Shown here: positions 1-64,000 of the stretch, in pieces
Layout of the letters: each line of letters opens with the position of its first letter
Numbering within the stretch: the stretch's first letter is position 1
NCBI GenBank assembly: GCA_022539475.1
Contig: VCMS01000134.1
Location: 62,001 to 126,000 of the forward strand
Source of the DNA: Gracilaria domingensis
Lineage: Eukaryota; Rhodophyta; Florideophyceae; Gracilariales; Gracilariaceae
Length of the DNA: 64,000 nucleotides
Reading direction: 5' to 3'
Notes under the pieces: generated by a model
Database searches by the model: none
Told to the model about the DNA's origin: nothing
Seen by the model: the letters and a program-made list of their open reading frames with translations, nothing else
Program-made: the position numbers and the translations under genes

Positions 1-969
1 CAACAGCTTCACAACCAAATGCAAGGCTTCCTCCAATGTTTGCTCTCCCGCGTAGCGGACCAGTCGTAGACTCTCCAACAGGGGGGTGGTTTGGTACATT
101 ACATTAGGCTTGGTCCCGATCCTCTCTGCATTGTACTGGACGGCAAAGTTATCCCAAAGCACGATGTCATCCGTCTTAAATTGATGCGTAAGAGTTTCTA
201 CGTCACAAACTTGGGAATAAACACGGGCAAGTAGGGCATCACTATCCTCTCGGGACATACTGGGGCTCCATCGAGTGTACTTCTTGTTCACGTATAGAAG
301 CGGAGTGCCAGTCTTGGGGTGCCTGATAACTGCCGGGTGTAAGGCAGTAGTTCGATCATCATCACGATTGTCCAGAGAATGGAGGAATGTCGCAGGGTAC
401 AGCTCTTCCTTTGTTTCATCAGGCAGACCATTGAACATTTTCGATGTGTTCCGGAAACAAATTTGTTTGACAGTACCGGACTGATGTAGGGGGCACCAGA
501 TGTTAACGATAGGAGGGTTTATTCGCCAGCTCCGGGTAGATGAGAAGGCTGGGGACTGATCGAGCTCAACATGAGCGCCCGAGTCAGAAAATTGAACATT
601 AGCCTCGGCTTGGTGAGATGGCTCTCCGAACAGGTGACCTAATTTGAGCAAAGAAAGACGGGCTGAGGAGCATTCGGCCTGCAGTTGGGCGGCCGCAGAA
701 GGGAGTATGACAACGGTATGAATCCATAGTAATTGACGTACTTGATGGAGGTGGTCATTGGAGGCCAGATCAACGCCCGTTACTACAACTCCGAAGGGAT
801 GATGTTCTGTGACGTTCATGTTGAGTGAATCGCTAACTTTGCGGACTGCCAGGGTTCTGTCTCGTTGAATGCTATAAGTGATGAACCGGAGCAAGCTCGC
901 TACAATGTGGACCGAGGCGACATATCGGCTCCAAGCGAAGCGAGTGGAAGGTTGACAACACATACTCAT
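1..969 (-). CDS. TauD/TfdA-type dioxygenase-like protein (partial, 3' end outside window)
   Basis: An open frame on the minus strand runs from an ATG at 969 past the window edge (about 323 residues visible). The C-terminal half matches the TauD/TfdA family of Fe(II)/2-oxoglutarate oxygenases: HPAVIRHPKTGTPLLYVN, then SREDSDALL, then DDIVLWDNFAVQYNAER. The N-terminal half has the family-like GVVVTGVDLAS opening. Family members use an HxD...H iron triad. Where WHxD is expected I read SWRINPP, and where WDNRxTxH is expected I read WDNFAVQY, so all three metal ligands seem absent. A later ATG giving MNVTEHHPFG is a possible alternative start. It could be a pseudoenzyme or a very divergent member. 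The fold assignment is fairly secure; the substrate is unknown. Confidence 0.7.
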   Translation of the reverse strand, partial: MSMCCQPSTRFAWSRYVASVHIVASLLRFITYSIQRDRTLAVRKVSDSLNMNVTEHHPFGVVVTGVDLASNDHLHQVRQLLWIHTVVILPSAAAQLQAECSSARLSLLKLGHLFGEPSHQAEANVQFSDSGAHVELDQSPAFSSTRSWRINPPIVNIWCPLHQSGTVKQICFRNTSKMFNGLPDETKEELYPATFLHSLDNRDDDRTTALHPAVIRHPKTGTPLLYVNKKYTRWSPSMSREDSDALLARVYSQVCDVETLTHQFKTDDIVLWDNFAVQYNAERIGTKPNVMYQTTPLLESLRLVRYAGEQTLEEALHLVVKLL

Positions 970-1029
970 ACATATAAAATGCCCTCGTAACCTGAGATTA
1001 TCGCACAGAAGCAGTGCGGATATCAATGT

Positions 1030-1084
1030 GGTCCGTCGTTGTCAGTGAGATAACTACGTTGGTCCGTCATTGTTAGTGAGATAA
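1030..1084. repeat. Two-copy 31-bp tandem repeat
   Basis: GGTCCGTC-TTGT-AGTGAGATAA occurs at 1030-1053 and again at 1061-1084 with two differences. It lies about 60 bp upstream of the start of the TauD-like gene, so it may be promoter sequence, but nothing proves that. Confidence 0.6.
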
Positions 1085-1295
1085 GTCTTGGCCCGAGAAA
1101 AACAACGCAAATTAGCCTTTATTGTGGTCCGCAAGCTGTCACAAGGTATTCACGTCACGTCACCTCACGTGATTAGTACCGCTTGCCTCCCGATCATATT
1201 TTTCTGCAATCCCCCTCATCCCCGTCAAAACGCAAGGCACACGTACACGCCGTATAGCAGCCTCTGCTGCGACGACTCCCAGCCGTGCGATAAGC

Positions 1296-1423
1296 GAGTT
1301 ATGATGACAATCTCGTGACGACATCGTGACACTCGAAAGAAAAATTGGTCCCTGGCCTTCGGCTCGGGCCCTAATTTTTCTTTCTCGTGCCCCGATGTCA
1401 TCACTCGATTGTCATCATAACTC
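1296..1423. repeat. 128-bp foldback (imperfect inverted repeat)
   Basis: The outer 17 bp (GAGTTATGATGACAATC) pair perfectly with the far end. After a mismatched part, the inner arms pair again (CTCGAAAGAAAAATT with AATTTTTCTTTCTCG, then GGC(C) segments around a TTCG turn near 1358). It may be a small MITE or a transcribed hairpin. No protein is supported here. Confidence 0.6.
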
Positions 1424-2264
1424 ATACTTGTATCTCGTAACAGGGAGGCGAATCGATACCTCTCCGGACGGCGAAAAACAGCTTGCATCGTTGCTCAGAC
1501 TACATGTTCTTTACATCTCGTAACCTGCACTCGGGACATGATCTCGCTCCTCGGGCAACATGAACCACTCAAACAGTCTCTCGGCTATATTGAGTGGATC
1601 ACATCCGTTCAGGCGTTGGATATTTTCCGAGCGCTCACATTATAGCAAATTTTCAATTCAAAAAATGCGCCGTGTCACACGGCGCATTATGCATGGTTTT
1701 CGGAGACACCCTTCAGAAAGCATCAACTTTTTCCAACAAATTAAAATTCAAGTAAAAAAAACATCTGCTAACCCTTGATTCTGGCAGTACGCTTTCTCTA
1801 CATTCCACTAACAGCCCTCTAAAAACAGATTACTGTTGATGGCTACGCAGTGTAGGCACTGCATGGCTGGAAGAATTCAGCACAGATTTGTATCAGTTCC
1901 TGAATTGGAACTGCGTAGGTAGTTTGTACGCGCACGCACAAAGAATTGTGCAAGTGCAACCCACGACGGAGGGCAGTCCTCTGCATCCGCCTGAGTCAGG
2001 CACAATAAATACCCGGAAACAGCAGCAGTCTGCTAGTGTCCGGAGGCATGCTCGGGAAGAACCTCCCGAGGCCTTTGTGCCTGCTCTTTTTGCTTTTGCC
2101 TTCCTCCGTCTTTCCACGCACCGCCTACGCGAGCGACTACGTGCGACTGCAGTCCGTCCTGTCCCTGTCTTGACCAACAATTACGTATCCATAACTGCCA
2201 ACTTTTTGAAAGTATACAAGGCTATTAAACATCACTAATCCATGGTTTCTAAAATCTACTTTTC
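1424..2264. other. Non-coding stretch with a 25-bp palindrome
   Basis: No convincing gene. A near-perfect palindrome (AATGCGCCGTGT-C-ACACGGCGCATT) sits at 1664-1688. The overlapping open frames at 1888-2238 (+) and 1893-2180 (-) are Arg/Pro-rich and resemble no family I know, so I leave them uncalled. Confidence 0.5.
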
Positions 2265-2746
2265 CTTGGAGCTGCGGGAAATGGCTTATATTACGAAGCA
2301 CTTCTGAAATGCAGAAAAAATTATGAACATAAACTTTATAGTTGTTCTCTTGTTTTGAGAAACAAACGATTACTCCTTTGCGTTTTAAATTATAAAAATC
2401 TTAAAGGAAACTTTTACGTGGGAGCCTTTTTGAAATGATGCAGCATACATGAACAAAATGCATATGAGGTATTGCTTTGTACTGTTTCTAAATGTTATGA
2501 ACAAAAATTTTGGAAACAACTAAACTATTACTATTGTATAGCTCTTACAAGTTTACAAGTTACATGTGTATGTGATTATATAAATCTTCTATGATTGTAA
2601 AGATATGACGTATAATCAATTAACACTGAAAAGCTCAACATTGTATTATATAAAATATAGTACTACATGAAAGCAAATAAGAGTCCACGTAGTTCCCAAC
2701 ACCCAAATAAAAAAAACAAAATATATGTATGTATCATAGAAGCGAT

Positions 2747-3625
2747 TTAAACGCTAAATAAATGCTCACCACATTTCATTGCAACTTGAACAATATTTGC
2801 GACGGCATTCATGCAATAGACATGTTTAGACAAGTTGTGCCTAAACGTATGCGACAAACAATAAAAGTGCTTCATTCTTCCATTCAAAGCTTCATGTTGA
2901 GCTCGAACGTATTGATGCCATTCTTTCAGTTCTTGCATGATAAGAGATTTTCTGATACATTTCTCATCCGCATAACCTTCATCAGTCACGACTTCTTCTT
3001 GTCCAGAAAGCAAAGATTTAAGTTTTGACTTAAAAATAACCAAATCAGGATATTTTCCTGCTGAAAATGGTCCATGAATCCATGTTATTAAGCCACTCTG
3101 GTGACATATACCAATCTCGTATTGCAATGCAGCGGAATTAAACTTATGTGAATACCACATGGGATCAAATTCTTCCGGTTCAAACACTTTAAAGTCAACT
3201 CCATCTACCGATATAAACGAGTTGCAGACGGATGTGATTGATCTACGAGATGAAATAAAAATCTAAGAAACATATTAGTAATGAATAGTATACCAGAAAT
3301 AGCTTTTGATGCATACCTCTTTTAAGATGGCGAGTTCTTTCACTGCAATCCACGTCCATTTACGAAATGTTTTAGCATCTACCTGTGCTAGTACCACATA
3401 AACGGCCTCAGTCGCATATAGCTTCAGAAACATAAGACCCCAGAGCAAGTGAACAGGCTTCATTTCTTTTGAGACACTAATCCGGACTTTGCTCCACAGG
3501 TGGCTGCAAACAAGAGGTGAAACGCCAAATATTGCCCGAAAGCGGCGCAAATAGGTATTTGAACGAATACCAGGGCAGGTTGACATGATTGAAGAAGAGA
3601 GGTCAAGAAAGCCAGATGCATCCAT
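2747..3625 (-). CDS. Harbinger/IS5-like DDE transposase (DDE_4 type), one 54-nt intron
   Basis: Exon 1 is 3625-3317 and exon 2 is 3262-2747. The intron between them starts GTATGC and ends TTTCTTAG, phase 0, giving about 274 residues. Family landmarks are FGVSPLVCSHLW and HLLWGLMFLKLYATE in exon 1. In exon 2 they are FISVDGVDF (first Asp), WYSHKFN, GPFSAGKYPDL, VVTDEGYADE (second Asp), QHEALNGRMK (Glu) and FRHNLSKHV. This is the DDE domain that cuts and pastes the element at 2268-6350. The ATG at 3625 was chosen over an upstream TTG; a further 5' exon is possible. No stops occur in the spliced frame, so it may be intact. Confidence 0.85.
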
Positions 3626-4906
3626 GTTTTTAGTCAGCTGCGACAAGAAAGGCAAAGATCCGTATCAACTTCACAAGTTGATGACAGACATAGTTTGACC
3701 TTCCACAGATTACGAACGTAATATTCTTGTCTCTTTTGCCGAACGACTTTAAACCCAAGCAAAATTTGTACACGTTGTACTTCTTCGTTGACGACATAAG
3801 ATGTGTAAAAAAACCCTATATGTCTTTTCGCATCACTATTGTATGTTTCGAAATTGGATGGCAGCAGTGAATTTGTGTTTCAGGAGATTTACAAGACCAC
3901 CCGAATTCATTTCCTGATTTGAAGATAAAGCTCTACTTCCTGTTAACAAATTGCGGTATGGTACATACACCTACGTAATGAAGTTGTGTAATTTTTTACT
4001 CTTCTCTTGTTTCCTAGTCCCGACAACCGCATTTTCCGACGTACATTTTCGAAAGTAAGTTTGTTAATGACCGGCACCAGTGCGAGATTGTGAGGCTTGC
4101 CTTCATCAATTGGAAATTTGAATCTTGAAACATATACGATTTTAAGCTCCTTATACATTTCACTATAGTTTAAAAAGGATAAAGATGAAGGGCAAGGTGA
4201 AAGCTATATTCAAGTAAGAATTAACATCTCTTTGATAGGTTTTAAAATGTAGGGCGGAATTGAAGCATTGGGAAAGTTAGAAGCCTCGTTTTTCTGTACA
4301 TATGTCCTAGTTTAAGCACATATACGCATCGTTCATTTCAGGATATTTCAAAATTATTAATGTTACACAAAACATTAACTAGCAACACAGACAAACACTA
4401 AAAGAGTACTTCATGGTCATGAACGTTTGTTGAAATATGTCATCATAACAGATCATGAAGAGCAATGTAATATTGTCCGTGAACTCTATATTCACTTCCC
4501 ATCACATATATATTGTCATATTGCAACATATATACACATTTTGAAAGTCAGAAGTTTGTAATTCTCAGACGTATGCTTTTGCTAGCGTCAGTCATGTAAC
4601 ATCCCGAGAGGAAACATTTCCCTTGACATGTCTGAATTATCTTACATGAACATTACTGCACATTACAATGCCAATTCCTAGACAATACCTTGAGTTTCCG
4701 ATTGGAGATCTCGGATCTCAGAAAGTGATACTTTCATGATCAACGTAGATTTATACCGCGTGAATTAGAAGCTAATCATGATTCTACAAGTGAAATACTA
4801 AGAATGGTTACAGTACTTAAGAACAATCAAACATCGAGAACAACCCGGCTAGATGGTCTAACGGAGTGCTGCCCATCCCACCGCAAGCAACCTCAATCAC
4901 TTCACC

Positions 4907-5846
4907 ATGCCGCTCTCGCTGCAGCGTCAAAAGCAAACGAAACGCGTCCCCAGACTTACTAAGAAATCTAAGGCCATCAGACTTCTTACCAAACGCCTAA
5001 CAACTGGTGAGTTAACTGGTAAAGAACCTGTGTCTGCAGTGTGGAACTCCGAAGATATATTTCGCCAACATCGTCTACCAACCTCCCGCACCAGATACTT
5101 GCGTCTTTTAAAGGAAATGGGTATTTCGTCTAAAAGTAAGTGCTGAAAATAACCTTGTTATGCTTTGGATGTATTGAGGCTAACAAAGAAGCACAGACGA
5201 CGATGAAGAACCTAATCTTGGTCGGACATCTACAGGCTTGCCAGATAGTTCTGTTCCCCGCAGTCATAGAGCAACAGATGGGTCAGATAATGGTGACTCA
5301 GGTGAAGAGTCTTCATATGACAGACATTCAATTGGAGGTGACGGAAGTGAAGTGCTGATGTCGGGAAAAGTATTCATGCCATTTAGGCTTCTTTCAGAAT
5401 GGACTGAACCACACACTACTACGAAGCGCTGTACTGTGGTAGACCATCTTCCATCAGGAGTTTCTCATGAAGACTTTACCATTTATGTTGTTGATGAGGG
5501 TAATTACTTAGAACTGGATGTCAAATGGCCACGACCATTGACAGATCTCAAATTAATGCACTCGAAGTGGCTCAAATCATCTCTACAAGGGCAGTATACT
5601 ACGTTTCATCCTGAGTTTCTTGGATTTGAGAGTGCACTGAAGGAGCTACGGTCACATAATGCAGAAGACGTTCATTCGAAGGCACGGTTTCATCTTCCAT
5701 TTGTTGTGGAGCGCAAGTTCGAGACGTATAATATGATTTACAAAGACGGAACAAAGTTAGTTTACATAAGGCTTAAGGCTCATACAGATTCCTATGGATG
5801 CTATGGTAGGACTTTCAACGCCTTTGAAGTTGTGGAGAGTACGTAA
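4907..5846 (+). CDS. Second protein of the Harbinger-type element, one 61-nt intron
   Basis: Exons 4907-5135 and 5197-5846 join across an intron with GTAAGT donor, a GGCTAAC branch-point-like site and a GCACAG acceptor. The splice restores a single 292-residue frame, which supports the model. The N-terminus is strongly basic (KRVPRLTKKSKAIRLLTKR) and could bind DNA or carry a nuclear signal. The middle is an acidic Ser/Asp/Glu linker. The C-terminal 170 residues form a globular part (VFMPFRLLSEW ... FNAFEVVE) that I do not recognise. Harbinger elements usually code a second, often Myb-like, helper for transposase import and end binding. I infer a similar role from position only. Confidence 0.7.
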
Positions 5847-6350
5847 TTTGTTAGAAAATTGATGTTTTAAAGAAAGTAAAATGTTTATTCACGCAGCCTG
5901 TTTACAAATATGTTTTATACTTTGCGCTGGGCAAAGAGTACAACATTGTTTCGAAAAGTGAGCTACTTTTGTATTGACTAGAACCATGAGTATAATAGAT
6001 ACAATGCAAATTTTGTTTTCATTCAATGGGTGAAAAATTGACTTAGAACTGAGAATTTGTGCTTCATTATTTTGGTTTAAGTGCAAGATAAGAAAATTAC
6101 TTCTGAATACTATTTGACAATATTTCACCATCATTGCTAATGATTTTGTTTACATGGTTTATCTGTTCAGCAATAGTATTTTTTCTGTACAAATTCGAGT
6201 ATCCGATGCATTAAACGAGAATGAACTATTAGTTTGGTGCGCTTTAAGGCATATACTTATATCTCTCGGAACTGTTTTGAAGAAGAAACTTTATACCGAA
6301 AGTTGCTCAATTAGTTGAGTAACTGTCAAACTACACTTTCCCGCAGCTCC

Positions 6351-7099
6351 CTTTAAGAAAACCATAAAGTTTTCAAACGTCTAGCTCTAATATCGTTCTA
6401 CAGTATCTTTGCAAAAGTGCCGGAGACCTTACAAAAGTAAACCTAGACAATTCTTTTAACATTCTCTTGCGCTTTTTTGTAATGTAGATCTTTTTCCAGC
6501 CGTTTCTCGAAAAACCACAAAGGCTCTATTTTTCAGAGTTAGAACCTGAAAAAGTTTTAAATTTCTCTCCAAAGCTTCCATACTCCCCTTAAGAACAATG
6601 CCACAGTTCCTTTGCGGAGATAGCTACAGTATCATGCAAATGCAGCAGCTATGCTGCTAAATAAAGTGTGAATGTTTGTAATAGAACATTTAGAGTTTAT
6701 TTATCTAACGTAAAAAAATCTATTTTTAAAACATAAAAAGTTCGATTCTTGTTTTCTTTTTTCCACAAAAACCACATTTTAAGCGTTTGAGCCAAGGAGC
6801 TTTGCGCCCTTTTTGTTTGAGAAGATTTCTCCTCAAAGCGCTGATTCACCTTTCCTCAAGCTATTTATCGCCTGCTTTCCAAGGGCGGCAAACTTTTAAA
6901 AGTCATGTGTCCGTTAGTCTTGTCTGCACATGCAGCCCGGGGCCGCTACGTGCTCCCCCAATATGTGTCCAGTCGAACAGCACCACCCAACACAAGGACG
7001 GTGAACCTCGCTGATCTGGACTCTAGCTATGTGTAGAGCAAGAGTTCCTCAATTCAACAGACTTTGACATTTTCGACTCGGTCCGGTCGCCGCTTCTAT
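6351..7099. other. AT-rich intergenic stretch
   Basis: Between the Harbinger element and the channel-like gene. No open frame resembles a known protein. Nothing else is evident. Confidence 0.5.
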
Positions 7100-8488
7100 T
7101 CACAGCCGGCTGGGTATAAGCACCATAACCAAGAGCAAAAACCCTCCGAACGAATATACGATGATAAAGAAAGGCCAAAGCTTATTGAAACTCAAAGTAA
7201 TATTCATCTCTGCTTCGCATTGGGGCAAATTGTTGAAATACCTGTTAAGATTTGGAATCGTCTGCTGTTCAAGCAGATCAAGCGAGGCTTCAGTCATCGG
7301 TTCAGTTAGAGTACTCCCTTTTGGAAGTACCATTGAAAGTCCACCTCTGAAGAATGGTTGCCTAACAATCACAAAGTGCCCACAATACTTTTCACGAATG
7401 GCGAATGTGATCGCCGATTCAAGCACAACCGCATACTTGCATCGATCTCTCTTAACCGCCTCGAATAATGAACCGTATGAATCGAAGTACTGCGGTGGGT
7501 TGTTCATATGGCACTTACTACCAAATTATTCAAGATCAAAAATCAAGTTCGGAAGTGTCCCACAAGGAAAAAAGAACCAGATACGTACTCAATTGCAATC
7601 GATTTTCCCCAATATCTTTCAGGAGCTCCTCCTCTTAGTATACATATCTCCGACGGGTCTACATTGCAATTGACAAGATCTGAAGCAGATTCAAATTTAG
7701 CCCTTATAGATTCTTGCACCAAGTATGCTCTGAACGAATCGGAAAAAATAAGTTGAATAGAGGTGAGAAGCGCGAAACCTTTTGAAACATGGGTGCATAA
7801 AGAACCAGTCATGGGCGGTACTTACGTCATTCTGGCGTCGTACGACAACAACAAGAAGAGAGCGGATACGGCTAGTACGATATTAAGAAACCATTGACGG
7901 CTCGAATTTCCATTTTCAACAACTCGGTCATCGGAGAGCATGAGCATCCTCATCACTTGAAAACAAACAGATGAATCTGTTAGACATGCTTGTTAATGTA
8001 AGAAAACTGCAGACGCCTTACTTGTACTTTGAAAAGCCATTCTCAGCCGAAAAGAAAGTTTACTTTTCATGAGATAGTACCCATATCGTTGGAGCCTAGA
8101 ATAAGTATTCGGCGGCGGTTCATACGGAACAGGAACGGCGAACTGTTTGTCAGGAATCTTCAGAAACGAACACATGATGAACTTATAGGAACAGTCCAGC
8201 AATGGCTATCCAAGCTTTGATGTCAAATGTCTGTATGAAAAACCAAGTTTTACCCGCGATTGTGGAATCAGAAACATGGACAAATGCAACGTATTGATCG
8301 AAGGCAAACGGTGGTAGAAAATCAACTTTCCGAAAGCGACTGGCAGTCATAAACCAACCGCCTATGCCGATGTCACACTGACAAGCTGGAGAGTCGATGA
8401 TTTGCCCAGTGGACATGTTGGTGCATTTGTGCATCTTGGAAATGAAGGCATGGAAGTCAGCCGGGTTTGTGTGGTTAAAGAGACGCAT
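7100..8488 (-). CDS. Ionotropic glutamate receptor-like / periplasmic-binding-domain channel, 3 short introns, frame break near 8190
   Basis: Minus-strand exons 8488-8022, 7955-7826, 7729-7585 and 7489-7100 are separated by introns of 66, 96 and 89 nt (GTAAGG..CAAG, GTAAGT..TCAG, GTATCT..GCAG) whose phases (1, 2, 0) all fit. Landmarks are CDIGIGGWFMTASRFRKVDF (end of ligand domain S1), TWFFIQTFDIKAWIAIAGLF (first membrane helix), SSRQWFLNIVLAVSALFLLLSY (third helix), then LPKGSTL, an S2 lobe, and a last helix (WPFFIIVYSFGGFLLLVMVL). These are the order and parts of iGluR-type ligand-gated channels. A typical pore loop is not obvious. The frame shifts by one base between 8202 and 8183. Upstream, the frame 8619-8500 (VRIWTAPPEG) may be the true N-terminus in another frame or exon. 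It is either a decaying gene or carries sequence errors. Confidence 0.65.
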
Positions 8489-8759
8489 GCTTGAACATGT
8501 AATACGGAAGGTGGAGGAATACAGTTGTAACGAAACTGATGAGTTGTAAGGTCGTGATCGGCTATCCTCCCCTCAGGAGGAGCAGTCCAGATTCGTACCT
8601 CTTCTTTTATAGCACGCATGGAAGGCGGCTTGAAGCGCTAGGCGCTAATGAAGGTGATGCAAGGCCTCACGCGTAACTACAAGAGACACCAATCTAGCTT
8701 ATAGGTCACACTTCTAGCTTATAGGTCAGACTATTGTGATACACTCGCGCCGCTTTTGG

Positions 8760-9900
8760 CCGAAGATGTCCTCATCGAGGTCGTCGCCAGAAAAGAAGTT
8801 ATTGTTTCGCGGCAGTTCTTCAACGCAGTGCCCGGAAGCCAAACGGCGTCGTCTTCTGAATCGCCAATAAACTGAACGAGATAGTAGACGCGGCGGTTAG
8901 GCATCTTGCGCGCAAGAATAGACGCAACCTCCTGCTAAATCAAACCGTCGTTGTCGATCAAAATGTCCAACGGACCCTTGTTAAAGTTAGAAAAACGACG
9001 GAACTTTGCGACGTAAAACACGTTGTGAACACGACGCATGGTCAGAGGGAGCTCAAAGCGATACCTCACAGGTCCAAGCTGCTTCTGTACCCGAAAGTGT
9101 CCAATATACCGCGGCTGCCAGTTTTTTGGCAAATAAGAACGACGCGTCAAACAAAGGTTATCCGCACGTAAAAGAACTAGTTACCCTTCTTCGAAGGGAA
9201 CGTCGCGTCGCGATCTGTCAGCATAAGACTTATGCGCAGAGATAGCGTTCGCAAGGTGTTCGCGCGCAAGTCCAACCATAGCGTTTCTTCTTTCTACTTA
9301 ATCGATTGCAGTATGCGAGCGTTCGGAGCAGTAGTCTAGGGTACACGTGATAGAAGTGTGAGAGATGTATCCGAGACAGAATTCAAAAGGAGAGAGTCTG
9401 GTGCTGGAGTGTCAAATAGATTTGTATTCGAACTCCAAGGTAAACCGAACAGTGTCCCAGCAAAGGAGAGTTTCTTGGATTGATGAGCGGAGCACGGAGG
9501 AGAGAGTTCGAATGAGATTCTCAGACTGCCCCTCAGTCTGGGGGTGATCGGGAGTCGAGATATTGCAGTAGATGTTCAGTAGTGGCATAAGCGTCTTCCA
9601 AAATCGGGAACGAACCTTGGGGTCTCGATCAGAGATTAGTGTGTGCACGACGCCATGCCTGGCGAAGAGGTGAGTGTCGAACAGTCGCGCAGTATCCGCC
9701 GTGGTGGTGGGCTTCGTTTTCGGAAGAAAAATAGCTTGCTTGGAAAGAGTGTTGACCATGATCAAGATGGCGTCGAAGCCATGTTCTGACTGCGGTAATT
9801 CCGTCAAGAATGTAGAGCAAGCGCAATTTCGCGTTTGTCACGTGCTCGGTCTCATAACACCTCGGCTTTCCGAGTTGCCTCTACAGCAATGTTATGAATT
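8760..9900 (-). mobile_element. Ty3/gypsy chromovirus remnant (integrase core, C-terminus, chromodomain)
   Basis: On the minus strand the segment near 9807-9412 reads as an integrase core (PDHPQTEGQSE and neighbours), followed at 9150-8935 by the integrase tail ending in RVHNVFYVAKFRR. The last part, 8940-8800, looks like a chromodomain. It is an old broken copy: several breaks, no LTRs seen next to it, and reverse transcriptase missing. Confidence 0.8.
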
Positions 9901-10440
9901 AAGATGGCATTCTCACACCATATGGCATGGTGGCACCCAATGGGGTTGATGGAATGGTAACCGGTTGTGGCAGTGGATCGCGTTTAGGCGTGTAGGGATT
10001 GGCTCTATTACAGAGAAAATTGGATTGGTTTTTAGAATTAGTGGCCGCCAAGGCCGGTCTGCACAAGTGCAACACGTGTGCGGCTCTGCCGTATTTCGCA
10101 CTACTTAGTTTAATTATTTAGTTTAATATGTGAAAACCGTAGCATTCTGTAGAGCAACGCTTTCCGCGTGCTAATCAAGACAAAGAAACTCATATAGTCA
10201 GGGATGAGTATACTAGGATGCACTCCCAATGTATGAGTGAGACCCAATTTTGAAGGATACTTTTGAGTGGCTTTCCCAGATTTTTCCCTGTAATCAAGGT
10301 TGTCATTGCTGGCTAATACCGCTAGGTGGAGGCGTGTATAATATGACCGTGTGTGCATAATTTGGGAAAATAGGTGGTGCACCTGAGGCGCCTGACACAG
10401 GATTAGGCACGTGTATGGACCCCTGCGGGTGTGCACCACG
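9901..10440. other. Non-coding stretch, possible LTR-type end
   Basis: No gene seen. Short self-complementary motifs occur (for example GGCCGCCAAGGCC near 10040). The segment 10372-10437, with CACGTGTATGGACC, resembles 60122-60186 at the start of another hairpin-rich element. The two may be the same kind of element end. Confidence 0.4.
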
Positions 10441-11971
10441 TGTAAATTGTTCGTTTAGACCTGCTTACATGCGCTCGACTTCAACGTGTCGAGATTCAGT
10501 GTTACGATCCTACCAAACTGCTCAGAGTGCAGTAGGTTCCAGTGTAGCACTTACTCCGGCTGAAAGACCTCTTTTGGCCTCTGTAACTTAAGTTGGAGCT
10601 CTTTCAGAGAGAGTCGTTACCCGGCTTCCTGCTGAGCTGCGTAGCGATCGATCTACCGATTCCAGAAGCGAAAATGGCGGGCAGTTGAAAGTTACGTATA
10701 GCGGCTTTCGGGGTTGAGGTGTTGATGCAAGTTGTATTGGTTCATTCGGTTGTTGTATTTCTCTATCTAAGTTCTACGAATTCCTCGTGCACATTACATA
10801 TAGATGCAAAGCAGTACAGTCACGGGAAGATGCATACCGATCATTGCGGACTCTCGTCAACGCATATATGTGGACAACAATGACCATCTCCGCCATAACC
10901 TAAACACTTGTTGCATTGATGGATTATGTCGGTGACCTCCGTGTAGAGCATAGTTGTTCGTATTTCACATGCAGTGTCCCATATCTTCCACACACCGTCG
11001 CGAGCACCTTTGTAAAGTGAACCCGAGCACTCCCCAAGTGAACTCTTTGTCGAGTAGCGCTCCTTTGAGTGGACTCAGCACGAGTGAGGCTCTAGTAACA
11101 ACCGCCTACGTGGATTATCACTCTCACGAGTATAACGGCATCTGGTTACGGTGGTCCTACCCTCCCGGTACCCTTGAGGAACATCTGTCGTTGATGTCAG
11201 GACTTGCGAGTCATACCGAGGAGGTATCAGACTAGATTACGAAGTGATCCGACTCTGTATAGAGTTTCGCCGTGGTCACGGAACGCCGTGCATCCCTGTT
11301 GGAGGATCTCTCCCCGCTCCGAGCACAGTGCCGAGGAGGCTCTACCCGTCGCGTGGGGGTGTTGGTTGTTTGTTGCTGTTGTGAGTTGCTTTCCCTCTCG
11401 GGATTACACTGGTCATTGGTCGGGTCGCATCGTTGCCGATACCACCCCATCTCCGGAGTTTCTCATCGTTTCCCCACGATTGTACTTGGCACCTCTGTAG
11501 GTATAGCCAGTTGCCACTTCGGTCTTACACCCGAGCTACAGTGGTACAGAGGGCTCTGTCACTGGTCTACCATCTCGCAAGAGAGCGGACCTTCGGACAG
11601 TCTGGTGGGTTTTCACTCTTCAGAGTTTGCCGCACAGGACGCACGGCCAATCAGATCATGTTGCACTCCGTGCAACCGGTCAACCGGTGTGGCAATGCAA
11701 CTGCCCACGTGGCGAACTGCCGCATAAATTGCGTTGAAGTGCACAATTCCCGTGGTCGGGTGAATCTCCAGCAAGGATAGGAAGAGCCTGAAGAGGGTAA
11801 CCACCGAGAACGGTCAACTTCGTAAATACGAGTATATCGTGTATCGTTGTTGATACCGTTTACCGGTTTGCTGGTTGATGTTCATGAACGGATACCTGTT
11901 GAACTCAGAAACTCGAGGAGTATTAATGGGACTCCGATATTCGAAAACTGGGCGTATCCAGGTGGAGCAAT
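10441..11971. mobile_element. Hairpin-rich LTR-type element fragment, split by a younger insertion
   Basis: This stretch has the same style as the element at 11972-19704: many short self-complementary motifs (CTCGAC...GTCGAG near 10480, CCGTGGTCACGG near 11270) and no long meaningful frame. The young element has inserted at its right edge, after GCAAT. Its continuation across the insertion is at 19710-20070. It is an old incomplete copy; the exact left boundary is not visible. Confidence 0.5.
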
Positions 11972-12822
11972 TGTGGTGCAAACCCCGAGAACGGGAGAAA
12001 GACACGAAAGGTGTTCGGAGCCTTCCCCTCAATAGGGTAGCAACAGCAATAGAGCCCCTCACGGGTAGGTGCACTAGCCGGGCGTAAACCGGGACCTACC
12101 GTCACGATGTACGGGTGAGGGTATGAGATGGCCGAGAAGTCGGATGGAGATACACGTGAGTGTGTGTAATCCTCAGATGAGGTCTAATAATCCACGGAAG
12201 TGGCGGAGACAACGACTACGTGTCGGAGGTTCACAAACCACGAAAGGGGGGGCGACAAGCCCAAAAAGGGGAAACGGGAACCCAAGTGAATGGGGAAAAC
12301 CAAAGAGGAAACCCGGCGACGCGGCGAACGAGAGTAGGGCCACGAGAGACACGAGCGAACAAGACGAAGCCCTATACAGGGGTGAGTATCCACGACAGTG
12401 TGTAATAATGAACGGTAAATAACAACGACGGTGTCGGCGATGCTCCTGGTGAACAGGGTGGTTAAACTAACCGTGCACGACGCGGCCAACCCTCGAAGAG
12501 GTGTGGGAACACGCGAAGGCGGTGCAGCTTAGAGCCAAGAACTAAGGTTCAACCCTGGTTGGGGAGCTTTACTTGGCGGCGAGGGCCGAAGGCCGAGCCA
12601 CTATATAGTGTAGTAATCCCCCTAAAATATGTCCAAAACTATCAAAAGAAATATCTAAATTACCAGCAATGCTGTGCCACCCGTCCCTTGCAACCGTGCT
12701 ACACGTGTCTGACAAGCCAGCAATGCTGTGCCAACCTCAGCACTGCCTTCTACCTTCCCTGCGCAGCAGGCCCAAGAGTTCCTCGCAAAGCGAGCATATA
12801 CCGCAAAATGCGTTGCACTACA
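11972..12822 (-). repeat. LTR (851 bp), 3' LTR relative to coding strand
   Basis: Same length as, and apparently the same sequence as, 18854-19704. The terminal inverted bases TGTRGTGCAA are the usual TG...CA LTR edges. It contains many short stem-loops such as CCCG-AGAA-CGGG and CCTC-AGAT-GAGG. Confidence 0.88.
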
Positions 12823-15011
12823 TATCCCCCTCCTTAGGTGCGAACACCACGTCGCGATGACGGTTGAAGCACCGGACAAGCCAACAAAGTTGGGTAACAT
12901 CACCGCAGGAGCGGTATATGCGAGCCATCGCCAGTTTTCCAGGTTGCGCTCCGGTTCTCCGAGTCCTTCTTCCTGCTTCCAAGCCTCCTCCGGAGCTGCT
13001 ATTGCCACCCGATGACGGGCTTCGAGCCTCCCGACATTGTGGCAGAATTGCTTACAGTACGCCCAGAATGGCGTTCTCCGCGTTTGAACGACGTTCTTGC
13101 GTTGAGCGGAACACCACGCGAACATGCGGCACGATATCCCCAATGGGTGCTCCAAACAACGTCAATGACGGATACTCCTTGTGCGACACGACCAACACAG
13201 CCCTAATACGATAGGTGCAACAAGCCCTCCATGACCCGGAAACGGGGTTTTCACTTCCTCACCACGTCACTGACGGTTCAAGAAAACCACCCGCAAACAT
13301 GCGGTCTGACCTCCCAAACTGGGTCTCGTATCACGTCAATGACGGTACAGCACACGCGCGAAGCGGCTAGCAAACTCCCAGAACACTGGTGACGAAATGC
13401 CATAACCTTCCCGAAAACGGGGCTTTAAACTCCATACCACGTCGTTGACGGACACTTAAACAAGCATGCAGTACTGCGGTAGGCTCTTGGGCATCGACGC
13501 ACGCGAAATCGCGGTTCCCTCTTACCCTTCCAGGGTCTTCCAACCGATAATATCGGGAATTTGACAAAGTTCCAGAAATCTGGCTGAAAACTGACATGTA
13601 CAAGCCCGTAAACGGGTCCGGAGTTCACAGCCCGTCAATGACGGAGTGCCATATCCACCCGCAAGACTGCGGCAGACTCAGTGAGTCAAATACGCACGCT
13701 TCGGCGGACTTCTTTCCCTTTCCAGGGCTTCATGAACCGAGATATCGGGGTTTCCGGTCAATCCCATATTGGGGCGTTTCAATCGTTGCCGCAACGCGGA
13801 AAGAAACCATCGGGAGATGTGATCGCTCTGCGCGCTGAAAGCGTGGAAGCCAACCTCAAGGAGGAAGTATCCCGTTGAAGAAACGGAGCTCATACCGTCG
13901 AGATACAGACGTGTTTTCAATAAATATATATAACGTCAACAACCCAAATCTTCGGCTTCCTCAATCCGTCTTCGACGTGACCAGATCCCAACTGGGAGTG
14001 AACATACGCAACACAGCGCCGGCATGCCGTGCAACGAAACCCAGTGGTGGGAAAGAGACAGCGTCATAGACGAAACGAAAATCCGTCCTTCGGAATATAT
14101 TAAACCGGTAGTCCGTGAACTTCTCCAACCCGAAAACGGTGAGTACAGCCTGAAGCAGTGTAGGATCCTTATTAAAGGCAAACAGCAGACGTTGTAGAAA
14201 GCCCGTGAAAACGGAGATAACCAAACCAGCAAGGCTGAGAACAACAGTAACACCATGAAAATGGGTCATATAACAAATAGAAACTTTCGAACAAGAAGTG
14301 TATCCTCCGGTATCAGACCGTGTAGAAACGCACGAAAGCCAGTCGGAAAGTGTTCCAAAGCCCGTGTAAACGGTGAAATGAATTACCAACCGCAGTGCGG
14401 GAAAGAATGAAGCTCCCGAGAAATCGGTCGACCAAAAATTATCCTCGACTACGAGAGTGACGAGCATTATGCAAGGCCGTGAAAACCGATGACAATCGTG
14501 GTTCTTACGCAATCTGCGTGACGTTCTAGAATATCCACGGCACAGAGTGGACGGCGAGTGCCGTAAAACGGAGAAAACCCGTTGTTGACGAGAACGAACC
14601 CTGGTAAACAGGAATTTAACGCCAACCAGCCATGCTGGGCAGAAACTCGAAACGGTATTAAACCCGGTAGATACACGTGATATACACGGAAACAGTACCT
14701 CCTTCTGAAAGGGAAAAACCATTCTTGTGATCCACAAAGATGGAAGTGAACCAGCAAGCTGGATAAAAAACCTTTCAGGGTTATAACTTTGAAAATCGAA
14801 CATGTGCGGCTCGACACGACACAAGTCGGACTTCAACCGCAAAATGCGAGTACAAAATTCTTCTCTTCACTTCTGAATATCCATTCCTCTTCTAGAGTCT
14901 CTGAATTCCTCTTCTGAGTGTCCATTCCTCTTCTGAGTGAACTTCTTCATCTTCTCCTCTTCCTGAGGGCAACGTGTCTTCTTTTAAATTTTCTCTACCC
15001 AGAGTGCACCT
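12823..15011. repeat. Array of mini-hairpins in the non-coding part of the LTR element
   Basis: Tiny perfect stems with 1-6-nt loops follow each other roughly every 25 nt. In 13235-13799 alone I count about twenty: CCCG-GAAA-CGGG (13235), CCGC-6-GCGG (13291), CCCA-AAC-TGGG (13313), CCCG-AAAA-CGGG (13410), CGCG-AAAT-CGCG (13502), CCGAT-AAT-ATCGG (13544), CCCG-TAAA-CGGG (13605), GACTCA-G-TGAGTC (13675), CCGA-GATA-TCGG (13737), CCGC-AAC-GCGG (13789). The stem sequences differ, so this is not a tandem repeat. The pattern continues to about 14850 and recurs in the LTRs and coding region. Confidence 0.8.
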
Positions 15012-17624
15012 TCACGACGTAAATGTCGGTACAGTACTCCACTGGAGGTCGTCGTACGTCCTCGAAGGAGGTTCCTTATGCGTACCCTCCGTCATGACGG
15101 GCTCACCAACGTCTCGAACTCGAGAAACTTTCAGTGTTGACGGGAGTCCCAAGCAGGGAGGCGGATTGCCTACCACGGCGCGTGCCGATTCACGTGACTC
15201 CGGACGACGGTTCGTGGCTGCGGCACTGCCGGTCGACTGAACTGACGCACTGCGTGATGCAGGGCTCGTATCACGAGATTCGTGGCGCGCACGGACTCCT
15301 GCAACGGCAGTGTGTGTTATCCCTAAATCAGGGTTGTAATCCGTTTCTCGAAATAGTGGGGCACCGTCATGACTTGGTGAACCGTCGTGACGTGCGTACG
15401 ACAACTTCCCCACGGACGGGCCTGGCTCTACTTCCTCCAAACCCGATCCGGGGTGCTTACTTCTATCTTCATCGAGAGTCTCTTCTTCCTGCTCTGCAGT
15501 GTGGTGGATACAGGCATCAGCGGCGACCTTCTTACTTTGCGCCTGCATACGCAGTGTTGGGCGGTCGTCAGCGACGATATGCAACTGCGTGGCGACCGGA
15601 ATACTCCGTACAGCAGTATCCCGCGTAACCGTAGCCGTGCTCTGCCGAGAAATCGGGTGATCAACTTCAACTTCCGGCGTTGCCGAGGGAACATCTCGAA
15701 CGAGAGTGTACTCCGCGTCCTGCGTCTGAGCGACGATAGGCGCGGGTTCGTGCGACGATTCCTCAAGCGGGTGAGCATTACCAGTATCCTGGGACATCTT
15801 CGAGTCCGTAGATTGCGTTACTTGTCCCTCTGAAGGGTTGCGATCCCTCTTAGAAGGTTGTGCGTCCTCCGCAGAGTCCTGCGCGTCAGCGGCCAACTTC
15901 GGCGCGTTCTTTCCGACTTCAGCACGCTGCAGCAAATGTTCCTGCCCACTGACAGTGGTGTACTTAGCAATCACGTCCTTGACGGTGTCTTGCGGCACTT
16001 CTGCCTCCACTTCTTCTCTCCGTAAATCACGGGATATCTGCGACGGTAGCAACACCGGTGATTCACTTTCCGCGACAATGCGTGCGTGTCCCTCCCCCTC
16101 CTTAGACGGAGCGTCATGGGTAGCTGTAGAAACACCCAAATGACGGGGATAAACGCCGCACAGATGCGTGAGAGTAGAAAAGCCGTTCTGGCAAACATCC
16201 GAAAGCTTCGGGAGCATTGAGAAACCCAACGATTGGGAACGCATACGCATACCCTGCTTTACAGGTTGAATGTCTACTCGTACAGGAACTGTAGTTTCCA
16301 CCGTAAGAACGGGATCATCAACGACTTCATCGTTCTTAGAGCAAGCGTTCTCGTCACGAGCATGTGACGATGTCCGCTTGACAGCGTGTTGCTTCTCGTT
16401 GAGCCGTTCGCAAGCGCGATTCATAGCACGCTGTACAGCGGTGGGCATTCCTGTGAGCCATAACTTCCAACATCTTTCATAATCCGTAGAGTACGGTACA
16501 CTATCCAGCATTGGTTGAGCATCATCTCTCTTTGAAGAGGACATTGTTTGAGTCTCTGTCGCGCCAGACCGACGGTAGTCGAGGCAAGCGAACCAAGATT
16601 CATTCGAAAGCTTGGCAAACACAACCATTGATATGGGCAAACACTCCGAATCGTTCGGTCTCCCTTTCGAACGTTTCGAAATATCTTCCACCTCCTTAGA
16701 GTGTAGTACACCGATCGCATCGGCAGCACATATCTCAGAAGAGGCAACTGCCATAGGATGAGGTAAAACAGATCCAATAACTTGGTTGTGAGCCAGATAC
16801 TGGTGCTTACGTCCAAGATTGGAAACCAGCACCGTAAACGGTTTGTCCGGTTCAACATGAACTAGAACATCCGCGAATGCGAGACCACGCCTGTTAGACA
16901 GTGACGGTACCTGCTGAACAAATCGAACTCCGTGATGACGGGAACTGACTCGAACCCAAGCTTGGGATTGTGGCGCTATGCAAAGCGATCCGTGAACACG
17001 AAGCTTGTTAGATTCCCGGGAGGCCGGTAGATATTCCTGTGCCACAGGTAGAAGGACTTTCTTTTTCGACGCACGCTTCAGCGGACGACGCACGATTGGG
17101 ACAGAAGAACCATCGGCCAAATCCACACGCTTCGACCGGGGTCGAATGGATTCGACAACTTCGTCGCAAAAGTTACAACCCAAAATGATGGGGGCCGGCA
17201 ATGACCGACATACAATAAAGTCGAGCTTCAGCACGAGCGGTCCTAAGCGAACGACCATGTCAACCTTATCAACTGTTGACAACAGGGTGTCACTCGCATC
17301 AGCGACTTCCGGAAGCACGCAATTGCGGATTCGATCACGCAATGACTGCGGTAAAAGAGATTCTACGACGAAGTTCGGACCAGCACCTGTATCCAAAACA
17401 GTGAGATAACGCACCATAAAATGGGTAGAGTGGCCAATGTCAGCGAACACTTTGAAGTGTCGCTTTGACATGACCATGACTCGATCCGGGAACCGGTTAT
17501 GACGAACCCGTTGCCACGGTCGACGCAAAACACCAAAGTGTTCAGAGTCCACGTCTAAGACGGCCTCTTTCCTTGTGAGGATTTTGACCTGGGAGCGAGG
17601 CGAAGAAGCCTCGGGCGTCGGCAA
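15012..17624 (-). CDS. LTR-element polyprotein part: aspartic protease plus long tail of unknown function
   Basis: An 870-residue frame. Near its start (about residues 78-155) lie VLDTGAGPNFV and, 70 residues on, IILGCNF, the paired motifs of retroviral-type pepsin-like proteases. The remaining 700 residues are polar, rich in Ser, Glu, Thr, Asp and Arg, and match nothing I recognise. In particular I find no reverse transcriptase, RNase H or integrase motif. It lies 41 nt after the gag-like frame in a different phase and begins at a non-ATG codon, so it is probably made together with gag by one of the read-through modes known in these families. Confidence 0.75.
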   Translation of the reverse strand: MPTPEASSPRSQVKILTRKEAVLDVDSEHFGVLRRPWQRVRHNRFPDRVMVMSKRHFKVFADIGHSTHFMVRYLTVLDTGAGPNFVVESLLPQSLRDRIRNCVLPEVADASDTLLSTVDKVDMVVRLGPLVLKLDFIVCRSLPAPIILGCNFCDEVVESIRPRSKRVDLADGSSVPIVRRPLKRASKKKVLLPVAQEYLPASRESNKLRVHGSLCIAPQSQAWVRVSSRHHGVRFVQQVPSLSNRRGLAFADVLVHVEPDKPFTVLVSNLGRKHQYLAHNQVIGSVLPHPMAVASSEICAADAIGVLHSKEVEDISKRSKGRPNDSECLPISMVVFAKLSNESWFACLDYRRSGATETQTMSSSKRDDAQPMLDSVPYSTDYERCWKLWLTGMPTAVQRAMNRACERLNEKQHAVKRTSSHARDENACSKNDEVVDDPVLTVETTVPVRVDIQPVKQGMRMRSQSLGFSMLPKLSDVCQNGFSTLTHLCGVYPRHLGVSTATHDAPSKEGEGHARIVAESESPVLLPSQISRDLRREEVEAEVPQDTVKDVIAKYTTVSGQEHLLQRAEVGKNAPKLAADAQDSAEDAQPSKRDRNPSEGQVTQSTDSKMSQDTGNAHPLEESSHEPAPIVAQTQDAEYTLVRDVPSATPEVEVDHPISRQSTATVTRDTAVRSIPVATQLHIVADDRPTLRMQAQSKKVAADACIHHTAEQEEETLDEDRSKHPGSGLEEVEPGPSVGKLSYARHDGSPSHDGAPLFRETDYNPDLGITHTAVAGVRARHESRDTSPASRSASVQSTGSAAATNRRPESRESARAVVGNPPPCLGLPSTLKVSRVRDVGEPVMTEGTHKEPPSRTYDDLQWSTVPTFTS

Positions 17625-17665
17625 CCTCGATATAGAGGACGCCTCTCCACATGTGGAGACTCCCT

Positions 17666-18487
17666 TTACCAGTTTTTCTGGGACTCAACCGCCACGGGCG
17701 GAGCCACAGAATCCTGAACCACTAGCAGTGAGGTGCTAGCAGCATAGTCTATACGCGAAGGATGCGGTTCGACAGCCTGCGGAGCAGTGTTTGACAACGC
17801 GAATTGCGGTTGAACAGCCGGAATGCTCCGTGAGAAATCTGCTATCGAGCGAAGATACGACGTCATCGGAACGGATTCAGCCTCCTCTGGAGTGAGAGAC
17901 TCATAATTATCAGCAACAGAGGACCATTCTCTCAAAGGGAGGTGGCATTCCGAGTCTATGTGACCGTGTCTGTAGCACGAATGGCAGATAGTGCCAGATC
18001 CTGAGCCATTAAAAGCCTGACGACCTTCACCAAAACTCTCCGCTTGGCGTGTATAGCTCCGTACAAGACCAACATGTTGGATAACTTCACTCCTATGAGG
18101 AGGTCGCAACCCGTGAGAACGGAAAGAATCTGCAGAATGCAGTCGATCTTCCACGTTGGTGGTGAATAAAGCATCTGTTTCAGACCAGAAATCTCCTGTT
18201 AAGGAACGAGCATAACTCCAAAAATCGGAGGAAGAATCTGAAGACCAACCAGACGAGCTTGAACCAGTTGAACTGTGAGAAGTTTGAGTTAAACCCGATG
18301 ATTCGGATAGATTCGACTCGGAATCAGAACGACTCTCACATACATCCTTCACAGAAGTCCGTCCCAACCTGCATTGCAGGGCTTCGACTTCCTCTGCGAG
18401 GGCATCCGACGGTTCACGTAGGACTGAGTTTTGCCTTCTGGCAGTTCGACCCATGTCGAAACGACTTCCACACGGAGCCAAGAACAC
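17666..18487 (-). CDS. gag-like protein with CCHC zinc knuckle
   Basis: 273 residues. A Ser-rich middle (residues 55-90) precedes a CCHC knuckle, CHSCYRHGHIDSEC (168-181), typical of nucleocapsid RNA binding. It lies just inside the 5' LTR of the minus-oriented element, where gag is expected. No capsid fold could be judged by eye. Confidence 0.75.
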   Translation of the reverse strand: MFLAPCGSRFDMGRTARRQNSVLREPSDALAEEVEALQCRLGRTSVKDVCESRSDSESNLSESSGLTQTSHSSTGSSSSGWSSDSSSDFWSYARSLTGDFWSETDALFTTNVEDRLHSADSFRSHGLRPPHRSEVIQHVGLVRSYTRQAESFGEGRQAFNGSGSGTICHSCYRHGHIDSECHLPLREWSSVADNYESLTPEEAESVPMTSYLRSIADFSRSIPAVQPQFALSNTAPQAVEPHPSRIDYAASTSLLVVQDSVAPPVAVESQKNW

Positions 18488-18853
18488 CAGAAAACTGTAG
18501 ATTGTGCCTCAAACGAGAGTGTAACACACAAAGGTGGGTAGAAACGACCGTATCGATGGGAACCACAAACTACGATAGTAGGCGATTCTACCAGAGTAGC
18601 TGGTACACAGTTCTAGAGTAGCAACACCGTACCGACGGGAATCACACACGACGGAAATAGGGTAAGCAACCAGTTCAGAACTGAGCGAGACCAACAACCC
18701 AAACGGGGAAAGACGAAGCCAATCACGACAGTAGTCGGCCACGACTTCCACGAGGAAAAGATCTGCGTTCTCCACGACGTCGAGCCGGCAAACCGGAATG
18801 TGCACAAAACCAGCTTGCTGGAATCAACACGACTTCTAAGTCGGGAGACCAAA

Positions 18854-19704
18854 TGTGGTGCAAACCCCGAGAACGGGAGAAAGACACGAAAGGTGTTCGG
18901 AGCCTTCCCCTCAATAGGGTAGCAACAGCAATAGAGCCCCTCACGGGTAGGTGCACTAGCCGGGCGTAAACCGGGACCTACCGTCACGATGTACGGGTGA
19001 GGGTATGAGATGGCCGAGAAGTCGGATGGAGATACACGTGAGTGTGTGTAATCCTCAGATGAGGTCTAATAATCCACGGAAGTGGCGGAGACAACGACTA
19101 CGTGTCGGAGGTTCACAAACCACGAAAGGGGGGGCGACAAGCCCAAAAAGGGGAAACGGGAACCCAAGTGAATGGGGAAAACCAAAGAGGAAACCCGGCG
19201 ACGCGGCGAACGAGAGTAGGGCCACGAGAGACACGAGCGAACAAGACGAAGCCCTATACAGGGGTGAGTATCCACGACAGTGTGTAATAATGAACGGTAA
19301 ATAACAACGACGGTGTCGGCGATGCTCCTGGTGAACAGGGTGGTTAAACTAACCGTGCACGACGCGGCCAACCCTCGAAGAGGTGTGGGAACACGCGAAG
19401 GCGGTGCAGCTTAGAGCCAAGAACTAAGGTTCAACCCTGGTTGGGGAGCTTTACTTGGCGGCGAGGGCCGAAGGCCGAGCCACTATATAGTGTAGTAATC
19501 CCCCTAAAATATGTCCAAAACTATCAAAAGAAATATCTAAATTACCAGCAATGCTGTGCCACCCGTCCCTTGCAACCGTGCTACACGTGTCTGACAAGCC
19601 AGCAATGCTGTGCCAACCTCAGCACTGCCTTCTACCTTCCCTGCGCAGCAGGCCCAAGAGTTCCTCGCAAAGCGAGCATATACCGCAAAATGCGTTGCAC
19701 TACA
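18854..19704 (-). repeat. LTR (851 bp), 5' LTR relative to coding strand
   Basis: Pairs with 11972-12822. Followed directly by the target duplication GCAAT at 19705. Confidence 0.88.
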
Positions 19705-20072
19705 GCAATAGTACTACCGTCACGTTGGTCGCTCGCGAAGCTCGTGTGGATGAAATTGGCAAGAGCCGTTGCCGTAGCCTCCACCAGAGGAGTGTCGAAG
19801 CAAACCTCTTAAGGTGTTCTCATCGTCTGAGTATCTCAATGGTTAGTCCCGAAATGGATGTCTACCAGCAGGAGTATGTTGTCGACCGAATTGTGCGGCA
19901 TGTCGCAGGTCCCGATAGGAGGTTTCGTTACAAAATTCGCTGGTACGGATAGCCTCCAGAAGAGGACACGTACGAACCAATTGAGCATTTACCTCGCTCA
20001 AAGATAATCGCCAATCACCGGCGTTCGCGTACAGCTCTACTTATATATCTGGACCGTGCCCAGGTGGGGTAA
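19705..20072 (+). mobile_element. Chromovirus remnant: integrase tail with chromodomain
   Basis: A plus-strand reading at about 19855-20040 gives a chromodomain-like segment (EYVVDRIV ... PPEEDTYEPIEHLPRSKI), the typical end of Ty3/gypsy chromoviral integrases. It is a short broken fossil, part of the older DNA into which the 11972-19704 element inserted. Confidence 0.65.
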
Positions 20073-20276
20073 CTCGCGACCGAGCATATTTGTCCTCGAC
20101 GTTGTCTACCTCACGGAAAGGTCTCGTGGTAGAGAAGTATTACTCGTGGGTTCGAGAGAATTTTGGGGATGAAGGAGAAGCAAATCGCAAATTATTGGAG
20201 AAACCAAATTAACGGTAATGAAGTAACCGAAGTTCATGACGTATGAAGCAGCGTTGAACGATCTGCAAAAATTTTC

Positions 20277-20560
20277 TCCGTGACCCTCCCGTCACCCGCT
20301 GAAGTGCAAAGTTTTTGCCAGTGGTGGCCTCCTGTCACCCACTTTCAGCGTTTTTAAATAAATTTGAAATCCAAAAATGATTTCAAGTTCTATGCAATGC
20401 GAAAGTATGCAAAGTTCGAAAGGCACGTCAGATGTGCTTCTGCAGCACATCTGACGTGCCTTTCGAACGTCGACGTCTGCAAGTGTCTGCGTTGCAGCCT
20501 GCGGCTGCCAGCCTGCGAGGCTGAGGCTGGAAGGCTTGAGCCTGCAACCCAACCTACGAC
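20277..20560. repeat. hAT-end-like sequence with perfect hairpin
   Basis: Contains CAAAGTTTTTG (20306) followed by GTCACCC, in the same order as the inverted right end of the hAT element near 27621. It also has three AGCCTGC copies (about 20490-20550) that mirror three GCAGGCT copies near 27380-27450. A perfect hairpin with 24-bp arms and a 5-nt loop lies at 20415-20467. This may be the left end of a very large hAT element or the end of a separate related copy. The outermost bases do not match well. Confidence 0.45.
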
Positions 20561-21895
20561 TTGCGTCAAAATTATTGGCCAATCCAGCCCAATATCAGGC
20601 TTGTGCCGCACAACATTCCAGGGCCATATGGCCTCAACAAGCAGCTTAAGTCGGCACTGCCGATTCGGCAAATTACGTCTCTTTCCCAGCAGCCGTCATT
20701 GTTTCCAACGAAACTGACATACACATCTGAGCATCCTCGTACCGATCTCAATGATTCGCAAAACAAGGTCACGTCTCCTGCGTACTACGAGCAAACTTGT
20801 TCCGCCGAACAGTCCGTTATACCTTCCAGGCTTTGTAACAAATAACAAATGCAGGTGCGAACGCCGAGCCTTTTCTTCATTGTGTCATGAACCAAATGGT
20901 TGTCTGTATGGTTTGATAATCAGCGACGTACAGATCGAAAATGAGTCACGAACGTTAGACCGTAGCAAAGCCGAAACCAATACATGTACTAAACACAAGC
21001 CAACAACGGACATTGCACCTCAACGCAGAGCACAAACGATTTGTGTGCCGCAAAAAAGCAGGACAAGGCTTTTGTGCAAAGCACGCAACTTTATTCCGCT
21101 GGACAGTCCCACTTTTTTTACCGGGTTCAACAGAGAATAAGAAGTAGACGTCGCTGTTGGTTTTGGACTCATGACCACATATTGAACAATATCTTCGTCG
21201 CTCAAATGCTGGCAAACTGTCTTCGCAAAATGCACTCGCCGAATGGGTGGCCCAGATCTTCAACTTCGCGCAGAAACCCAGTCAAACAACCATTTCGAGA
21301 CTGCTCAAGAACAGAATTACATTCTCCGGGTCCAAAACGCTAGAAACTGCGAAGAGTGCTACCGTTCCCAGACAACCGGCGCTAGGGGATGCACTTTTCT
21401 CGTGGGTAGTGGATCAGTATTCGACAGCTGGCGCTATGCGTGCCTCTTTGCGGAAGCGCGAGCAGCGGCACAAATATAGAACGGGGGCGGCGAAGAGAGC
21501 TTCGCTGCGCAGACCGGCTGCGCTGCGCAGCTGAAGAAGTCATTGCACCTGAACAAACTGGGCACGATACAGGACCACTGGCTTGGGCTAGCAAACAGAC
21601 ACGACAGGAGCGCAAAAGAGGAGCGTCATGAAAAGCGGCACAAAGAGCGGCGCGGACGCGAACGGTGGAAGTTCACACGAAGGCACCGGCGGCGTTGCGA
21701 GCACTTCGCGCAGCACGCCGTTTCGATGGGATAACCTTCGTTTGGTCGATGGTGTTGCGACATCCCGGCATCGTAGCGTATCTCATCGCCTCCGAGCATA
21801 CCTTCGTGAGGTCCGCATCACCGTGCATATCCGTCTCCGGTCGTCTTTGCTTGCTGCCGCATCGTTCGATCTTTCTTTGCAACATCGAAACACCG
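20561..21895. other. Intergenic / 5' region of DXR
   Basis: No frame here resembles a known protein. GC content rises after about 21450. The DXR frame is open from 21665, with ATGs at 21749 and 21896. Confidence 0.5.
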
Positions 21896-23367
21896 ATGAT
21901 AGCGCTTCTCCTTCAAAATCGATACGGATCAGCTCTGAACGCATTTATTCAGCTACCGCCATCCTCCCTGTTTCCGGCCGCCGCGCGGAGCTCCTTCATT
22001 TCGCAGAGGCAGCATGTTACGAAGCCTCGCAATAAACTAGCGTCGCACCGACATTGCCACGCATTTCCATTCACGGCCACCCTACAACAAGGAGCCGCCC
22101 CAGTCGGCACTGACAACGCGCTGCAAGAGGCCGTACGTCGTGCAGTCGAGGAAGGCAACTTCTTTTCCCGTCCCATTTCAGTGCTGGGATCCACCGGTTC
22201 CATCGGCACACAAACGCTCGACCTTGTGCGAGAAGCTCCGCAGTTTTTCTCCGTCGCCTCACTGTCAGCAGGGTCCAATGTCGATCTCCTCGTCGAGCAA
22301 GCGCGCGAGTTTTCACCCGATATGGTATGCATTTTGGATCAGTCGCGAACTGCAGAGCTGCGCCAGAAGTTGAACGAAGTGGGCTGTTCCGCTGTCAAAG
22401 TCGTGGCTGGTAAGGACGGCGTTGTGCAAGCTGCGGCCGACACCGATGCTCAGGTCGTTGTCACTGGTATTGTCGGATGTGTGGGTTTGCTGCCCACCGT
22501 TGCTGCTATTCGTGCTGGAAAGGACATCGAGCTGGCAAATAATGAAACTCTCATCGCCGGCGGACCCTTTGTGGTTCCTCTCGTCAAGGAATACGGAATA
22601 AGCATGACCGCTGTGGATTCTGAACATTCAGCTATCTTTCAATGTCTACAGGGAGCGCCGTCAAAAGCGCTTCGCCGCATCATATTGATTGCATCCGGAG
22701 GAGAATTCCGCGATTGGAAGGCAGCAGACCTGCAAAAGGTTACCTTGGCCGACGCCTTGAAACATCCCAACTGGACTATGGGTGCCAAGATCACCATCGA
22801 CTCGGCAAGTTTGTATAACAAAGCTTCTGAGGTTATCGAGGCGCACTATCTCTTTGGAGCAGATTATGATCATATCGATGCTGTCATTCACAAGCAATCA
22901 ATCATTCATTCCCTGGTCGAGTTTCAGGATTCATCTGTTCTGGCGCAATTAGGCTGCCGGATATGCGTTTACCTCTCTTGTACGCCAATTCGTGGCCACA
23001 CCGAAGTCCTATGCCGTCATTCAAACCACTGGATCTCTCTCAAATTGGTTCCTTAACCTTCCAAGAAGTCGACCGACAGAAATATCCCAATATGGATTTG
23101 GCGTATATTGCCGGGCGAAAAGTGGGAACGATGACTTGTGTTTTAAATGCTGCGAATGAAGCCGCAGTAGAAATGTTCCGGGAAGAAAAGATTCACTTCC
23201 TGGACATTCCCAGAATCAATCAAGCTATGATGGAGATGCACAATGAGCAATTCATTCAAGAACCCACACTCGATGAAATTGTGCAGTTCGATCAAGTGAC
23301 GAGAACTTATGCCAAGGAGTATGTATCTTCCGGCAAGCTGGCACAAACGTTTGCCACCCTGAAGTAA
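21896..23367 (+). CDS. DXR: 1-deoxy-D-xylulose 5-phosphate reductoisomerase, plastid-type, with one frame break
   Basis: DXR makes 2-C-methyl-D-erythritol 4-phosphate with NADPH, the committed step of the plastid MEP isoprenoid route. The NADPH motif [13 protein letters not shown], the DSEHSAIFQ metal residues, [28 protein letters not shown], the NK..E triad and EAHYLFG are clear. The frame shifts at about 22955-22959. One base appears missing in a run of C: the expected PDMRLPLLY follows in the next frame and continues to [13 protein letters not shown] and the stop at 23367. The conserved LANKE reads LANNE, losing a lysine reported as catalytic in bacterial DXR. About 65 residues before the enzyme look like a transit peptide. 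Convergent with the ABITRAM gene. Either a decaying copy or one affected by assembly error. Confidence 0.85.
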
Positions 23368-23537
23368 TCAAGCTGCCTTTCGCTCATTGTCATTCTCAGA
23401 GACATAATAATAGTTTCAAGGTATAGCTTATTGTAACTTGTGTTTCATAGCGCATCCGGATGGTTGTAAAAGACGCTCACGACCTCCTGAGAAGATTTGT
23501 ACGTACACCGTGTTGTTTGTATCCCGCCAACCCAGTT

Positions 23538-24056
23538 TCATGGTTCGCTCGAATCATCAACGTTTTCATATTCTTCCGGAGACATCAGCTCGTCGACGGC
23601 CGTCTTGATCTGAGACGACCAAGGCAGCACGATACCCAAATAACCTTCCGTAAGCGGTGTTTTGTTGATCAAGGATGTGTCCCTTGCCAAGGCATCATTG
23701 TACTCTAGAAGAGTACCCTTGATTGCACATTCAATGACATATTCTTCACCAGCTGCGCATGTGATAGTACACAATCGGGTCTTTTCCTCCACGACGATAC
23801 CACCCTTCTTCCGTTTGCCCTTAACTTGGCGCATCTGCACGCGATAGTCGACAGATTGAACTGCTTTGCGTTGAGTAACGACGGGGTGCAACGGAGATAA
23901 ACAAAGAACACAGATTCCATTGTGGTGACGAGCTACGCACACATTTTCTCCTCGAGATGGCGGCTTGGTCCTTGGCGCCGGCAAACGCGCAAAACCTGGA
24001 GCATAGTGCAAGGTAAAGTAGTGCTCAATTGTGCCAGGGGGTACCACACGATGCAT
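23538..24056 (-). CDS. ABITRAM (FAM206A/Simiate) homologue
   Basis: 172 residues from ATG 24056 (an upstream GTG is also in frame). It matches the small eukaryotic ABITRAM family along its length: TIEHYFTLHYAPGF, RHHNGICVLCLSPLHP, the basic linker KGKRKKGG, LCTITCAAGEEYVI, and TEGYLGIVLPW near the end. In animals the protein binds actin and modulates transcription; its role in algae is unknown. The fold resembles the lipoyl/GCSH barrel. It has no intron and looks intact. Its 3' end faces DXR with a 170-bp gap. Confidence 0.75.
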   Translation of the reverse strand: MHRVVPPGTIEHYFTLHYAPGFARLPAPRTKPPSRGENVCVARHHNGICVLCLSPLHPVVTQRKAVQSVDYRVQMRQVKGKRKKGGIVVEEKTRLCTITCAAGEEYVIECAIKGTLLEYNDALARDTSLINKTPLTEGYLGIVLPWSSQIKTAVDELMSPEEYENVDDSSEP

Positions 24057-24762
24057 GCTTCCCACAATGAGTTGGAGCTAAAGCGGGAACCAGGACGTTG
24101 AGATGCGTTCAGCTATGATGGCGCGATAGCATGCTGCGAAGGAGACGCAACGCATAGAGGTACCGGTATCTACCAGAAATCGAACAGCATACCTGAAGTA
24201 CGAATATATCTGTGCCTCGCAAGGTCCTCTCATCTCCTCCTCTCTCTAATTCAATGCCGTTGAAACCTTTGAGACAACATGGCGACCGACGGCCATGGAA
24301 CTACTAGCTAACCCATCATCATCCTTACTCTCTACTTCCATTTTGCCTTCCACAGAGGCAAGAACTGAAGCCCCAGCAAACGAATAAACGCCATCTGACT
24401 TCTTGCAGAAGCATATGATGCAGATGCTCATTCTTTGTCTTTGTTCGTATCAACAGGGCCTTTAGCAACAACCACAGCTTCGTCCAGGCTGTTCAGAACC
24501 GTCCTTGTATGAGTAACTATCGTTGTAATCATCAGAGTAACCTGCACCAACAAGCATATCTCCCACTCACCGCCTCTTCGCTGCGCTCATTCTATATCTG
24601 TGAACAAGATGGCGCAGGTTCACAAGAATGTCAGGGTTGCTGTCCCGCACGAATCAACGCGACGAGCCCTCAACCGCTCTAATCAATCCTCTTCTCTCTA
24701 TCTAAAACTGAAACGCATTGTCATTATCACAAGAAACCAAAACCTCTATCCCATCGCGTACT
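24057..24762. other. Intergenic stretch between ABITRAM and hAT transposase
   Basis: No gene. I looked here for a hAT terminal inverted repeat matching 27621 and found none, which is why the left end of the hAT element is unresolved. Confidence 0.5.
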
Positions 24763-27172
24763 CTAATCAAATAGCGAGCGCATGATGTCAGTTTCCGGTA
24801 GTCCCTCGCTGTCTTCCTGTACATGCTCCCAGTCCAATAACTGGTCTTCGTTGCCTACTTCGTCATTATCAACTTCCATGTTTGTATTCATATCAAAGTA
24901 AGAGGCCAAATTAGTTGAGCCCGCTTCAGCGGCACTGTCAGATGTCATGAAAGCATTTGGTGCTACAGGAGTCCTCGTAATCGCTGTCCTTCGCCCACGC
25001 GAGCGTGATGTCAAGGCCCGATTGAAGGCGCAGAACATCTTCATTTCGACTTTCATCGGATGAAGTCGGTTTCTCGTGGGGGTGCGAATTCTCCCCTGTT
25101 GACTGAAACTCCTCCACACTCGAGGATGAGGGACTCAAGGACAGTATGCGTAGGGCAAGATCTCGTAACCAAGGTCTTTCCTTCGACTGTATCCAATAAA
25201 CAATTGGAATGTTCTTGAAAGCCATGAGAACTTCTTGCTGACCCAGACGGTCTGCTTGCGACGTCCATGAGAACCTCGTTAAGTTAAACTCTTCAAATAG
25301 TTTATGCACTGCCCCGTCCTCTCCACCTGAGCTTTGAAGTTTCTGCGTCCTCGGAAAAGCGTCGGACTGCACGTATGCACGTATGTGCTTCAATATTTGA
25401 GCATGAAATGGCATGCAATCTTCATAGAGGCTCCGGATATCCAGGACGTAGGCCATATAATGTAGTGAATTCAGAAGTGGTACCCTCACTCTCTGGCTTG
25501 AGCCCGTTAGGCGTCCATGAAACGTGTTTAACACCTCAGACTTCCGCTCCTCTGTAAAGAAAGGTGTCAATGGCAGGGCCCGGAGCTTTTCTTCTAGTTG
25601 TCTCGTTGCCGGATACACTTCGGAAATAACCGAACTATCATCATCGAATATTCGAAGATAGTGTCTCATTACTCGCAGTACATGATAAATGTCTAAGCTC
25701 TTCTCATACACAGAATCATCCCGAATGGTAGCCTCGAATGTATCGCGTCTTTGGTCTACGCGCCCACTGTACAAAGCTGTAGCAAAGTCGGAACACCCAA
25801 CAAGTCTCTGATAAACCACCCTGCTCCTGAGAAAAGAGTGCAACATTCCTTCCGAAGTCGCCAAACGAGTCGATGCCATTCGAACAGGGAGCACAGCTGT
25901 GCGCAAAGGTCTCAATCTACTATATTCATCCAGCTCTCTGTTAGTTGTAGTGTAGCCTTGATTTCGCAACTGGCAGTTATATTGGTCTTTCAATTGCTTG
26001 AAACGAAAGTAAAGCTTTGAGTGCTTTCTTAAATCATTCACAACACCAGATACTGTACCCAATATTTCCTTCACCCACTCCAACTCCCCCACATCTTGCA
26101 TGAGTAGATTGGCAACATATGTTTGATCCGGACTAGACACGACATGGTTGTACTTAGCGGATAGCTGCTCTTTAGCCTTCACGCACGAACTTGCATTGTC
26201 ACTTACGACGGGGCACACACGATTCATATTTCCGAACCCTGCAAAAGCGGACTCCACGGTGTTAACATAAAGATTAGCGTCACAACTCGCCGATCCGGTG
26301 TAGATAGAGCGTAGAAAAAAGGTCTTCCTAGACTTCGAGACACCCGTTATAGTCAGCAATACGTTGATGACGTTTTCAGAACTCGCGTCTGTCCAGCCGT
26401 CAAAAATCAAGGTCCCATAGGTCTGTTTCAATGCGGCTGCTATTTCGGAGTTCACTTCTTTCACCCGTTTGTCATACATGGCCTGAATGTTTTTACCAGC
26501 CATCCTGGCAATACTAGGGACTGCTTTCACAAAATTCGGATCTAGCAATCGCACCAGCTCACACAATTCGTTCTCGCCATCTTTGCTACTCAGAATTGTA
26601 AACGGAAGCATGTGATGAACGACAAGACTTGTTAGTAAATTGTTGAAACGTGATTGCTTCCTACTAAATGCTTTGCGTTCCATATCTGTAGACTGTAGCG
26701 TATTAGAGCCTACGACCACACTACCAGTATTCGAGTTCAGGTCTGTTCTTTGGACCTTGCTGCGATTCCGAGATAAAGTTGCTTCTGAACTCCGCTTGAT
26801 GGGCGTAGTAGATAGTCCGAAGCACTCCGATAAACTGCCTAACTCCTGGTACGCCTTCAAGAGCGATGGTGTTTTCAAAAGTTTAGCGAGGGTCTCGGGT
26901 GATGTGAAGGAACATTTCAGCAAATGCTGTCCAAGTTGTGTGGCATTAGGCGTTGCAGCTCTGGTTTGCCAGCGACAACCATTGCAGGTTGTGTAAAGAT
27001 TATCATCCGTAGATGTGGAGTTGGTATCTGGTTGTACGGAGAAACATTCGGACGACCACCAACTTGTTTTTCGATCCACTCTGCGTGAATTTGTAGTAGA
27101 CTGCGATTTCTGAGGGTTAGAATTGTTCGTTGAAATAGTCTCAACAATGGATTGCAGAGCGCATAGTGACAT
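24763..27172 (-). CDS. hAT-superfamily transposase, one frame break near 25105
   Basis: Main frame 27172-24938 (ATG at 27172; the open frame extends to 27250), with the C-terminus continued in the frame ending at 24763. In order: a BED-like zinc finger CNGC...HLLKC; a DUF659-type core with TLIFDGWTDASS and CPVVSDNASS; the helical insertion; and the hAT dimerisation tail. The tail reads SSSSVE in one frame and RSFSQQGRIRTPTRNRLHP in the next, so a single-base slip at about 25105 splits it. After the tail comes an acidic C-terminus to 24763. hAT transposases cut and paste with 8-bp target duplications. This copy is probably inactive unless the slip is a sequence error. Confidence 0.88.
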
Positions 27173-27333
27173 AAGGGTTTTCGCTTGGACGGGAGGTTGG
27201 AGATTGACAGGGAATTGCAGGTTGCGCGAAGAGCCAAGAAAGTGAAGCAATATTGGCTTCGACGTCAGGGCCTGTCCTGAAGCGAATATAAAGGAATATA
27301 GCTTTATTTGGGGAGGGGACGGCGGGAGACGAA

Positions 27334-27621
27334 ATGGAACGTAAACTATCCTCTGATGCCTGGCTGCCTGGCACTGCCAGGCTGGCAGGCTGCCAGTGGC
27401 AGCGCAGGCTGGAAGTCGGGAAGGCCTTCAAGGCTTTCAGAGCCGCAGGCTTCGACCTACAACCAGTTTACAATACAAGATACGGCTCTCGGATATTCAC
27501 CCAAACATGTCGAAGTACATTTGACACGTTGAATATTGTCCAACTTGTCCTACCTGTGTGTAACTTGCCTCTGTGACGCGCAGGGTGACATAAGCTTGTC
27601 AAAAACTTTGTGAGGGCCCTA
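27334..27621. repeat. hAT element right end
   Basis: Read from the outside in, the end is TAGGGCCCTCACAAAG, a start typical of Tip100-like hAT elements, with its edge at 27621. Inside it are CAAAGTTTTTG and GTCACCC, and then three GCAGGCT sub-terminal copies (27380-27450). The flank AAAATTTA (27622-27629) would be the 8-bp target site. The left side near 20269 has AAAATTTT, 7 of 8 alike. Confidence 0.6.
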
Positions 27622-29675
27622 AAAATTTATTCATATCGTGCAACACTGGTATGAAGTACACGGAATCGTGAAGTAAGAAGTAAGAAGAATCGATTTTCGT
27701 TGCCCTGATTCTTTGGACGCCGATGCACGAACGACTTTTTCTCTGATCTCAGTCTCATCGTTTTGGAAAGTTAACTGCATTTAGACGAATCAAGAAGAAG
27801 AAGGGTTAAAAACCAAGAAGACGAATCTCGTGCAGACGTCGTAGATAAAATACTGCACCATCTCAAACAATTTGGTTTCTCCTACTGCCAACTGTCAGGG
27901 TTACGCCATATCTTGGGTTATCGGTTCGGAACTTTCACGTATTGTACGCATCATAGACAAAGTCTGGGTAAAGCCAACGAGCCGATGTTGTCCTAGCCGC
28001 TTTCAGTAGTACGATTTTTCCCATATCATTGTTGCCGTTCTAACACTTGTTCTTGGAACAATGGTACCTGCCGCTCATCATGCTCCACGCTGAGAGTGCG
28101 ATCATGATTCGTTCCACGTCAGTTGGCCACCGGGCCAGTGGCCCGGCGGGCCACCTAGACAGTGGGCGACGTCAGAAAACAGGGTCGCTGAAAGCGTATC
28201 ATACATGCGCGCCTCTATGAGTAGCCATCCCCGGTTTTTGACAGAAACCTGCTGCAATTGATTTACCATAAATATATGTGTATTAAATGCAAAAAATTTC
28301 GAGACACGAGTTGCTCGTGGGTTACGTGGCAAAATCTCATTTGTTTTGCCGTTTGCCAAATTTAACCCGATATTGCAAAATTCCGCCAAAATGGCAAACA
28401 TTGCGCCACAGCCCAGAACCGTCCTGCCGCCATGCTTTCAAGCTCAGGGCGCTAACTCACAGACTCGTCCAGGTTATGGCACCCATCGCCGTCATGCCCC
28501 CATCTGATCGCCCCCCACACGGCCGCACTGCCCCCATCAGACATTTCAGACGGCAGCGGTTCCTCTTGCCACCAGCAATCCTTCGGCGACGCCATCGTAT
28601 ACATCAACTTCGACGACACCACAACATCTTCCCCCGGCTTGCAAGCTGCGCCATCAGCGACTCCTGGCGTTGATCTTCGGCCTACACAGAGCACTCACCT
28701 CTCTCACCACAAAACGCGTCCCTCATTCTTTCCGCTCCGTGAATGAAAGCCAGCTCGTCGCTGGCCCAACTTTCTGGCACTTCTCGCGTTACAGCCCCCA
28801 ATTTAAACCCAACCTGAAGCCGTTGAATGCGCTCGTTTGTTCGATGGCGCTTCAATTCCGCACCTCAGTGGTCACTTAAGGGCCTTCCGAACGTAACCAC
28901 AATTCCGAACGACTGACAAACAAAGTAAGAACCGGCACGGAGGATCAACATAACTGGGCATCCTATCGTCCCAATCTGTCCCTCTTCAGCGTGTGTGCGT
29001 GCAAGGAAAGCAAATGGCGGCCTCTACCGAATGGCTTCCGCATGGAACTGATCCGAAGAACCTCATTAACTTCATTGACGTTTCGTCTCTTCGAGATCTG
29101 CCGAATAGCGAAGCGGTTTTCCTTCAGAAATTCGGAAATCCAGCAGTCCTTGGTACGAACAAAATGCAAAGACGAAAGAGACCCTTGGATGCTTATCGTT
29201 GCGTCTGGGGTTGCTTCGGCGCCATGCTCATGTGCAGACCTCTTGAGTGAAATTCTTCTTGATATGCCCTTACCAATGCCTGCTAATGTTTGAATGCGAA
29301 ATGCCACTTTGCCAGACATGCCAGAGAGTGCTGCATCCTGTTCGAAAAAAATTTTTCAAATGAGGCAAACTGAAATGTAATGTCTTTGCTTCCCGGGCTG
29401 CTTCTATTACTCTCTGACACGTAAACTTTCACGTCGTGACTGCGGAAAGTTTACGTGGGTTGAGAGAAGATTTATTAGTATCATTGACCACATCATATGG
29501 TTGAGGAGAAGCGGAGATGATGAATTGCTCGTATGGCGAGGCGACTTGAAGTATACTTGAGCTACCAGCTATGATGGCATAATGCATATAATTGAATTCC
29601 ATGCATAATAACTTCGAAAGATGCATGGTACTGAATGACATGTTGCCAAGACTTACATGGGAAACGGCACACGTA
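27622..29675. other. 2-kb stretch without a supportable gene
   Basis: A GC-rich palindrome (CCGGGCCA-G-TGGCCCGG) lies at 28130-28146. Open frames at 28287-28673, 28963-29319 and 28991-29293 overlap on both strands and match no family I know. The Ser/Pro/Thr-rich frame around 28520-28740 could be a real exon, but I cannot support it. Confidence 0.4.
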
Positions 29676-30080
29676 CACCCAGTGACCGCAATTAGTGTGG
29701 GTGCACCATTACTGTGGTACCGCAAATAGTGTGAACGGTAGTAACCCACACTGTTCACGGTACAAACAAGTCCACGCACGGACTAATTTAGTGTGGGTTC
29801 CGGTAGCGATTTCCGCGCGTAAAGACAAAAAGCAGCGCATTTCTTGAAACGGTGCAAGAGATCGACAGAACAAGTTGTCTCGCTCATCTCACATAGCTCG
29901 CTGTCTCCAAGCAGTTTACTCAAGTGTGTCCATTCCAGCCACAGGATCGCCCATTCTTGCAGCGTTCCAACGAGCTGCACATGCGGATGCTTCTTCCTCA
30001 GTCAACAACCCCACGCCCTCCATCACGTCTGACGAAGAAACGATGCACCAGTCAGAGTCAATCGATGACAAACAAGATCC

Positions 30081-33000
30081 AGTACAAATTCTGGTATGTA
30101 TAAGCAGGGTTGAGAGCTGACTACCATTGATTTGTAGTCAGAGCCCCTCTCTTTACTTATGTAGGCGTGCGTCTGGTTTGGCGGAGGAGCTAGGTGCAGC
30201 ACTGTCCGTCACAAGAGATCGCATACTTCAGCCTACGTGTTCGCATATGCAGCGGATCACTCTTCTAAATAAATTATCTAATAACGTAAATGCACAGATT
30301 CAGATCCAGTTGCCTCCTGGTAGATATGTCCATGAGGACACATCATCCTAGCACTTCATGTTTCATCATTTCCACTGCCATTATGTCTCGTCTCCATCAC
30401 ATATTCCAACTCCCCCTCTTGTTTGTTAATTTTAGAAACTTGAGCAAACACCCAAAAAGATCAAGTGCTTGTTGAAAACCTTCTTTGGCAGTGGTTTTGT
30501 CATGACATCCGCCGCCATCTTTTTCGTAGACAAATGTTCAATTGTTACCACCTTCGATTCAATCATATCTAACACAAAGTTTCCACGAATAGCCACATGC
30601 TTAGCTCCTCGTATGCCAGATGACTCCCACACAATGGCCCTCTGATTGTCTTGATACAGTATGGTCGGGGATTCTTGTTTGCATTTTAAGTCCCGTAGAA
30701 CATCGCGCATCCATAGAATAAATTTGCATGCCTCACTGGCAGAGACGTACTCCACCTCGGCGGTCGAGAGGGCAACGACAGACTGCTTGATAGACCTCCA
30801 TGCTACAGTAGTCTTTCCAAGCGTGATCACAAATCCACTTCTTGATCGCCGAGTATCGACATCACTACCCCAGTCCGCGTCAGCAAAAGCTCGTAAATCT
30901 CCTGGATCGGTGCACAACTTCAATCCATACCCAACTGTGCCGCAAAAGTAACGCAGGATGCGTTTTACAGCTTTCAAGTCACACTCTCGAGGTGCTGAGC
31001 TTCGTCTAGAAAGCAGTGTGACGGCTATATTGAGATCAGGGCGAGTACGGGTAGCGAGAAAGAGAAGACATCCAACTATTTCCTGATACAACTTCTGATC
31101 AACAAGCTCATGATTGCATTTCTGCCGAACACATAAATCTGTCATGGGCGTCGAGACGGGTTTCGAGTGTTCCATGCCAAAGCGCCTGAGTATCTCCTGA
31201 ACGTAATCCCCTTGATGAAGAAACGCTCCGTCCTTCTTACTAGCAAAAGTGACTCCTAGAAATTTGGAGAGGTGTCCCATGTCCTTTGCGTCTAGATGAT
31301 CAGATATCTCCTGCTTCACGATGTTCATATGCTTGCTATTGGGTGAAATTATAATAATGTCATCCACATATATCATCAGCCACACATCATTTCGGACATA
31401 AAGGCATTCATCTGAAAGCAAAGGGCGAAAGTTTAAACTTTCCATGACCTCTCTCCACTTCTTATACCATTGACGAGGCGCTTACCTCAAGCCATAGAGA
31501 CTCTTCCGTAGCTCGAGAACTTCATTCGGCTGACAGAGTTTCAATCCAGAAGGGGGCACAACATGAATCGTCTCATCAATATCGCCCTGCAGAAAGGCGG
31601 TTTTAATATCCATTTGATGAATATTATACCCCCTCTGGACTGCCAGCGCTAGCACAAGTCGCACAGTGTTGAAGTCCACAACCGGTGCGTACGTTCTCTC
31701 TACTAACCCTTGCATGAATCCTCGAACGACTAGTCGGGCCTTATACCGCACTGTGTCTCCTACGGCATTTGTCTTACGAAGGAAGACCATCCTCGACCCA
31801 ATTGGATTCATATCAGATGTGCGCCGAACTGTTTCCCAAGTCGCATGTGCTCGTAGCGATGCAAGCTCATCATCGATTGCAGAGCGCTAGCAATCAGAGT
31901 CAGCCATTTTTAAGGCCTCCTCTACAGTCTCTGGTGTGTGTAGAGAAATACATACTGCAGTCATGGCCCTCGTTGGATCGAAACGCTCTGTTGCTTTTCG
32001 CTGACGAGAAGGATATCTCGCAATAGGTTGCTCCGGTACTTCATTAACGACTGGAGGCTCCGCCGCGTAGCCTTCTCCCGTCGTTCCATACGTGGAGGGT
32101 TCTGTCGGATGGTGCGTAGTCCATTCAACTCCATCTTCATCCACTTCAGTAGTCCAATGTCCACTTCCTGTCAGATCCTTAACTTCTGAATCCTCGGTGG
32201 TCTCTGCTTCAAATTCTTCCTGTAAACTTCCAATTTCTACTTCTCTCGTGGCTGAGTCATCACCAGAATCGCCCACTGTTCTGGTACCAAACCAATCAAA
32301 TCCCGGGAAGGACTCCTCATCGACTACCACGTCACGGGCTAGAACAACAGTCTCTGAATCTTTCAGCCAGACTTTGTATTGACTATTATCGAAGCATCCG
32401 ATAATAATCCCTTCCCTGCTCTTGGCATCAATCTTCTGTCGAATCTGTTTAGGTATGTGAACCCACGCATGGCTTCCAAAGATGCGAAGATGGTCAATTC
32501 TGGGCTTACGTTTGGTGAACAATTCAAAACCAGTCACTTTACCTACCGTGGGGCAGAAGAAACGGTTTCGAATGTCAGCTGCGTGGGTCACCGCTTCCGC
32601 CCAAAATTGCCTCGGAAGTCCAGCGTGTAACAACAAAGGTCGAGCGCACTCAACAATTGTCCGGTTCGTGCGTTCAGCTACACCGTTCTCGTTAGGAGAG
32701 TACGAGGAAGATGGTTTCCAATCTATTCTCTTCTCACGCAGATAGCCATTCAAGGCTACATACTCTCCACCGCGGTCGCTCTTTAGCTGCTGGATTTTAC
32801 AGTTACTTCGACGCTCTGCCCATGCTTCGAATGCCTTGAACTCAGTAGCAACGTCACTATTATGTTTAATGGGCTTGATCACAACGTATCCAGAGTAGTC
32901 GTCCTTAAATGATACGAAGAACTTTGATCCACCCAGTGACTGCACAGACATTATCTCGCAAACATCGCTGTGTATTACTTCACAAACATTTGAAGCACGA

Positions 33001-34790
33001 GCTGGATTCTGATGATGTCTACAGCGCGACTGCTTTGCCCTCGCGCAAGTAGCACACACCTTCTTCGTGAAAGTATCGGTTCTTGACGGCTGTACGGCGT
33101 TGGAGCGCAAGAGGTCTCGCACACTATACTGGCTGGCATGACCAAGTCTAGCGTGCCACAGACGGTCAGTGATCTTAGATCTCGCAATTAAAGCCCCATG
33201 ACTGGTGTCATCGCGCGCCAAATCTCCATCGGTAACATACAGTCCACCATCACGTTGAGCCCGAAGAAGAACATTGCCATTCTTGCTTCCAGTACAGCCA
33301 TTAGTCTCGAAGTCGAGTCTGATACCGTCATCGCAGAGTGCCGAACAAGAGATGAGAACATCTTGAATCTCGGGCACCAAAAGTACCCTACGCAGATACA
33401 CATCATGCTCTTGAATGTGCGATCCACTTCTCATTTTTGTCCGCAGCATAGTGTCGCCTTCCATATTCGCAAGCAAAGTTGTTGAATCTCCTAATGCAAC
33501 CCGTTTCTCGTTAATTCGGCGGAGATTTTTGAGAACAGCGGCATCACTGACCATGTGTTGGGATGCACCAGAATCTAGAACCAACTTCTTGTTTCGTACA
33601 GTGTCTCTCAGCAAGGTTGCTCTGCTAGCGAACTCAGTATTAGTCCCCTGAAAACCAGGACGAACCGAATCTTGGTGACGAAGGTTTCTCTGCGTACAGT
33701 TCCTTGCGATGTGCCCCTTCTTGTGACGGTTGTAGCACGTACGAGATTCTTTGTAGGCCTTCCGTCCACGATACTTTGATCCGGAACTTGCATGGAGGGC
33801 GGTGCCCTCGCTTTTGGTACTGTTATTGACCATACCAGCACCAAGATGCTCTTCGTATTCCTGTAGCAAACGCGCAGTGACTACTTCCCATGACACATTG
33901 GCATCAAACGTTTGCAGGGCTGCAACTGTGCTGCCGTACACTGATGAGTTCTTGTCCCCGAATGACGCCAAAAACATGGCAACTTGCATCTCCTCAGCCA
34001 CGGCAGTGCCCATTGCAGCCAAACGATTAAAAACTTCTTCGAAGGCATCGACATAATTCTGCAGTGTTTGACCGGTATATTTCATACCCGTCAGTTTTGA
34101 TTGTAGTTGTACTCGTGAAACTACATTAGAGACAGCATATCGATCCTTCAATTTCTTTTACATGAGAAAAGGATTATGCTGATCAGCAAGACATAATCGC
34201 AATGGCTTGTCTCCAAGAGCACGCATAAGCAAAGAACGACACTTCGCAACATCCAGTCGCTCTTTCTCCGTCAAGTCCTTGTTCTCTTCAATAACGTCTC
34301 ACGTGACATAGCGCAATACTCCTTCGGCGTGCAACAGAGCTTCATTTCGCGCCAACCAGAGAAGAAAGTCCTCGCCAGTGCGACCAAAGAACTTGGTAAT
34401 CTTTCGCGAGTAATCCATAATGCAGTACACAATTGCGCTGGGTGCCTGGGCCCATAACCAGTACAAATTCTGGTATGTATAAGCAGGGTTGAGAGCTGAC
34501 TACCATTGATTTGTAGTCAGAGCCCCTCTCTTTACTTATGTAGGCATGCGTCAAGTTTGGCGGAGGAGCTAGGTGCAGCACTGTCCGTCACAAGAGTTCG
34601 CATACTTCAGCCTAGGTGTTCGCATATGCAGCGGATCACTCTTCTAAATAAATTATCTAATAACGCAAATGCACAGATTCAGATCCAGTTGCCTCCTGCT
34701 AGATATGTCCATGAGGACACATCATCCAAGCACTTCATGTTTCATCATTTCCACTGCCATTATGTCTCGCCTCCATCACATATTCCAACT
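30081..34790 (-). mobile_element. Ty1/copia retrotransposon with both LTRs, inserted in the pogo element
   Basis: Equal-length 331-bp LTRs (30081-30411 and 34460-34790) differ at roughly nine positions, about 3 percent, so the insertion is not very recent. The flanks GATCC (30076) and GATGC (34791) look like a slightly altered 5-bp target duplication. A primer-site-like TGGTTATGGGCC lies inside the right LTR and a G-rich purine tract inside the left. Minus-strand parts in order: gag with zinc knuckle, protease, integrase, reverse transcriptase, RNase H. Broken in a few places; overall organisation complete. Confidence 0.9.
30432..34151 (-). pseudogene. copia gag-pol remnant (gag, protease, integrase, RT, RNase H)
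   Basis: The long frame 34151-31887 holds the zinc knuckle CYNRHKKGHIARNC, protease LDSGASQHMV, the integrase zinc-binding domain WHARLGHAS, and the integrase core ending with ENGVAERTNRTIVE. Frames 31811-31482 and 31445-30432 hold reverse transcriptase (DIKTAFLQGD; the YVDD box in LMIYVDDIIII) and RNase H with ADADWGSD. The order gag-PR-IN-RT-RH is diagnostic of Ty1/copia. A fossil copy with a small number of breaks. Confidence 0.88.
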
Positions 34791-36604
34791 GATGCAACCC
34801 AGCGTATCAATAAACGGAACGCTAATCACGTCCTTAGCATTGCCGACCGCATCAAAATCATTACGTGGATGATAAAATGCGTCGATCAGAACGGCAACAA
34901 ACGCATTTCATCCAAGGATATCCCCAACTTTCCAGCTTTATTCCGCAGTAGTCCCGAAGCAAACCTTCAGAAAGCCAGTCGACTCTGGAGATCACGTTTG
35001 GATTACTTAAACGATGACGGAACCGTCCGTTCAAGAGGGTCTGGGATATGCTTCACACGATCCACATATAATGGCGTAAAGAGATTGAACCTAAAAGCGA
35101 AGGTTGGTCGTACCCAAAGGATGAGACCTTGGGTGAGAGCACTTCAAATGGATATGGTGACCGAGTTTGACAAACTTTGCAAGCTCGGAGTCAAATGTAA
35201 CTGGAAAACTATCCAATCATTGGCGTGCCATCTCATTCAATCTTCGTCCAACACCTTGTACCACAGCCATATGTTGGACTCGAGTGGAAAAAAGATTGTT
35301 TAGTCCATTAATCGCAGATGGATACAGGGTTTTGCAGATCGCTTTCGCATTGTCAGCCGAGCGCATACCGGAAAATATATGATCTCTCAGGAGAAAGAAA
35401 CGTTTATAAACAAGACCATTGCATACCACCTCGATACGGTTGCTCGAGCATTTCGAGATGGATAGTTGAGAGAAGAAGACGTCGAAAACGCGGATGAGAC
35501 CCATTTTAAAATAATATGGACAATGCACGTACACTTGTGTTTGCTGGCGAGATTGATGTGAGGTATGCAGATTTTGTGTCAGGAGGCGAAGGAATGACTA
35601 TGGTGGTTCGCATAAGTGGTGGCCCGAACGCCCGAATTAAACCAGTTTTCATGGTGTTACAAAACCAAAAGAGGTCGTACCCGATTCGCAGCGTCCCTGA
35701 TGATGTCGCGAACGTTGCGCACCACAGCGGTCCCAAGGGATGAATGGATACTGTGGTGATGCTGCAGCGGCTCGGAGAAAAGAAAGTCATTAAGGCCTTG
35801 CCGGTTGGCCGAAATCGCGTATGTCGACAAGTGCAGTGGTAACAACTTGACGGTCTCCTTGGCTGTTGCAGCAGATATTATTTGCACCGACATCAGATGT
35901 TTTCCGGCGAACGCTACTGACACGGTGCAGCCAGCAGAATCGTTCACAATATAGAAGATTAAGAGCGCATGGAACGCAAGATGGGAGAGATGTAGGATGG
36001 AGAAAATAAGTCAGAATGCATGGTCGAGATCTGGCAAAGTTATTAATCCAGGAAAGAGTTATTTTTTACGTTTAGCAGCTTTGGCTGTGCAGGACGTAAA
36101 ACGCCAGCGCGATATAGATGGGTCAACGTACGCTACGACGGCAATGATTCCCAAAGGAATCGCGTTAAACTTAAATGAGCTATGGAAAGAGCGCCAGTTG
36201 TTCTCAGAACTATGAGAGCTTGTGGTGAAGCATCGAAGCCATTTTGAGGGTGAAGCTGTCTTACAGTAGATGACAGATCGCCCGTGTTCTAAACCCACAT
36301 TATTTGAGTCGCACGTAAATAACGTGGCTTAAACTATTTTGTTTTGTACTATATTTAGTGTGGTACCTTAAGTACTGTGAGGCATATCAATATTGGTCTT
36401 CTCTGCTTAAAAAGGCCTTGATCATATAGTGTGGCCCATATTAATTGCGATCACTCGGTGTAGTATACAGGTGTCATACGAACACTATATTACAGGGAAA
36501 CCACGTTATATATGATTTTCAGAAGCATCGGACTTTGCATGACGAGCGCGACGCAGCCATTGCTGGCACGAAGGCCAGAATTAACCCTTTTGGGACTAAA
36601 AGTT

Positions 36605-36630
36605 CTTATGTCTAGCTCACTAGACATAAG
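36605..36630. repeat. 26-bp palindrome near left piggyBac end (also 42758-42783, 42847-42872)
   Basis: 11-bp arms with a CTCA loop. Three copies in one element, one of them with a single base change, suggest a transposase- or host-factor-binding site. Confidence 0.75.
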
Positions 36631-36886
36631 AAATAGCCAATGAGATTGAACGAAATGATCGAAGCTTGTGGCTGAAAACTCTTCCGTTGTTGATTGAAAA
36701 ATACGGTACGGCGCGACTGCTTTGCCGATCTCAGAACGTGCACTATACAGAAAGACGTCCTTGAAAGAATGCAGTTCAAAATCACGGTGCAACTTTTCCC
36801 TTCAACACCGCGTTGACCTTTCGTTAGCTCAAGTGTACTCACCAACTCCTTTTTCATCCCTTCTCCACAGTCCTTCTTGTAGCAAT

Positions 36887-37432
36887 ATGGACAACAAAAA
36901 TCTTTGCCGCACTCCAAACAATAGAGCACACAAAACGGTGGATCCACTGCTCACTTTCACGGAGTCAAAACTTGCTACCGCTTCGTCAACCGCTCACTGC
37001 GTGGAACACATCACCGCATTTACACAGCACCCCAATGCAGCACATGAGGACTCTCAGAACGAACGTAAAGGTTTCTTATTTCATGCCAACATTGAAGCAG
37101 AAGAGAACAAACCTATGTACATACCGAAAATAACCAGTGCAAACGAAGACGTCGCGTGCCCTAAATGTGGGGGCACGCCATGCTACTGGTTTCAGTACGG
37201 CACCTTTGTTGTCGATACAACCGTTGCTGAGTATCCACTGCATTGTGACGATATCAGCCACAACAACTTGGCCCGTAAAACGGCGTACAAGTGTTACGTT
37301 TACAAACGATACGGATACTTGGGAGCTGGACATCGCCTTCAGCTTCCGCAGTGCGTTCTGGAAGCCATCCGTAGTTTATGGCCTGACGAGAGAGGCGCGT
37401 ACATGGGCTTCAAAGAAGATTTGAAACTGTGA
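36887..37432 (+). CDS. P2RX7-C-terminus-like zinc-binding protein in piggyBac cargo
   Basis: 181 residues from the ATG at 36887 (frame open from 36722). The second half reads CPKCGGTPCYWFQYG, then RKTAYKCYVYKRYGYLGAGH, then LPQCVLEAIRSLWPD and GAYMGFK. The spacing of R.AY...Y.R.G.LG.G.R...P.CV...IR...P...G.Y.GF resembles the P2X7 intracellular (ballast) domain and the many orphan eukaryotic proteins that share it. The N-terminal 90 residues are low-complexity. It appears intact. Function unknown; being inside a transposon, it may be an accessory gene rather than a host gene. Confidence 0.55.
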   Translation: MDNKNLCRTPNNRAHKTVDPLLTFTESKLATASSTAHCVEHITAFTQHPNAAHEDSQNERKGFLFHANIEAEENKPMYIPKITSANEDVACPKCGGTPCYWFQYGTFVVDTTVAEYPLHCDDISHNNLARKTAYKCYVYKRYGYLGAGHRLQLPQCVLEAIRSLWPDERGAYMGFKEDLKL

Positions 37433-37579
37433 GCCTTTGGAACCCATTAGATATGATTAGAGTAGGAAATTCGCGACCCGGTAAGTGCATGATACAATCA
37501 GCATCCAGCACGAGTATCTCATTGTGGCATCTCTCACTCACTGTTTCACTGGCTCACGATTTTACACGACACTATGTAG

Positions 37580-37852
37580 ATGGGAGATAGGCTCCGATTC
37601 TCTTCGCGCGGCGCATTAAATCTGCTATATCTACCCGATGACGCCGTACTGCGCGTGCTGCGAAGGCCCATTGGCGTTGACGAGGTGCATATCTGGAGCA
37701 ACCTACAAGATGCCTGGAACGTGTCCACGACATGCAAATGGTTGTGCGCGCTAGCAACCAACATGCTTTCCCAACTGCCAGCGTCGGGTATGATAATGGT
37801 CGAAAACCTGGCGAAAGACGTGATGCAAGCCATCAACATGCCCAATTATTGA
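37580..37852 (+). CDS. F-box-like small ORF in piggyBac cargo
   Basis: 90 residues from an ATG. LLYLPDDAVLRVL followed about 20 residues later by AWNVSTTCKWLCALA has the look of an F-box (Leu-Pro-Asp start, later Cys-Lys-x-Leu). F-box proteins link SKP1 ubiquitin ligases to targets. It ends just before the Tudor-SN fragment, so it may be the 5' piece of a chimeric transcript or a captured fragment. Weak call. Confidence 0.35.
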   Translation: MGDRLRFSSRGALNLLYLPDDAVLRVLRRPIGVDEVHIWSNLQDAWNVSTTCKWLCALATNMLSQLPASGMIMVENLAKDVMQAINMPNY

Positions 37853-37870
37853 AGGACTAAGTAGAACACA

Positions 37871-38680
37871 GCGTTTTCGATCTGACCGCTGAGCAACAGA
37901 ACCAGTCCAAGGCGAAGAGTTTTGTTGGGGTCGTGTGTGAGATTGGGTTTGGGGGACGTATTTTTGTACAGAATCGAGATACTTGTAAGTTCGCTTTGGC
38001 ATCGATTGAATCAGGTCTGCGTTTTATGTCACTTGACAGTCAGGCCGCCACTCCAATCGCAGAACTGCGAGCCGGAGAAGTGGTGGCGGCGAGGCTCAGC
38101 GCAGATAAAGAATGGTACAGGGCGTGTATCAGCTATGTGCACAAGTCTGGCGAGATTGACTTTCGTTTCTTAGACTACGGAAACGAAGATCGAGTGTCTA
38201 TGAAAGACATATGGCATTTTGGCACCGTAGGTGGCGTTGCAACTGCGGCTGCGATTGCGATCGAAGTTGAACTCGCTAATGTGGTCGTACCTGGGGAAGA
38301 AGAGCCATGTGGTATCCCTGCTGGAGAATATCTGCAGGAGATGATATATGGAAAAGAAGTGAACGTCTCCGCCTCATCGACGAAAGGGCCGTCAAGAGTT
38401 ATTGGTGGCATCTTAGTGTCCACTGCTGGTGGTTTGGACTCACATGTGCGCTCTTCGAGTGCGAGGGAAGAGATATTGAAGGCCTGAGTAGCACGGTTTA
38501 TTAGAAAGCGCGATCGGGCCTCAAGAGCGGCTTTCAAAAAGTTTCGTCAGTTTGAAGAAGTGGGCATTGCCTCTCGTGCGTATTTGTGGAACTATGGAGA
38601 GGCATTGGAATTGGACTTTGATGAAGATTGTTGCACATGTTCACCAAGAGTACAAGTAACAAAAGGTCTAAGATGATTTG
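37871..38680 (+). pseudogene. Tudor-SN (SND1/TSN) C-terminal fragment, one in-frame TGA
   Basis: The reading starts without an ATG at VEHSVFDLTAEQ and continues FVGVVCEIGFGGRIFVQN (the turn before the Tudor domain). Then come GEVVAARLSADKEWYRA and IDFRFLDYGNEDRVS, a textbook Tudor domain with its aromatic cage, and EYLQEMIYGKEVNV of the split fifth SNase-like domain. A TGA at 38485-38487 interrupts. The same frame continues SRAAFKKFRQ and SRAYLWNYGEALELDFDED, which matches the very end of Tudor-SN. TSN is an RNA-binding nuclease-like protein of silencing and splicing complexes. The lack of the first four SN domains and of a start shows a captured 3' gene fragment. Confidence 0.65.
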
Positions 38681-38752
38681 TGACGAGAGAAAGACATTGC
38701 CTTGAACTGCAACAGCTGGTGTTGATTGCATTAGATTTACGACGGCTAGCTG

Positions 38753-39040
38753 CTAAGACTGCGTCGACTGCATGTATTTCTCAACGGGCGTGGCCCTGCA
38801 CTTTAGTCTCAGGCGGAAACCGTCATTGCGATTGAGGTAGTACTTCTCGAGACGCTTATCTCTAATGAATCCTAGATTCTGATAAAGAGGCAATGCGGCT
38901 TTGTTGCTTACTTCCGCTTGCAGAGTAACCTCGTGGCAACCGTTTGTTATCATCGTGTCAATGGCCGTTGAGACTAACTTAGAGCCCACTCCAAGCCATT
39001 GTGTCCCCGCGTACACGCACCATGGAGAGTCTCTTCCAGA
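38753..39040 (-). pseudogene. NAA30/MAK3-like N-acetyltransferase C-terminal fragment
   Basis: On the minus strand: GVGSKLVSTAIDTMITNGC, VTLQAEVSNKAALPLYQNLG, FIRDKRLEKYYLNRNDGFRL. This is the GNAT acetyl-CoA loop and C-terminal half of the NatC catalytic subunit. The first half of the GNAT domain is missing: upstream of GVGSKLV the reading no longer matches the family. NatC acetylates N-termini beginning Met-hydrophobic. With the Tudor-SN piece on the opposite strand, it is best seen as a second captured gene fragment inside the piggyBac element. Confidence 0.6.
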
Positions 39041-39216
39041 CGCGATGCGCACCGAAGAAGATACAGCTTCTACGCGTTGACAAAGACGACGGTCGCGGAG
39101 ATCTTCTTCACGCCATATGGCGCCCACGCACGCGTAAATGCACGAGTGCGGACGTGAACATGCATTGGTCTGACAAAAAGAGCCTGATTCTGACTAGTTG
39201 TGGTGAGGAGTAGAAC

Positions 39217-39564
39217 TTGCTGTTTACGCAGGAGCAGCGGGAGCAGATGCGAGTACGGCGAAAAATTTGCTCTGGGATGTTCGAGGTGCTGCGAACAGTG
39301 TGCATGCGCGCACCGTTGATGCAGGGGTTACAAGCAGAAGATGGCAGAATGGGCGCGAGCACAACGGTGGTGTCGCACTGGATACGCGATTATCTCCCAC
39401 GCAAAGCTGACAATCGTGAATATCATCAAGACTTTGACGGCGGCGTGGTGGCGGAGTTGAACTACAAGTGTTCGGATGACGAAGCGTTGGGCGGCGAGAG
39501 TTCGGATGAAGCTTCCATGGACGAGTGTGACAGATGGGAATGTGGATCTTGGACAGAGACATAG
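39217..39564 (+). other. Unassigned open frame in piggyBac cargo
   Basis: 115 codons starting at TTG, with an acidic Ser/Glu/Asp-rich end (SDDEALGGESSDEASMDE). I recognise no domain. It could be another captured piece or chance. Confidence 0.25.
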
Positions 39565-40094
39565 TCGGCGAACGACATGCTGCACCGTGAATCTACGCAG
39601 CGCGTTGTGCCTCAATCTGCGCCCATAACACTCTCGATTTCTCCACTCCTTTTCACACCACCTCCTTACGGCCATCTCTATCGAGTTTCCAGGTTCTTCA
39701 TTCTCGCCTTAGCTCTCTGACTCACTTGAGTCACCTCCGTATCCCCATGGAGAGCGTGGTAGTAGTCCCAAAAGCTGGGTTAGCTCTTGTTCTTGCTCTG
39801 TGACGATGCGCAGCACACTATCAAGGTTATTGCGATAAGTGTTTCCTCGCTAAGCACTTTGACGGGAGGGAGCTCCTCTGTCATCCATGCCACCAAGTCT
39901 TCGCCAGCAGTCATCGCGAACGTATCCTGCCGGGATTGCACCTGTTCCGGATTCTTTAGGTTTGATTGTCAAACCGCAAAGAGTTCACCGTTCTACTACT
40001 GCCTTCCTCTTGCGCAGTAAAATGAACAGAAGCCCTCTCCGTGCTGCTCTAAGCGTACGGGCTTTAACCTCACATCGATAAGCAGAGCGAGAGC

Positions 40095-42122
40095 TCAGCT
40101 CTTGTGCACAGCTTTAGCGGTAGCAAGCGATGAAGTCACTGTGTTCTTTCTTTTCCTCTTTGCTTTTGTGCACAACAGTAGTTGTGCATCTCTTATTGCT
40201 TTATACAGATCAGGACGAATTTCGGGCAGGTCTTCCTTACTGTGGTAGAAACCAAAACAATTGACGTGAAAGCCTTGTTTGCACTCGCTGCAAGAATACA
40301 TGGAGCAGTTTCCACGACCAGTTTTTGCAGTGAGGTTGCAGAGCGCGCAATGAACGCTTTTGCGTTCTTCGGTTTCGAGTAAGATATGCTTGCGAGAATC
40401 GTGTGATGTGGATCGAGAGTCATCAGGTACGGATTCCGCCAAGAGAGCGGAAGGCAGTACAGAACCTCGACGTTGTCTGTAATCCACATGCTCGGCCACC
40501 AGTTGTTGAATTATCCTATGTTTCATGGTGATGACATCAATAATAGGTTCTCCTTTCTTGGAGATCGCATTCAACAACGCATGTGCGTTGATGACACTTG
40601 CATCTAATACAAAGGTAAGCAGACTCATCGTCACTCGTTTTTCTTTCCTCAAAGTGGCCGATGTTGAGCGCAATTGATCGAAGCGGTCCACGCCGTTCAT
40701 GAATAAGTTATACGCTACGATTATTGCAGGTACGCGTAGTATACTTCTGCTCATAGACTCATCTCCTGTTCATCTTGGTAATGCCGCAAGTCCATGAACG
40801 CATCGAACAGCATGATCATCCGGGTTCTGAATTCGATATCTCGGCGTTTCTGCCAAATCATTGGAATAGAAAGTTACCACCGTGCGGTCTTTGAAGACCA
40901 CAAATCCAGGTTTTCGGGCCGCCGAAACTGCATCTTCAGAGGGATTTTGTTTTTCGTATACCTGAACCAAACACCAGTCCCCTCGATTTGCGTGCTTCAT
41001 ACGATCGATGGCTTCTTTCAAGGAGAGCCTATTCAATCCATCCACATTGTTAAAACGTACGGTGCCGAGTAATTTATACTCTCCGTCACTCAAGCGGGCC
41101 AGCTGCGCAGCAAGGACATGACGAGTATAAAAGTTATCTGTCACGATGAGTCGTCCATTTTCTGGAGTGGGGTGCAGTTTTGTCTGGTGCGCTACCTGAG
41201 CGCACCACAACGCTGAAGATGATGATTTTGCAACAAGCCGGCCATATACTTTGCGATCAACTGCTCCTCGGAGTCCACGAAATACATTTGTGTATCGTTC
41301 AACCGGACTTTGTCCAGTTTTGTTCCCTGATCCGTTGTCCTGTAGCGTATGTAAATACGCATGCGCCCATCCTACAATCGCGTAAAACCTTATCCCGAAC
41401 TTGACAGGCTTCGATTTCATGTAGGAGCGAGCGCGAGTTCGTCCCTTGCATCTCACTGTATTTTCGTCAAGAGTACTCACTCCCACAGGTACCGCTAGAG
41501 TTGCACTATTACGCACAAAATGCTCTAACAGCTGGCGACTGTGCCAAAGTGGGTCTTCTAATGCCACATCTTTTTCATAATGAGGATATATTCGAAGAGC
41601 AGATCTTATGCTCAAGAATGCATCGCGTCCCAATACAGTTTTGAAGAACGGTATGCCCAGTAGATCATTAGTCGACCAGTAGTCCTTCAATCTGTTTACT
41701 TTGTGTACCGACGTAGCCAGTTCAAGCCCTAAGTAGGCAAGCATTTCGTCCATTCGCAACTGTCTTCTTCGCTTTCCTCGTTTGATCAGCTCCGCGCTCG
41801 TCCAAATGCGTATACAATTAAGAAAAGACGTGTTCATAAACAATAGAAACAATCCTAATTCTTTCCTGTGTGCGTAGGACCTTCTGATGAGACCTTCTTT
41901 CGATAGATGTAGACCACTTTTATCGCGCCATTTAGAGCAGTGTGGGTTGCTTTCATACAAGTCACGCACTTCTGCCGCACCTAATGCAGTAATTTGAAAT
42001 TCTTCGTCGTCATTATCGTCGTTGAGCACATTATGTGATTGTTCAATTGCATTCATATTGCTATCTGCATGCGCACTTGCATGAGACGACTGAAAGTGGG
42101 CAATTGTTACGCTCTCTGCCAT
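40095..42122 (-). CDS. piggyBac transposase, one in-frame TGA at 40770-40772
   Basis: Frame 42122-40770 (ATG) and frame 40754-40095 lie in the same phase, separated only by a TGA and five sense codons. Landmarks: SKWRDKSGL; LRMDEMLAYLGLEL; STLDENTVRCKGR (first Asp); LIVTDNFYTRHVLAAQL (second Asp); and, after the stop, YNLFMNGVDRFDQLRS, which carries the third catalytic Asp. The end is a Cys/His cross-brace zinc finger (CALCNLTAKTGRGNC ... CSECKQGFHVNC). A truncated product would lack the third Asp and the finger, so activity needs read-through or is lost. CGA to TGA by cytosine deamination is the simplest origin. Confidence 0.88.
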
Positions 42123-42953
42123 ACCACATTAAACTATGTTCATGAACAGCTACGGGTGTTGAACGCAGCGACTGCGGCGCTTGCAATGAATAGGATAGTG
42201 CGGCTGGTAAGCGCAACGGCAGAAAATACGGTGGACGGATACAAGGTGGTGAAGCGGACAGCGGCCGGCACCGATGTAGCCGTGGAGGTGGCGCTGCCTC
42301 TGGTTTGCAGGGGGAGCAAGGCAAAGCAATGACCGTGGCAGTTGAGGTGACGATGGGGCTGCACCAGGCTGTAGAACTGAACGCACGAGTAGAGTGGCTC
42401 CTGAAGCGCGTATTGACTTTTTGCAGATTGTTGTTCCCACTTTAGGGTTGAGCGGCAAATTTGACAAAAACCGGGAAACGGTTGACTGTTGAAACGAGGC
42501 ATGGTGGCCGTTGGACAGATAGAGAGTGACCTCGAGATTTGGCGGTATTATGGGCAGTTGCGCAACGGCACTTACGCTGTTATGCGCTCTGGGTCACATG
42601 CAGCCACAGGCAAACGTGCATGTTGAGAGAGATGGTGCAGATTATGTGGCATATCTCTGCCATGCAATTTTATTGGGTCACAGAATGCGACATAATTACT
42701 ACGATGATTGATTTGAGCTCAAACCGATTGACTTTGCAGCCATTGGCAAGGATTTCGCTTATGTCTAGCTCACTAGACATAAGCAAAGCAAACAAGTGGC
42801 ACGCTGAGTACGAACGGTTTTTTCGGTTGTCCAATCATGTTTGCAGCTTACGTCTAGTGAGCTAGACATAAGCGAACCGTCTCAAAAGGGTTGGCTTGTC
42901 CATGTCCCTACTAACTAGAGGGGGAGCGAAAAATGTTTCTGTTTTCTACAGCT

Positions 42954-43503
42954 CAGGTCCGTATTTGTGCCCAGATTTTCGAGCAAGTCCAAAAGTCAAA
43001 GTCACTCAAAAAAATTCGTAGTCAGTTACATTTAGTCAGATTTCTTTAGTTCTTTTTCTAAGCGCGTTTTCCTAGAAATTAAATTGCGCTGCTCTTGGTT
43101 GGAGATATATATGTATATATGTCAATTTGCTTAGGATCTAAGAAGGTATATTCGATCTAAAGAATGTTATTATCAAACTTCAAGTTTTAGAAAAGGTTTT
43201 GAAATTGAGCAAAACATTGAAAAAAACAGCAAAATTAATCAAACAAAAAGATACTCTAACAAATTGAAAACTATGTTTACTATTTACAGTCAGAAATAAA
43301 CTTAAGACTTAAATTGAAATCCATTTGGGCTATTATATTTCACACGTGTAGGAAAATTAGTGGTTATGAATGTGAAACGTATGTTAGTGGCCACGTGTAC
43401 TGTAAATGACTAAATGTGACTAGAATTTTATTGCATTTGCTAGTCAGTCAGTCACTAGTCACTTATTTTTCTATCAAGTCAGTCAGTCACAAATACGGGC
43501 CTG
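42954..43503. mobile_element. hAT-type MITE, 550 bp
   Basis: The ends are CAGGTCCGTATTTGTG (42954) and, inverted, CAGGCCCGTATTTGTG (to 43503). They are flanked by CTACAGCT (42946-42953) and CTCCAGCT (43504-43511), 8 bp with one difference. AT-rich and non-coding, with repeated GTCAGT/AGTCAC motifs inside both ends. It lies only 63 bp from the right end of the piggyBac element. Confidence 0.75.
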
Positions 43504-43511
43504 CTCCAGCT

Positions 43512-44310
43512 AGCCGAGCCCGAAACATCATAGATCTCGAGTGATAGTGTCGCTCGAGATCCTTGAAGTTTTAGAGAGGTGGGTAACGAGATCGAATCTT
43601 GATAACCGCTGTACAAGATGGACAAGATGCACTGCGCACAGCATCTCCTCCCATCTTCATCGGCAACGCCCACCGCGAGGCAGATTAGCGCACATCAATC
43701 CATTTCATGGCTTCCCGAAACTCCAGAATCTCAGTCCATGCGCCTCCTTAGAAATATGTGTTCCATGTTCACATGAAACTGTTGGGATATCTATACTCGT
43801 CGAACGATAATAACCAAGACCATATTATGGTCTTGATGCCAGGCATGTTACTGAAGTGGTTTTGAACGAGTGTCAGCGTGCCTCCGCGTTCCCATAGTGT
43901 CAGGATTGAGACCATCTGTACTATTACAAGTAATCACTTGCTTTGCATTCAGAGCTGAAACAAGGACAACCAAGGCAGCCAATAAGGTCATCTTCGAAAG
44001 AATTATTGTCAAATGCACTCATTGTTGACAGCGGATCTCCACATCCCAAGTTGTGTACCCCCTTGTCGCAACTCGTTGAGAGGCCAGGGTTTGTCCTTCC
44101 CCAGTAACGATGATGCACGGCATATTCAAAGAGCGACAGGCATCGACGGGAATACGGAGAAAATAAAGATGGCGTGTGTGTATAAAAAGAGGAGGAAGCC
44201 AAGTATCTGTTGTTCAACTTACCTTTTTCTCTCAATACATCCTTCTTCTTCGTCTCACTCGAGAACACCTCAACAAAATTGTCTGTGAATTCCTTCGCGC
44301 TCAAAAAACA
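43512..44310. other. Upstream region of the SIMPL gene
   Basis: Two short perfect inverted repeats occur, ATCTCGAG...CTCGAGAT (43532-43560) and CAAGACCATA...ATGGTCTTG (about 43814-43832). No gene is supported. Confidence 0.5.
44181..44190 (+). promoter_or_regulatory. TATA-box candidate for the SIMPL gene
   Basis: TATAAAAAGA lies 130 bp upstream of the chosen ATG at 44311, at a plausible distance for a core promoter with a 100-nt leader. Confidence 0.4.
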
Positions 44311-45006
44311 ATGAATTGGCTCCTTTTCGCGTCTGTCCTGTTATTGTTCGCCTTCTGCCAATCAAACGCTCAAGCAGTACCCCGTACGATCACTGTATCT
44401 GGCGAAGGAAGCGTATCCACATCCCCAGACTTGGCCACTGTCAACACGGGCGTGCAAACCACTGCGGTCACACCGCAGGCTGCGCTAGCAGCCAACAACC
44501 AGCAGTTTGAACAAGTTTTGGCTGTCTTAGCTGAGCAAGGAATCGAAAGCGCAGACATTCAGACCACATCGTTCAATGTGTTCCCACAGACGCGATTTGG
44601 ACCAAACGGCCAAGCTCAAGGCATTTCGGGATTTCAAGTGACGAATCAGGTGCAGATTACAGTGCGAGATTTGGACAACTTGGGAACGATTCTTGATGCT
44701 CTTGTTACAGCTGGTAGCAATAGCATCTCTGGGGTGAGGTTTGGAATCGCTGATGACACAGAACCACGCAATCGTGCTCGTGCTCTTGCCGTTGCGGATG
44801 CTACCAGTCAAGCTCAAGTGCTCGCAGAAGCGGCTGGGGTGAGCGTCGGAAATATAATTGCAATCAGTGAACGGACAATTTCGCAACCGCAGTTCTTTGC
44901 GAGTTCGTTAGCGGCATTCGGATCTTCGGGTTCCGTACCGATTGCAAGCGGAGAACTCCAAATTCAGGAAAGAGTTTTCCTTCAGTTTGCATTAGTCGAC
45001 GCCTAA
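44311..45006 (+). CDS. Secreted SIMPL-domain (DUF541) protein
   Basis: 231 residues from the ATG at 44311. A clear signal peptide (MNWLLFASVLLLFAFCQSNA) is followed by TITVSGEGSVSTSPDLATVN, the family opening. Then come GIESADIQTTSFNVFPQT, GFQVTNQVQITVRDLD, GVRFGIADDTEP, RARALAVADATSQAQVLAEAAGV and a closing strand (IQERVFLQFAL). SIMPL-domain proteins are common in bacterial envelopes (BP26, YggE) and in animals as IRAK1BP1. The closest feel here is bacterial, so bacterial ancestry is possible. Intronless and intact. Role unknown. Confidence 0.85.
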   Translation: MNWLLFASVLLLFAFCQSNAQAVPRTITVSGEGSVSTSPDLATVNTGVQTTAVTPQAALAANNQQFEQVLAVLAEQGIESADIQTTSFNVFPQTRFGPNGQAQGISGFQVTNQVQITVRDLDNLGTILDALVTAGSNSISGVRFGIADDTEPRNRARALAVADATSQAQVLAEAAGVSVGNIIAISERTISQPQFFASSLAAFGSSGSVPIASGELQIQERVFLQFALVDA

Positions 45007-45162
45007 CCCACGCAGTAAATATTTGTCGAGGGTCAAGGATCTGGGGTACTCTACGTATCCTGGGCCGCGTTGGACGACGGCGGCTGACGCACTGGATGCG
45101 CCGCCGATAGCGATCGCGAGCGCAGCCGCCGCCGCCAGCGCAGCAATACTTAAGAGCTCCAT
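44992..45162 (-). CDS. Candidate 56-residue secreted/membrane peptide
   Basis: From ATG 45162: MELLSIAALAAAAALAIA and an Ala/Ser stretch make a long hydrophobic leader, then a short polar tail. It overlaps the 3' end of the SIMPL gene on the other strand in GC-rich DNA, where Ala runs arise by chance. Weak. Confidence 0.2.
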   Translation of the reverse strand: MELLSIAALAAAAALAIAIGGASSASAAVVQRGPGYVEYPRSLTLDKYLLRGLGVD

Positions 45163-45487
45163 CGGGAGCAGTCCTGTCCCGTCTAGTGGTAAGCTATACA
45201 CCTATATCTATCAGTAAACAAATTTTTTCGCCAGTCATACGCGACGCAGCTCCATCTTGGAGCCGTAAGTCTGTTAGCATATGCAGCCCATCGGAGGGCC
45301 GCAACTGTGCTCGCCAGCGACCGCACGGAGCAACTCCGAGGCCGCGACACCGAGCTCGATGTAACAAGTGGTGTCAGCGGCGCTCGGTGCCGAGCGCCGC
45401 TGACACCGCTTGCCTAGCCCCACCCCGGGACCAGAGCAAGTTTCTTCGACGTATCTCAACAAGATTAGAACCAACACACTGGTAAAA
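45007..45487. repeat. GC-rich intergenic region with a perfect 38-bp palindrome
   Basis: 18-bp arms GGTGTCAGCGGCGCTCGG pair exactly at 45370-45387 and 45390-45407 around a 2-nt centre. It could be a foldback, a strong RNA hairpin or a protein-binding site. Nothing else found. Confidence 0.6.
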
Positions 45488-45772
45488 ATGGAGCAAGCAC
45501 AATATATATTTGAAGCGAGACAGTACAGATCAACGGCCGTGAGCATGCAACGCCTTGTATACAATGTCATTCTCTTTCTGTACACTTCTGAGATAAATCG
45601 GAAACTCGAGCAAGGTGAATGCCCCGACCACATGTTTGCCAGCATAGAATTCTACATACCAATTTCCAAGGGTATCCTAGAACAGCTGTATGACGCGGAT
45701 CGGCAAAGGGCCTTTAATTTGAAGACAAATCAAGCCCCGTTCGTATCTAAGTATGTACGAAAGTTCCCGTGA
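45488..45772 (+). CDS. Hypothetical protein, 94 residues
   Basis: ATG at 45488. Sequence such as MQRLVYNVILFLYTSEINRK suggests a helical, mildly hydrophobic protein. No family recognised and no signal peptide. The frame opens from 45410. It may be an exon of something larger. Moderately likely to be real. Confidence 0.35.
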   Translation: MEQAQYIFEARQYRSTAVSMQRLVYNVILFLYTSEINRKLEQGECPDHMFASIEFYIPISKGILEQLYDADRQRAFNLKTNQAPFVSKYVRKFP

Positions 45773-46674
45773 TCTACGAATATTTCTCAAACCTGAAGGA
45801 AAGGTTTCTTATCTCGCCACATTTTTTAGCTCTCCTGTTCTTGTGAATAGGCAAACAAGTTAGAACGAAGTCTTTCTTTCTCCGAATTCTTAGTTTTAAG
45901 TTTTCAAATGAAACTCGTTAAAATCTTGATAGTTCTTGAAAAGATCCCGAAGTCGGAGATCCCAAATCTGACATCAGGAAGACTATAAGACTTATCTAAA
46001 AATTTAAGTTCGGCATGCATTCGATATGGTGTTGAATTTCCGGCACATCGACAATGCGACAATGCGACAATGCAGATGAACTTGTAGGTTTAGACAATGC
46101 ACGAAGTTCGTTATCTCGCTCACCATGGGGGGCGTGTATTTGTAAAACGTTTGAAGTATCTGCCGAGACTGTTCGATCTTTGTTTGAGAAATGCAAGAGC
46201 TTCAACAATGACGATGAAGAAACTAGCATCTCCCACAAATAAAGATATCTTTGCAAATAAACCACTTGATTCATATGTTGTGTATACCCTGTGTTTATGA
46301 GTAATATTTTTTTCTTTCAAAGAGTGGTCTCGAGAAAATATTGCTGAAAATAGAAAGTCACACGTAGCATACGCCCTCAACGAACCACAAAGACCGAATC
46401 TTTGATCTCGCTCTTGTCATAAAACGAGAACGTTGGTATATATGAGTGAAATCATGTTTCTATTTCAACGCTCGAAGCAGTTTCGTGGCAAACGGTAAGA
46501 AGGAATGTTATGATTTTCACCGCTCTAAAGCGACATGAATTACTCTTAGACTTGATACCCAGGTTTGGCATTGCATATCAGAGATGGTAGCGAATCGAAA
46601 ACACAGCAAGTGATTCTACAAATGACAGATTTCTTTGGCAATTGCGACATCGTACGTCAAGCCCAGTCCAAGCG
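45773..46674. other. AT-rich intergenic region
   Basis: Overlapping short frames only. Nothing recognisable. Confidence 0.5.
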
Positions 46675-47292
46675 ATGAACATGAGCGATCTTGGCGAAAT
46701 ATTTCACCCATCCATACTGAGCGACCTCTCTACGATAGAGTTCTATGCGCTCATCGAGAATTACGTCGAAATTCTTGTGCGAGTACACGGAAACAACTGC
46801 GAACTGCCATATAATAGAGAATGTATCTCGTTCATCGAGGACATGCCTCAACTTACGCGTGTAGTTTACGTTCAAGCGCTGTACTACATCTATATTCTGA
46901 CGCAGAATTCAGAATTCCGGTATAACTTTGACGGGCGAGTTGCTTCGCTGTACTTCACTGTTGCGCTCTCTCTGTCGCTAAGAGAGTTAGAGCCCTCGAT
47001 CCTTACTGGCAGTGAGGTGGCACATTTCACTGGGTTCCCGAGAACGATGATCCGAAACGGTGAGAATAAGCTTTATAAAATGTTGATAGAGTTCCGAAGG
47101 CCGAGCGAGGATGTTTTGGGCGACTTTGTGGTGCAGATGATGCGGGAGGTTTGCTATGAAGCCGTGAACCCGGACTGGAAGGGGCATCGTCGCATACGCT
47201 TGGTTAGAGAGGTGCTGCTGTCTTTCTATGAGTGGGAGAAGGCACCGGCGGGCCCAAGTGAGACAAGCGTATCCCGCCATGACGAGCAGTAG
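46675..47292 (+). CDS. Cyclin-like protein
   Basis: 205 residues from the ATG at 46675. The stretch VVYVQALYYIYILTQNSEF, RVASLYFTVALSLSLREL, VAHFTGFPRTMIRNGENKLY and KMLIEFRRPSEDVL has the helix pattern of one cyclin box, closest to the PHO80/cyclin-P kind, with the conserved E...L..L.F near helix 5. Such cyclins partner PHO85-like kinases in nutrient and cell-cycle control. The usual MRAIL-like motif is not clear, so the call rests on overall pattern. Confidence 0.45.
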   Translation: MNMSDLGEIFHPSILSDLSTIEFYALIENYVEILVRVHGNNCELPYNRECISFIEDMPQLTRVVYVQALYYIYILTQNSEFRYNFDGRVASLYFTVALSLSLRELEPSILTGSEVAHFTGFPRTMIRNGENKLYKMLIEFRRPSEDVLGDFVVQMMREVCYEAVNPDWKGHRRIRLVREVLLSFYEWEKAPAGPSETSVSRHDEQ

Positions 47293-49022
47293 ACAGACAG
47301 CAAGGTGAAAGATTGGGCAGAATTTTTATCGAGTGGCTGCGAAACACCAGCGTTGTCGCGAAGTTTTGCCCTTCATTGCCGAAAACGAGGCAGCAACGCA
47401 CGACTCACACGCAAGCACGCGTGTCATACGACGAAGCTCTCACGATGTAGCAATTGGAATAATTTTTGACTTGCTCTGAGAACAATTTTGATATTTGTTC
47501 TGAGTGGCCACGTTCCACACGCAGGCATGCGTGTGACGGCACAACCAAGCAGGCCGACGATGGGAGTGTCCACGCCTCACACCCGACATGCGTGTCATAC
47601 GACGACCGCACCATTTCGTGTCATGTTCTGCAGGTGCGCGCCCAGCACCGCGAAGGGGGGCCACATCAAGGCAACCGGGCACTCGCTGCCACACCGGGTT
47701 TCGGACCGACAAGGGTACAGCAGATTCAAACTTCGTATCTGCATATTTATATATTATAATGCAGACGCTGTTTCATTTCTATTTTCATTTCGAAGAGTGG
47801 CTTCTTCGTACGGACGAACTTGAAATCTGCTTGTAGCTCATGGCTGCCTTCTGTAACTTTTACACGACGATAAACAATCTGCTTGTTGGACAATTCGTAA
47901 CGCGATTTCTCTATCGTCACATCTTGTCTTCATGGAGCACGTCTAGAGTAGCCAGACATCTCATCGCTCTTATGATCAATGGTGCTTGTTCTCCATTCCA
48001 GGAGCCTTACAAATCACTTCCGTTTTGCTTTTTGTACAACTTCCCGAAGGTAAATACTTGTGCATAGGAGGCAATCAGCAGGCAAATACCTCAAACGCTG
48101 TAGTACATAGTCCGTCAACCCTAGAGGCGTTCTTGGGGATTTAATTGCTGCGCGGGAGCATGGGTAGGATACCCGAGCGATGCGCAACGCCATAGAAACT
48201 CAAATCACAAAAGGAAAACCGCATGCCTGTCCTCTCTGACGGAGCGATGAGAACGCCAATCGCCAATCATTACGAGTGCAGACGGCACTTATTAGACCTG
48301 GCATTCACTTACTCCCACTCATAATTAATCATCCTTTGTTCGTTCAAGTACTTCTGTCTGCATGGCATACATCCTTCCGCGATGCCGAAACAGTGCTCGT
48401 CTTCGCCGTCCGTCCCATCACCCACATGCGCAGTTGCGACGCCGGGCAGCGATGGCCAAGTTTTCGCACCTCCCGCGGGACCGGAGCCTGTGTCAATGAA
48501 GGGTGGGTGGTGTGCAGATTTGTCGAATACAACAAGGACGTCTTACGCATGGAAACAACCTTCTTTTATTTGTGTACTGATTAACCGTCAATGGCTTCGA
48601 CGTCGAAAAGTTTTGCCAAGGTTACCCTACCATATAGCATGATCGTGCCGAATATAAACCTAAAGCAGTCAATGCCCCAATGCGAGTTTAAAAAGGCGCG
48701 CTGAATTCGTGTGCAATCCAATGAAGTAGACAACGAGAGCATCGGTGCGTTTGCGCGCAGGATAGAATATAGTATACGACCCCGTGACGACTCCCAAGAT
48801 GAACCAAAGGCCTTAGCGGATTGGAATACTGTATTCCAGTCCGCTATCACAAAGACGCTGCTTCCCGTGCTTGATTTGTCTTTGTTCGATTTTGGCATCA
48901 AATATCAAACGCAGCGAGCTACTGTGCTTCTCAGTGTCTGGGAATTGTGACAGTACAAAAACCCGGGGAACTCATTCTTAGACAAGAGCTGTGCTCTTGC
49001 CACGGCCTTGTAAGAGAAAATC
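47293..49022. other. 1.7-kb region with direct and inverted repeats, no firm gene
   Basis: GCGTGTCATACGACGA occurs twice (about 47419 and 47589). A near-perfect inverted repeat TAGCGGATTGGAATAC-T-GTATTCCAGTCCGCTA lies at 48814-48846. A 75-codon ATG frame at 47840-48067 (LLVGQFVTRFLYRHILSSW) and frames at 48276-48642 are unassigned. Confidence 0.4.
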
Positions 49023-50111
49023 ATGGTTTTGATTCCGCTCCGATCTCAATATGTCAGCCTAATCATATCCATTGTCTCCCTGTTTGCGGAACTCGCGTTA
49101 CTTCGAGCCAGCCTCAGCTTCAATGGTTATTTCGAATGCAGGGCATTACGGAAGGGCAAAGAAGTGAGTGTCAATTATCATCAACGTCGAGCAGGTGCTC
49201 TTTCCATTCTGGCGCTCCTGGCTTTTCTTTCTCTTGAAACTATTACATCGGATTTCAGTGAGCCAGCCAAACGGAAGACTTTGGTCGAACAAAGCTGTGT
49301 TGCCGTCGATGGGCTTGACCATCGACGTGGTCCAAATGGGCTACAGATAGAAGAAGATTTCGTATCAATGAGATGCAATGACTTCCGTGGAGAAAACATC
49401 TTATTCAAGGGTGGGAACTACAGCTTCGAGGAGGAAAGGGTGATATGCGCTACTTCCGATCTCGTCGAAGTCAATCCTATTGTAATGAGGGAGGAAATTC
49501 TGGACAGAGCTCGACGACCCTCAGCCGAAGAACCGAATCCAAATCCGTTCCTTCAGTGCATTAATGGTCTCTGTGTGGTTTTTGAAACGGTTGTACGGAT
49601 TTCCGCCGAGAACCAGCGCGATACCGTTGTGAAGATGTTCAACGTTTTCAAAGAGAGTGATCTGGAAAGTTTGCCCGCATCAGGGTCTCCTGGACAGTTC
49701 GTAGAGGTCGTTGTTTTTTACAACAGCTCCGGACTCATCCCCCTCTTTGCTGAACGTGCGCTTGAAGATCGTACCATTAGAATTAGAGATTCTATCGAAT
49801 TGACGAGGCGCATTTTTTTGGGTTCCGCGACGACCTCATGCCCCTTTGACAAGGACCTTGGAGCTGCGACAAGCATTCCCCTGGCGCTTATTGTTGTAGT
49901 CTCAGTCATCTGGCTTCTATCGTTCGCCGTTTACATTTCAAGCTGTTTTATTCGTGCAAAAATCTTTTATGATATAAGCAATCCAATTCATTGGATAAAG
50001 CTTGCGAGGCACAACGCTGATGAACATATTAAAGGAGACCCATATATATCATCAATCTATGATGGAGGAATTCATGTAGTTCAAGTGTCAGAATCGCAGG
50101 AAAAGAAATAA
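49023..50111 (+). CDS. Membrane protein of unknown function, three predicted helices
   Basis: 362 residues from an ATG. Hydrophobic segments lie near residues 12-31 (SLIISIVSLFAELALLRASL), 57-75 (AGALSILALLAFLSLETI) and about 285-312 (IPLALIVVVSVIWLLSFAVY). Between the second and third is a 200-residue loop with paired cysteines (SCVAVDG, RCNDF, ICATS, QCINGLC), probably extracellular and disulphide-bonded. The tail is cytosolic and polar. Intronless and intact. I know no named family. It looks like a cell-surface or endomembrane protein. Confidence 0.65.
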   Translation: MVLIPLRSQYVSLIISIVSLFAELALLRASLSFNGYFECRALRKGKEVSVNYHQRRAGALSILALLAFLSLETITSDFSEPAKRKTLVEQSCVAVDGLDHRRGPNGLQIEEDFVSMRCNDFRGENILFKGGNYSFEEERVICATSDLVEVNPIVMREEILDRARRPSAEEPNPNPFLQCINGLCVVFETVVRISAENQRDTVVKMFNVFKESDLESLPASGSPGQFVEVVVFYNSSGLIPLFAERALEDRTIRIRDSIELTRRIFLGSATTSCPFDKDLGAATSIPLALIVVVSVIWLLSFAVYISSCFIRAKIFYDISNPIHWIKLARHNADEHIKGDPYISSIYDGGIHVVQVSESQEKK

Positions 50112-50612
50112 GTGAGAGGCCAATAGCTTTTAGTATGAAATGTAAAATTGTGGGTTGGAGTTGTTTCCAGTATCTTAAGCCTTCTTTCATGGTACCCACT
50201 CCGAACTATATTTTACTTGTGCTCAAAATCCTTCCAATTGTGACGTTACGTACTCTATCATGCAATATCAGTCGGTAATTTGCCATACATTTGAGTCTTG
50301 TCGCTTGTCTCTAGAATAAAAGTGTATCTTTCGATAAAGGATAAAAAATTTAAGATATATGATTGTATTGTCGAGAACAAGCGGCCTCTCGTGCCGTTGT
50401 TGTCGTTACGGGATGGCTGAAGTGCACGTCTGCCGATCTCTTGCTTCTCGCTCTACAAACACTGTTCTCTCAACATTTCGTTTGTTTTAACAACTCAATC
50501 TACTAAGAATTTGCTTCGTGTACCATCGCTCGTAGTAGAAACAGCGTGCCCGATGTGAAGGTGATACTTTCAAATCCAATTCATTTCTCCCAAAACTAAA
50601 TATGAGATGATT
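50112..50612. other. Intergenic region between convergent genes
   Basis: Shared 3' flank of the membrane protein (+) and the metallopeptidase-like gene (-). Nothing notable. Confidence 0.5.
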
Positions 50613-51554
50613 CTACCTTGCAGAATTCCTCAGTAGTTTGCTTTCAAACTCGGCGTAGGAGTGAATGATGTACGGGTTATCTTCCAACACTTTCACCATG
50701 TCCGCGTCGCTTTTCCGATATCGCGATTGAAGATTTCGGAGGGCTTGAGCCACGTTTCCTGCAACGTTCATGCGATCATCATGTTCTTGTTCCCGACATT
50801 GATGTGCCCAGTACATGGCCCAGCCCTCATTGAAAGCAAATTGAATGGATGTTTCCAAGCTGCAATTATGGTCTTTGTAGTCCTCGGACTGGTACAGGTC
50901 TCTATCATCTAGGAAATGCTCCTCATCGCCATCAAAAACATGGCGAATAACATGCGCAAGCTCATGTTGAGCAGTTTCCAAGTTCCATATGAATCTGTCA
51001 TTTGATAGTACATTAACGTACTCGGTACGGGGTTGATATACATCGTCTTCATCCACATAAACAGTTACTCTTTCCCGTAGATGCCTGGAAGTTCTTCTCT
51101 CTAAATCTATCGTAGCCTTATAGAAAGCCAAATATGCATTACATCGATGGTTGTTCAGGTCAACATCGCCCAGCCTTATGACTCCATTCTTCGAAAAATC
51201 TTCAAAATCGTGTGTATCTGAGTACAGAATACGAAATAATGCCGAACGACGGTGGTAGCGTGGGTAGTGTATGTACGTAACATGCACTGCAAGGGTAGAA
51301 GCATCACTTTGTGGAAAGTCGATTGGCACGCCCTTGAGTTCAAACTCTCCGTTCTCGTCAGTTGTAGCATTCCCTAAGAAATTTCGCATGAAACTAATTC
51401 TGTGCACCAAGTTTATATGCGAGAAAGGAATGCCTTCACCATTGCATTTGATAGTGCCCGAAACTGTAAGCTGACGGTCAGAGCTACATTGTCGGAGAGC
51501 TTTTGACAAACAGGAAAGCATCGAAAGGATTACAACCAAGTTTTTCAATGACAT
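50613..51554 (-). CDS. Secreted transthyretin-like / HExxH metallopeptidase-like protein
   Basis: 313 residues from an ATG. Signal peptide (residues 1-20). A beta-sandwich domain of transthyretin-like type follows at about 28-135 (LTVSGTIKCNGEGIPFSHIN, TTDENGEFELKGVP, VTYIHYPRY, GVIRLGDVDL). Then a second domain begins, with QHELAHVIRH (HExxH at 197-201) and FNEGWAMYWA (Glu 243), fitting the zinc ligands of a gluzincin-type peptidase. The two halves together suggest a secreted zinc protease tethered or targeted by a TTR-like module. No pro-peptide obvious. Intronless, intact. Substrate unknown. Confidence 0.65.
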   Translation of the reverse strand: MSLKNLVVILSMLSCLSKALRQCSSDRQLTVSGTIKCNGEGIPFSHINLVHRISFMRNFLGNATTDENGEFELKGVPIDFPQSDASTLAVHVTYIHYPRYHRRSALFRILYSDTHDFEDFSKNGVIRLGDVDLNNHRCNAYLAFYKATIDLERRTSRHLRERVTVYVDEDDVYQPRTEYVNVLSNDRFIWNLETAQHELAHVIRHVFDGDEEHFLDDRDLYQSEDYKDHNCSLETSIQFAFNEGWAMYWAHQCREQEHDDRMNVAGNVAQALRNLQSRYRKSDADMVKVLEDNPYIIHSYAEFESKLLRNSAR

Positions 51555-52900
51555 GATTTCGGAACGTACAATATCCAGTAGATTTCAAGTTTCACGAGGA
51601 CGTCGACAGGAGGATGAAGAAGAGTGCAGCGAACTTCACAGAAGCAACTGAATCACCTTAAAGTGGGACAGTAAACGGCTTAAATCTGATGTAGATTTCA
51701 AAGCAACAGAAGGCGTGTGTACCTCGTGTGTGACTAAACCATTGAGGTGGCAGTACGAATGCTGTCGGAATTACGTGACTAAATTATATCCGTTCAATTA
51801 ATGGTTATGGACAACGTGACTCTCAGTAGTAGACTGTCTACTACTGAGAGGATTGGATTGGAATGTGTGCCTTAATCAGGCGTTTCTTGTTTTTGTTGCG
51901 TTGTTGGTAACACTATGTTTTCCATGCTATCCTGAAAACAAATCCTGCTTCTAGATATGTTGCTTCTTTGGTAAAGAATTCAATTCTTGACGCAGAATCA
52001 TTGACTTAATTGTAGAGGTTGAAATATACAAAACGAGCAGATAAATTGCGAATACTGTTGAAGAGCTCGGCCATGCTACCTACTTGAGTATTACTGTCTA
52101 TGTGTATCACAGATCTTTAGGAGCGATCTTTTCTGTTTTGGTAGAAGGAGAGTGCGGCAGTTTACACTGCAAACACCGCTGGATTATATAGTAATCCAGC
52201 TCCAGGAGCACCTTGAGGGTTCAACATGTCCCATGGGAGTGGATGGGTGGGTGAAAAGGACAGAGCCCAAACCAATAGTAAAACCAAAGTGGAAGGCGAT
52301 GGATCGACCATCGTCGAGAGAAGACTGTTTGCCGCAAAGGCGTTGGCTTGCCAAGGTACAGTAGCTACGCTTTTGGCGGCAAGCTGCTCCAGCAAGATCC
52401 AAAGCGCTGCTCCCAAAATTCCAATAAGTCATTCTTTTTGGTTCCCGAAAATGACATTGTGTGAACATATTTCTTCCAACAAGTCAAACACAATTCTGGT
52501 GTATGAACTTGAGTTACGTAATGCCTTTTACTTAGTCGTCTTCGTATCGATTGGAAGTCAATATGATAAATATGCAGGGAAAGGGATTCTCCTTTCGTAG
52601 AAATTCTCAAATAGGACGCTGGAATACACTTCAGATTTTAAAGCAGCTAAAACGTTCCAGGTCCATGGAGGTCACTTACGCACGCAAAGCTGCACGTGCT
52701 TAAATACCTTTGGGACGGAGCGCACGCATTAGAGCAAATGGTGTTCGAGGAAGGATTTTGTTCCTCAGCTGTTTACCCAACGTTGATCTTCTTCTTTCGT
52801 AAAACCCGTAGCAGAAGTCTTCTTGGTTGTTTGAAAACACAAAGGATTTCGGAGAAGAATAACTCATCTGTGCCAAAACGTTTCGACTGCTGTTGGAATC
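51555..52900. other. Intergenic region with short inverted repeat
   Basis: GCTGGATTA-TATAG-TAATCCAGC at 52178-52200 is a perfect hairpin. Frames at 52152-52610 overlap on both strands and are not convincing. Confidence 0.45.
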
Positions 52901-53317
52901 ATGTTCGGTTATTTTGATCTCCTAAAATTGGTTCTTTTGGCAGTTTTAGCCTCTCGCGCTCTGGGTTTAACTATCACTTGCATAGTGTCGCCCGTCTGGT
53001 ATACGTGCTTTACCGAAAATGGAGGAACTGCCAAGTGCGAACTACCAATTATGAGCGATGAAAGGTTTGGGCTGCCGACCATAGTTCTTTCAGTGGAAGG
53101 TAATGACCCCAGTCGATTGACGGTGAGAAGTGGATATCGTATATGGGAAGAAGCAGAAAATTCATCATCATGTGGGGTTGGAAAGATGAAATCAGAAAAA
53201 GTAAAAATCAAAGGGGATAATCATTATTGTTCACTACGGGGTGCAGAGATACGCAGAGATCAAGTATTCTATTCTTTGACTCCCGACGGCGGTTTCCTTG
53301 ATTCGCCTTTTTGTTAA
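52901..53317 (+). CDS. Small secreted cysteine-containing protein
   Basis: 138 residues from an ATG. Signal peptide within the first 24 residues (LLKLVLLAVLASRALG), then a compact domain with seven cysteines (ITCIVS, YTCFTE, KCELP, SSCGVG, YCSLRG, and a C-terminal Cys). No family recognised. Probably apoplastic or cell-wall associated. Intronless. Confidence 0.55.
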   Translation: MFGYFDLLKLVLLAVLASRALGLTITCIVSPVWYTCFTENGGTAKCELPIMSDERFGLPTIVLSVEGNDPSRLTVRSGYRIWEEAENSSSCGVGKMKSEKVKIKGDNHYCSLRGAEIRRDQVFYSLTPDGGFLDSPFC

Positions 53318-53970
53318 TACTAGATGATGTGCAAGGGAGCTCATTAAACGTTGTTGTGGGGACCTATTTGGCAATATCCGGACACGAGCCGCTCTGTCGC
53401 GTTTCTTGCCCCCGTAGATAAGTACGTTCGAGATACGTGAAGAGCGTTTCTTCCGGCAGTTGTGCTGTCTGTTGACTACTCATGATTCGACCTTATTCGA
53501 TCGATTGTTGGGTTGCTTGACGTTGTGTGCCTACTACGGTCACATCGTGTCCTTGTCGGAAAGGGAGAGCGTGGCTACCTCCTGAACACAAGAGCGTGGT
53601 GAGGTGCGTTTGTGTAGATGGGATCCGTTCGAGTTTCTCTCGTCTTTTTCTTTTGCATACGAATAAATATCGAATAAGCAGTGGCGACAAAACAGGCAGA
53701 GAAGAAAGCCCTTTGAGCTTCTTATCGTTCATTTACTGCAAAGAAGTAAAGAAGAATGCCGGCTAAGGGTGTTTCCACAGCGGGACATTAACAGATTTGC
53801 AGCTGTCTCTTGTCCACAATTTTGGGGTCGCTTCTTGAAGAGACACTTCAAAAATCGTTCTGTCAGATTTGTTTTTAATTTTTCTGCAGGCAAGGTTGAT
53901 TTGTTTTTAATTTTTATGGTACACGTGTGCCAGTTTTGCGTGTCCATGTCCCGGTGTGGAAACACCGTAA
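53318..53970. other. Intergenic region
   Basis: Frames overlap on both strands. No gene is supported. Confidence 0.45.
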
Positions 53971-54370
53971 GAGCATCTCCACCGGCACGGACCACAGAAG
54001 CAAACAAGCAAATAATCTGACGTGAAAGACTACACTTGTATCATTTTTATTTGCTGCATTGCGTAGGTACTGTAGTATCCGTCACTCGCATCGTCAGAGA
54101 TGTTGTCTCACATGATTGGCTAATGGCATCCCTAAGTTTTGCATTGAAAATCGCATCCCGTTTGCTGCGTTGCTCATTTGGTCCCTGGATCCTAGGAGTA
54201 TTTCCAATTTTTGATGCCGAAATAAGAACAAAACACCGTTTTGATACCAGCTGCGCAAAACGTTGTGCAAAGTTTGTCAGCTATCATTACAGTTACGGCA
54301 ACAACGCATCCGTCAGTGTGAAAGTGAGTTTGCTTGTTTGCTTCTTTGGTCCGTGCCGGTGGAGATGCTC
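53971..54370. mobile_element. Harbinger/Tourist-type MITE, 400 bp
   Basis: Terminal inverted repeats of about 42 bp with one mismatch begin GAGCATCTCCACCGG at 53971 and, inverted, end at 54370. GAGCATCTCC is the same start seen in many plant Tourist/Harbinger elements. The flanks are TAA on the left and AAA on the right, so the 3-bp target duplication is imperfect. Non-coding inside. Confidence 0.75.
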
Positions 54371-54765
54371 AAAGGTCTGCTCTAGTACACAATCTGATCG
54401 ATGCGCTATCGCTTGGCTCTGCAGAGGCACGGGGAAAAGCGGGAAATGGCAAAACTTTCAAAATAGTGAAAAACATATATTTTTGCGCCAATCAGTAGTC
54501 GTGAATTGTTGTAAAAGTTTCGTAATCTACTGCATCTTTGCCTACAGAGAGGCAGAGACATTACAGTGGCACGGTGTGTGCAGCCAAGATGTTCGCAAAT
54601 ATTGCGGTAGATGTCGCGGAATCTGAAATTGTCAATGATACTCCTTCACCAAAAGTAGAAAGTCTGTATCATCGAATATTTGCGTTGCTAGATCCCCAAA
54701 GAAGAATATCTTGCTAGGCGATAGAATGCTCCAGTGGAGTACTTGGTTCTGATTCGTAAGTAAAT

Positions 54766-54863
54766 ATCATAATAACAAAACTACGCCGTACTCAACACCG
54801 CTATATAGCGACAAAATCGCTATATAACGCGGTTTAGTACGGCGTACTTTTGCTGTTATGATG
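54766..54863. repeat. 98-bp snap-back inverted repeat
   Basis: Arms ATCATAATAACA...ACTACGCCGTACT and AGTACGGCGTAC...TGTTATGAT fold back around CGCTATATAGCGA-CAAAA-TCGCTATATA. Either a tiny MITE or a transcribed hairpin that could feed small-RNA processing. Confidence 0.65.
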
Positions 54864-55479
54864 AGGTCTTTGAAGTCGCATTAGGGAACTCCAATAGTAC
54901 TACGACATATCTACAAATATATCCATGTGTTGGGTGAAAGACACTTTTTTTCGTCGAGAACGAAGCTAACTGATAACGGATCCTCCGGGAAATACACACT
55001 TTCTCGCTGATCTATGCCGATTTAGCCAGCCAGAATGGCAACGTTCGTTTGTTTCGTCAATAAGGCCTTGTGCACTGTCAGCAATATATACCCTACTACG
55101 GAAATAGATTTCCCGCTCTTCCCGGCGCGTATTCGAAAAGGGATGCCAATCTTTGTAGGAACAACTTTTTGCCTTCCACGCCCAACACGTTGGTAGCGGT
55201 GTACGCGTGTCGTAACTCCAGCAGACTATGGCGGGTACATTGCTGTACCAGTGTCATCTAAGAGGGGTTTCTACATACGGCCAAGAACACGCACATATTG
55301 CACACGTGTGTGGCAAGATTTAAAAATAAAGGAATAACCTGCCGGCGGTGTCGGAAACTTTAGAAACAAATCTGATAGAACAATTTCTCAACTCTCTCTT
55401 CGTTGTAAAGTTTCTTTGTTTGCTTTTGATTACAGATTTCCGACAAGTAATACATGTCTAGGTCTAAAAGAGAGCCAAT
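54864..55479. other. Intergenic region
   Basis: Nothing recognised. A 63-codon frame at 55070-55261 is not convincing. Confidence 0.45.
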
Positions 55480-55869
55480 TTATTTTCGGTTAAACAGAGA
55501 TAGTAAAAAGTGACACATATGCCCCTGGATATTCATACTCTTCGTCCTTTGCAGCTTTTTCTCTCGATCAGAAATATCCTCTGCAAACCGTAGTGAAGAA
55601 TGAGGGCAAAGTAATGGATTAAACTCGCCGCCCTCATGTAAACACTGGATACAGATTGAGCGTTTTTCACTTGATTCTCCTGCTTCTGACTCCAGTCGGT
55701 GAATATAGTGATTGAAGTCCGGACGAAGAGACAGAGTATCCATCGTATCATCATCGATTATCTCTGCAAATTCAGTCGGTGGTTCAGTACTCTCACTTTC
55801 TGAAAGGTCATCAGAAAACTCGCTCTCCAGCAAAGATGAAAGGCGTCGGAACTTCTCACTTCCAATCAA
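55480..55869 (-). CDS. Possible exon of a hypothetical acidic protein
   Basis: 129 open codons without an ATG at the start; the frame is open a little further upstream. Acidic Ser/Glu-rich region (SDDLSESESTEPPTEFAEII) then CIQCLHEGGEFNPLLCPH, a small Cys/His cluster. It may be the last exon of a gene whose first exon lies near 56060 (frame 56060-55866). I cannot define the junction. Confidence 0.3.
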   Translation of the reverse strand: MIGSEKFRRLSSLLESEFSDDLSESESTEPPTEFAEIIDDDTMDTLSLRPDFNHYIHRLESEAGESSEKRSICIQCLHEGGEFNPLLCPHSSLRFAEDISDREKKLQRTKSMNIQGHMCHFLLSLFNRK

Positions 55870-57015
55870 TTCTGGTAAATCACCGAATGTGATCCCTTTT
55901 CCCGCATATTGAACATTTTTTCACTTCCGACAGAGCAGGGAGCTTTAAGCGCTCGATGAAATCGAAGCCCGGGTGTGCCGCTGTGGTTTTCGGGAACCAC
56001 TGTCCTTTCATTCTCTTGTCGGTCGGCAAATGTGATTCTTTTTGTTATTCCTTTTTTCATTTCGATTTAACTGATAGTTCCAAAAGAAGTGGAATAGATC
56101 TATTGTCTCTCTTATATTTTGAAGATGGTGAGTGGTTCAAGTTCTACTAAAATATTAAATTTCTACAGTTATGTATATGAAAATGCACGACAGAAGAAAA
56201 TGTATTGGTGGTACGTTCATGTTTCTTCAATTTCCTGAATAAGTATTTATATGAAAAGAAAATATTAAGCCTTAGAAATATGTTTTGCTAAGGTTCAAGG
56301 GTATATATTTCGTTCTACTCATAACTGAGAACCTATTTTGTTTTTGAAACCTAGAGCATAAAAACAAAATATTCTAATAATTCCAAAAACGGTCAGGAAC
56401 TCTACCGAAGCAGCTGATAGTCAAACTTTAGCTTTTGAAAATATTACGTTGTCAGGTACTACCGTTAGATCGCTGTTTAATGATCTCCTTGCGAACGTCT
56501 GAAAACTTTAAGAATTGCTCTGATCATAGGTGAAGTCACTCCCGTCTTCATGATCTTTTTCTCGTACCTGGAAGTGCATTCATCATACACCTACATTTGT
56601 TCTTTTTTTGAAATGCCGACAGTGTTTGTCGGTGCATGTCGTCTACAAAGCAATCTTCAGTAAAGTTCTTGCTGTCTTTCCTACCAGATGACTCTATATT
56701 TTGAAGACGGATGAGGAAAACAAAGTTGTCCCTTTGGTGATCAACCCTCGACAGCAACAGATTTTGCGCTCGAATATGGTCGAAAGACCTCGGCAATGCT
56801 TTTATGATGATGATTGTTTCCGCAGGAAAATAGTTTTTGGTTTTCACCATTATGCAGCATCAGGTCCCAACCCTAACATGCTTTAGGCAAGGATTCAGAA
56901 AGGACGAGAAATCTCTTACTCTAGTATTGGAACCATACCTAAAGTTGCGAAATCCTGTGTGAGATGATGGTGAAAGATGGCAGCCCACGATCAACATGTT
57001 CTGCACACAACTGCA
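55870..57015. other. AT-rich intergenic region
   Basis: No supportable gene apart from the possible first exon noted for the acidic protein. Confidence 0.4.
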
Positions 57016-57660
57016 TTAAACGGCATACTCGCACTCGAATACGCGTTCGACAATAACGTCCACCACCTCAAACAATTGGTCGACCGAGAAACTAGAACCA
57101 CCACCAATCGAGGCGATCTGCTCAAGCTGTGCTGTATCGGAGAGGCCCACACTAACAGTGTGAATTCTTGCATTGGAGCCGAACTGCTCTCTGAAACGCT
57201 TCGCCGCAAGAACAGGTCCCTTTCCAGCTGCGCCTTTTCCGTCACCCAGCAACACGAGTTCGGTTGGATTATCGGCATTACTCGCCAACTGCTCCGAACA
57301 AGCAGCAATGCCAGACGCTATGGAAGTCTGTGACGCTTCCATGAATTCTGACTCGTCCACTCGGATGAGAAATTGTCTGAGATCTTCTGTCATCGGGGAA
57401 ATGATCTCACTTACATTGCCATACTGAACGGCGGAGACGAATGCGCCATTTGTCTCGAATGAGGCGACGTCGGCTACAATTATGGTGAAGGTCGTCTGGA
57501 GTCGGTATCCGTCCAACCCTACAAAGGCGCTGCCATCAAGAGCAAAGCAAAGATTTGGGCGGCAATTTTGCTCAGTGACCCTCATTGACGGTTTGATCCT
57601 GGCTGCGTTGACGACGCAAAGTGCAAGAGCAAACAAGAAAAAGGATGGTGCCACTTTCAT
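57016..57660 (-). CDS. Secreted von Willebrand factor A-domain protein
   Basis: 214 residues from the ATG at 57660, chosen because it starts a clean signal peptide (MKVAPSFFLFALALCVVNA); an in-frame ATG lies 9 codons upstream. Then one vWA domain: LCFALDGSAFVG, FTIIVADVASF, VSAVQYGNVSEII, SQTSIASGIAAC, TELVLLGDGKG, IHTVSVGLSD, LEQIASIGGGSSF and a last helix. The metal-binding (MIDAS) Asp and first Ser, the Thr and the second Asp are present, but the last Ser of DxSxS is Phe. Likely an extracellular adhesion or matrix protein. Confidence 0.8.
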   Translation of the reverse strand: MKVAPSFFLFALALCVVNAARIKPSMRVTEQNCRPNLCFALDGSAFVGLDGYRLQTTFTIIVADVASFETNGAFVSAVQYGNVSEIISPMTEDLRQFLIRVDESEFMEASQTSIASGIAACSEQLASNADNPTELVLLGDGKGAAGKGPVLAAKRFREQFGSNARIHTVSVGLSDTAQLEQIASIGGGSSFSVDQLFEVVDVIVERVFECEYAV

Positions 57661-57687
57661 GTTGATGGAGATCTGGAAAGGGGCCAT

Positions 57688-58399
57688 TTAAGACAAGTTA
57701 ATACGACTTGAAGGTGTGCGGTGAGAATGGATCGGTGACGTTGGGTGCTCAACCGGCTTTTGTACTGGCTTTGGCCAGTTCATATCAGGTCAAACCTGGT
57801 CATATATTCGAGCATGGACCTTGTTGTGTATGACATTCTGTATGCAAGACTCCAGTTGGAGTGATATTGAACGCCGGTAGGAAGATAGATACCATCGTAC
57901 TGACATTGATGATTCAACGCTACCGAAGAGTTCTATTAATATGCACAAAAGTAGAAAAAGATACAACATATTTTCTGCATGAGTTTACGGCACGTGTAAT
58001 GCACTGAAAAGTCTGCTATACTTGCGAAATAGCGCATTGTTATTCTGCTACCGCTACTTCCCGTGTATTTAAACGAGAGAGACAGCCAGAAGAAGATTGA
58101 CCAGCAATGAGAAGACCAGACGTCGCAGTCATCAACTTCCACGGAGTCTTAGTCAAGCAGGCGTCAACACCGTCCCAAGTGCCGACGGTGAATGACTTTG
58201 CAACACGGATGTGACATACAGAAGCATTGGCCCATACCGTCTCAACAAAGCTCGATATGATACTCTACATCCTCGTCACTGCATCAAGGGCTGCAAGTTT
58301 CAGGAAAGACTCCAAGGTCCCTTGCTTTTTAGTTTCCATTTCGAAACAGTTCTTATCTGGCATAGAAACTTGCTCTGCAGCGTCATCGTACATGATATT
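57688..58399. other. Intergenic region
   Basis: Upstream flank of the vWA gene. No other gene seen. Confidence 0.45.
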
Positions 58400-58588
58400 T
58401 CAACACGAAATTGCCTCATAATCACAATTACTGCCACTACACACTCCGAAACAAATTGAACAGCTAAGCGAACTTCCAGCCATGCAGGTGTCATGAAGCC
58501 CGATGCAATATGAGTCAGAACACGACGATGCCATCGCGACCACGCCTGCATAGGACGCAAGAAGTATAACCATGAGAAAGATAGGCAT
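58400..58588 (-). CDS. Small secreted peptide with eight cysteines
   Basis: 62 residues from ATG 58588. The signal peptide MPIFLMVILLASYAGVVAMA is followed by about 40 residues with Cys spacing C-x5-C-x6-C-x7-C-x2-C-x3-C-x4-C-x6-C. Eight cysteines in a short secreted peptide suggest a disulphide knot, as in defensins or other effector-like peptides. No family can be named from sequence alone. Confidence 0.5.
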   Translation of the reverse strand: MPIFLMVILLASYAGVVAMASSCSDSYCIGLHDTCMAGSSLSCSICFGVCSGSNCDYEAISC

Positions 58589-60140
58589 AGCAAGACGGCA
58601 CGAGAACAAAGGCTCATCAACATATCCTTCAATACCGAAGCGATGAGAGGTTTTGGCTGCCGCAGTCGAATGGAGCAGTACACTGCCCAGTGTGGTAGAT
58701 CTTGAGTGGAAAGGGGAGATCGAGGCAGAGGTAAACCTCCAGATTTATACGTATGTGCGCTCATGATTGTGAACGGCATTTCTCGTAACCGGACGCAACG
58801 GCGCGGGTGGTAACAAACCCAAGCAAAGAAACACAAGAAATGCCCAAAAATACCAGCCTAAACAGCGAAAATTAATTCAGTAGCTTCGCAATAAACGCAA
58901 CAGCCAAAAAACAGAACTAAAACAACACGACTTGTCTCAATGTCCATATCAATACCAACAACTGACGATGCGGACGCAAAACAAATAGCTAGTAAATGCA
59001 CCGCATGTCCAAAGATTGTTGGTAAAACAAGGCCACATGTACGATGAAATTTGTTGCAGTGTGCGCACGAGCCCAACAAAGGGCAACAAACTACAATTTT
59101 AGAACAGAGAGCAAGTGACCTAGCCGATGGTAAAGAGTGTAGAAAAGGAAGAAATTTGATAAGAGTAAAACACAGACCGTGCTAAAGGAAAAAAAAGATT
59201 GCCAAACAAAAGTTTTTTTTAGTTGCTTCGTCGGCTAACGTTAGTGGTGGTGGTGGTGAGTGGCAAAGAAATTAAAGCAAGCCCGGGCCGCCATTTATAT
59301 AGAGAAATCGTTTATTTAATTCTGGTGCAGTTTTGAAGGTCCTTCTGTGTGTAACTAAACAGTAAGAACATGTAACCAGCGTGCGCTCTGGAGACATATC
59401 CCATGTTCGCGTGCACAAAGCCATTTGCCTTACTAATCTTTCCCATCCACACGTTTGCTTGTTAAGAACTACTGGTATTAAGCCCTCGTCTGTGGCTCAC
59501 TATGTGGTTGATGAATCATCCATAGATCACTCCTTGCTGTCTTTTTTCCACAACGGGAGGGAACGCAAAAAGAGTTCGATCTGGGACCTGTTTTGGGAAG
59601 CTCGGGAGTAACGTACACTCTGCACGGAATTTCGACGGGATTAATCGAGTAATTACTGCTGACGAAAATAGAAGTGCATTGCCAGGGGAAAAATATCCAG
59701 ATTCATGAAAACCGTACCAATGTTTTTCTCTGGAGGTGTTCTGAGGCAGCCCAAATTCACTGCACTTCTCGTGATCAGTTAGGTTAAGGGACATGCCCCT
59801 ATTCCTTAACTCATTCTTTTCTGTGGTGGGGATTGCTTCCCTCCTCTTATCAAGAACTTTCTGATAAATGTTCCTAATTTGGGTCAACTCCGGACGTATA
59901 CATTTGGTCTGAATTTTGTGGAGCAAACCCACCCCTCACGGGTACTTCTGAACCTGCGTAGGATGTGCGCTTCTTCTGGGATAAAGTTTTGTTCTCGTCC
60001 AGACTGCCTCCCATTACTCGGGTAATGTTGTTGATATTTCTGATGAACCTTGTCAGGTGATGTCGGTCTTGGAACCATTGCATGATGAGGAACACGTGGG
60101 ATGTGTGTAGTATGCATGGGTGCATTGTACCATGAGGTAC
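58589..60140. other. 1.5-kb stretch without a firm gene
   Basis: Minus-strand frames 59932-59516 and 60125-59874 are open but unrecognised; they may be remains of a mobile element that continues to the right. A run of GGT triplets lies near 59245. Confidence 0.35.
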
Positions 60141-62060
60141 CCTGACAGTGGGTGATCCACGTGTATGGACCTCATGAGGTGAGCATTACTTTAGTTTATA
60201 TTGTTAGTTTAATGTACAGTTGAACCTACTTAGGTGGGCGCGACCTCGCCGTCGCGTGCACTCAGTAAAGTCAACTGAAGTTCGTCTTCGAGACTACTTT
60301 CTCGTTCGAGAGCACTTTTGTGTTGGCTCTAGGCGTTTCTGCCCTTGCCGGTCTACGACTCCATGTGGAGAGTGACCTCAAGAGGTATAAGCACACCTAC
60401 ATCCCTCAGGGACGCCACAGGACATGTTTATTACACGCTGACGTGTTGAATCTTGTTTGTTTCTTATTCCTGATTGCAGGACAGATATCCGACCCAGTAT
60501 TGGGTGTGTTTCTTGTTATTGTTTCTCTTTTCTCTGGTTTTCCCCGTCTTTCGGGCCTGTTGCCTGCTTGCGCACGGCCCCTGACTCCTCTTTTCTGGAT
60601 CTTTTCTATCCCTTTCCCCTTTCGGGCTACGCCTCCTCTCGGAGTCTACAGCCCACTCTCTCGAGTTTCTCCACCATTTTCCCATTCTTTCTGGGTTTTT
60701 CCTACCTTTCTGGCTTCTCTATTTCACCTCTGTAGGTTCTACCTCAGCCCACTACTGGCTTTACACCCAGATCCTCGGTGGCAACAAAAGCTCTGCAGCC
60801 GAGATTCCATCCCAACAGTGAGCAGGATTCCGAACGTCCTGTGCGTGTTTCCCGTTTCCGGGCTTGCACCACAAGTGGTCTCCCGACTTAGAAGAAATCT
60901 TGATCGCTTGGAACACCTACAAGGTTTGGAATTGTTTTCTCCTGTTGAAGGAATTTGATTATGGTTTGGGATACTCACTTTCGTGACTGGATTACCTGCT
61001 CAAGGTTTATCTTGTCGCTTTCTGCTTTTCGGAAGTCGTGTGTGACGCTTTTTCTGACCGCGTTTTCGGTTCATCGACATGATGTTTTTGTAGTCACTGG
61101 GTGACACCGATAACGATTCTACCCATTCTGGGGTTATTAACGAATCTCCGCATTTATATTCTCTCTGTGTTCCCCAAGGGATTGGTGCTGAAGAAGTTTC
61201 ATCCGATTCTCGGAAAGTTTTGTCCGTTTCGTCGGTACCCAAAGCCGGGTGGTGTATTGATCCAAATCATGTTGATCATGACGCATCCGACTTTTGGAAT
61301 ATCGACCCTGTTGTGTTCTCCAGGTTGAAGTCAAACACCAGAAGTTTGGTCTTTGGTCAAGGCTCCGTGGTGGAGATGCTGCTGAATCTCAGACGAGAGG
61401 TTTCTGATCTCAAACTCCGAGAGTTGTCAGCAGATGTTCGTGAGTTGCAAGTCAATGTTGCCTCCATTCTTGAGGGTTTCGCTTCTTCAAAAACCTCATT
61501 TGAGGATCTTACTGTGAAGTTACACCGTATTGGTGAACACCTGGATTTATTGGAGATATCTACTAGGTGCCTTGGTAGTTTCACCGATTCGCCGGTTGTT
61601 GTACATCGTTCTTGTAAGAGATCCGCTCCTTCGCGGAGTTCAACATCCGATACTGACTCATCCTCTACGGATTCCAGTTCATCACACATCTCATTGGATA
61701 CAGAATTCCGTCCACGGAAGAGTTTCGAGCGTTCCCAATTACACGGTTGTAGCTCTCGAAAGAGATTGAAGAAACGTTGCACTTAGTCATAAGGTATTGT
61801 TTCTGTTCACCGCAAGTCGGTTCACTCTCATGTGAGTACATCTGACACGGAAACGTCCACGTCAGACTGTCGAGAGTTGACAGTGACGTGGGCTGATATC
61901 ATGGTAGTTGTGATCAACATTGCTGACCTTGAATTGTTGTTTACAGAGAGAGGCTGTAACGGGAATTGAATTGATTTGAATCTACGGAATGCCTGAAAGT
62001 GAAGTACGATGTAGGCAAGCAAGTAGCACTTAAGTAGTTATTCTCATGATAAGCAGTAAA
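60141..62060 (+). mobile_element. Hairpin-rich LTR-type element, probably partial
   Basis: It shares the mini-hairpin style of 11972-19704: CTCC-ATGT-GGAG, ACCTC-AA-GAGGT, CCCG-TCTTT-CGGG, CTCC-TCTC-GGAG and CCCG-TTT-CCGGG are spread over 60370-60870. The start (60122-60186) resembles 10372-10437. It contains one frame, 61220-61786, with a coiled middle and a Ser/Asp-rich stretch like the gag-like protein at 17666-18487. No LTR pair found, so the boundaries are approximate. Age not judged. Confidence 0.5.
61220..61786 (+). CDS. gag-like protein of the hairpin-rich element
   Basis: 188 residues. A leucine-rich helical part (VVEMLLNLRREVSDLKLREL) is followed by SSTSDTDSSSTDSSSSH and a basic end (SSRKRLKKRC). 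Its position and low-complexity layout recall the gag-like frame of the young element, though sequence likeness is weak. No zinc knuckle here. Confidence 0.4.
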   Translation: MSVSSVPKAGWCIDPNHVDHDASDFWNIDPVVFSRLKSNTRSLVFGQGSVVEMLLNLRREVSDLKLRELSADVRELQVNVASILEGFASSKTSFEDLTVKLHRIGEHLDLLEISTRCLGSFTDSPVVVHRSCKRSAPSRSSTSDTDSSSTDSSSSHISLDTEFRPRKSFERSQLHGCSSRKRLKKRCT

Positions 62061-62400
62061 GGATGATCACCATCGAACATTACAAGTAATATACAACCCC
62101 CATCTTGCCCCACAACGCATATCGAGGGTCCGCTTCACGGCAGCCCTCAACCACAGGCACCTTTGCGCCAGTGAAATCCGCAGAACCTCTTTCAATCAGC
62201 CAAATATCAGGCCGGGTGTGAGACTGCTTCTGTGAGAAGCGCAGACTTTGTCGCAACAGCCGAACAGAGGGCCGTACGTCAGAGCGAGAGCTGGACTCAG
62301 TGTCACTGCACTGTCCACAGTACACTGTGTTTTCTAGGCTGTGTCTCAACAGTCATAACTGTTCGGTCGACCACAATTGTAACGGTTACGCAGCTACATT
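62061..62400. other. Spacer before copia-type gag
   Basis: No gene recognised. May hold an LTR of the element that follows, but a second copy lies outside the window. Confidence 0.35.
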
Positions 62401-64000
62401 ATGTCAGAGCCCGACGGAGTTCAAGCCGTGGAAGCACTCAGGCAGCAGATTGAACCTGGAGGAAGCACTCCACAGATTGTTGCTCTTGACACAAAGCTCT
62501 TAAGGCCTTTAACGAAGCTCTTTATGACGCAGTAGGAGACCCCGATCCACCACCACCCAACTGCCCACAAGAGGTATTGAAGAAGTATAAGGAAGATCTC
62601 GAAGAGTACTCGAAAGAGATGATGGACGCATTCAAGGAAACTGGTGCACGTAACGAAGTATTGTGGTATGAGTTCTCGTCTAGTTTTCGTCCAGAGACTT
62701 TTGGACATATGTCGAAGGCCACGACTGTACGTTGGATCAATTACTTGATCGACAACGGCGTGTGGGTTCGGCGTCAGCAAGGTTACAGACGAGCTAGAGC
62801 TCTGGTTGAGTATCTTCAGCAGCCGAAGTTCATTCCACTACATCCAGACACACCAGCGGCAAATACTCTAGTACATTCTGAGACTGTAAACCCTGCGCAA
62901 GCCTTCGTAGAAGAAGAGGCAGGCCAGAGTCCGGGGCGAACTGAACGCGAACTACAACCTCACAATCAACCAACATCTGCACATCACTCCAGAGTGGAGA
63001 TACTTGATGATGCTGTAGCATCAAACGGTAGACGAGCCGCAGAAGATGAAGGAGTCCATTACAGAGAGGTTGCGGCAGAAAACACTCCACATCATGAACT
63101 CCACAATATACTTCCAAACGTCTATGCAAATTCGTTTTATGCAACCAGAAACGGGAGCAATTTCCACGGAAAGCCGGGCGATCATTCCAGCTCCAGGCAT
63201 ACAAACGGCTTCAACAACATGCTCAGAGCATGCAAGGAGCGATGTTCTTATGGAGGCGGATTTGATGAGGACCTGCAAGGTGCTTTGGATTTTTACGATT
63301 CGATGGCAAGAATGTTTCGCCTGTCAGACTAAGATAAGGCAGAAGCACTCCGAGCTTTTCTGTGTGACGACGCTCTTCAATCCTACATGAAAGAGTACAG
63401 AGTTGGTTATTCGTACCCTGTTATTCTGCATAAACTTGTCGACAACTATATCAATCCTGATCAGCGGAACAGGACACTAATCCTTTCGCAGTCTATGAGG
63501 CTTTCACAAGCTATGCGAGAAAACCCCAGTAAGAGTGAGCTGGAAGTGTTCAGATATTTTTGCCATAGACTCGTGCAACTCCAGAACCAACTTGACCCAG
63601 CGTACCAGACTGATAATTTTCTGCGGGACCAGTTGATAATATCAGCCGATACTTCCCAAATAGCCCAATCTCTACGAGAACGAGTTCCTGCAAGCTAGAA
63701 GCCGCATCGCCATTTTTCTGTCGAATGAACGGAGGTCTGCAGAAGCATTCGTCGCGTCTCACCAAACCCGAAGTTCTGACAGTAGCGCTTTCTACAGCCT
63801 TGGTAATCGATACGGAGGTGACGCAAGAAAAACTTTGAAGGGCCATAGCCGTCGGAAGAAGAGTGATCGTCGTGGCAGTAGAATCTCATCAAAGTGGCTC
63901 GCAGGCAAGAAAGGCTGCTACGTGTGTGGCGAAAATCATTTGGCTCGAAGCAGACACTCCCAACAAGAAATTCGAGATGCGTTTGATAAGATGAAGAGCA
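62401..64000 (+). mobile_element. Retrotransposon gag region, copia-type, broken, runs off the right edge
   Basis: Consecutive plus-strand frames (62401, 62577-63332, 63387-63698 and on to 64000) read as one gag: an N-terminal helical part (DLEEYSKEMMDAFKETGA), a central capsid-like helical region (SYPVILHKLVDNYINPDQRN), then a zinc knuckle of the kind KKGCYVCGENHLARSRHS. That knuckle is seen in fungal and algal Ty1/copia gag proteins. A few breaks are evident, so it is a fossil copy. The pol part would lie beyond the window. Confidence 0.65.

Follow-up and report, generated by a model that had tools for sequence, protein, structure and literature searches.

In RNA viruses, HCV and coronaviruses among them, genome-scale ordered RNA structure (GORS) consists of hundreds of consecutive unbranched stem-loops across the coding sequence; their positions turn over faster than the proteins, paired sites are less variable, and the structure is detected by an energy excess of the whole fold, described as 7 to 9% in HCV and 15% in SARS-CoV-2 (PMC7642675). 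Dispersed packaging signals, described by Twarock and Stockley for MS2, picornaviruses, and the HBV pregenome, are varied stem-loops that occur genome-wide and share a recognition feature (PMC6281560). Among retroelements, retroviral psi and the 5′ packaging and dimerization structures of Ty1 are cis-acting RNA hairpins linked to Gag (PMC5454406). Whereas these last structures are local to the 5′ end, the red-algal array described here covers a whole LTR retrotransposon. It was found in a window of 64,000 nucleotides (the whole stretch of DNA analysed) from the 77.9-Mb genome of Gracilaria domingensis, which comprises 680 contigs. In the portions of the literature covered by a search of open-licence articles without preprints, no LTR family of such design was recognised, and Rfam, run at gathering thresholds over the whole window, returned 0 matches.

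The element occupies positions 11972-19704, with the minus strand as its sense strand (Table 1), and reads in minus-strand order 5′ LTR, primer-binding site, gag-like ORF, protease-motif ORF, noncoding array, polypurine tract, and 3′ LTR. Its LTRs, 851 bp each, do not differ from one another, the sole differing alignment column being the edge base of the target duplication, in agreement with an earlier note on this DNA that had called the element young. Typical Ty3/Gypsy features include the TG..CA LTR ends, the 5-bp duplication, the primer-binding site, and the polypurine tract (the last judged by eye). In the lineage copy L068, the pol domain order is RVT_1, RT_RNaseH, Integrase_H2C2, rve, Chromo, with the Chromo domain at residues 1795-1840; L069 has the same order without Chromo. 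By these features, the lineage belongs to Ty3/Gypsy and is chromovirus-like.

Table 1. Coordinates, in the window, of the hairpin-bearing element, its parts, and neighbouring features
Feature	Position	Strand	Basis
Target-site duplication GCAAT, left	11967..11971		read from sequence
3′ LTR, 851 bp, hairpin-dense	11972..12822	-	identical to 18854-19704
Polypurine tract, sense CTAAGGAGGGGGATA, abuts 3′ LTR	12823..12837	-	judged by eye
3′ noncoding hairpin array, ~2 kb	12838..14850	-	hairpin counts vs shuffles
Example 4+4 hairpin CCCGAAAACGGG	13410..13421		read from sequence
Example 4+4 hairpin CCAGAAATCTGG	13572..13583		read from sequence
Example 4+4 hairpin CCGAGATATCGG	13737..13748		read from sequence
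ORF with DTGAGP protease motif	15012..17624	-	first ~320 residues match Ty3/Gypsy pol
Shortened gag-like ORF, one CCHC zinc knuckle (CHSCYRHGHIDSEC)	17666..18487	-	alignment to L068 gag frame
Primer-binding site, 18 nt	18834..18851	-	complementarity to tRNA-type tails in genome
5′ LTR, 851 bp	18854..19704	-	alignment; TG..CA ends
Target-site duplication GCAAT, right	19705..19709		read from sequence
Older Gypsy element, chromodomain end, beside insertion site	19860..20069	+	tblastn match of L068 pol 1790-1859

The primer-binding site is the full-length complement of the tail with CCA at 3 of the 7 genome matches of the tRNA-tail pattern, and 3 more of these matches are one base off. At one of the latter (L077), ARAGORN called a tRNA-Gln(TTG) that contains an intron; among the three tail loci submitted to ARAGORN, this was the only call, made only with introns allowed, and the other two gave none. 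L068 has the same 18 bases, and L070 and L071 each have one mismatch. The gag-like ORF aligns with residues 568-749 of the 749-aa L068 gag frame; the N-terminal part, where the capsid domain presumably sits, is missing. A Pfam search gave no gag match in either this ORF or the L068 frame. The protease ORF likewise has no Pfam protease match; the protease was called by its DTGAGP motif and by being homologous to the N-termini of pol proteins. The portion of this ORF beyond the first ~320 residues has no Pfam match. Among 8000 scored candidates, the 7 matches to the protease part are pol proteins with RT, mostly with RNase H and integrase as well. In the window element itself, RT, RNase H, and integrase were looked for by Pfam and by homology and were not found. 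Since it has none of these three and its gag is equivalent only to residues 568-749, the element is taken as non-autonomous. It resembles the non-autonomous Ty3/Gypsy derivatives of the LARD or TR-GAG type, like which it retains LTRs, primer-binding site, and polypurine tract, has lost RT and integrase, and contains filler sequence; unlike in those derivatives, the hairpins make up an array within the noncoding filler itself. Elsewhere, the window carries a DXP reductoisomerase ORF, which points to a red alga, as do the phycobilisome-family hits in the genome, 10 of 12 of which fall on the single contig C680.

Hairpins were counted as non-overlapping perfect arms of at least 4 bp with loops of 2 to 7 nt, and the counts were compared with 200 or 60 dinucleotide shuffles. 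The earlier note had reported about 20 perfect stem-loops in 13235-13799 and had set this density comparison beforehand as a check: 21 were found, vs 8.7 ± 2.4 in 200 shuffles (maximum 15), an excess and not a match to the controls. The wider region 12823-14850 has 66 hairpins vs 30.8 ± 4.5 (60 shuffles, maximum 40). The pattern had also been said to run through a leader, both LTRs, and the coding region; this holds for the LTR (11971-12822, 26 hairpins vs 12.0 shuffled) and for 14851-18460 (125 vs 60.2), whereas the supposed leader, 12823-14850, is 3′ noncoding sequence, because the gag and protease ORFs, the primer-binding site, and the polypurine tract are on the minus strand. Overall, short hairpins are thus about twice as numerous in the element as chance predicts, and this applies to its LTRs as well as to its coding and its noncoding sequence.

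When the window was divided into 64 one-kilobase bins, 12 of them (11-21 kb and 60-62 kb) had z-scores of 3.8 to 6.7, and the other 52 ranged from -1.9 to 2.8. The excess extends into the left flank (11000-11970, 30 vs 15.7), for which no homology accounting for it was found, and into the right flank (19705-21000, 31 vs 20.8), where the end of the older Gypsy element sits. The 60-62 kb stretch includes a short match to the sequence of L068 and L071 around the primer-binding site. At 8500-10900, the window also holds the remnant of a more distantly related Gypsy element, with 26 hairpins vs 18.6 (z 1.7).

Within the array, loops of 3 nt are enriched 3.4-fold and those of 4 nt 4.5-fold. Over the element as a whole, at stems of at least 4 bp, the corresponding values are 3.4 and 3.9; loops of 2, 5, and 6 nt are enriched 1.4- to 1.7-fold, and those of 7 nt or more not at all. 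The loop-size controls gave ∼1.0 in 37 kb of background and ∼0.5 for 3- to 4-nt loops in a Copia stretch (30432-34151). Stems of 4 to 6 bp had been claimed for 13235-13799; in 12823-14850, which includes that stretch, stems of at least 6 bp number 0 (2.5 expected), vs 9 in the coding part (5.0 expected). GAAA- and AAAA-type loops are indeed present on the strand that was originally read, but that strand is antisense, and the loops of the transcript are U-rich.

Far from being the property of one special region or element, the array is present in 9 of the 9 lineage copies examined (the window element and L068 to L075, i.e., including L070, L071, L072, and the three RT-core pieces L073 to L075). 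Six copies of 5.0 to 9.2 kb each carry 132 to 267 hairpins, and in four copies the fraction of bases inside hairpins is 0.34 to 0.41. L068 (gag of 749 aa, pol of 1859 aa) and L069 (pol of 1906 aa) have long open frames with hairpins across the coding region. When codons were shuffled synonymously, keeping amino acids and codon usage constant, L068 pol had 163 hairpins vs 54.0 (z 17.9), L068 gag 61 vs 22.1, and L069 pol 113 vs 54.0 (z 8.9); the ORFs of the window element had 70 vs 25.2 (15012..17624) and 22 vs 6.6. By the same measure, no excess was seen in the longer Copia ORF (15 vs 15.6) or in a DUF659 ORF (24 vs 21.4). The L070 gag ORF shows little excess (28 vs 19.4, 1.44-fold). At the L070 locus (C69:13000-21500), there seems to be an LTR and, after it, another internal region that has a primer-binding site to itself. 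Chance or base composition as the cause is ruled out by the dinucleotide and synonymous-codon shuffles; repeat expansion is ruled out because the stem sequences differ from one another.

At the borders of near-identical copies, all 10 inner sides had z-scores of 8.1 to 10.0, and the 12 outer flanks of 1500 bp ranged from -2.7 to 3.7, with 8 of the 12 at ≤1.3. The outer values were 3.7 (L008) and 2.5 (L009) for the window's own flanks and -0.7 (L010), -0.9 (L012), 2.8 (L013), -2.7 (L014), -1.6 (L015), 1.4 (L016), -0.5 (L017), and -0.3 (L018) elsewhere; L011, with 1.3 and -0.1, is by hairpin density an LTR without an internal region on either side.

In the six long copies, most hairpins fall into two size classes: stems of 4 bp with 4-nt loops (4+4; enriched 2.6- to 4.3-fold) and stems of 5 bp with 3-nt loops (5+3; 3.9- to 8.2-fold), hairpin length being nearly uniform at 12 to 13 nt. 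L069 additionally uses 5-nt loops (3.1-fold at 4 bp). Stems with 4-nt loops are rarely extended, pairing one step beyond in 0.12 to 0.18 of cases vs ∼0.25 by chance; in stems with 3-nt loops such pairing is raised (0.34 to 0.56), hence the 5+3 class. With 4-nt loops, the 5′ arm begins with C at position -4 in 59 to 71% of hairpins and has C at position -3 in 49 to 70%, so that the outer pairs are oriented 5′C..G3′ and an outer CC..GG is combined with an inner A-T preference. The best 4+4 pattern, an A-T closing pair plus three G-C pairs, is enriched 9.8-fold, vs 3.9-fold for all G-C stems; stability alone is therefore not the favoured property. No motif stood out when the loops were examined. 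The array is like the dispersed packaging signals in having a shared feature (size classes, outer CC..GG, inner A-T) over variable stem-loops; it differs from them in that this feature is a matter of stem geometry and of the outer pairs, with no loop motif.

The requirement for pairing is apparent at CC-N8-GG sites. In eight copies, both inner positions pair at 199 of 443 such sites, vs 30.6 ± 5.4 expected from a permutation in which the 3′ halves were dealt anew among sites; few of the sites come from the three short RT pieces, of which L073 and L075, taken alone, give no clear excess. Background sites pair in 5 of 94 cases vs 6.6 expected. Because the inner bases vary freely and yet match, the sites are folded hairpins and not a fixed binding sequence. 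A sequence-specific palindrome for a DNA-binding dimer was considered and rejected on the ground that the variable inner bases must pair.

Stems are also conserved between subfamilies. In the well-aligned parts of the window element and L071 (74% identical), substitutions affect 97 of 1263 stem positions (0.077), 142 of 548 loop positions (0.259), and 677 of 3475 linker positions (0.195). For L053 vs L058, the stem, loop, and linker values are 0.071, 0.40, and 0.256, and for internal regions pooled between subfamilies they are 0.122, 0.297, and 0.221; the contrast is weaker in pooled LTR copies (0.100, 0.159, and 0.144), and both pooled sets reuse related sequences, so their counts are not independent. 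Together with the inner pairing and with coding hairpins built from synonymous choices, this divergence upholds the proposal of the earlier note that structure was selected. Among recent copies at 92 to 93% identity (L053 vs L055 or L056), stem constraint was looked for and not seen (L053 vs L055: stems 0.074, loops 0.101, linkers 0.078), as expected if the constraint acts during element activity.

Over larger distances, density is held while positions change. In pol, where L068 and L069 are 66% identical in nucleotides, 21 of the 90 hairpins mapped from one to the other share a centre, vs 5.2 ± 1.9 for shifted positions, so that most hairpins have turned over. At 4-fold sites of this pair, changes are found in 73 of 128 stem, 26 of 33 loop, and 183 of 264 linker positions; for L072 vs L069, one direction shows almost no stem effect (0.671, 0.667, and 0.717). 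The close copies L068 and L072 differ at 8 of 592 stem sites and 41 of 1441 linker sites, with equal values at 4-fold sites (0.033, 0.028, and 0.034). The check for compensatory changes proposed in the earlier note gave a weak signal: double changes that keep pairing make up 18 of 34 in pooled coding comparisons (p 0.014 vs one third), which weakly favours compensation, and 7 of 17 in noncoding comparisons (p 0.33), which does not. A pairing-keeping double change occurs in 5 LTR and 10 internal column pairs, and only other double changes occur in 6 and 18. Covariation between copies is weak.

One rival idea is that the hairpins are a mutational by-product without function, in which fold-back template switching by the reverse transcriptase perfects near-palindromes. 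It would suit the perfect Watson-Crick arms, the 3- to 4-nt loops, the restriction to one retroelement lineage, and the family-specific geometry, and a few recent pairs do show changes at three arm bases (3 of 15 altered hairpins for L055 vs L056). However, copying of arms predicts many double changes that keep pairing, and these were seen in only 4 of 600 pairs for the window element vs L071 and in 2 of 520 in the reverse direction. In L068 vs L072, 42 of 285 hairpins are altered, 36 at one arm base, 6 at two, and none at three. With stems conserved between active lineages in addition, a by-product is quite unlikely, and it ranks second among the four rivals considered, after single-stranded DNA folding and before a silencing shield and a double-stranded DNA code.

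Mid-stem G.U pairs are enriched 1.26- and 1.33-fold and A.C 1.07- and 1.21-fold, vs 3.2- and 4.7-fold for perfect stems; in 4+4 hairpins with three G-C pairs, the values are 0.87 for G.U and 1.44 for A.C. Changes in stems lead to G.U and A.C in 35 vs 33 cases in the noncoding pool and in 21 vs 14 in the coding pool. Pairing is nearly Watson-Crick only, with G.U tolerated at most weakly. With G.U hardly enriched, and with stem changes giving rise to G.U about as often as to A.C, DNA fits at least as well as RNA. Pooled, non-independent counts lean to G.U in the sense strand (267 vs 141 internal, 165 vs 139 LTR), and L070 and L071 lean likewise. Sense loops are slightly G-poor relative to C (pooled p 0.012) and T-rich relative to A (pooled p 0.030).

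The excess in folding energy is found at short range and on both strands. At span 16, it amounts to 22 to 51% for the lineage in sense and 28 to 69% in antisense, with 3 and 3% in the Copia control and 11 and 14% in the background (sense and antisense); the local excess is 34% and 35% in L068 pol and 36% and 29% in L069. At span 150, measured in 150-nt windows (smaller than those used in the literature) with 20 shuffles, the five lineage stretches gave 4, -2, 5, 5, and 9% in sense and 7, -2, 2, 5, and 8% in antisense, with 4 and 11% in Copia and 0 and 6% in the background. In RNA folds of 300 nt, the mean pair probability of the mini-hairpins is 0.29 to 0.50 vs 0.32 for background hairpins, i.e., free RNA folding does not favour them over background ones. 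The likeness to GORS lies in the hundreds of hairpins per copy, their poorly conserved positions, and the lower variation at paired sites. Unlike in GORS, the energy excess is concentrated at span 16; at span 150, one lineage stretch reaches the HCV range and so does the Copia control. The uniform length, nearly exclusive Watson-Crick pairing, base preferences, and location in a retrotransposon also differ, and to our knowledge GORS has neither a fixed geometry nor such base preferences. Ordinary genome-scale RNA structure may account for the hairpins, but the energies overlap the Copia control and the pair probabilities are background-like. The array resembles both GORS and dispersed packaging signals and is filed here under neither.

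The median centre-to-centre spacing of hairpins is ∼25 nt, with a peak at 20-21 nt and a second rise at 40-44 nt in the window element, L071, and L068. In 5 of 6 copies, spacings of 19 to 22 nt are more frequent than under random placement: 53 of 192 vs 26.3 in the window element, 47 of 188 vs 22.0 in L071, 58 of 266 vs 38.6 in L068, 32 of 131 vs 16.7 in L070, and, less clearly, 32 of 161 vs 21.6 (2.5 sd) in L072; L069 has no such peak (22 of 167 vs 19.5). The 20-21-nt peak is close to the usual distance between the polymerase and RNase H sites of reverse transcriptases. This closeness, the Watson-Crick-only pairing, and the near strand symmetry of the local folding excess speak for hairpins that form in single-stranded cDNA, on one or both strands, and guide, shield, or pace reverse transcription. 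Such a role would nevertheless leave unexplained the slight strand asymmetry of the loops (G vs C) and the pooled lean to G.U in sense, and mere folding has no need of outer C-G and inner A-T preferences; we regard it as unlikely, if the strongest of the rivals. The same spacings, close to two helical turns for the peak, together with the strand symmetry, could instead reflect a double-stranded DNA code, in which a protein binds the inverted repeats while the DNA is integrated or extrachromosomal. On linear DNA, however, a protein recognises sequence and would not need freely varying inner bases to be complementary; cruciforms need stems longer than the 4 bp found here, and recent copies of the internal region show no stem constraint, all of which makes this code very improbable.

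Gaps of more than 60 nt between hairpins are rarer in the window element than in shuffled sequence (15 vs 41.7). A silencing shield would account for this, few long unstructured stretches being left for small-RNA targeting or sense-antisense pairing, and the restriction to Watson-Crick pairs would be relevant in case both strands had to fold. Longer stems would protect better, yet those of at least 6 bp are absent from 12823-14850 and stems with 4-nt loops are rarely extended; the base preferences find no explanation, and free RNA does not favour the hairpins, so that the shield, third in rank, is improbable.

In this lineage, a selected array of mini-hairpins extends through the whole element, LTRs and genes as well as noncoding parts, with the excess, geometry, pairing dependence, and constraint between subfamilies given above; the observation of the earlier note is confirmed and is larger than first described, and its interpretation as a whole is partly supported. 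The array would act in cis, given that the non-autonomous member keeps the full density in noncoding sequence. Less surely, its reader would be an element factor, because the geometry and base preferences are family-specific and one Copia element and the distant Gypsy remnant of the same genome are without the array. The best reading, which we hold tentatively and at somewhat less than even chances, is a cis hairpin code that is tuned to a nucleic-acid-binding protein encoded by the element, most likely Gag, and that serves packaging or condensation. Each hairpin, whether in genomic RNA or in the cDNA within the particle, would offer the nucleocapsid part of Gag a weak binding site; the many sites would act additively, and through them the element's own nucleic acid would be selected and condensed. 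Single sites would be replaceable, with positions turning over while density is held; additive weak sites would thus explain density without fixed positions. Counted for the Gag reading are the synonymous shuffles, the excess in 9 of 9 copies, the geometry, the CC-N8-GG pairing, the stem, loop, and linker divergence, the boundaries, the spacing, and the dialect of a relative, L079 (see below). Counted against it are the scarcity of G.U, the background-like RNA folds, the weak covariation, the low excess in L070 gag, the lack of a spacing peak in L069, and the at most weak excess in L080.

More generally, some Ty3/Gypsy elements may, with similar reserve, carry a fixed-geometry code atop the protein code, with family dialects, an additive element-encoded reader, and non-autonomous relatives that ride along. 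The dialects could then be 4+4 with outer CC..GG and 5+3 without it, and every part of the element might serve as a recognition site, a suggestion again held below even odds. The design is rated as new by its fixed geometry; a broad view of large-scale RNA structure would make it a variant. If the function is true, a whole retroelement would be one distributed cis-signal to which codon choice is bent, recognition of self-RNA by Gag could be tested with hundreds of natural sites per element in at least two dialects, and the way in which selection maintains weak additive sites would become testable. The narrow geometry would make such lineages easy to detect in other genomes by a simple count.

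Outside this genome, two scans of viral contigs found no relative, and a scan of bacterial genome contigs yielded 5 loci from 41 pattern matches; the matching contigs are evidently in part eukaryotic contamination. In L080 (38 to 52% identity), any excess is weak (95 vs 70.6, z 2.9; 58 vs 47.0 in the long ORF), and the counts for L081, L082, and L083 are 55 vs 49.2, 63 vs 53.6, and 24 vs 25.9. In the tree, the 7 own-genome copies included group together (99/99), L080 groups with P0007 (93/98), and L079, which covers 18% of the columns, is left without a resolved place. L079, on a contig binned with Robiginitomaculum, is 50 to 51% identical to L068 and L069 and 54% identical to P0001. It has the array (88 hairpins vs 33.9, z 11.1), and each of its two ORFs exceeds its synonymous shuffles (54 vs 23.2 and 35 vs 14.5); the array is in a version of its own, with 5+3 hairpins at 6.1-fold, other base preferences, and no preference for CC..GG.

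Apart from the Ty3/Gypsy element that represents the hairpin-dense lineage, the window contains a second hairpin-rich stretch (60001-62000), in which a short segment (60820-60894) matches two other genomic copies of that lineage, L068 and L071, close to the primer-binding site (PBS) of each. This stretch is likely to be a piece of an element of that lineage. At 9160-9810, what remains of an integrase from a distantly related Gypsy lineage shows no clear hairpin excess. In the Copia-type element (30432-34151), stems with 3-nt and 4-nt loops are about half as frequent as expected from shuffles (6 versus 12 and 6 versus 11, respectively); in a different count from this loop-size tally, hairpins in its longer ORF are at expectation.

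Among the four gag ORFs compared (that of L071 being assessed from 500-bp bins only), a single one, in the further copy L070, lacks the CCHC knuckle, and it alone shows little hairpin excess.

Coordinates of the L070 gag region and of an ORF with a PF13843 match in the window
Feature	Location	Remarks
PBS and 730-aa gag ORF	L070:5889-8188	downstream of hairpin-rich pol/3' region
ORF matching PF13843 (DDE_Tnp_1_7)	40770-42122	piggyBac-type domain

Reverse transcriptase genes are very numerous in the 77.9-Mb algal genome, with 1776 first-look RVT_1 candidates, 150 of which were scored. The Gypsy-type elements L079-L081 come from contigs binned with bacterial MAGs (Robiginitomaculum, Moorena, and Cohaesibacter), and their presence in these bins probably reflects eukaryotic contamination.

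In the right flank of the window element, inspection by eye revealed two 25-bp arms that form a perfect inverted repeat around a spacer of 5 nt (20414-20468). Elsewhere in the genome, at locus L078 (C50:161850-162060), the 3' tail of a tRNA with CCA after it could be seen between inverted copies of a short motif resembling window positions 11604-11636; this locus looks like a copied tRNA end within a repeat.
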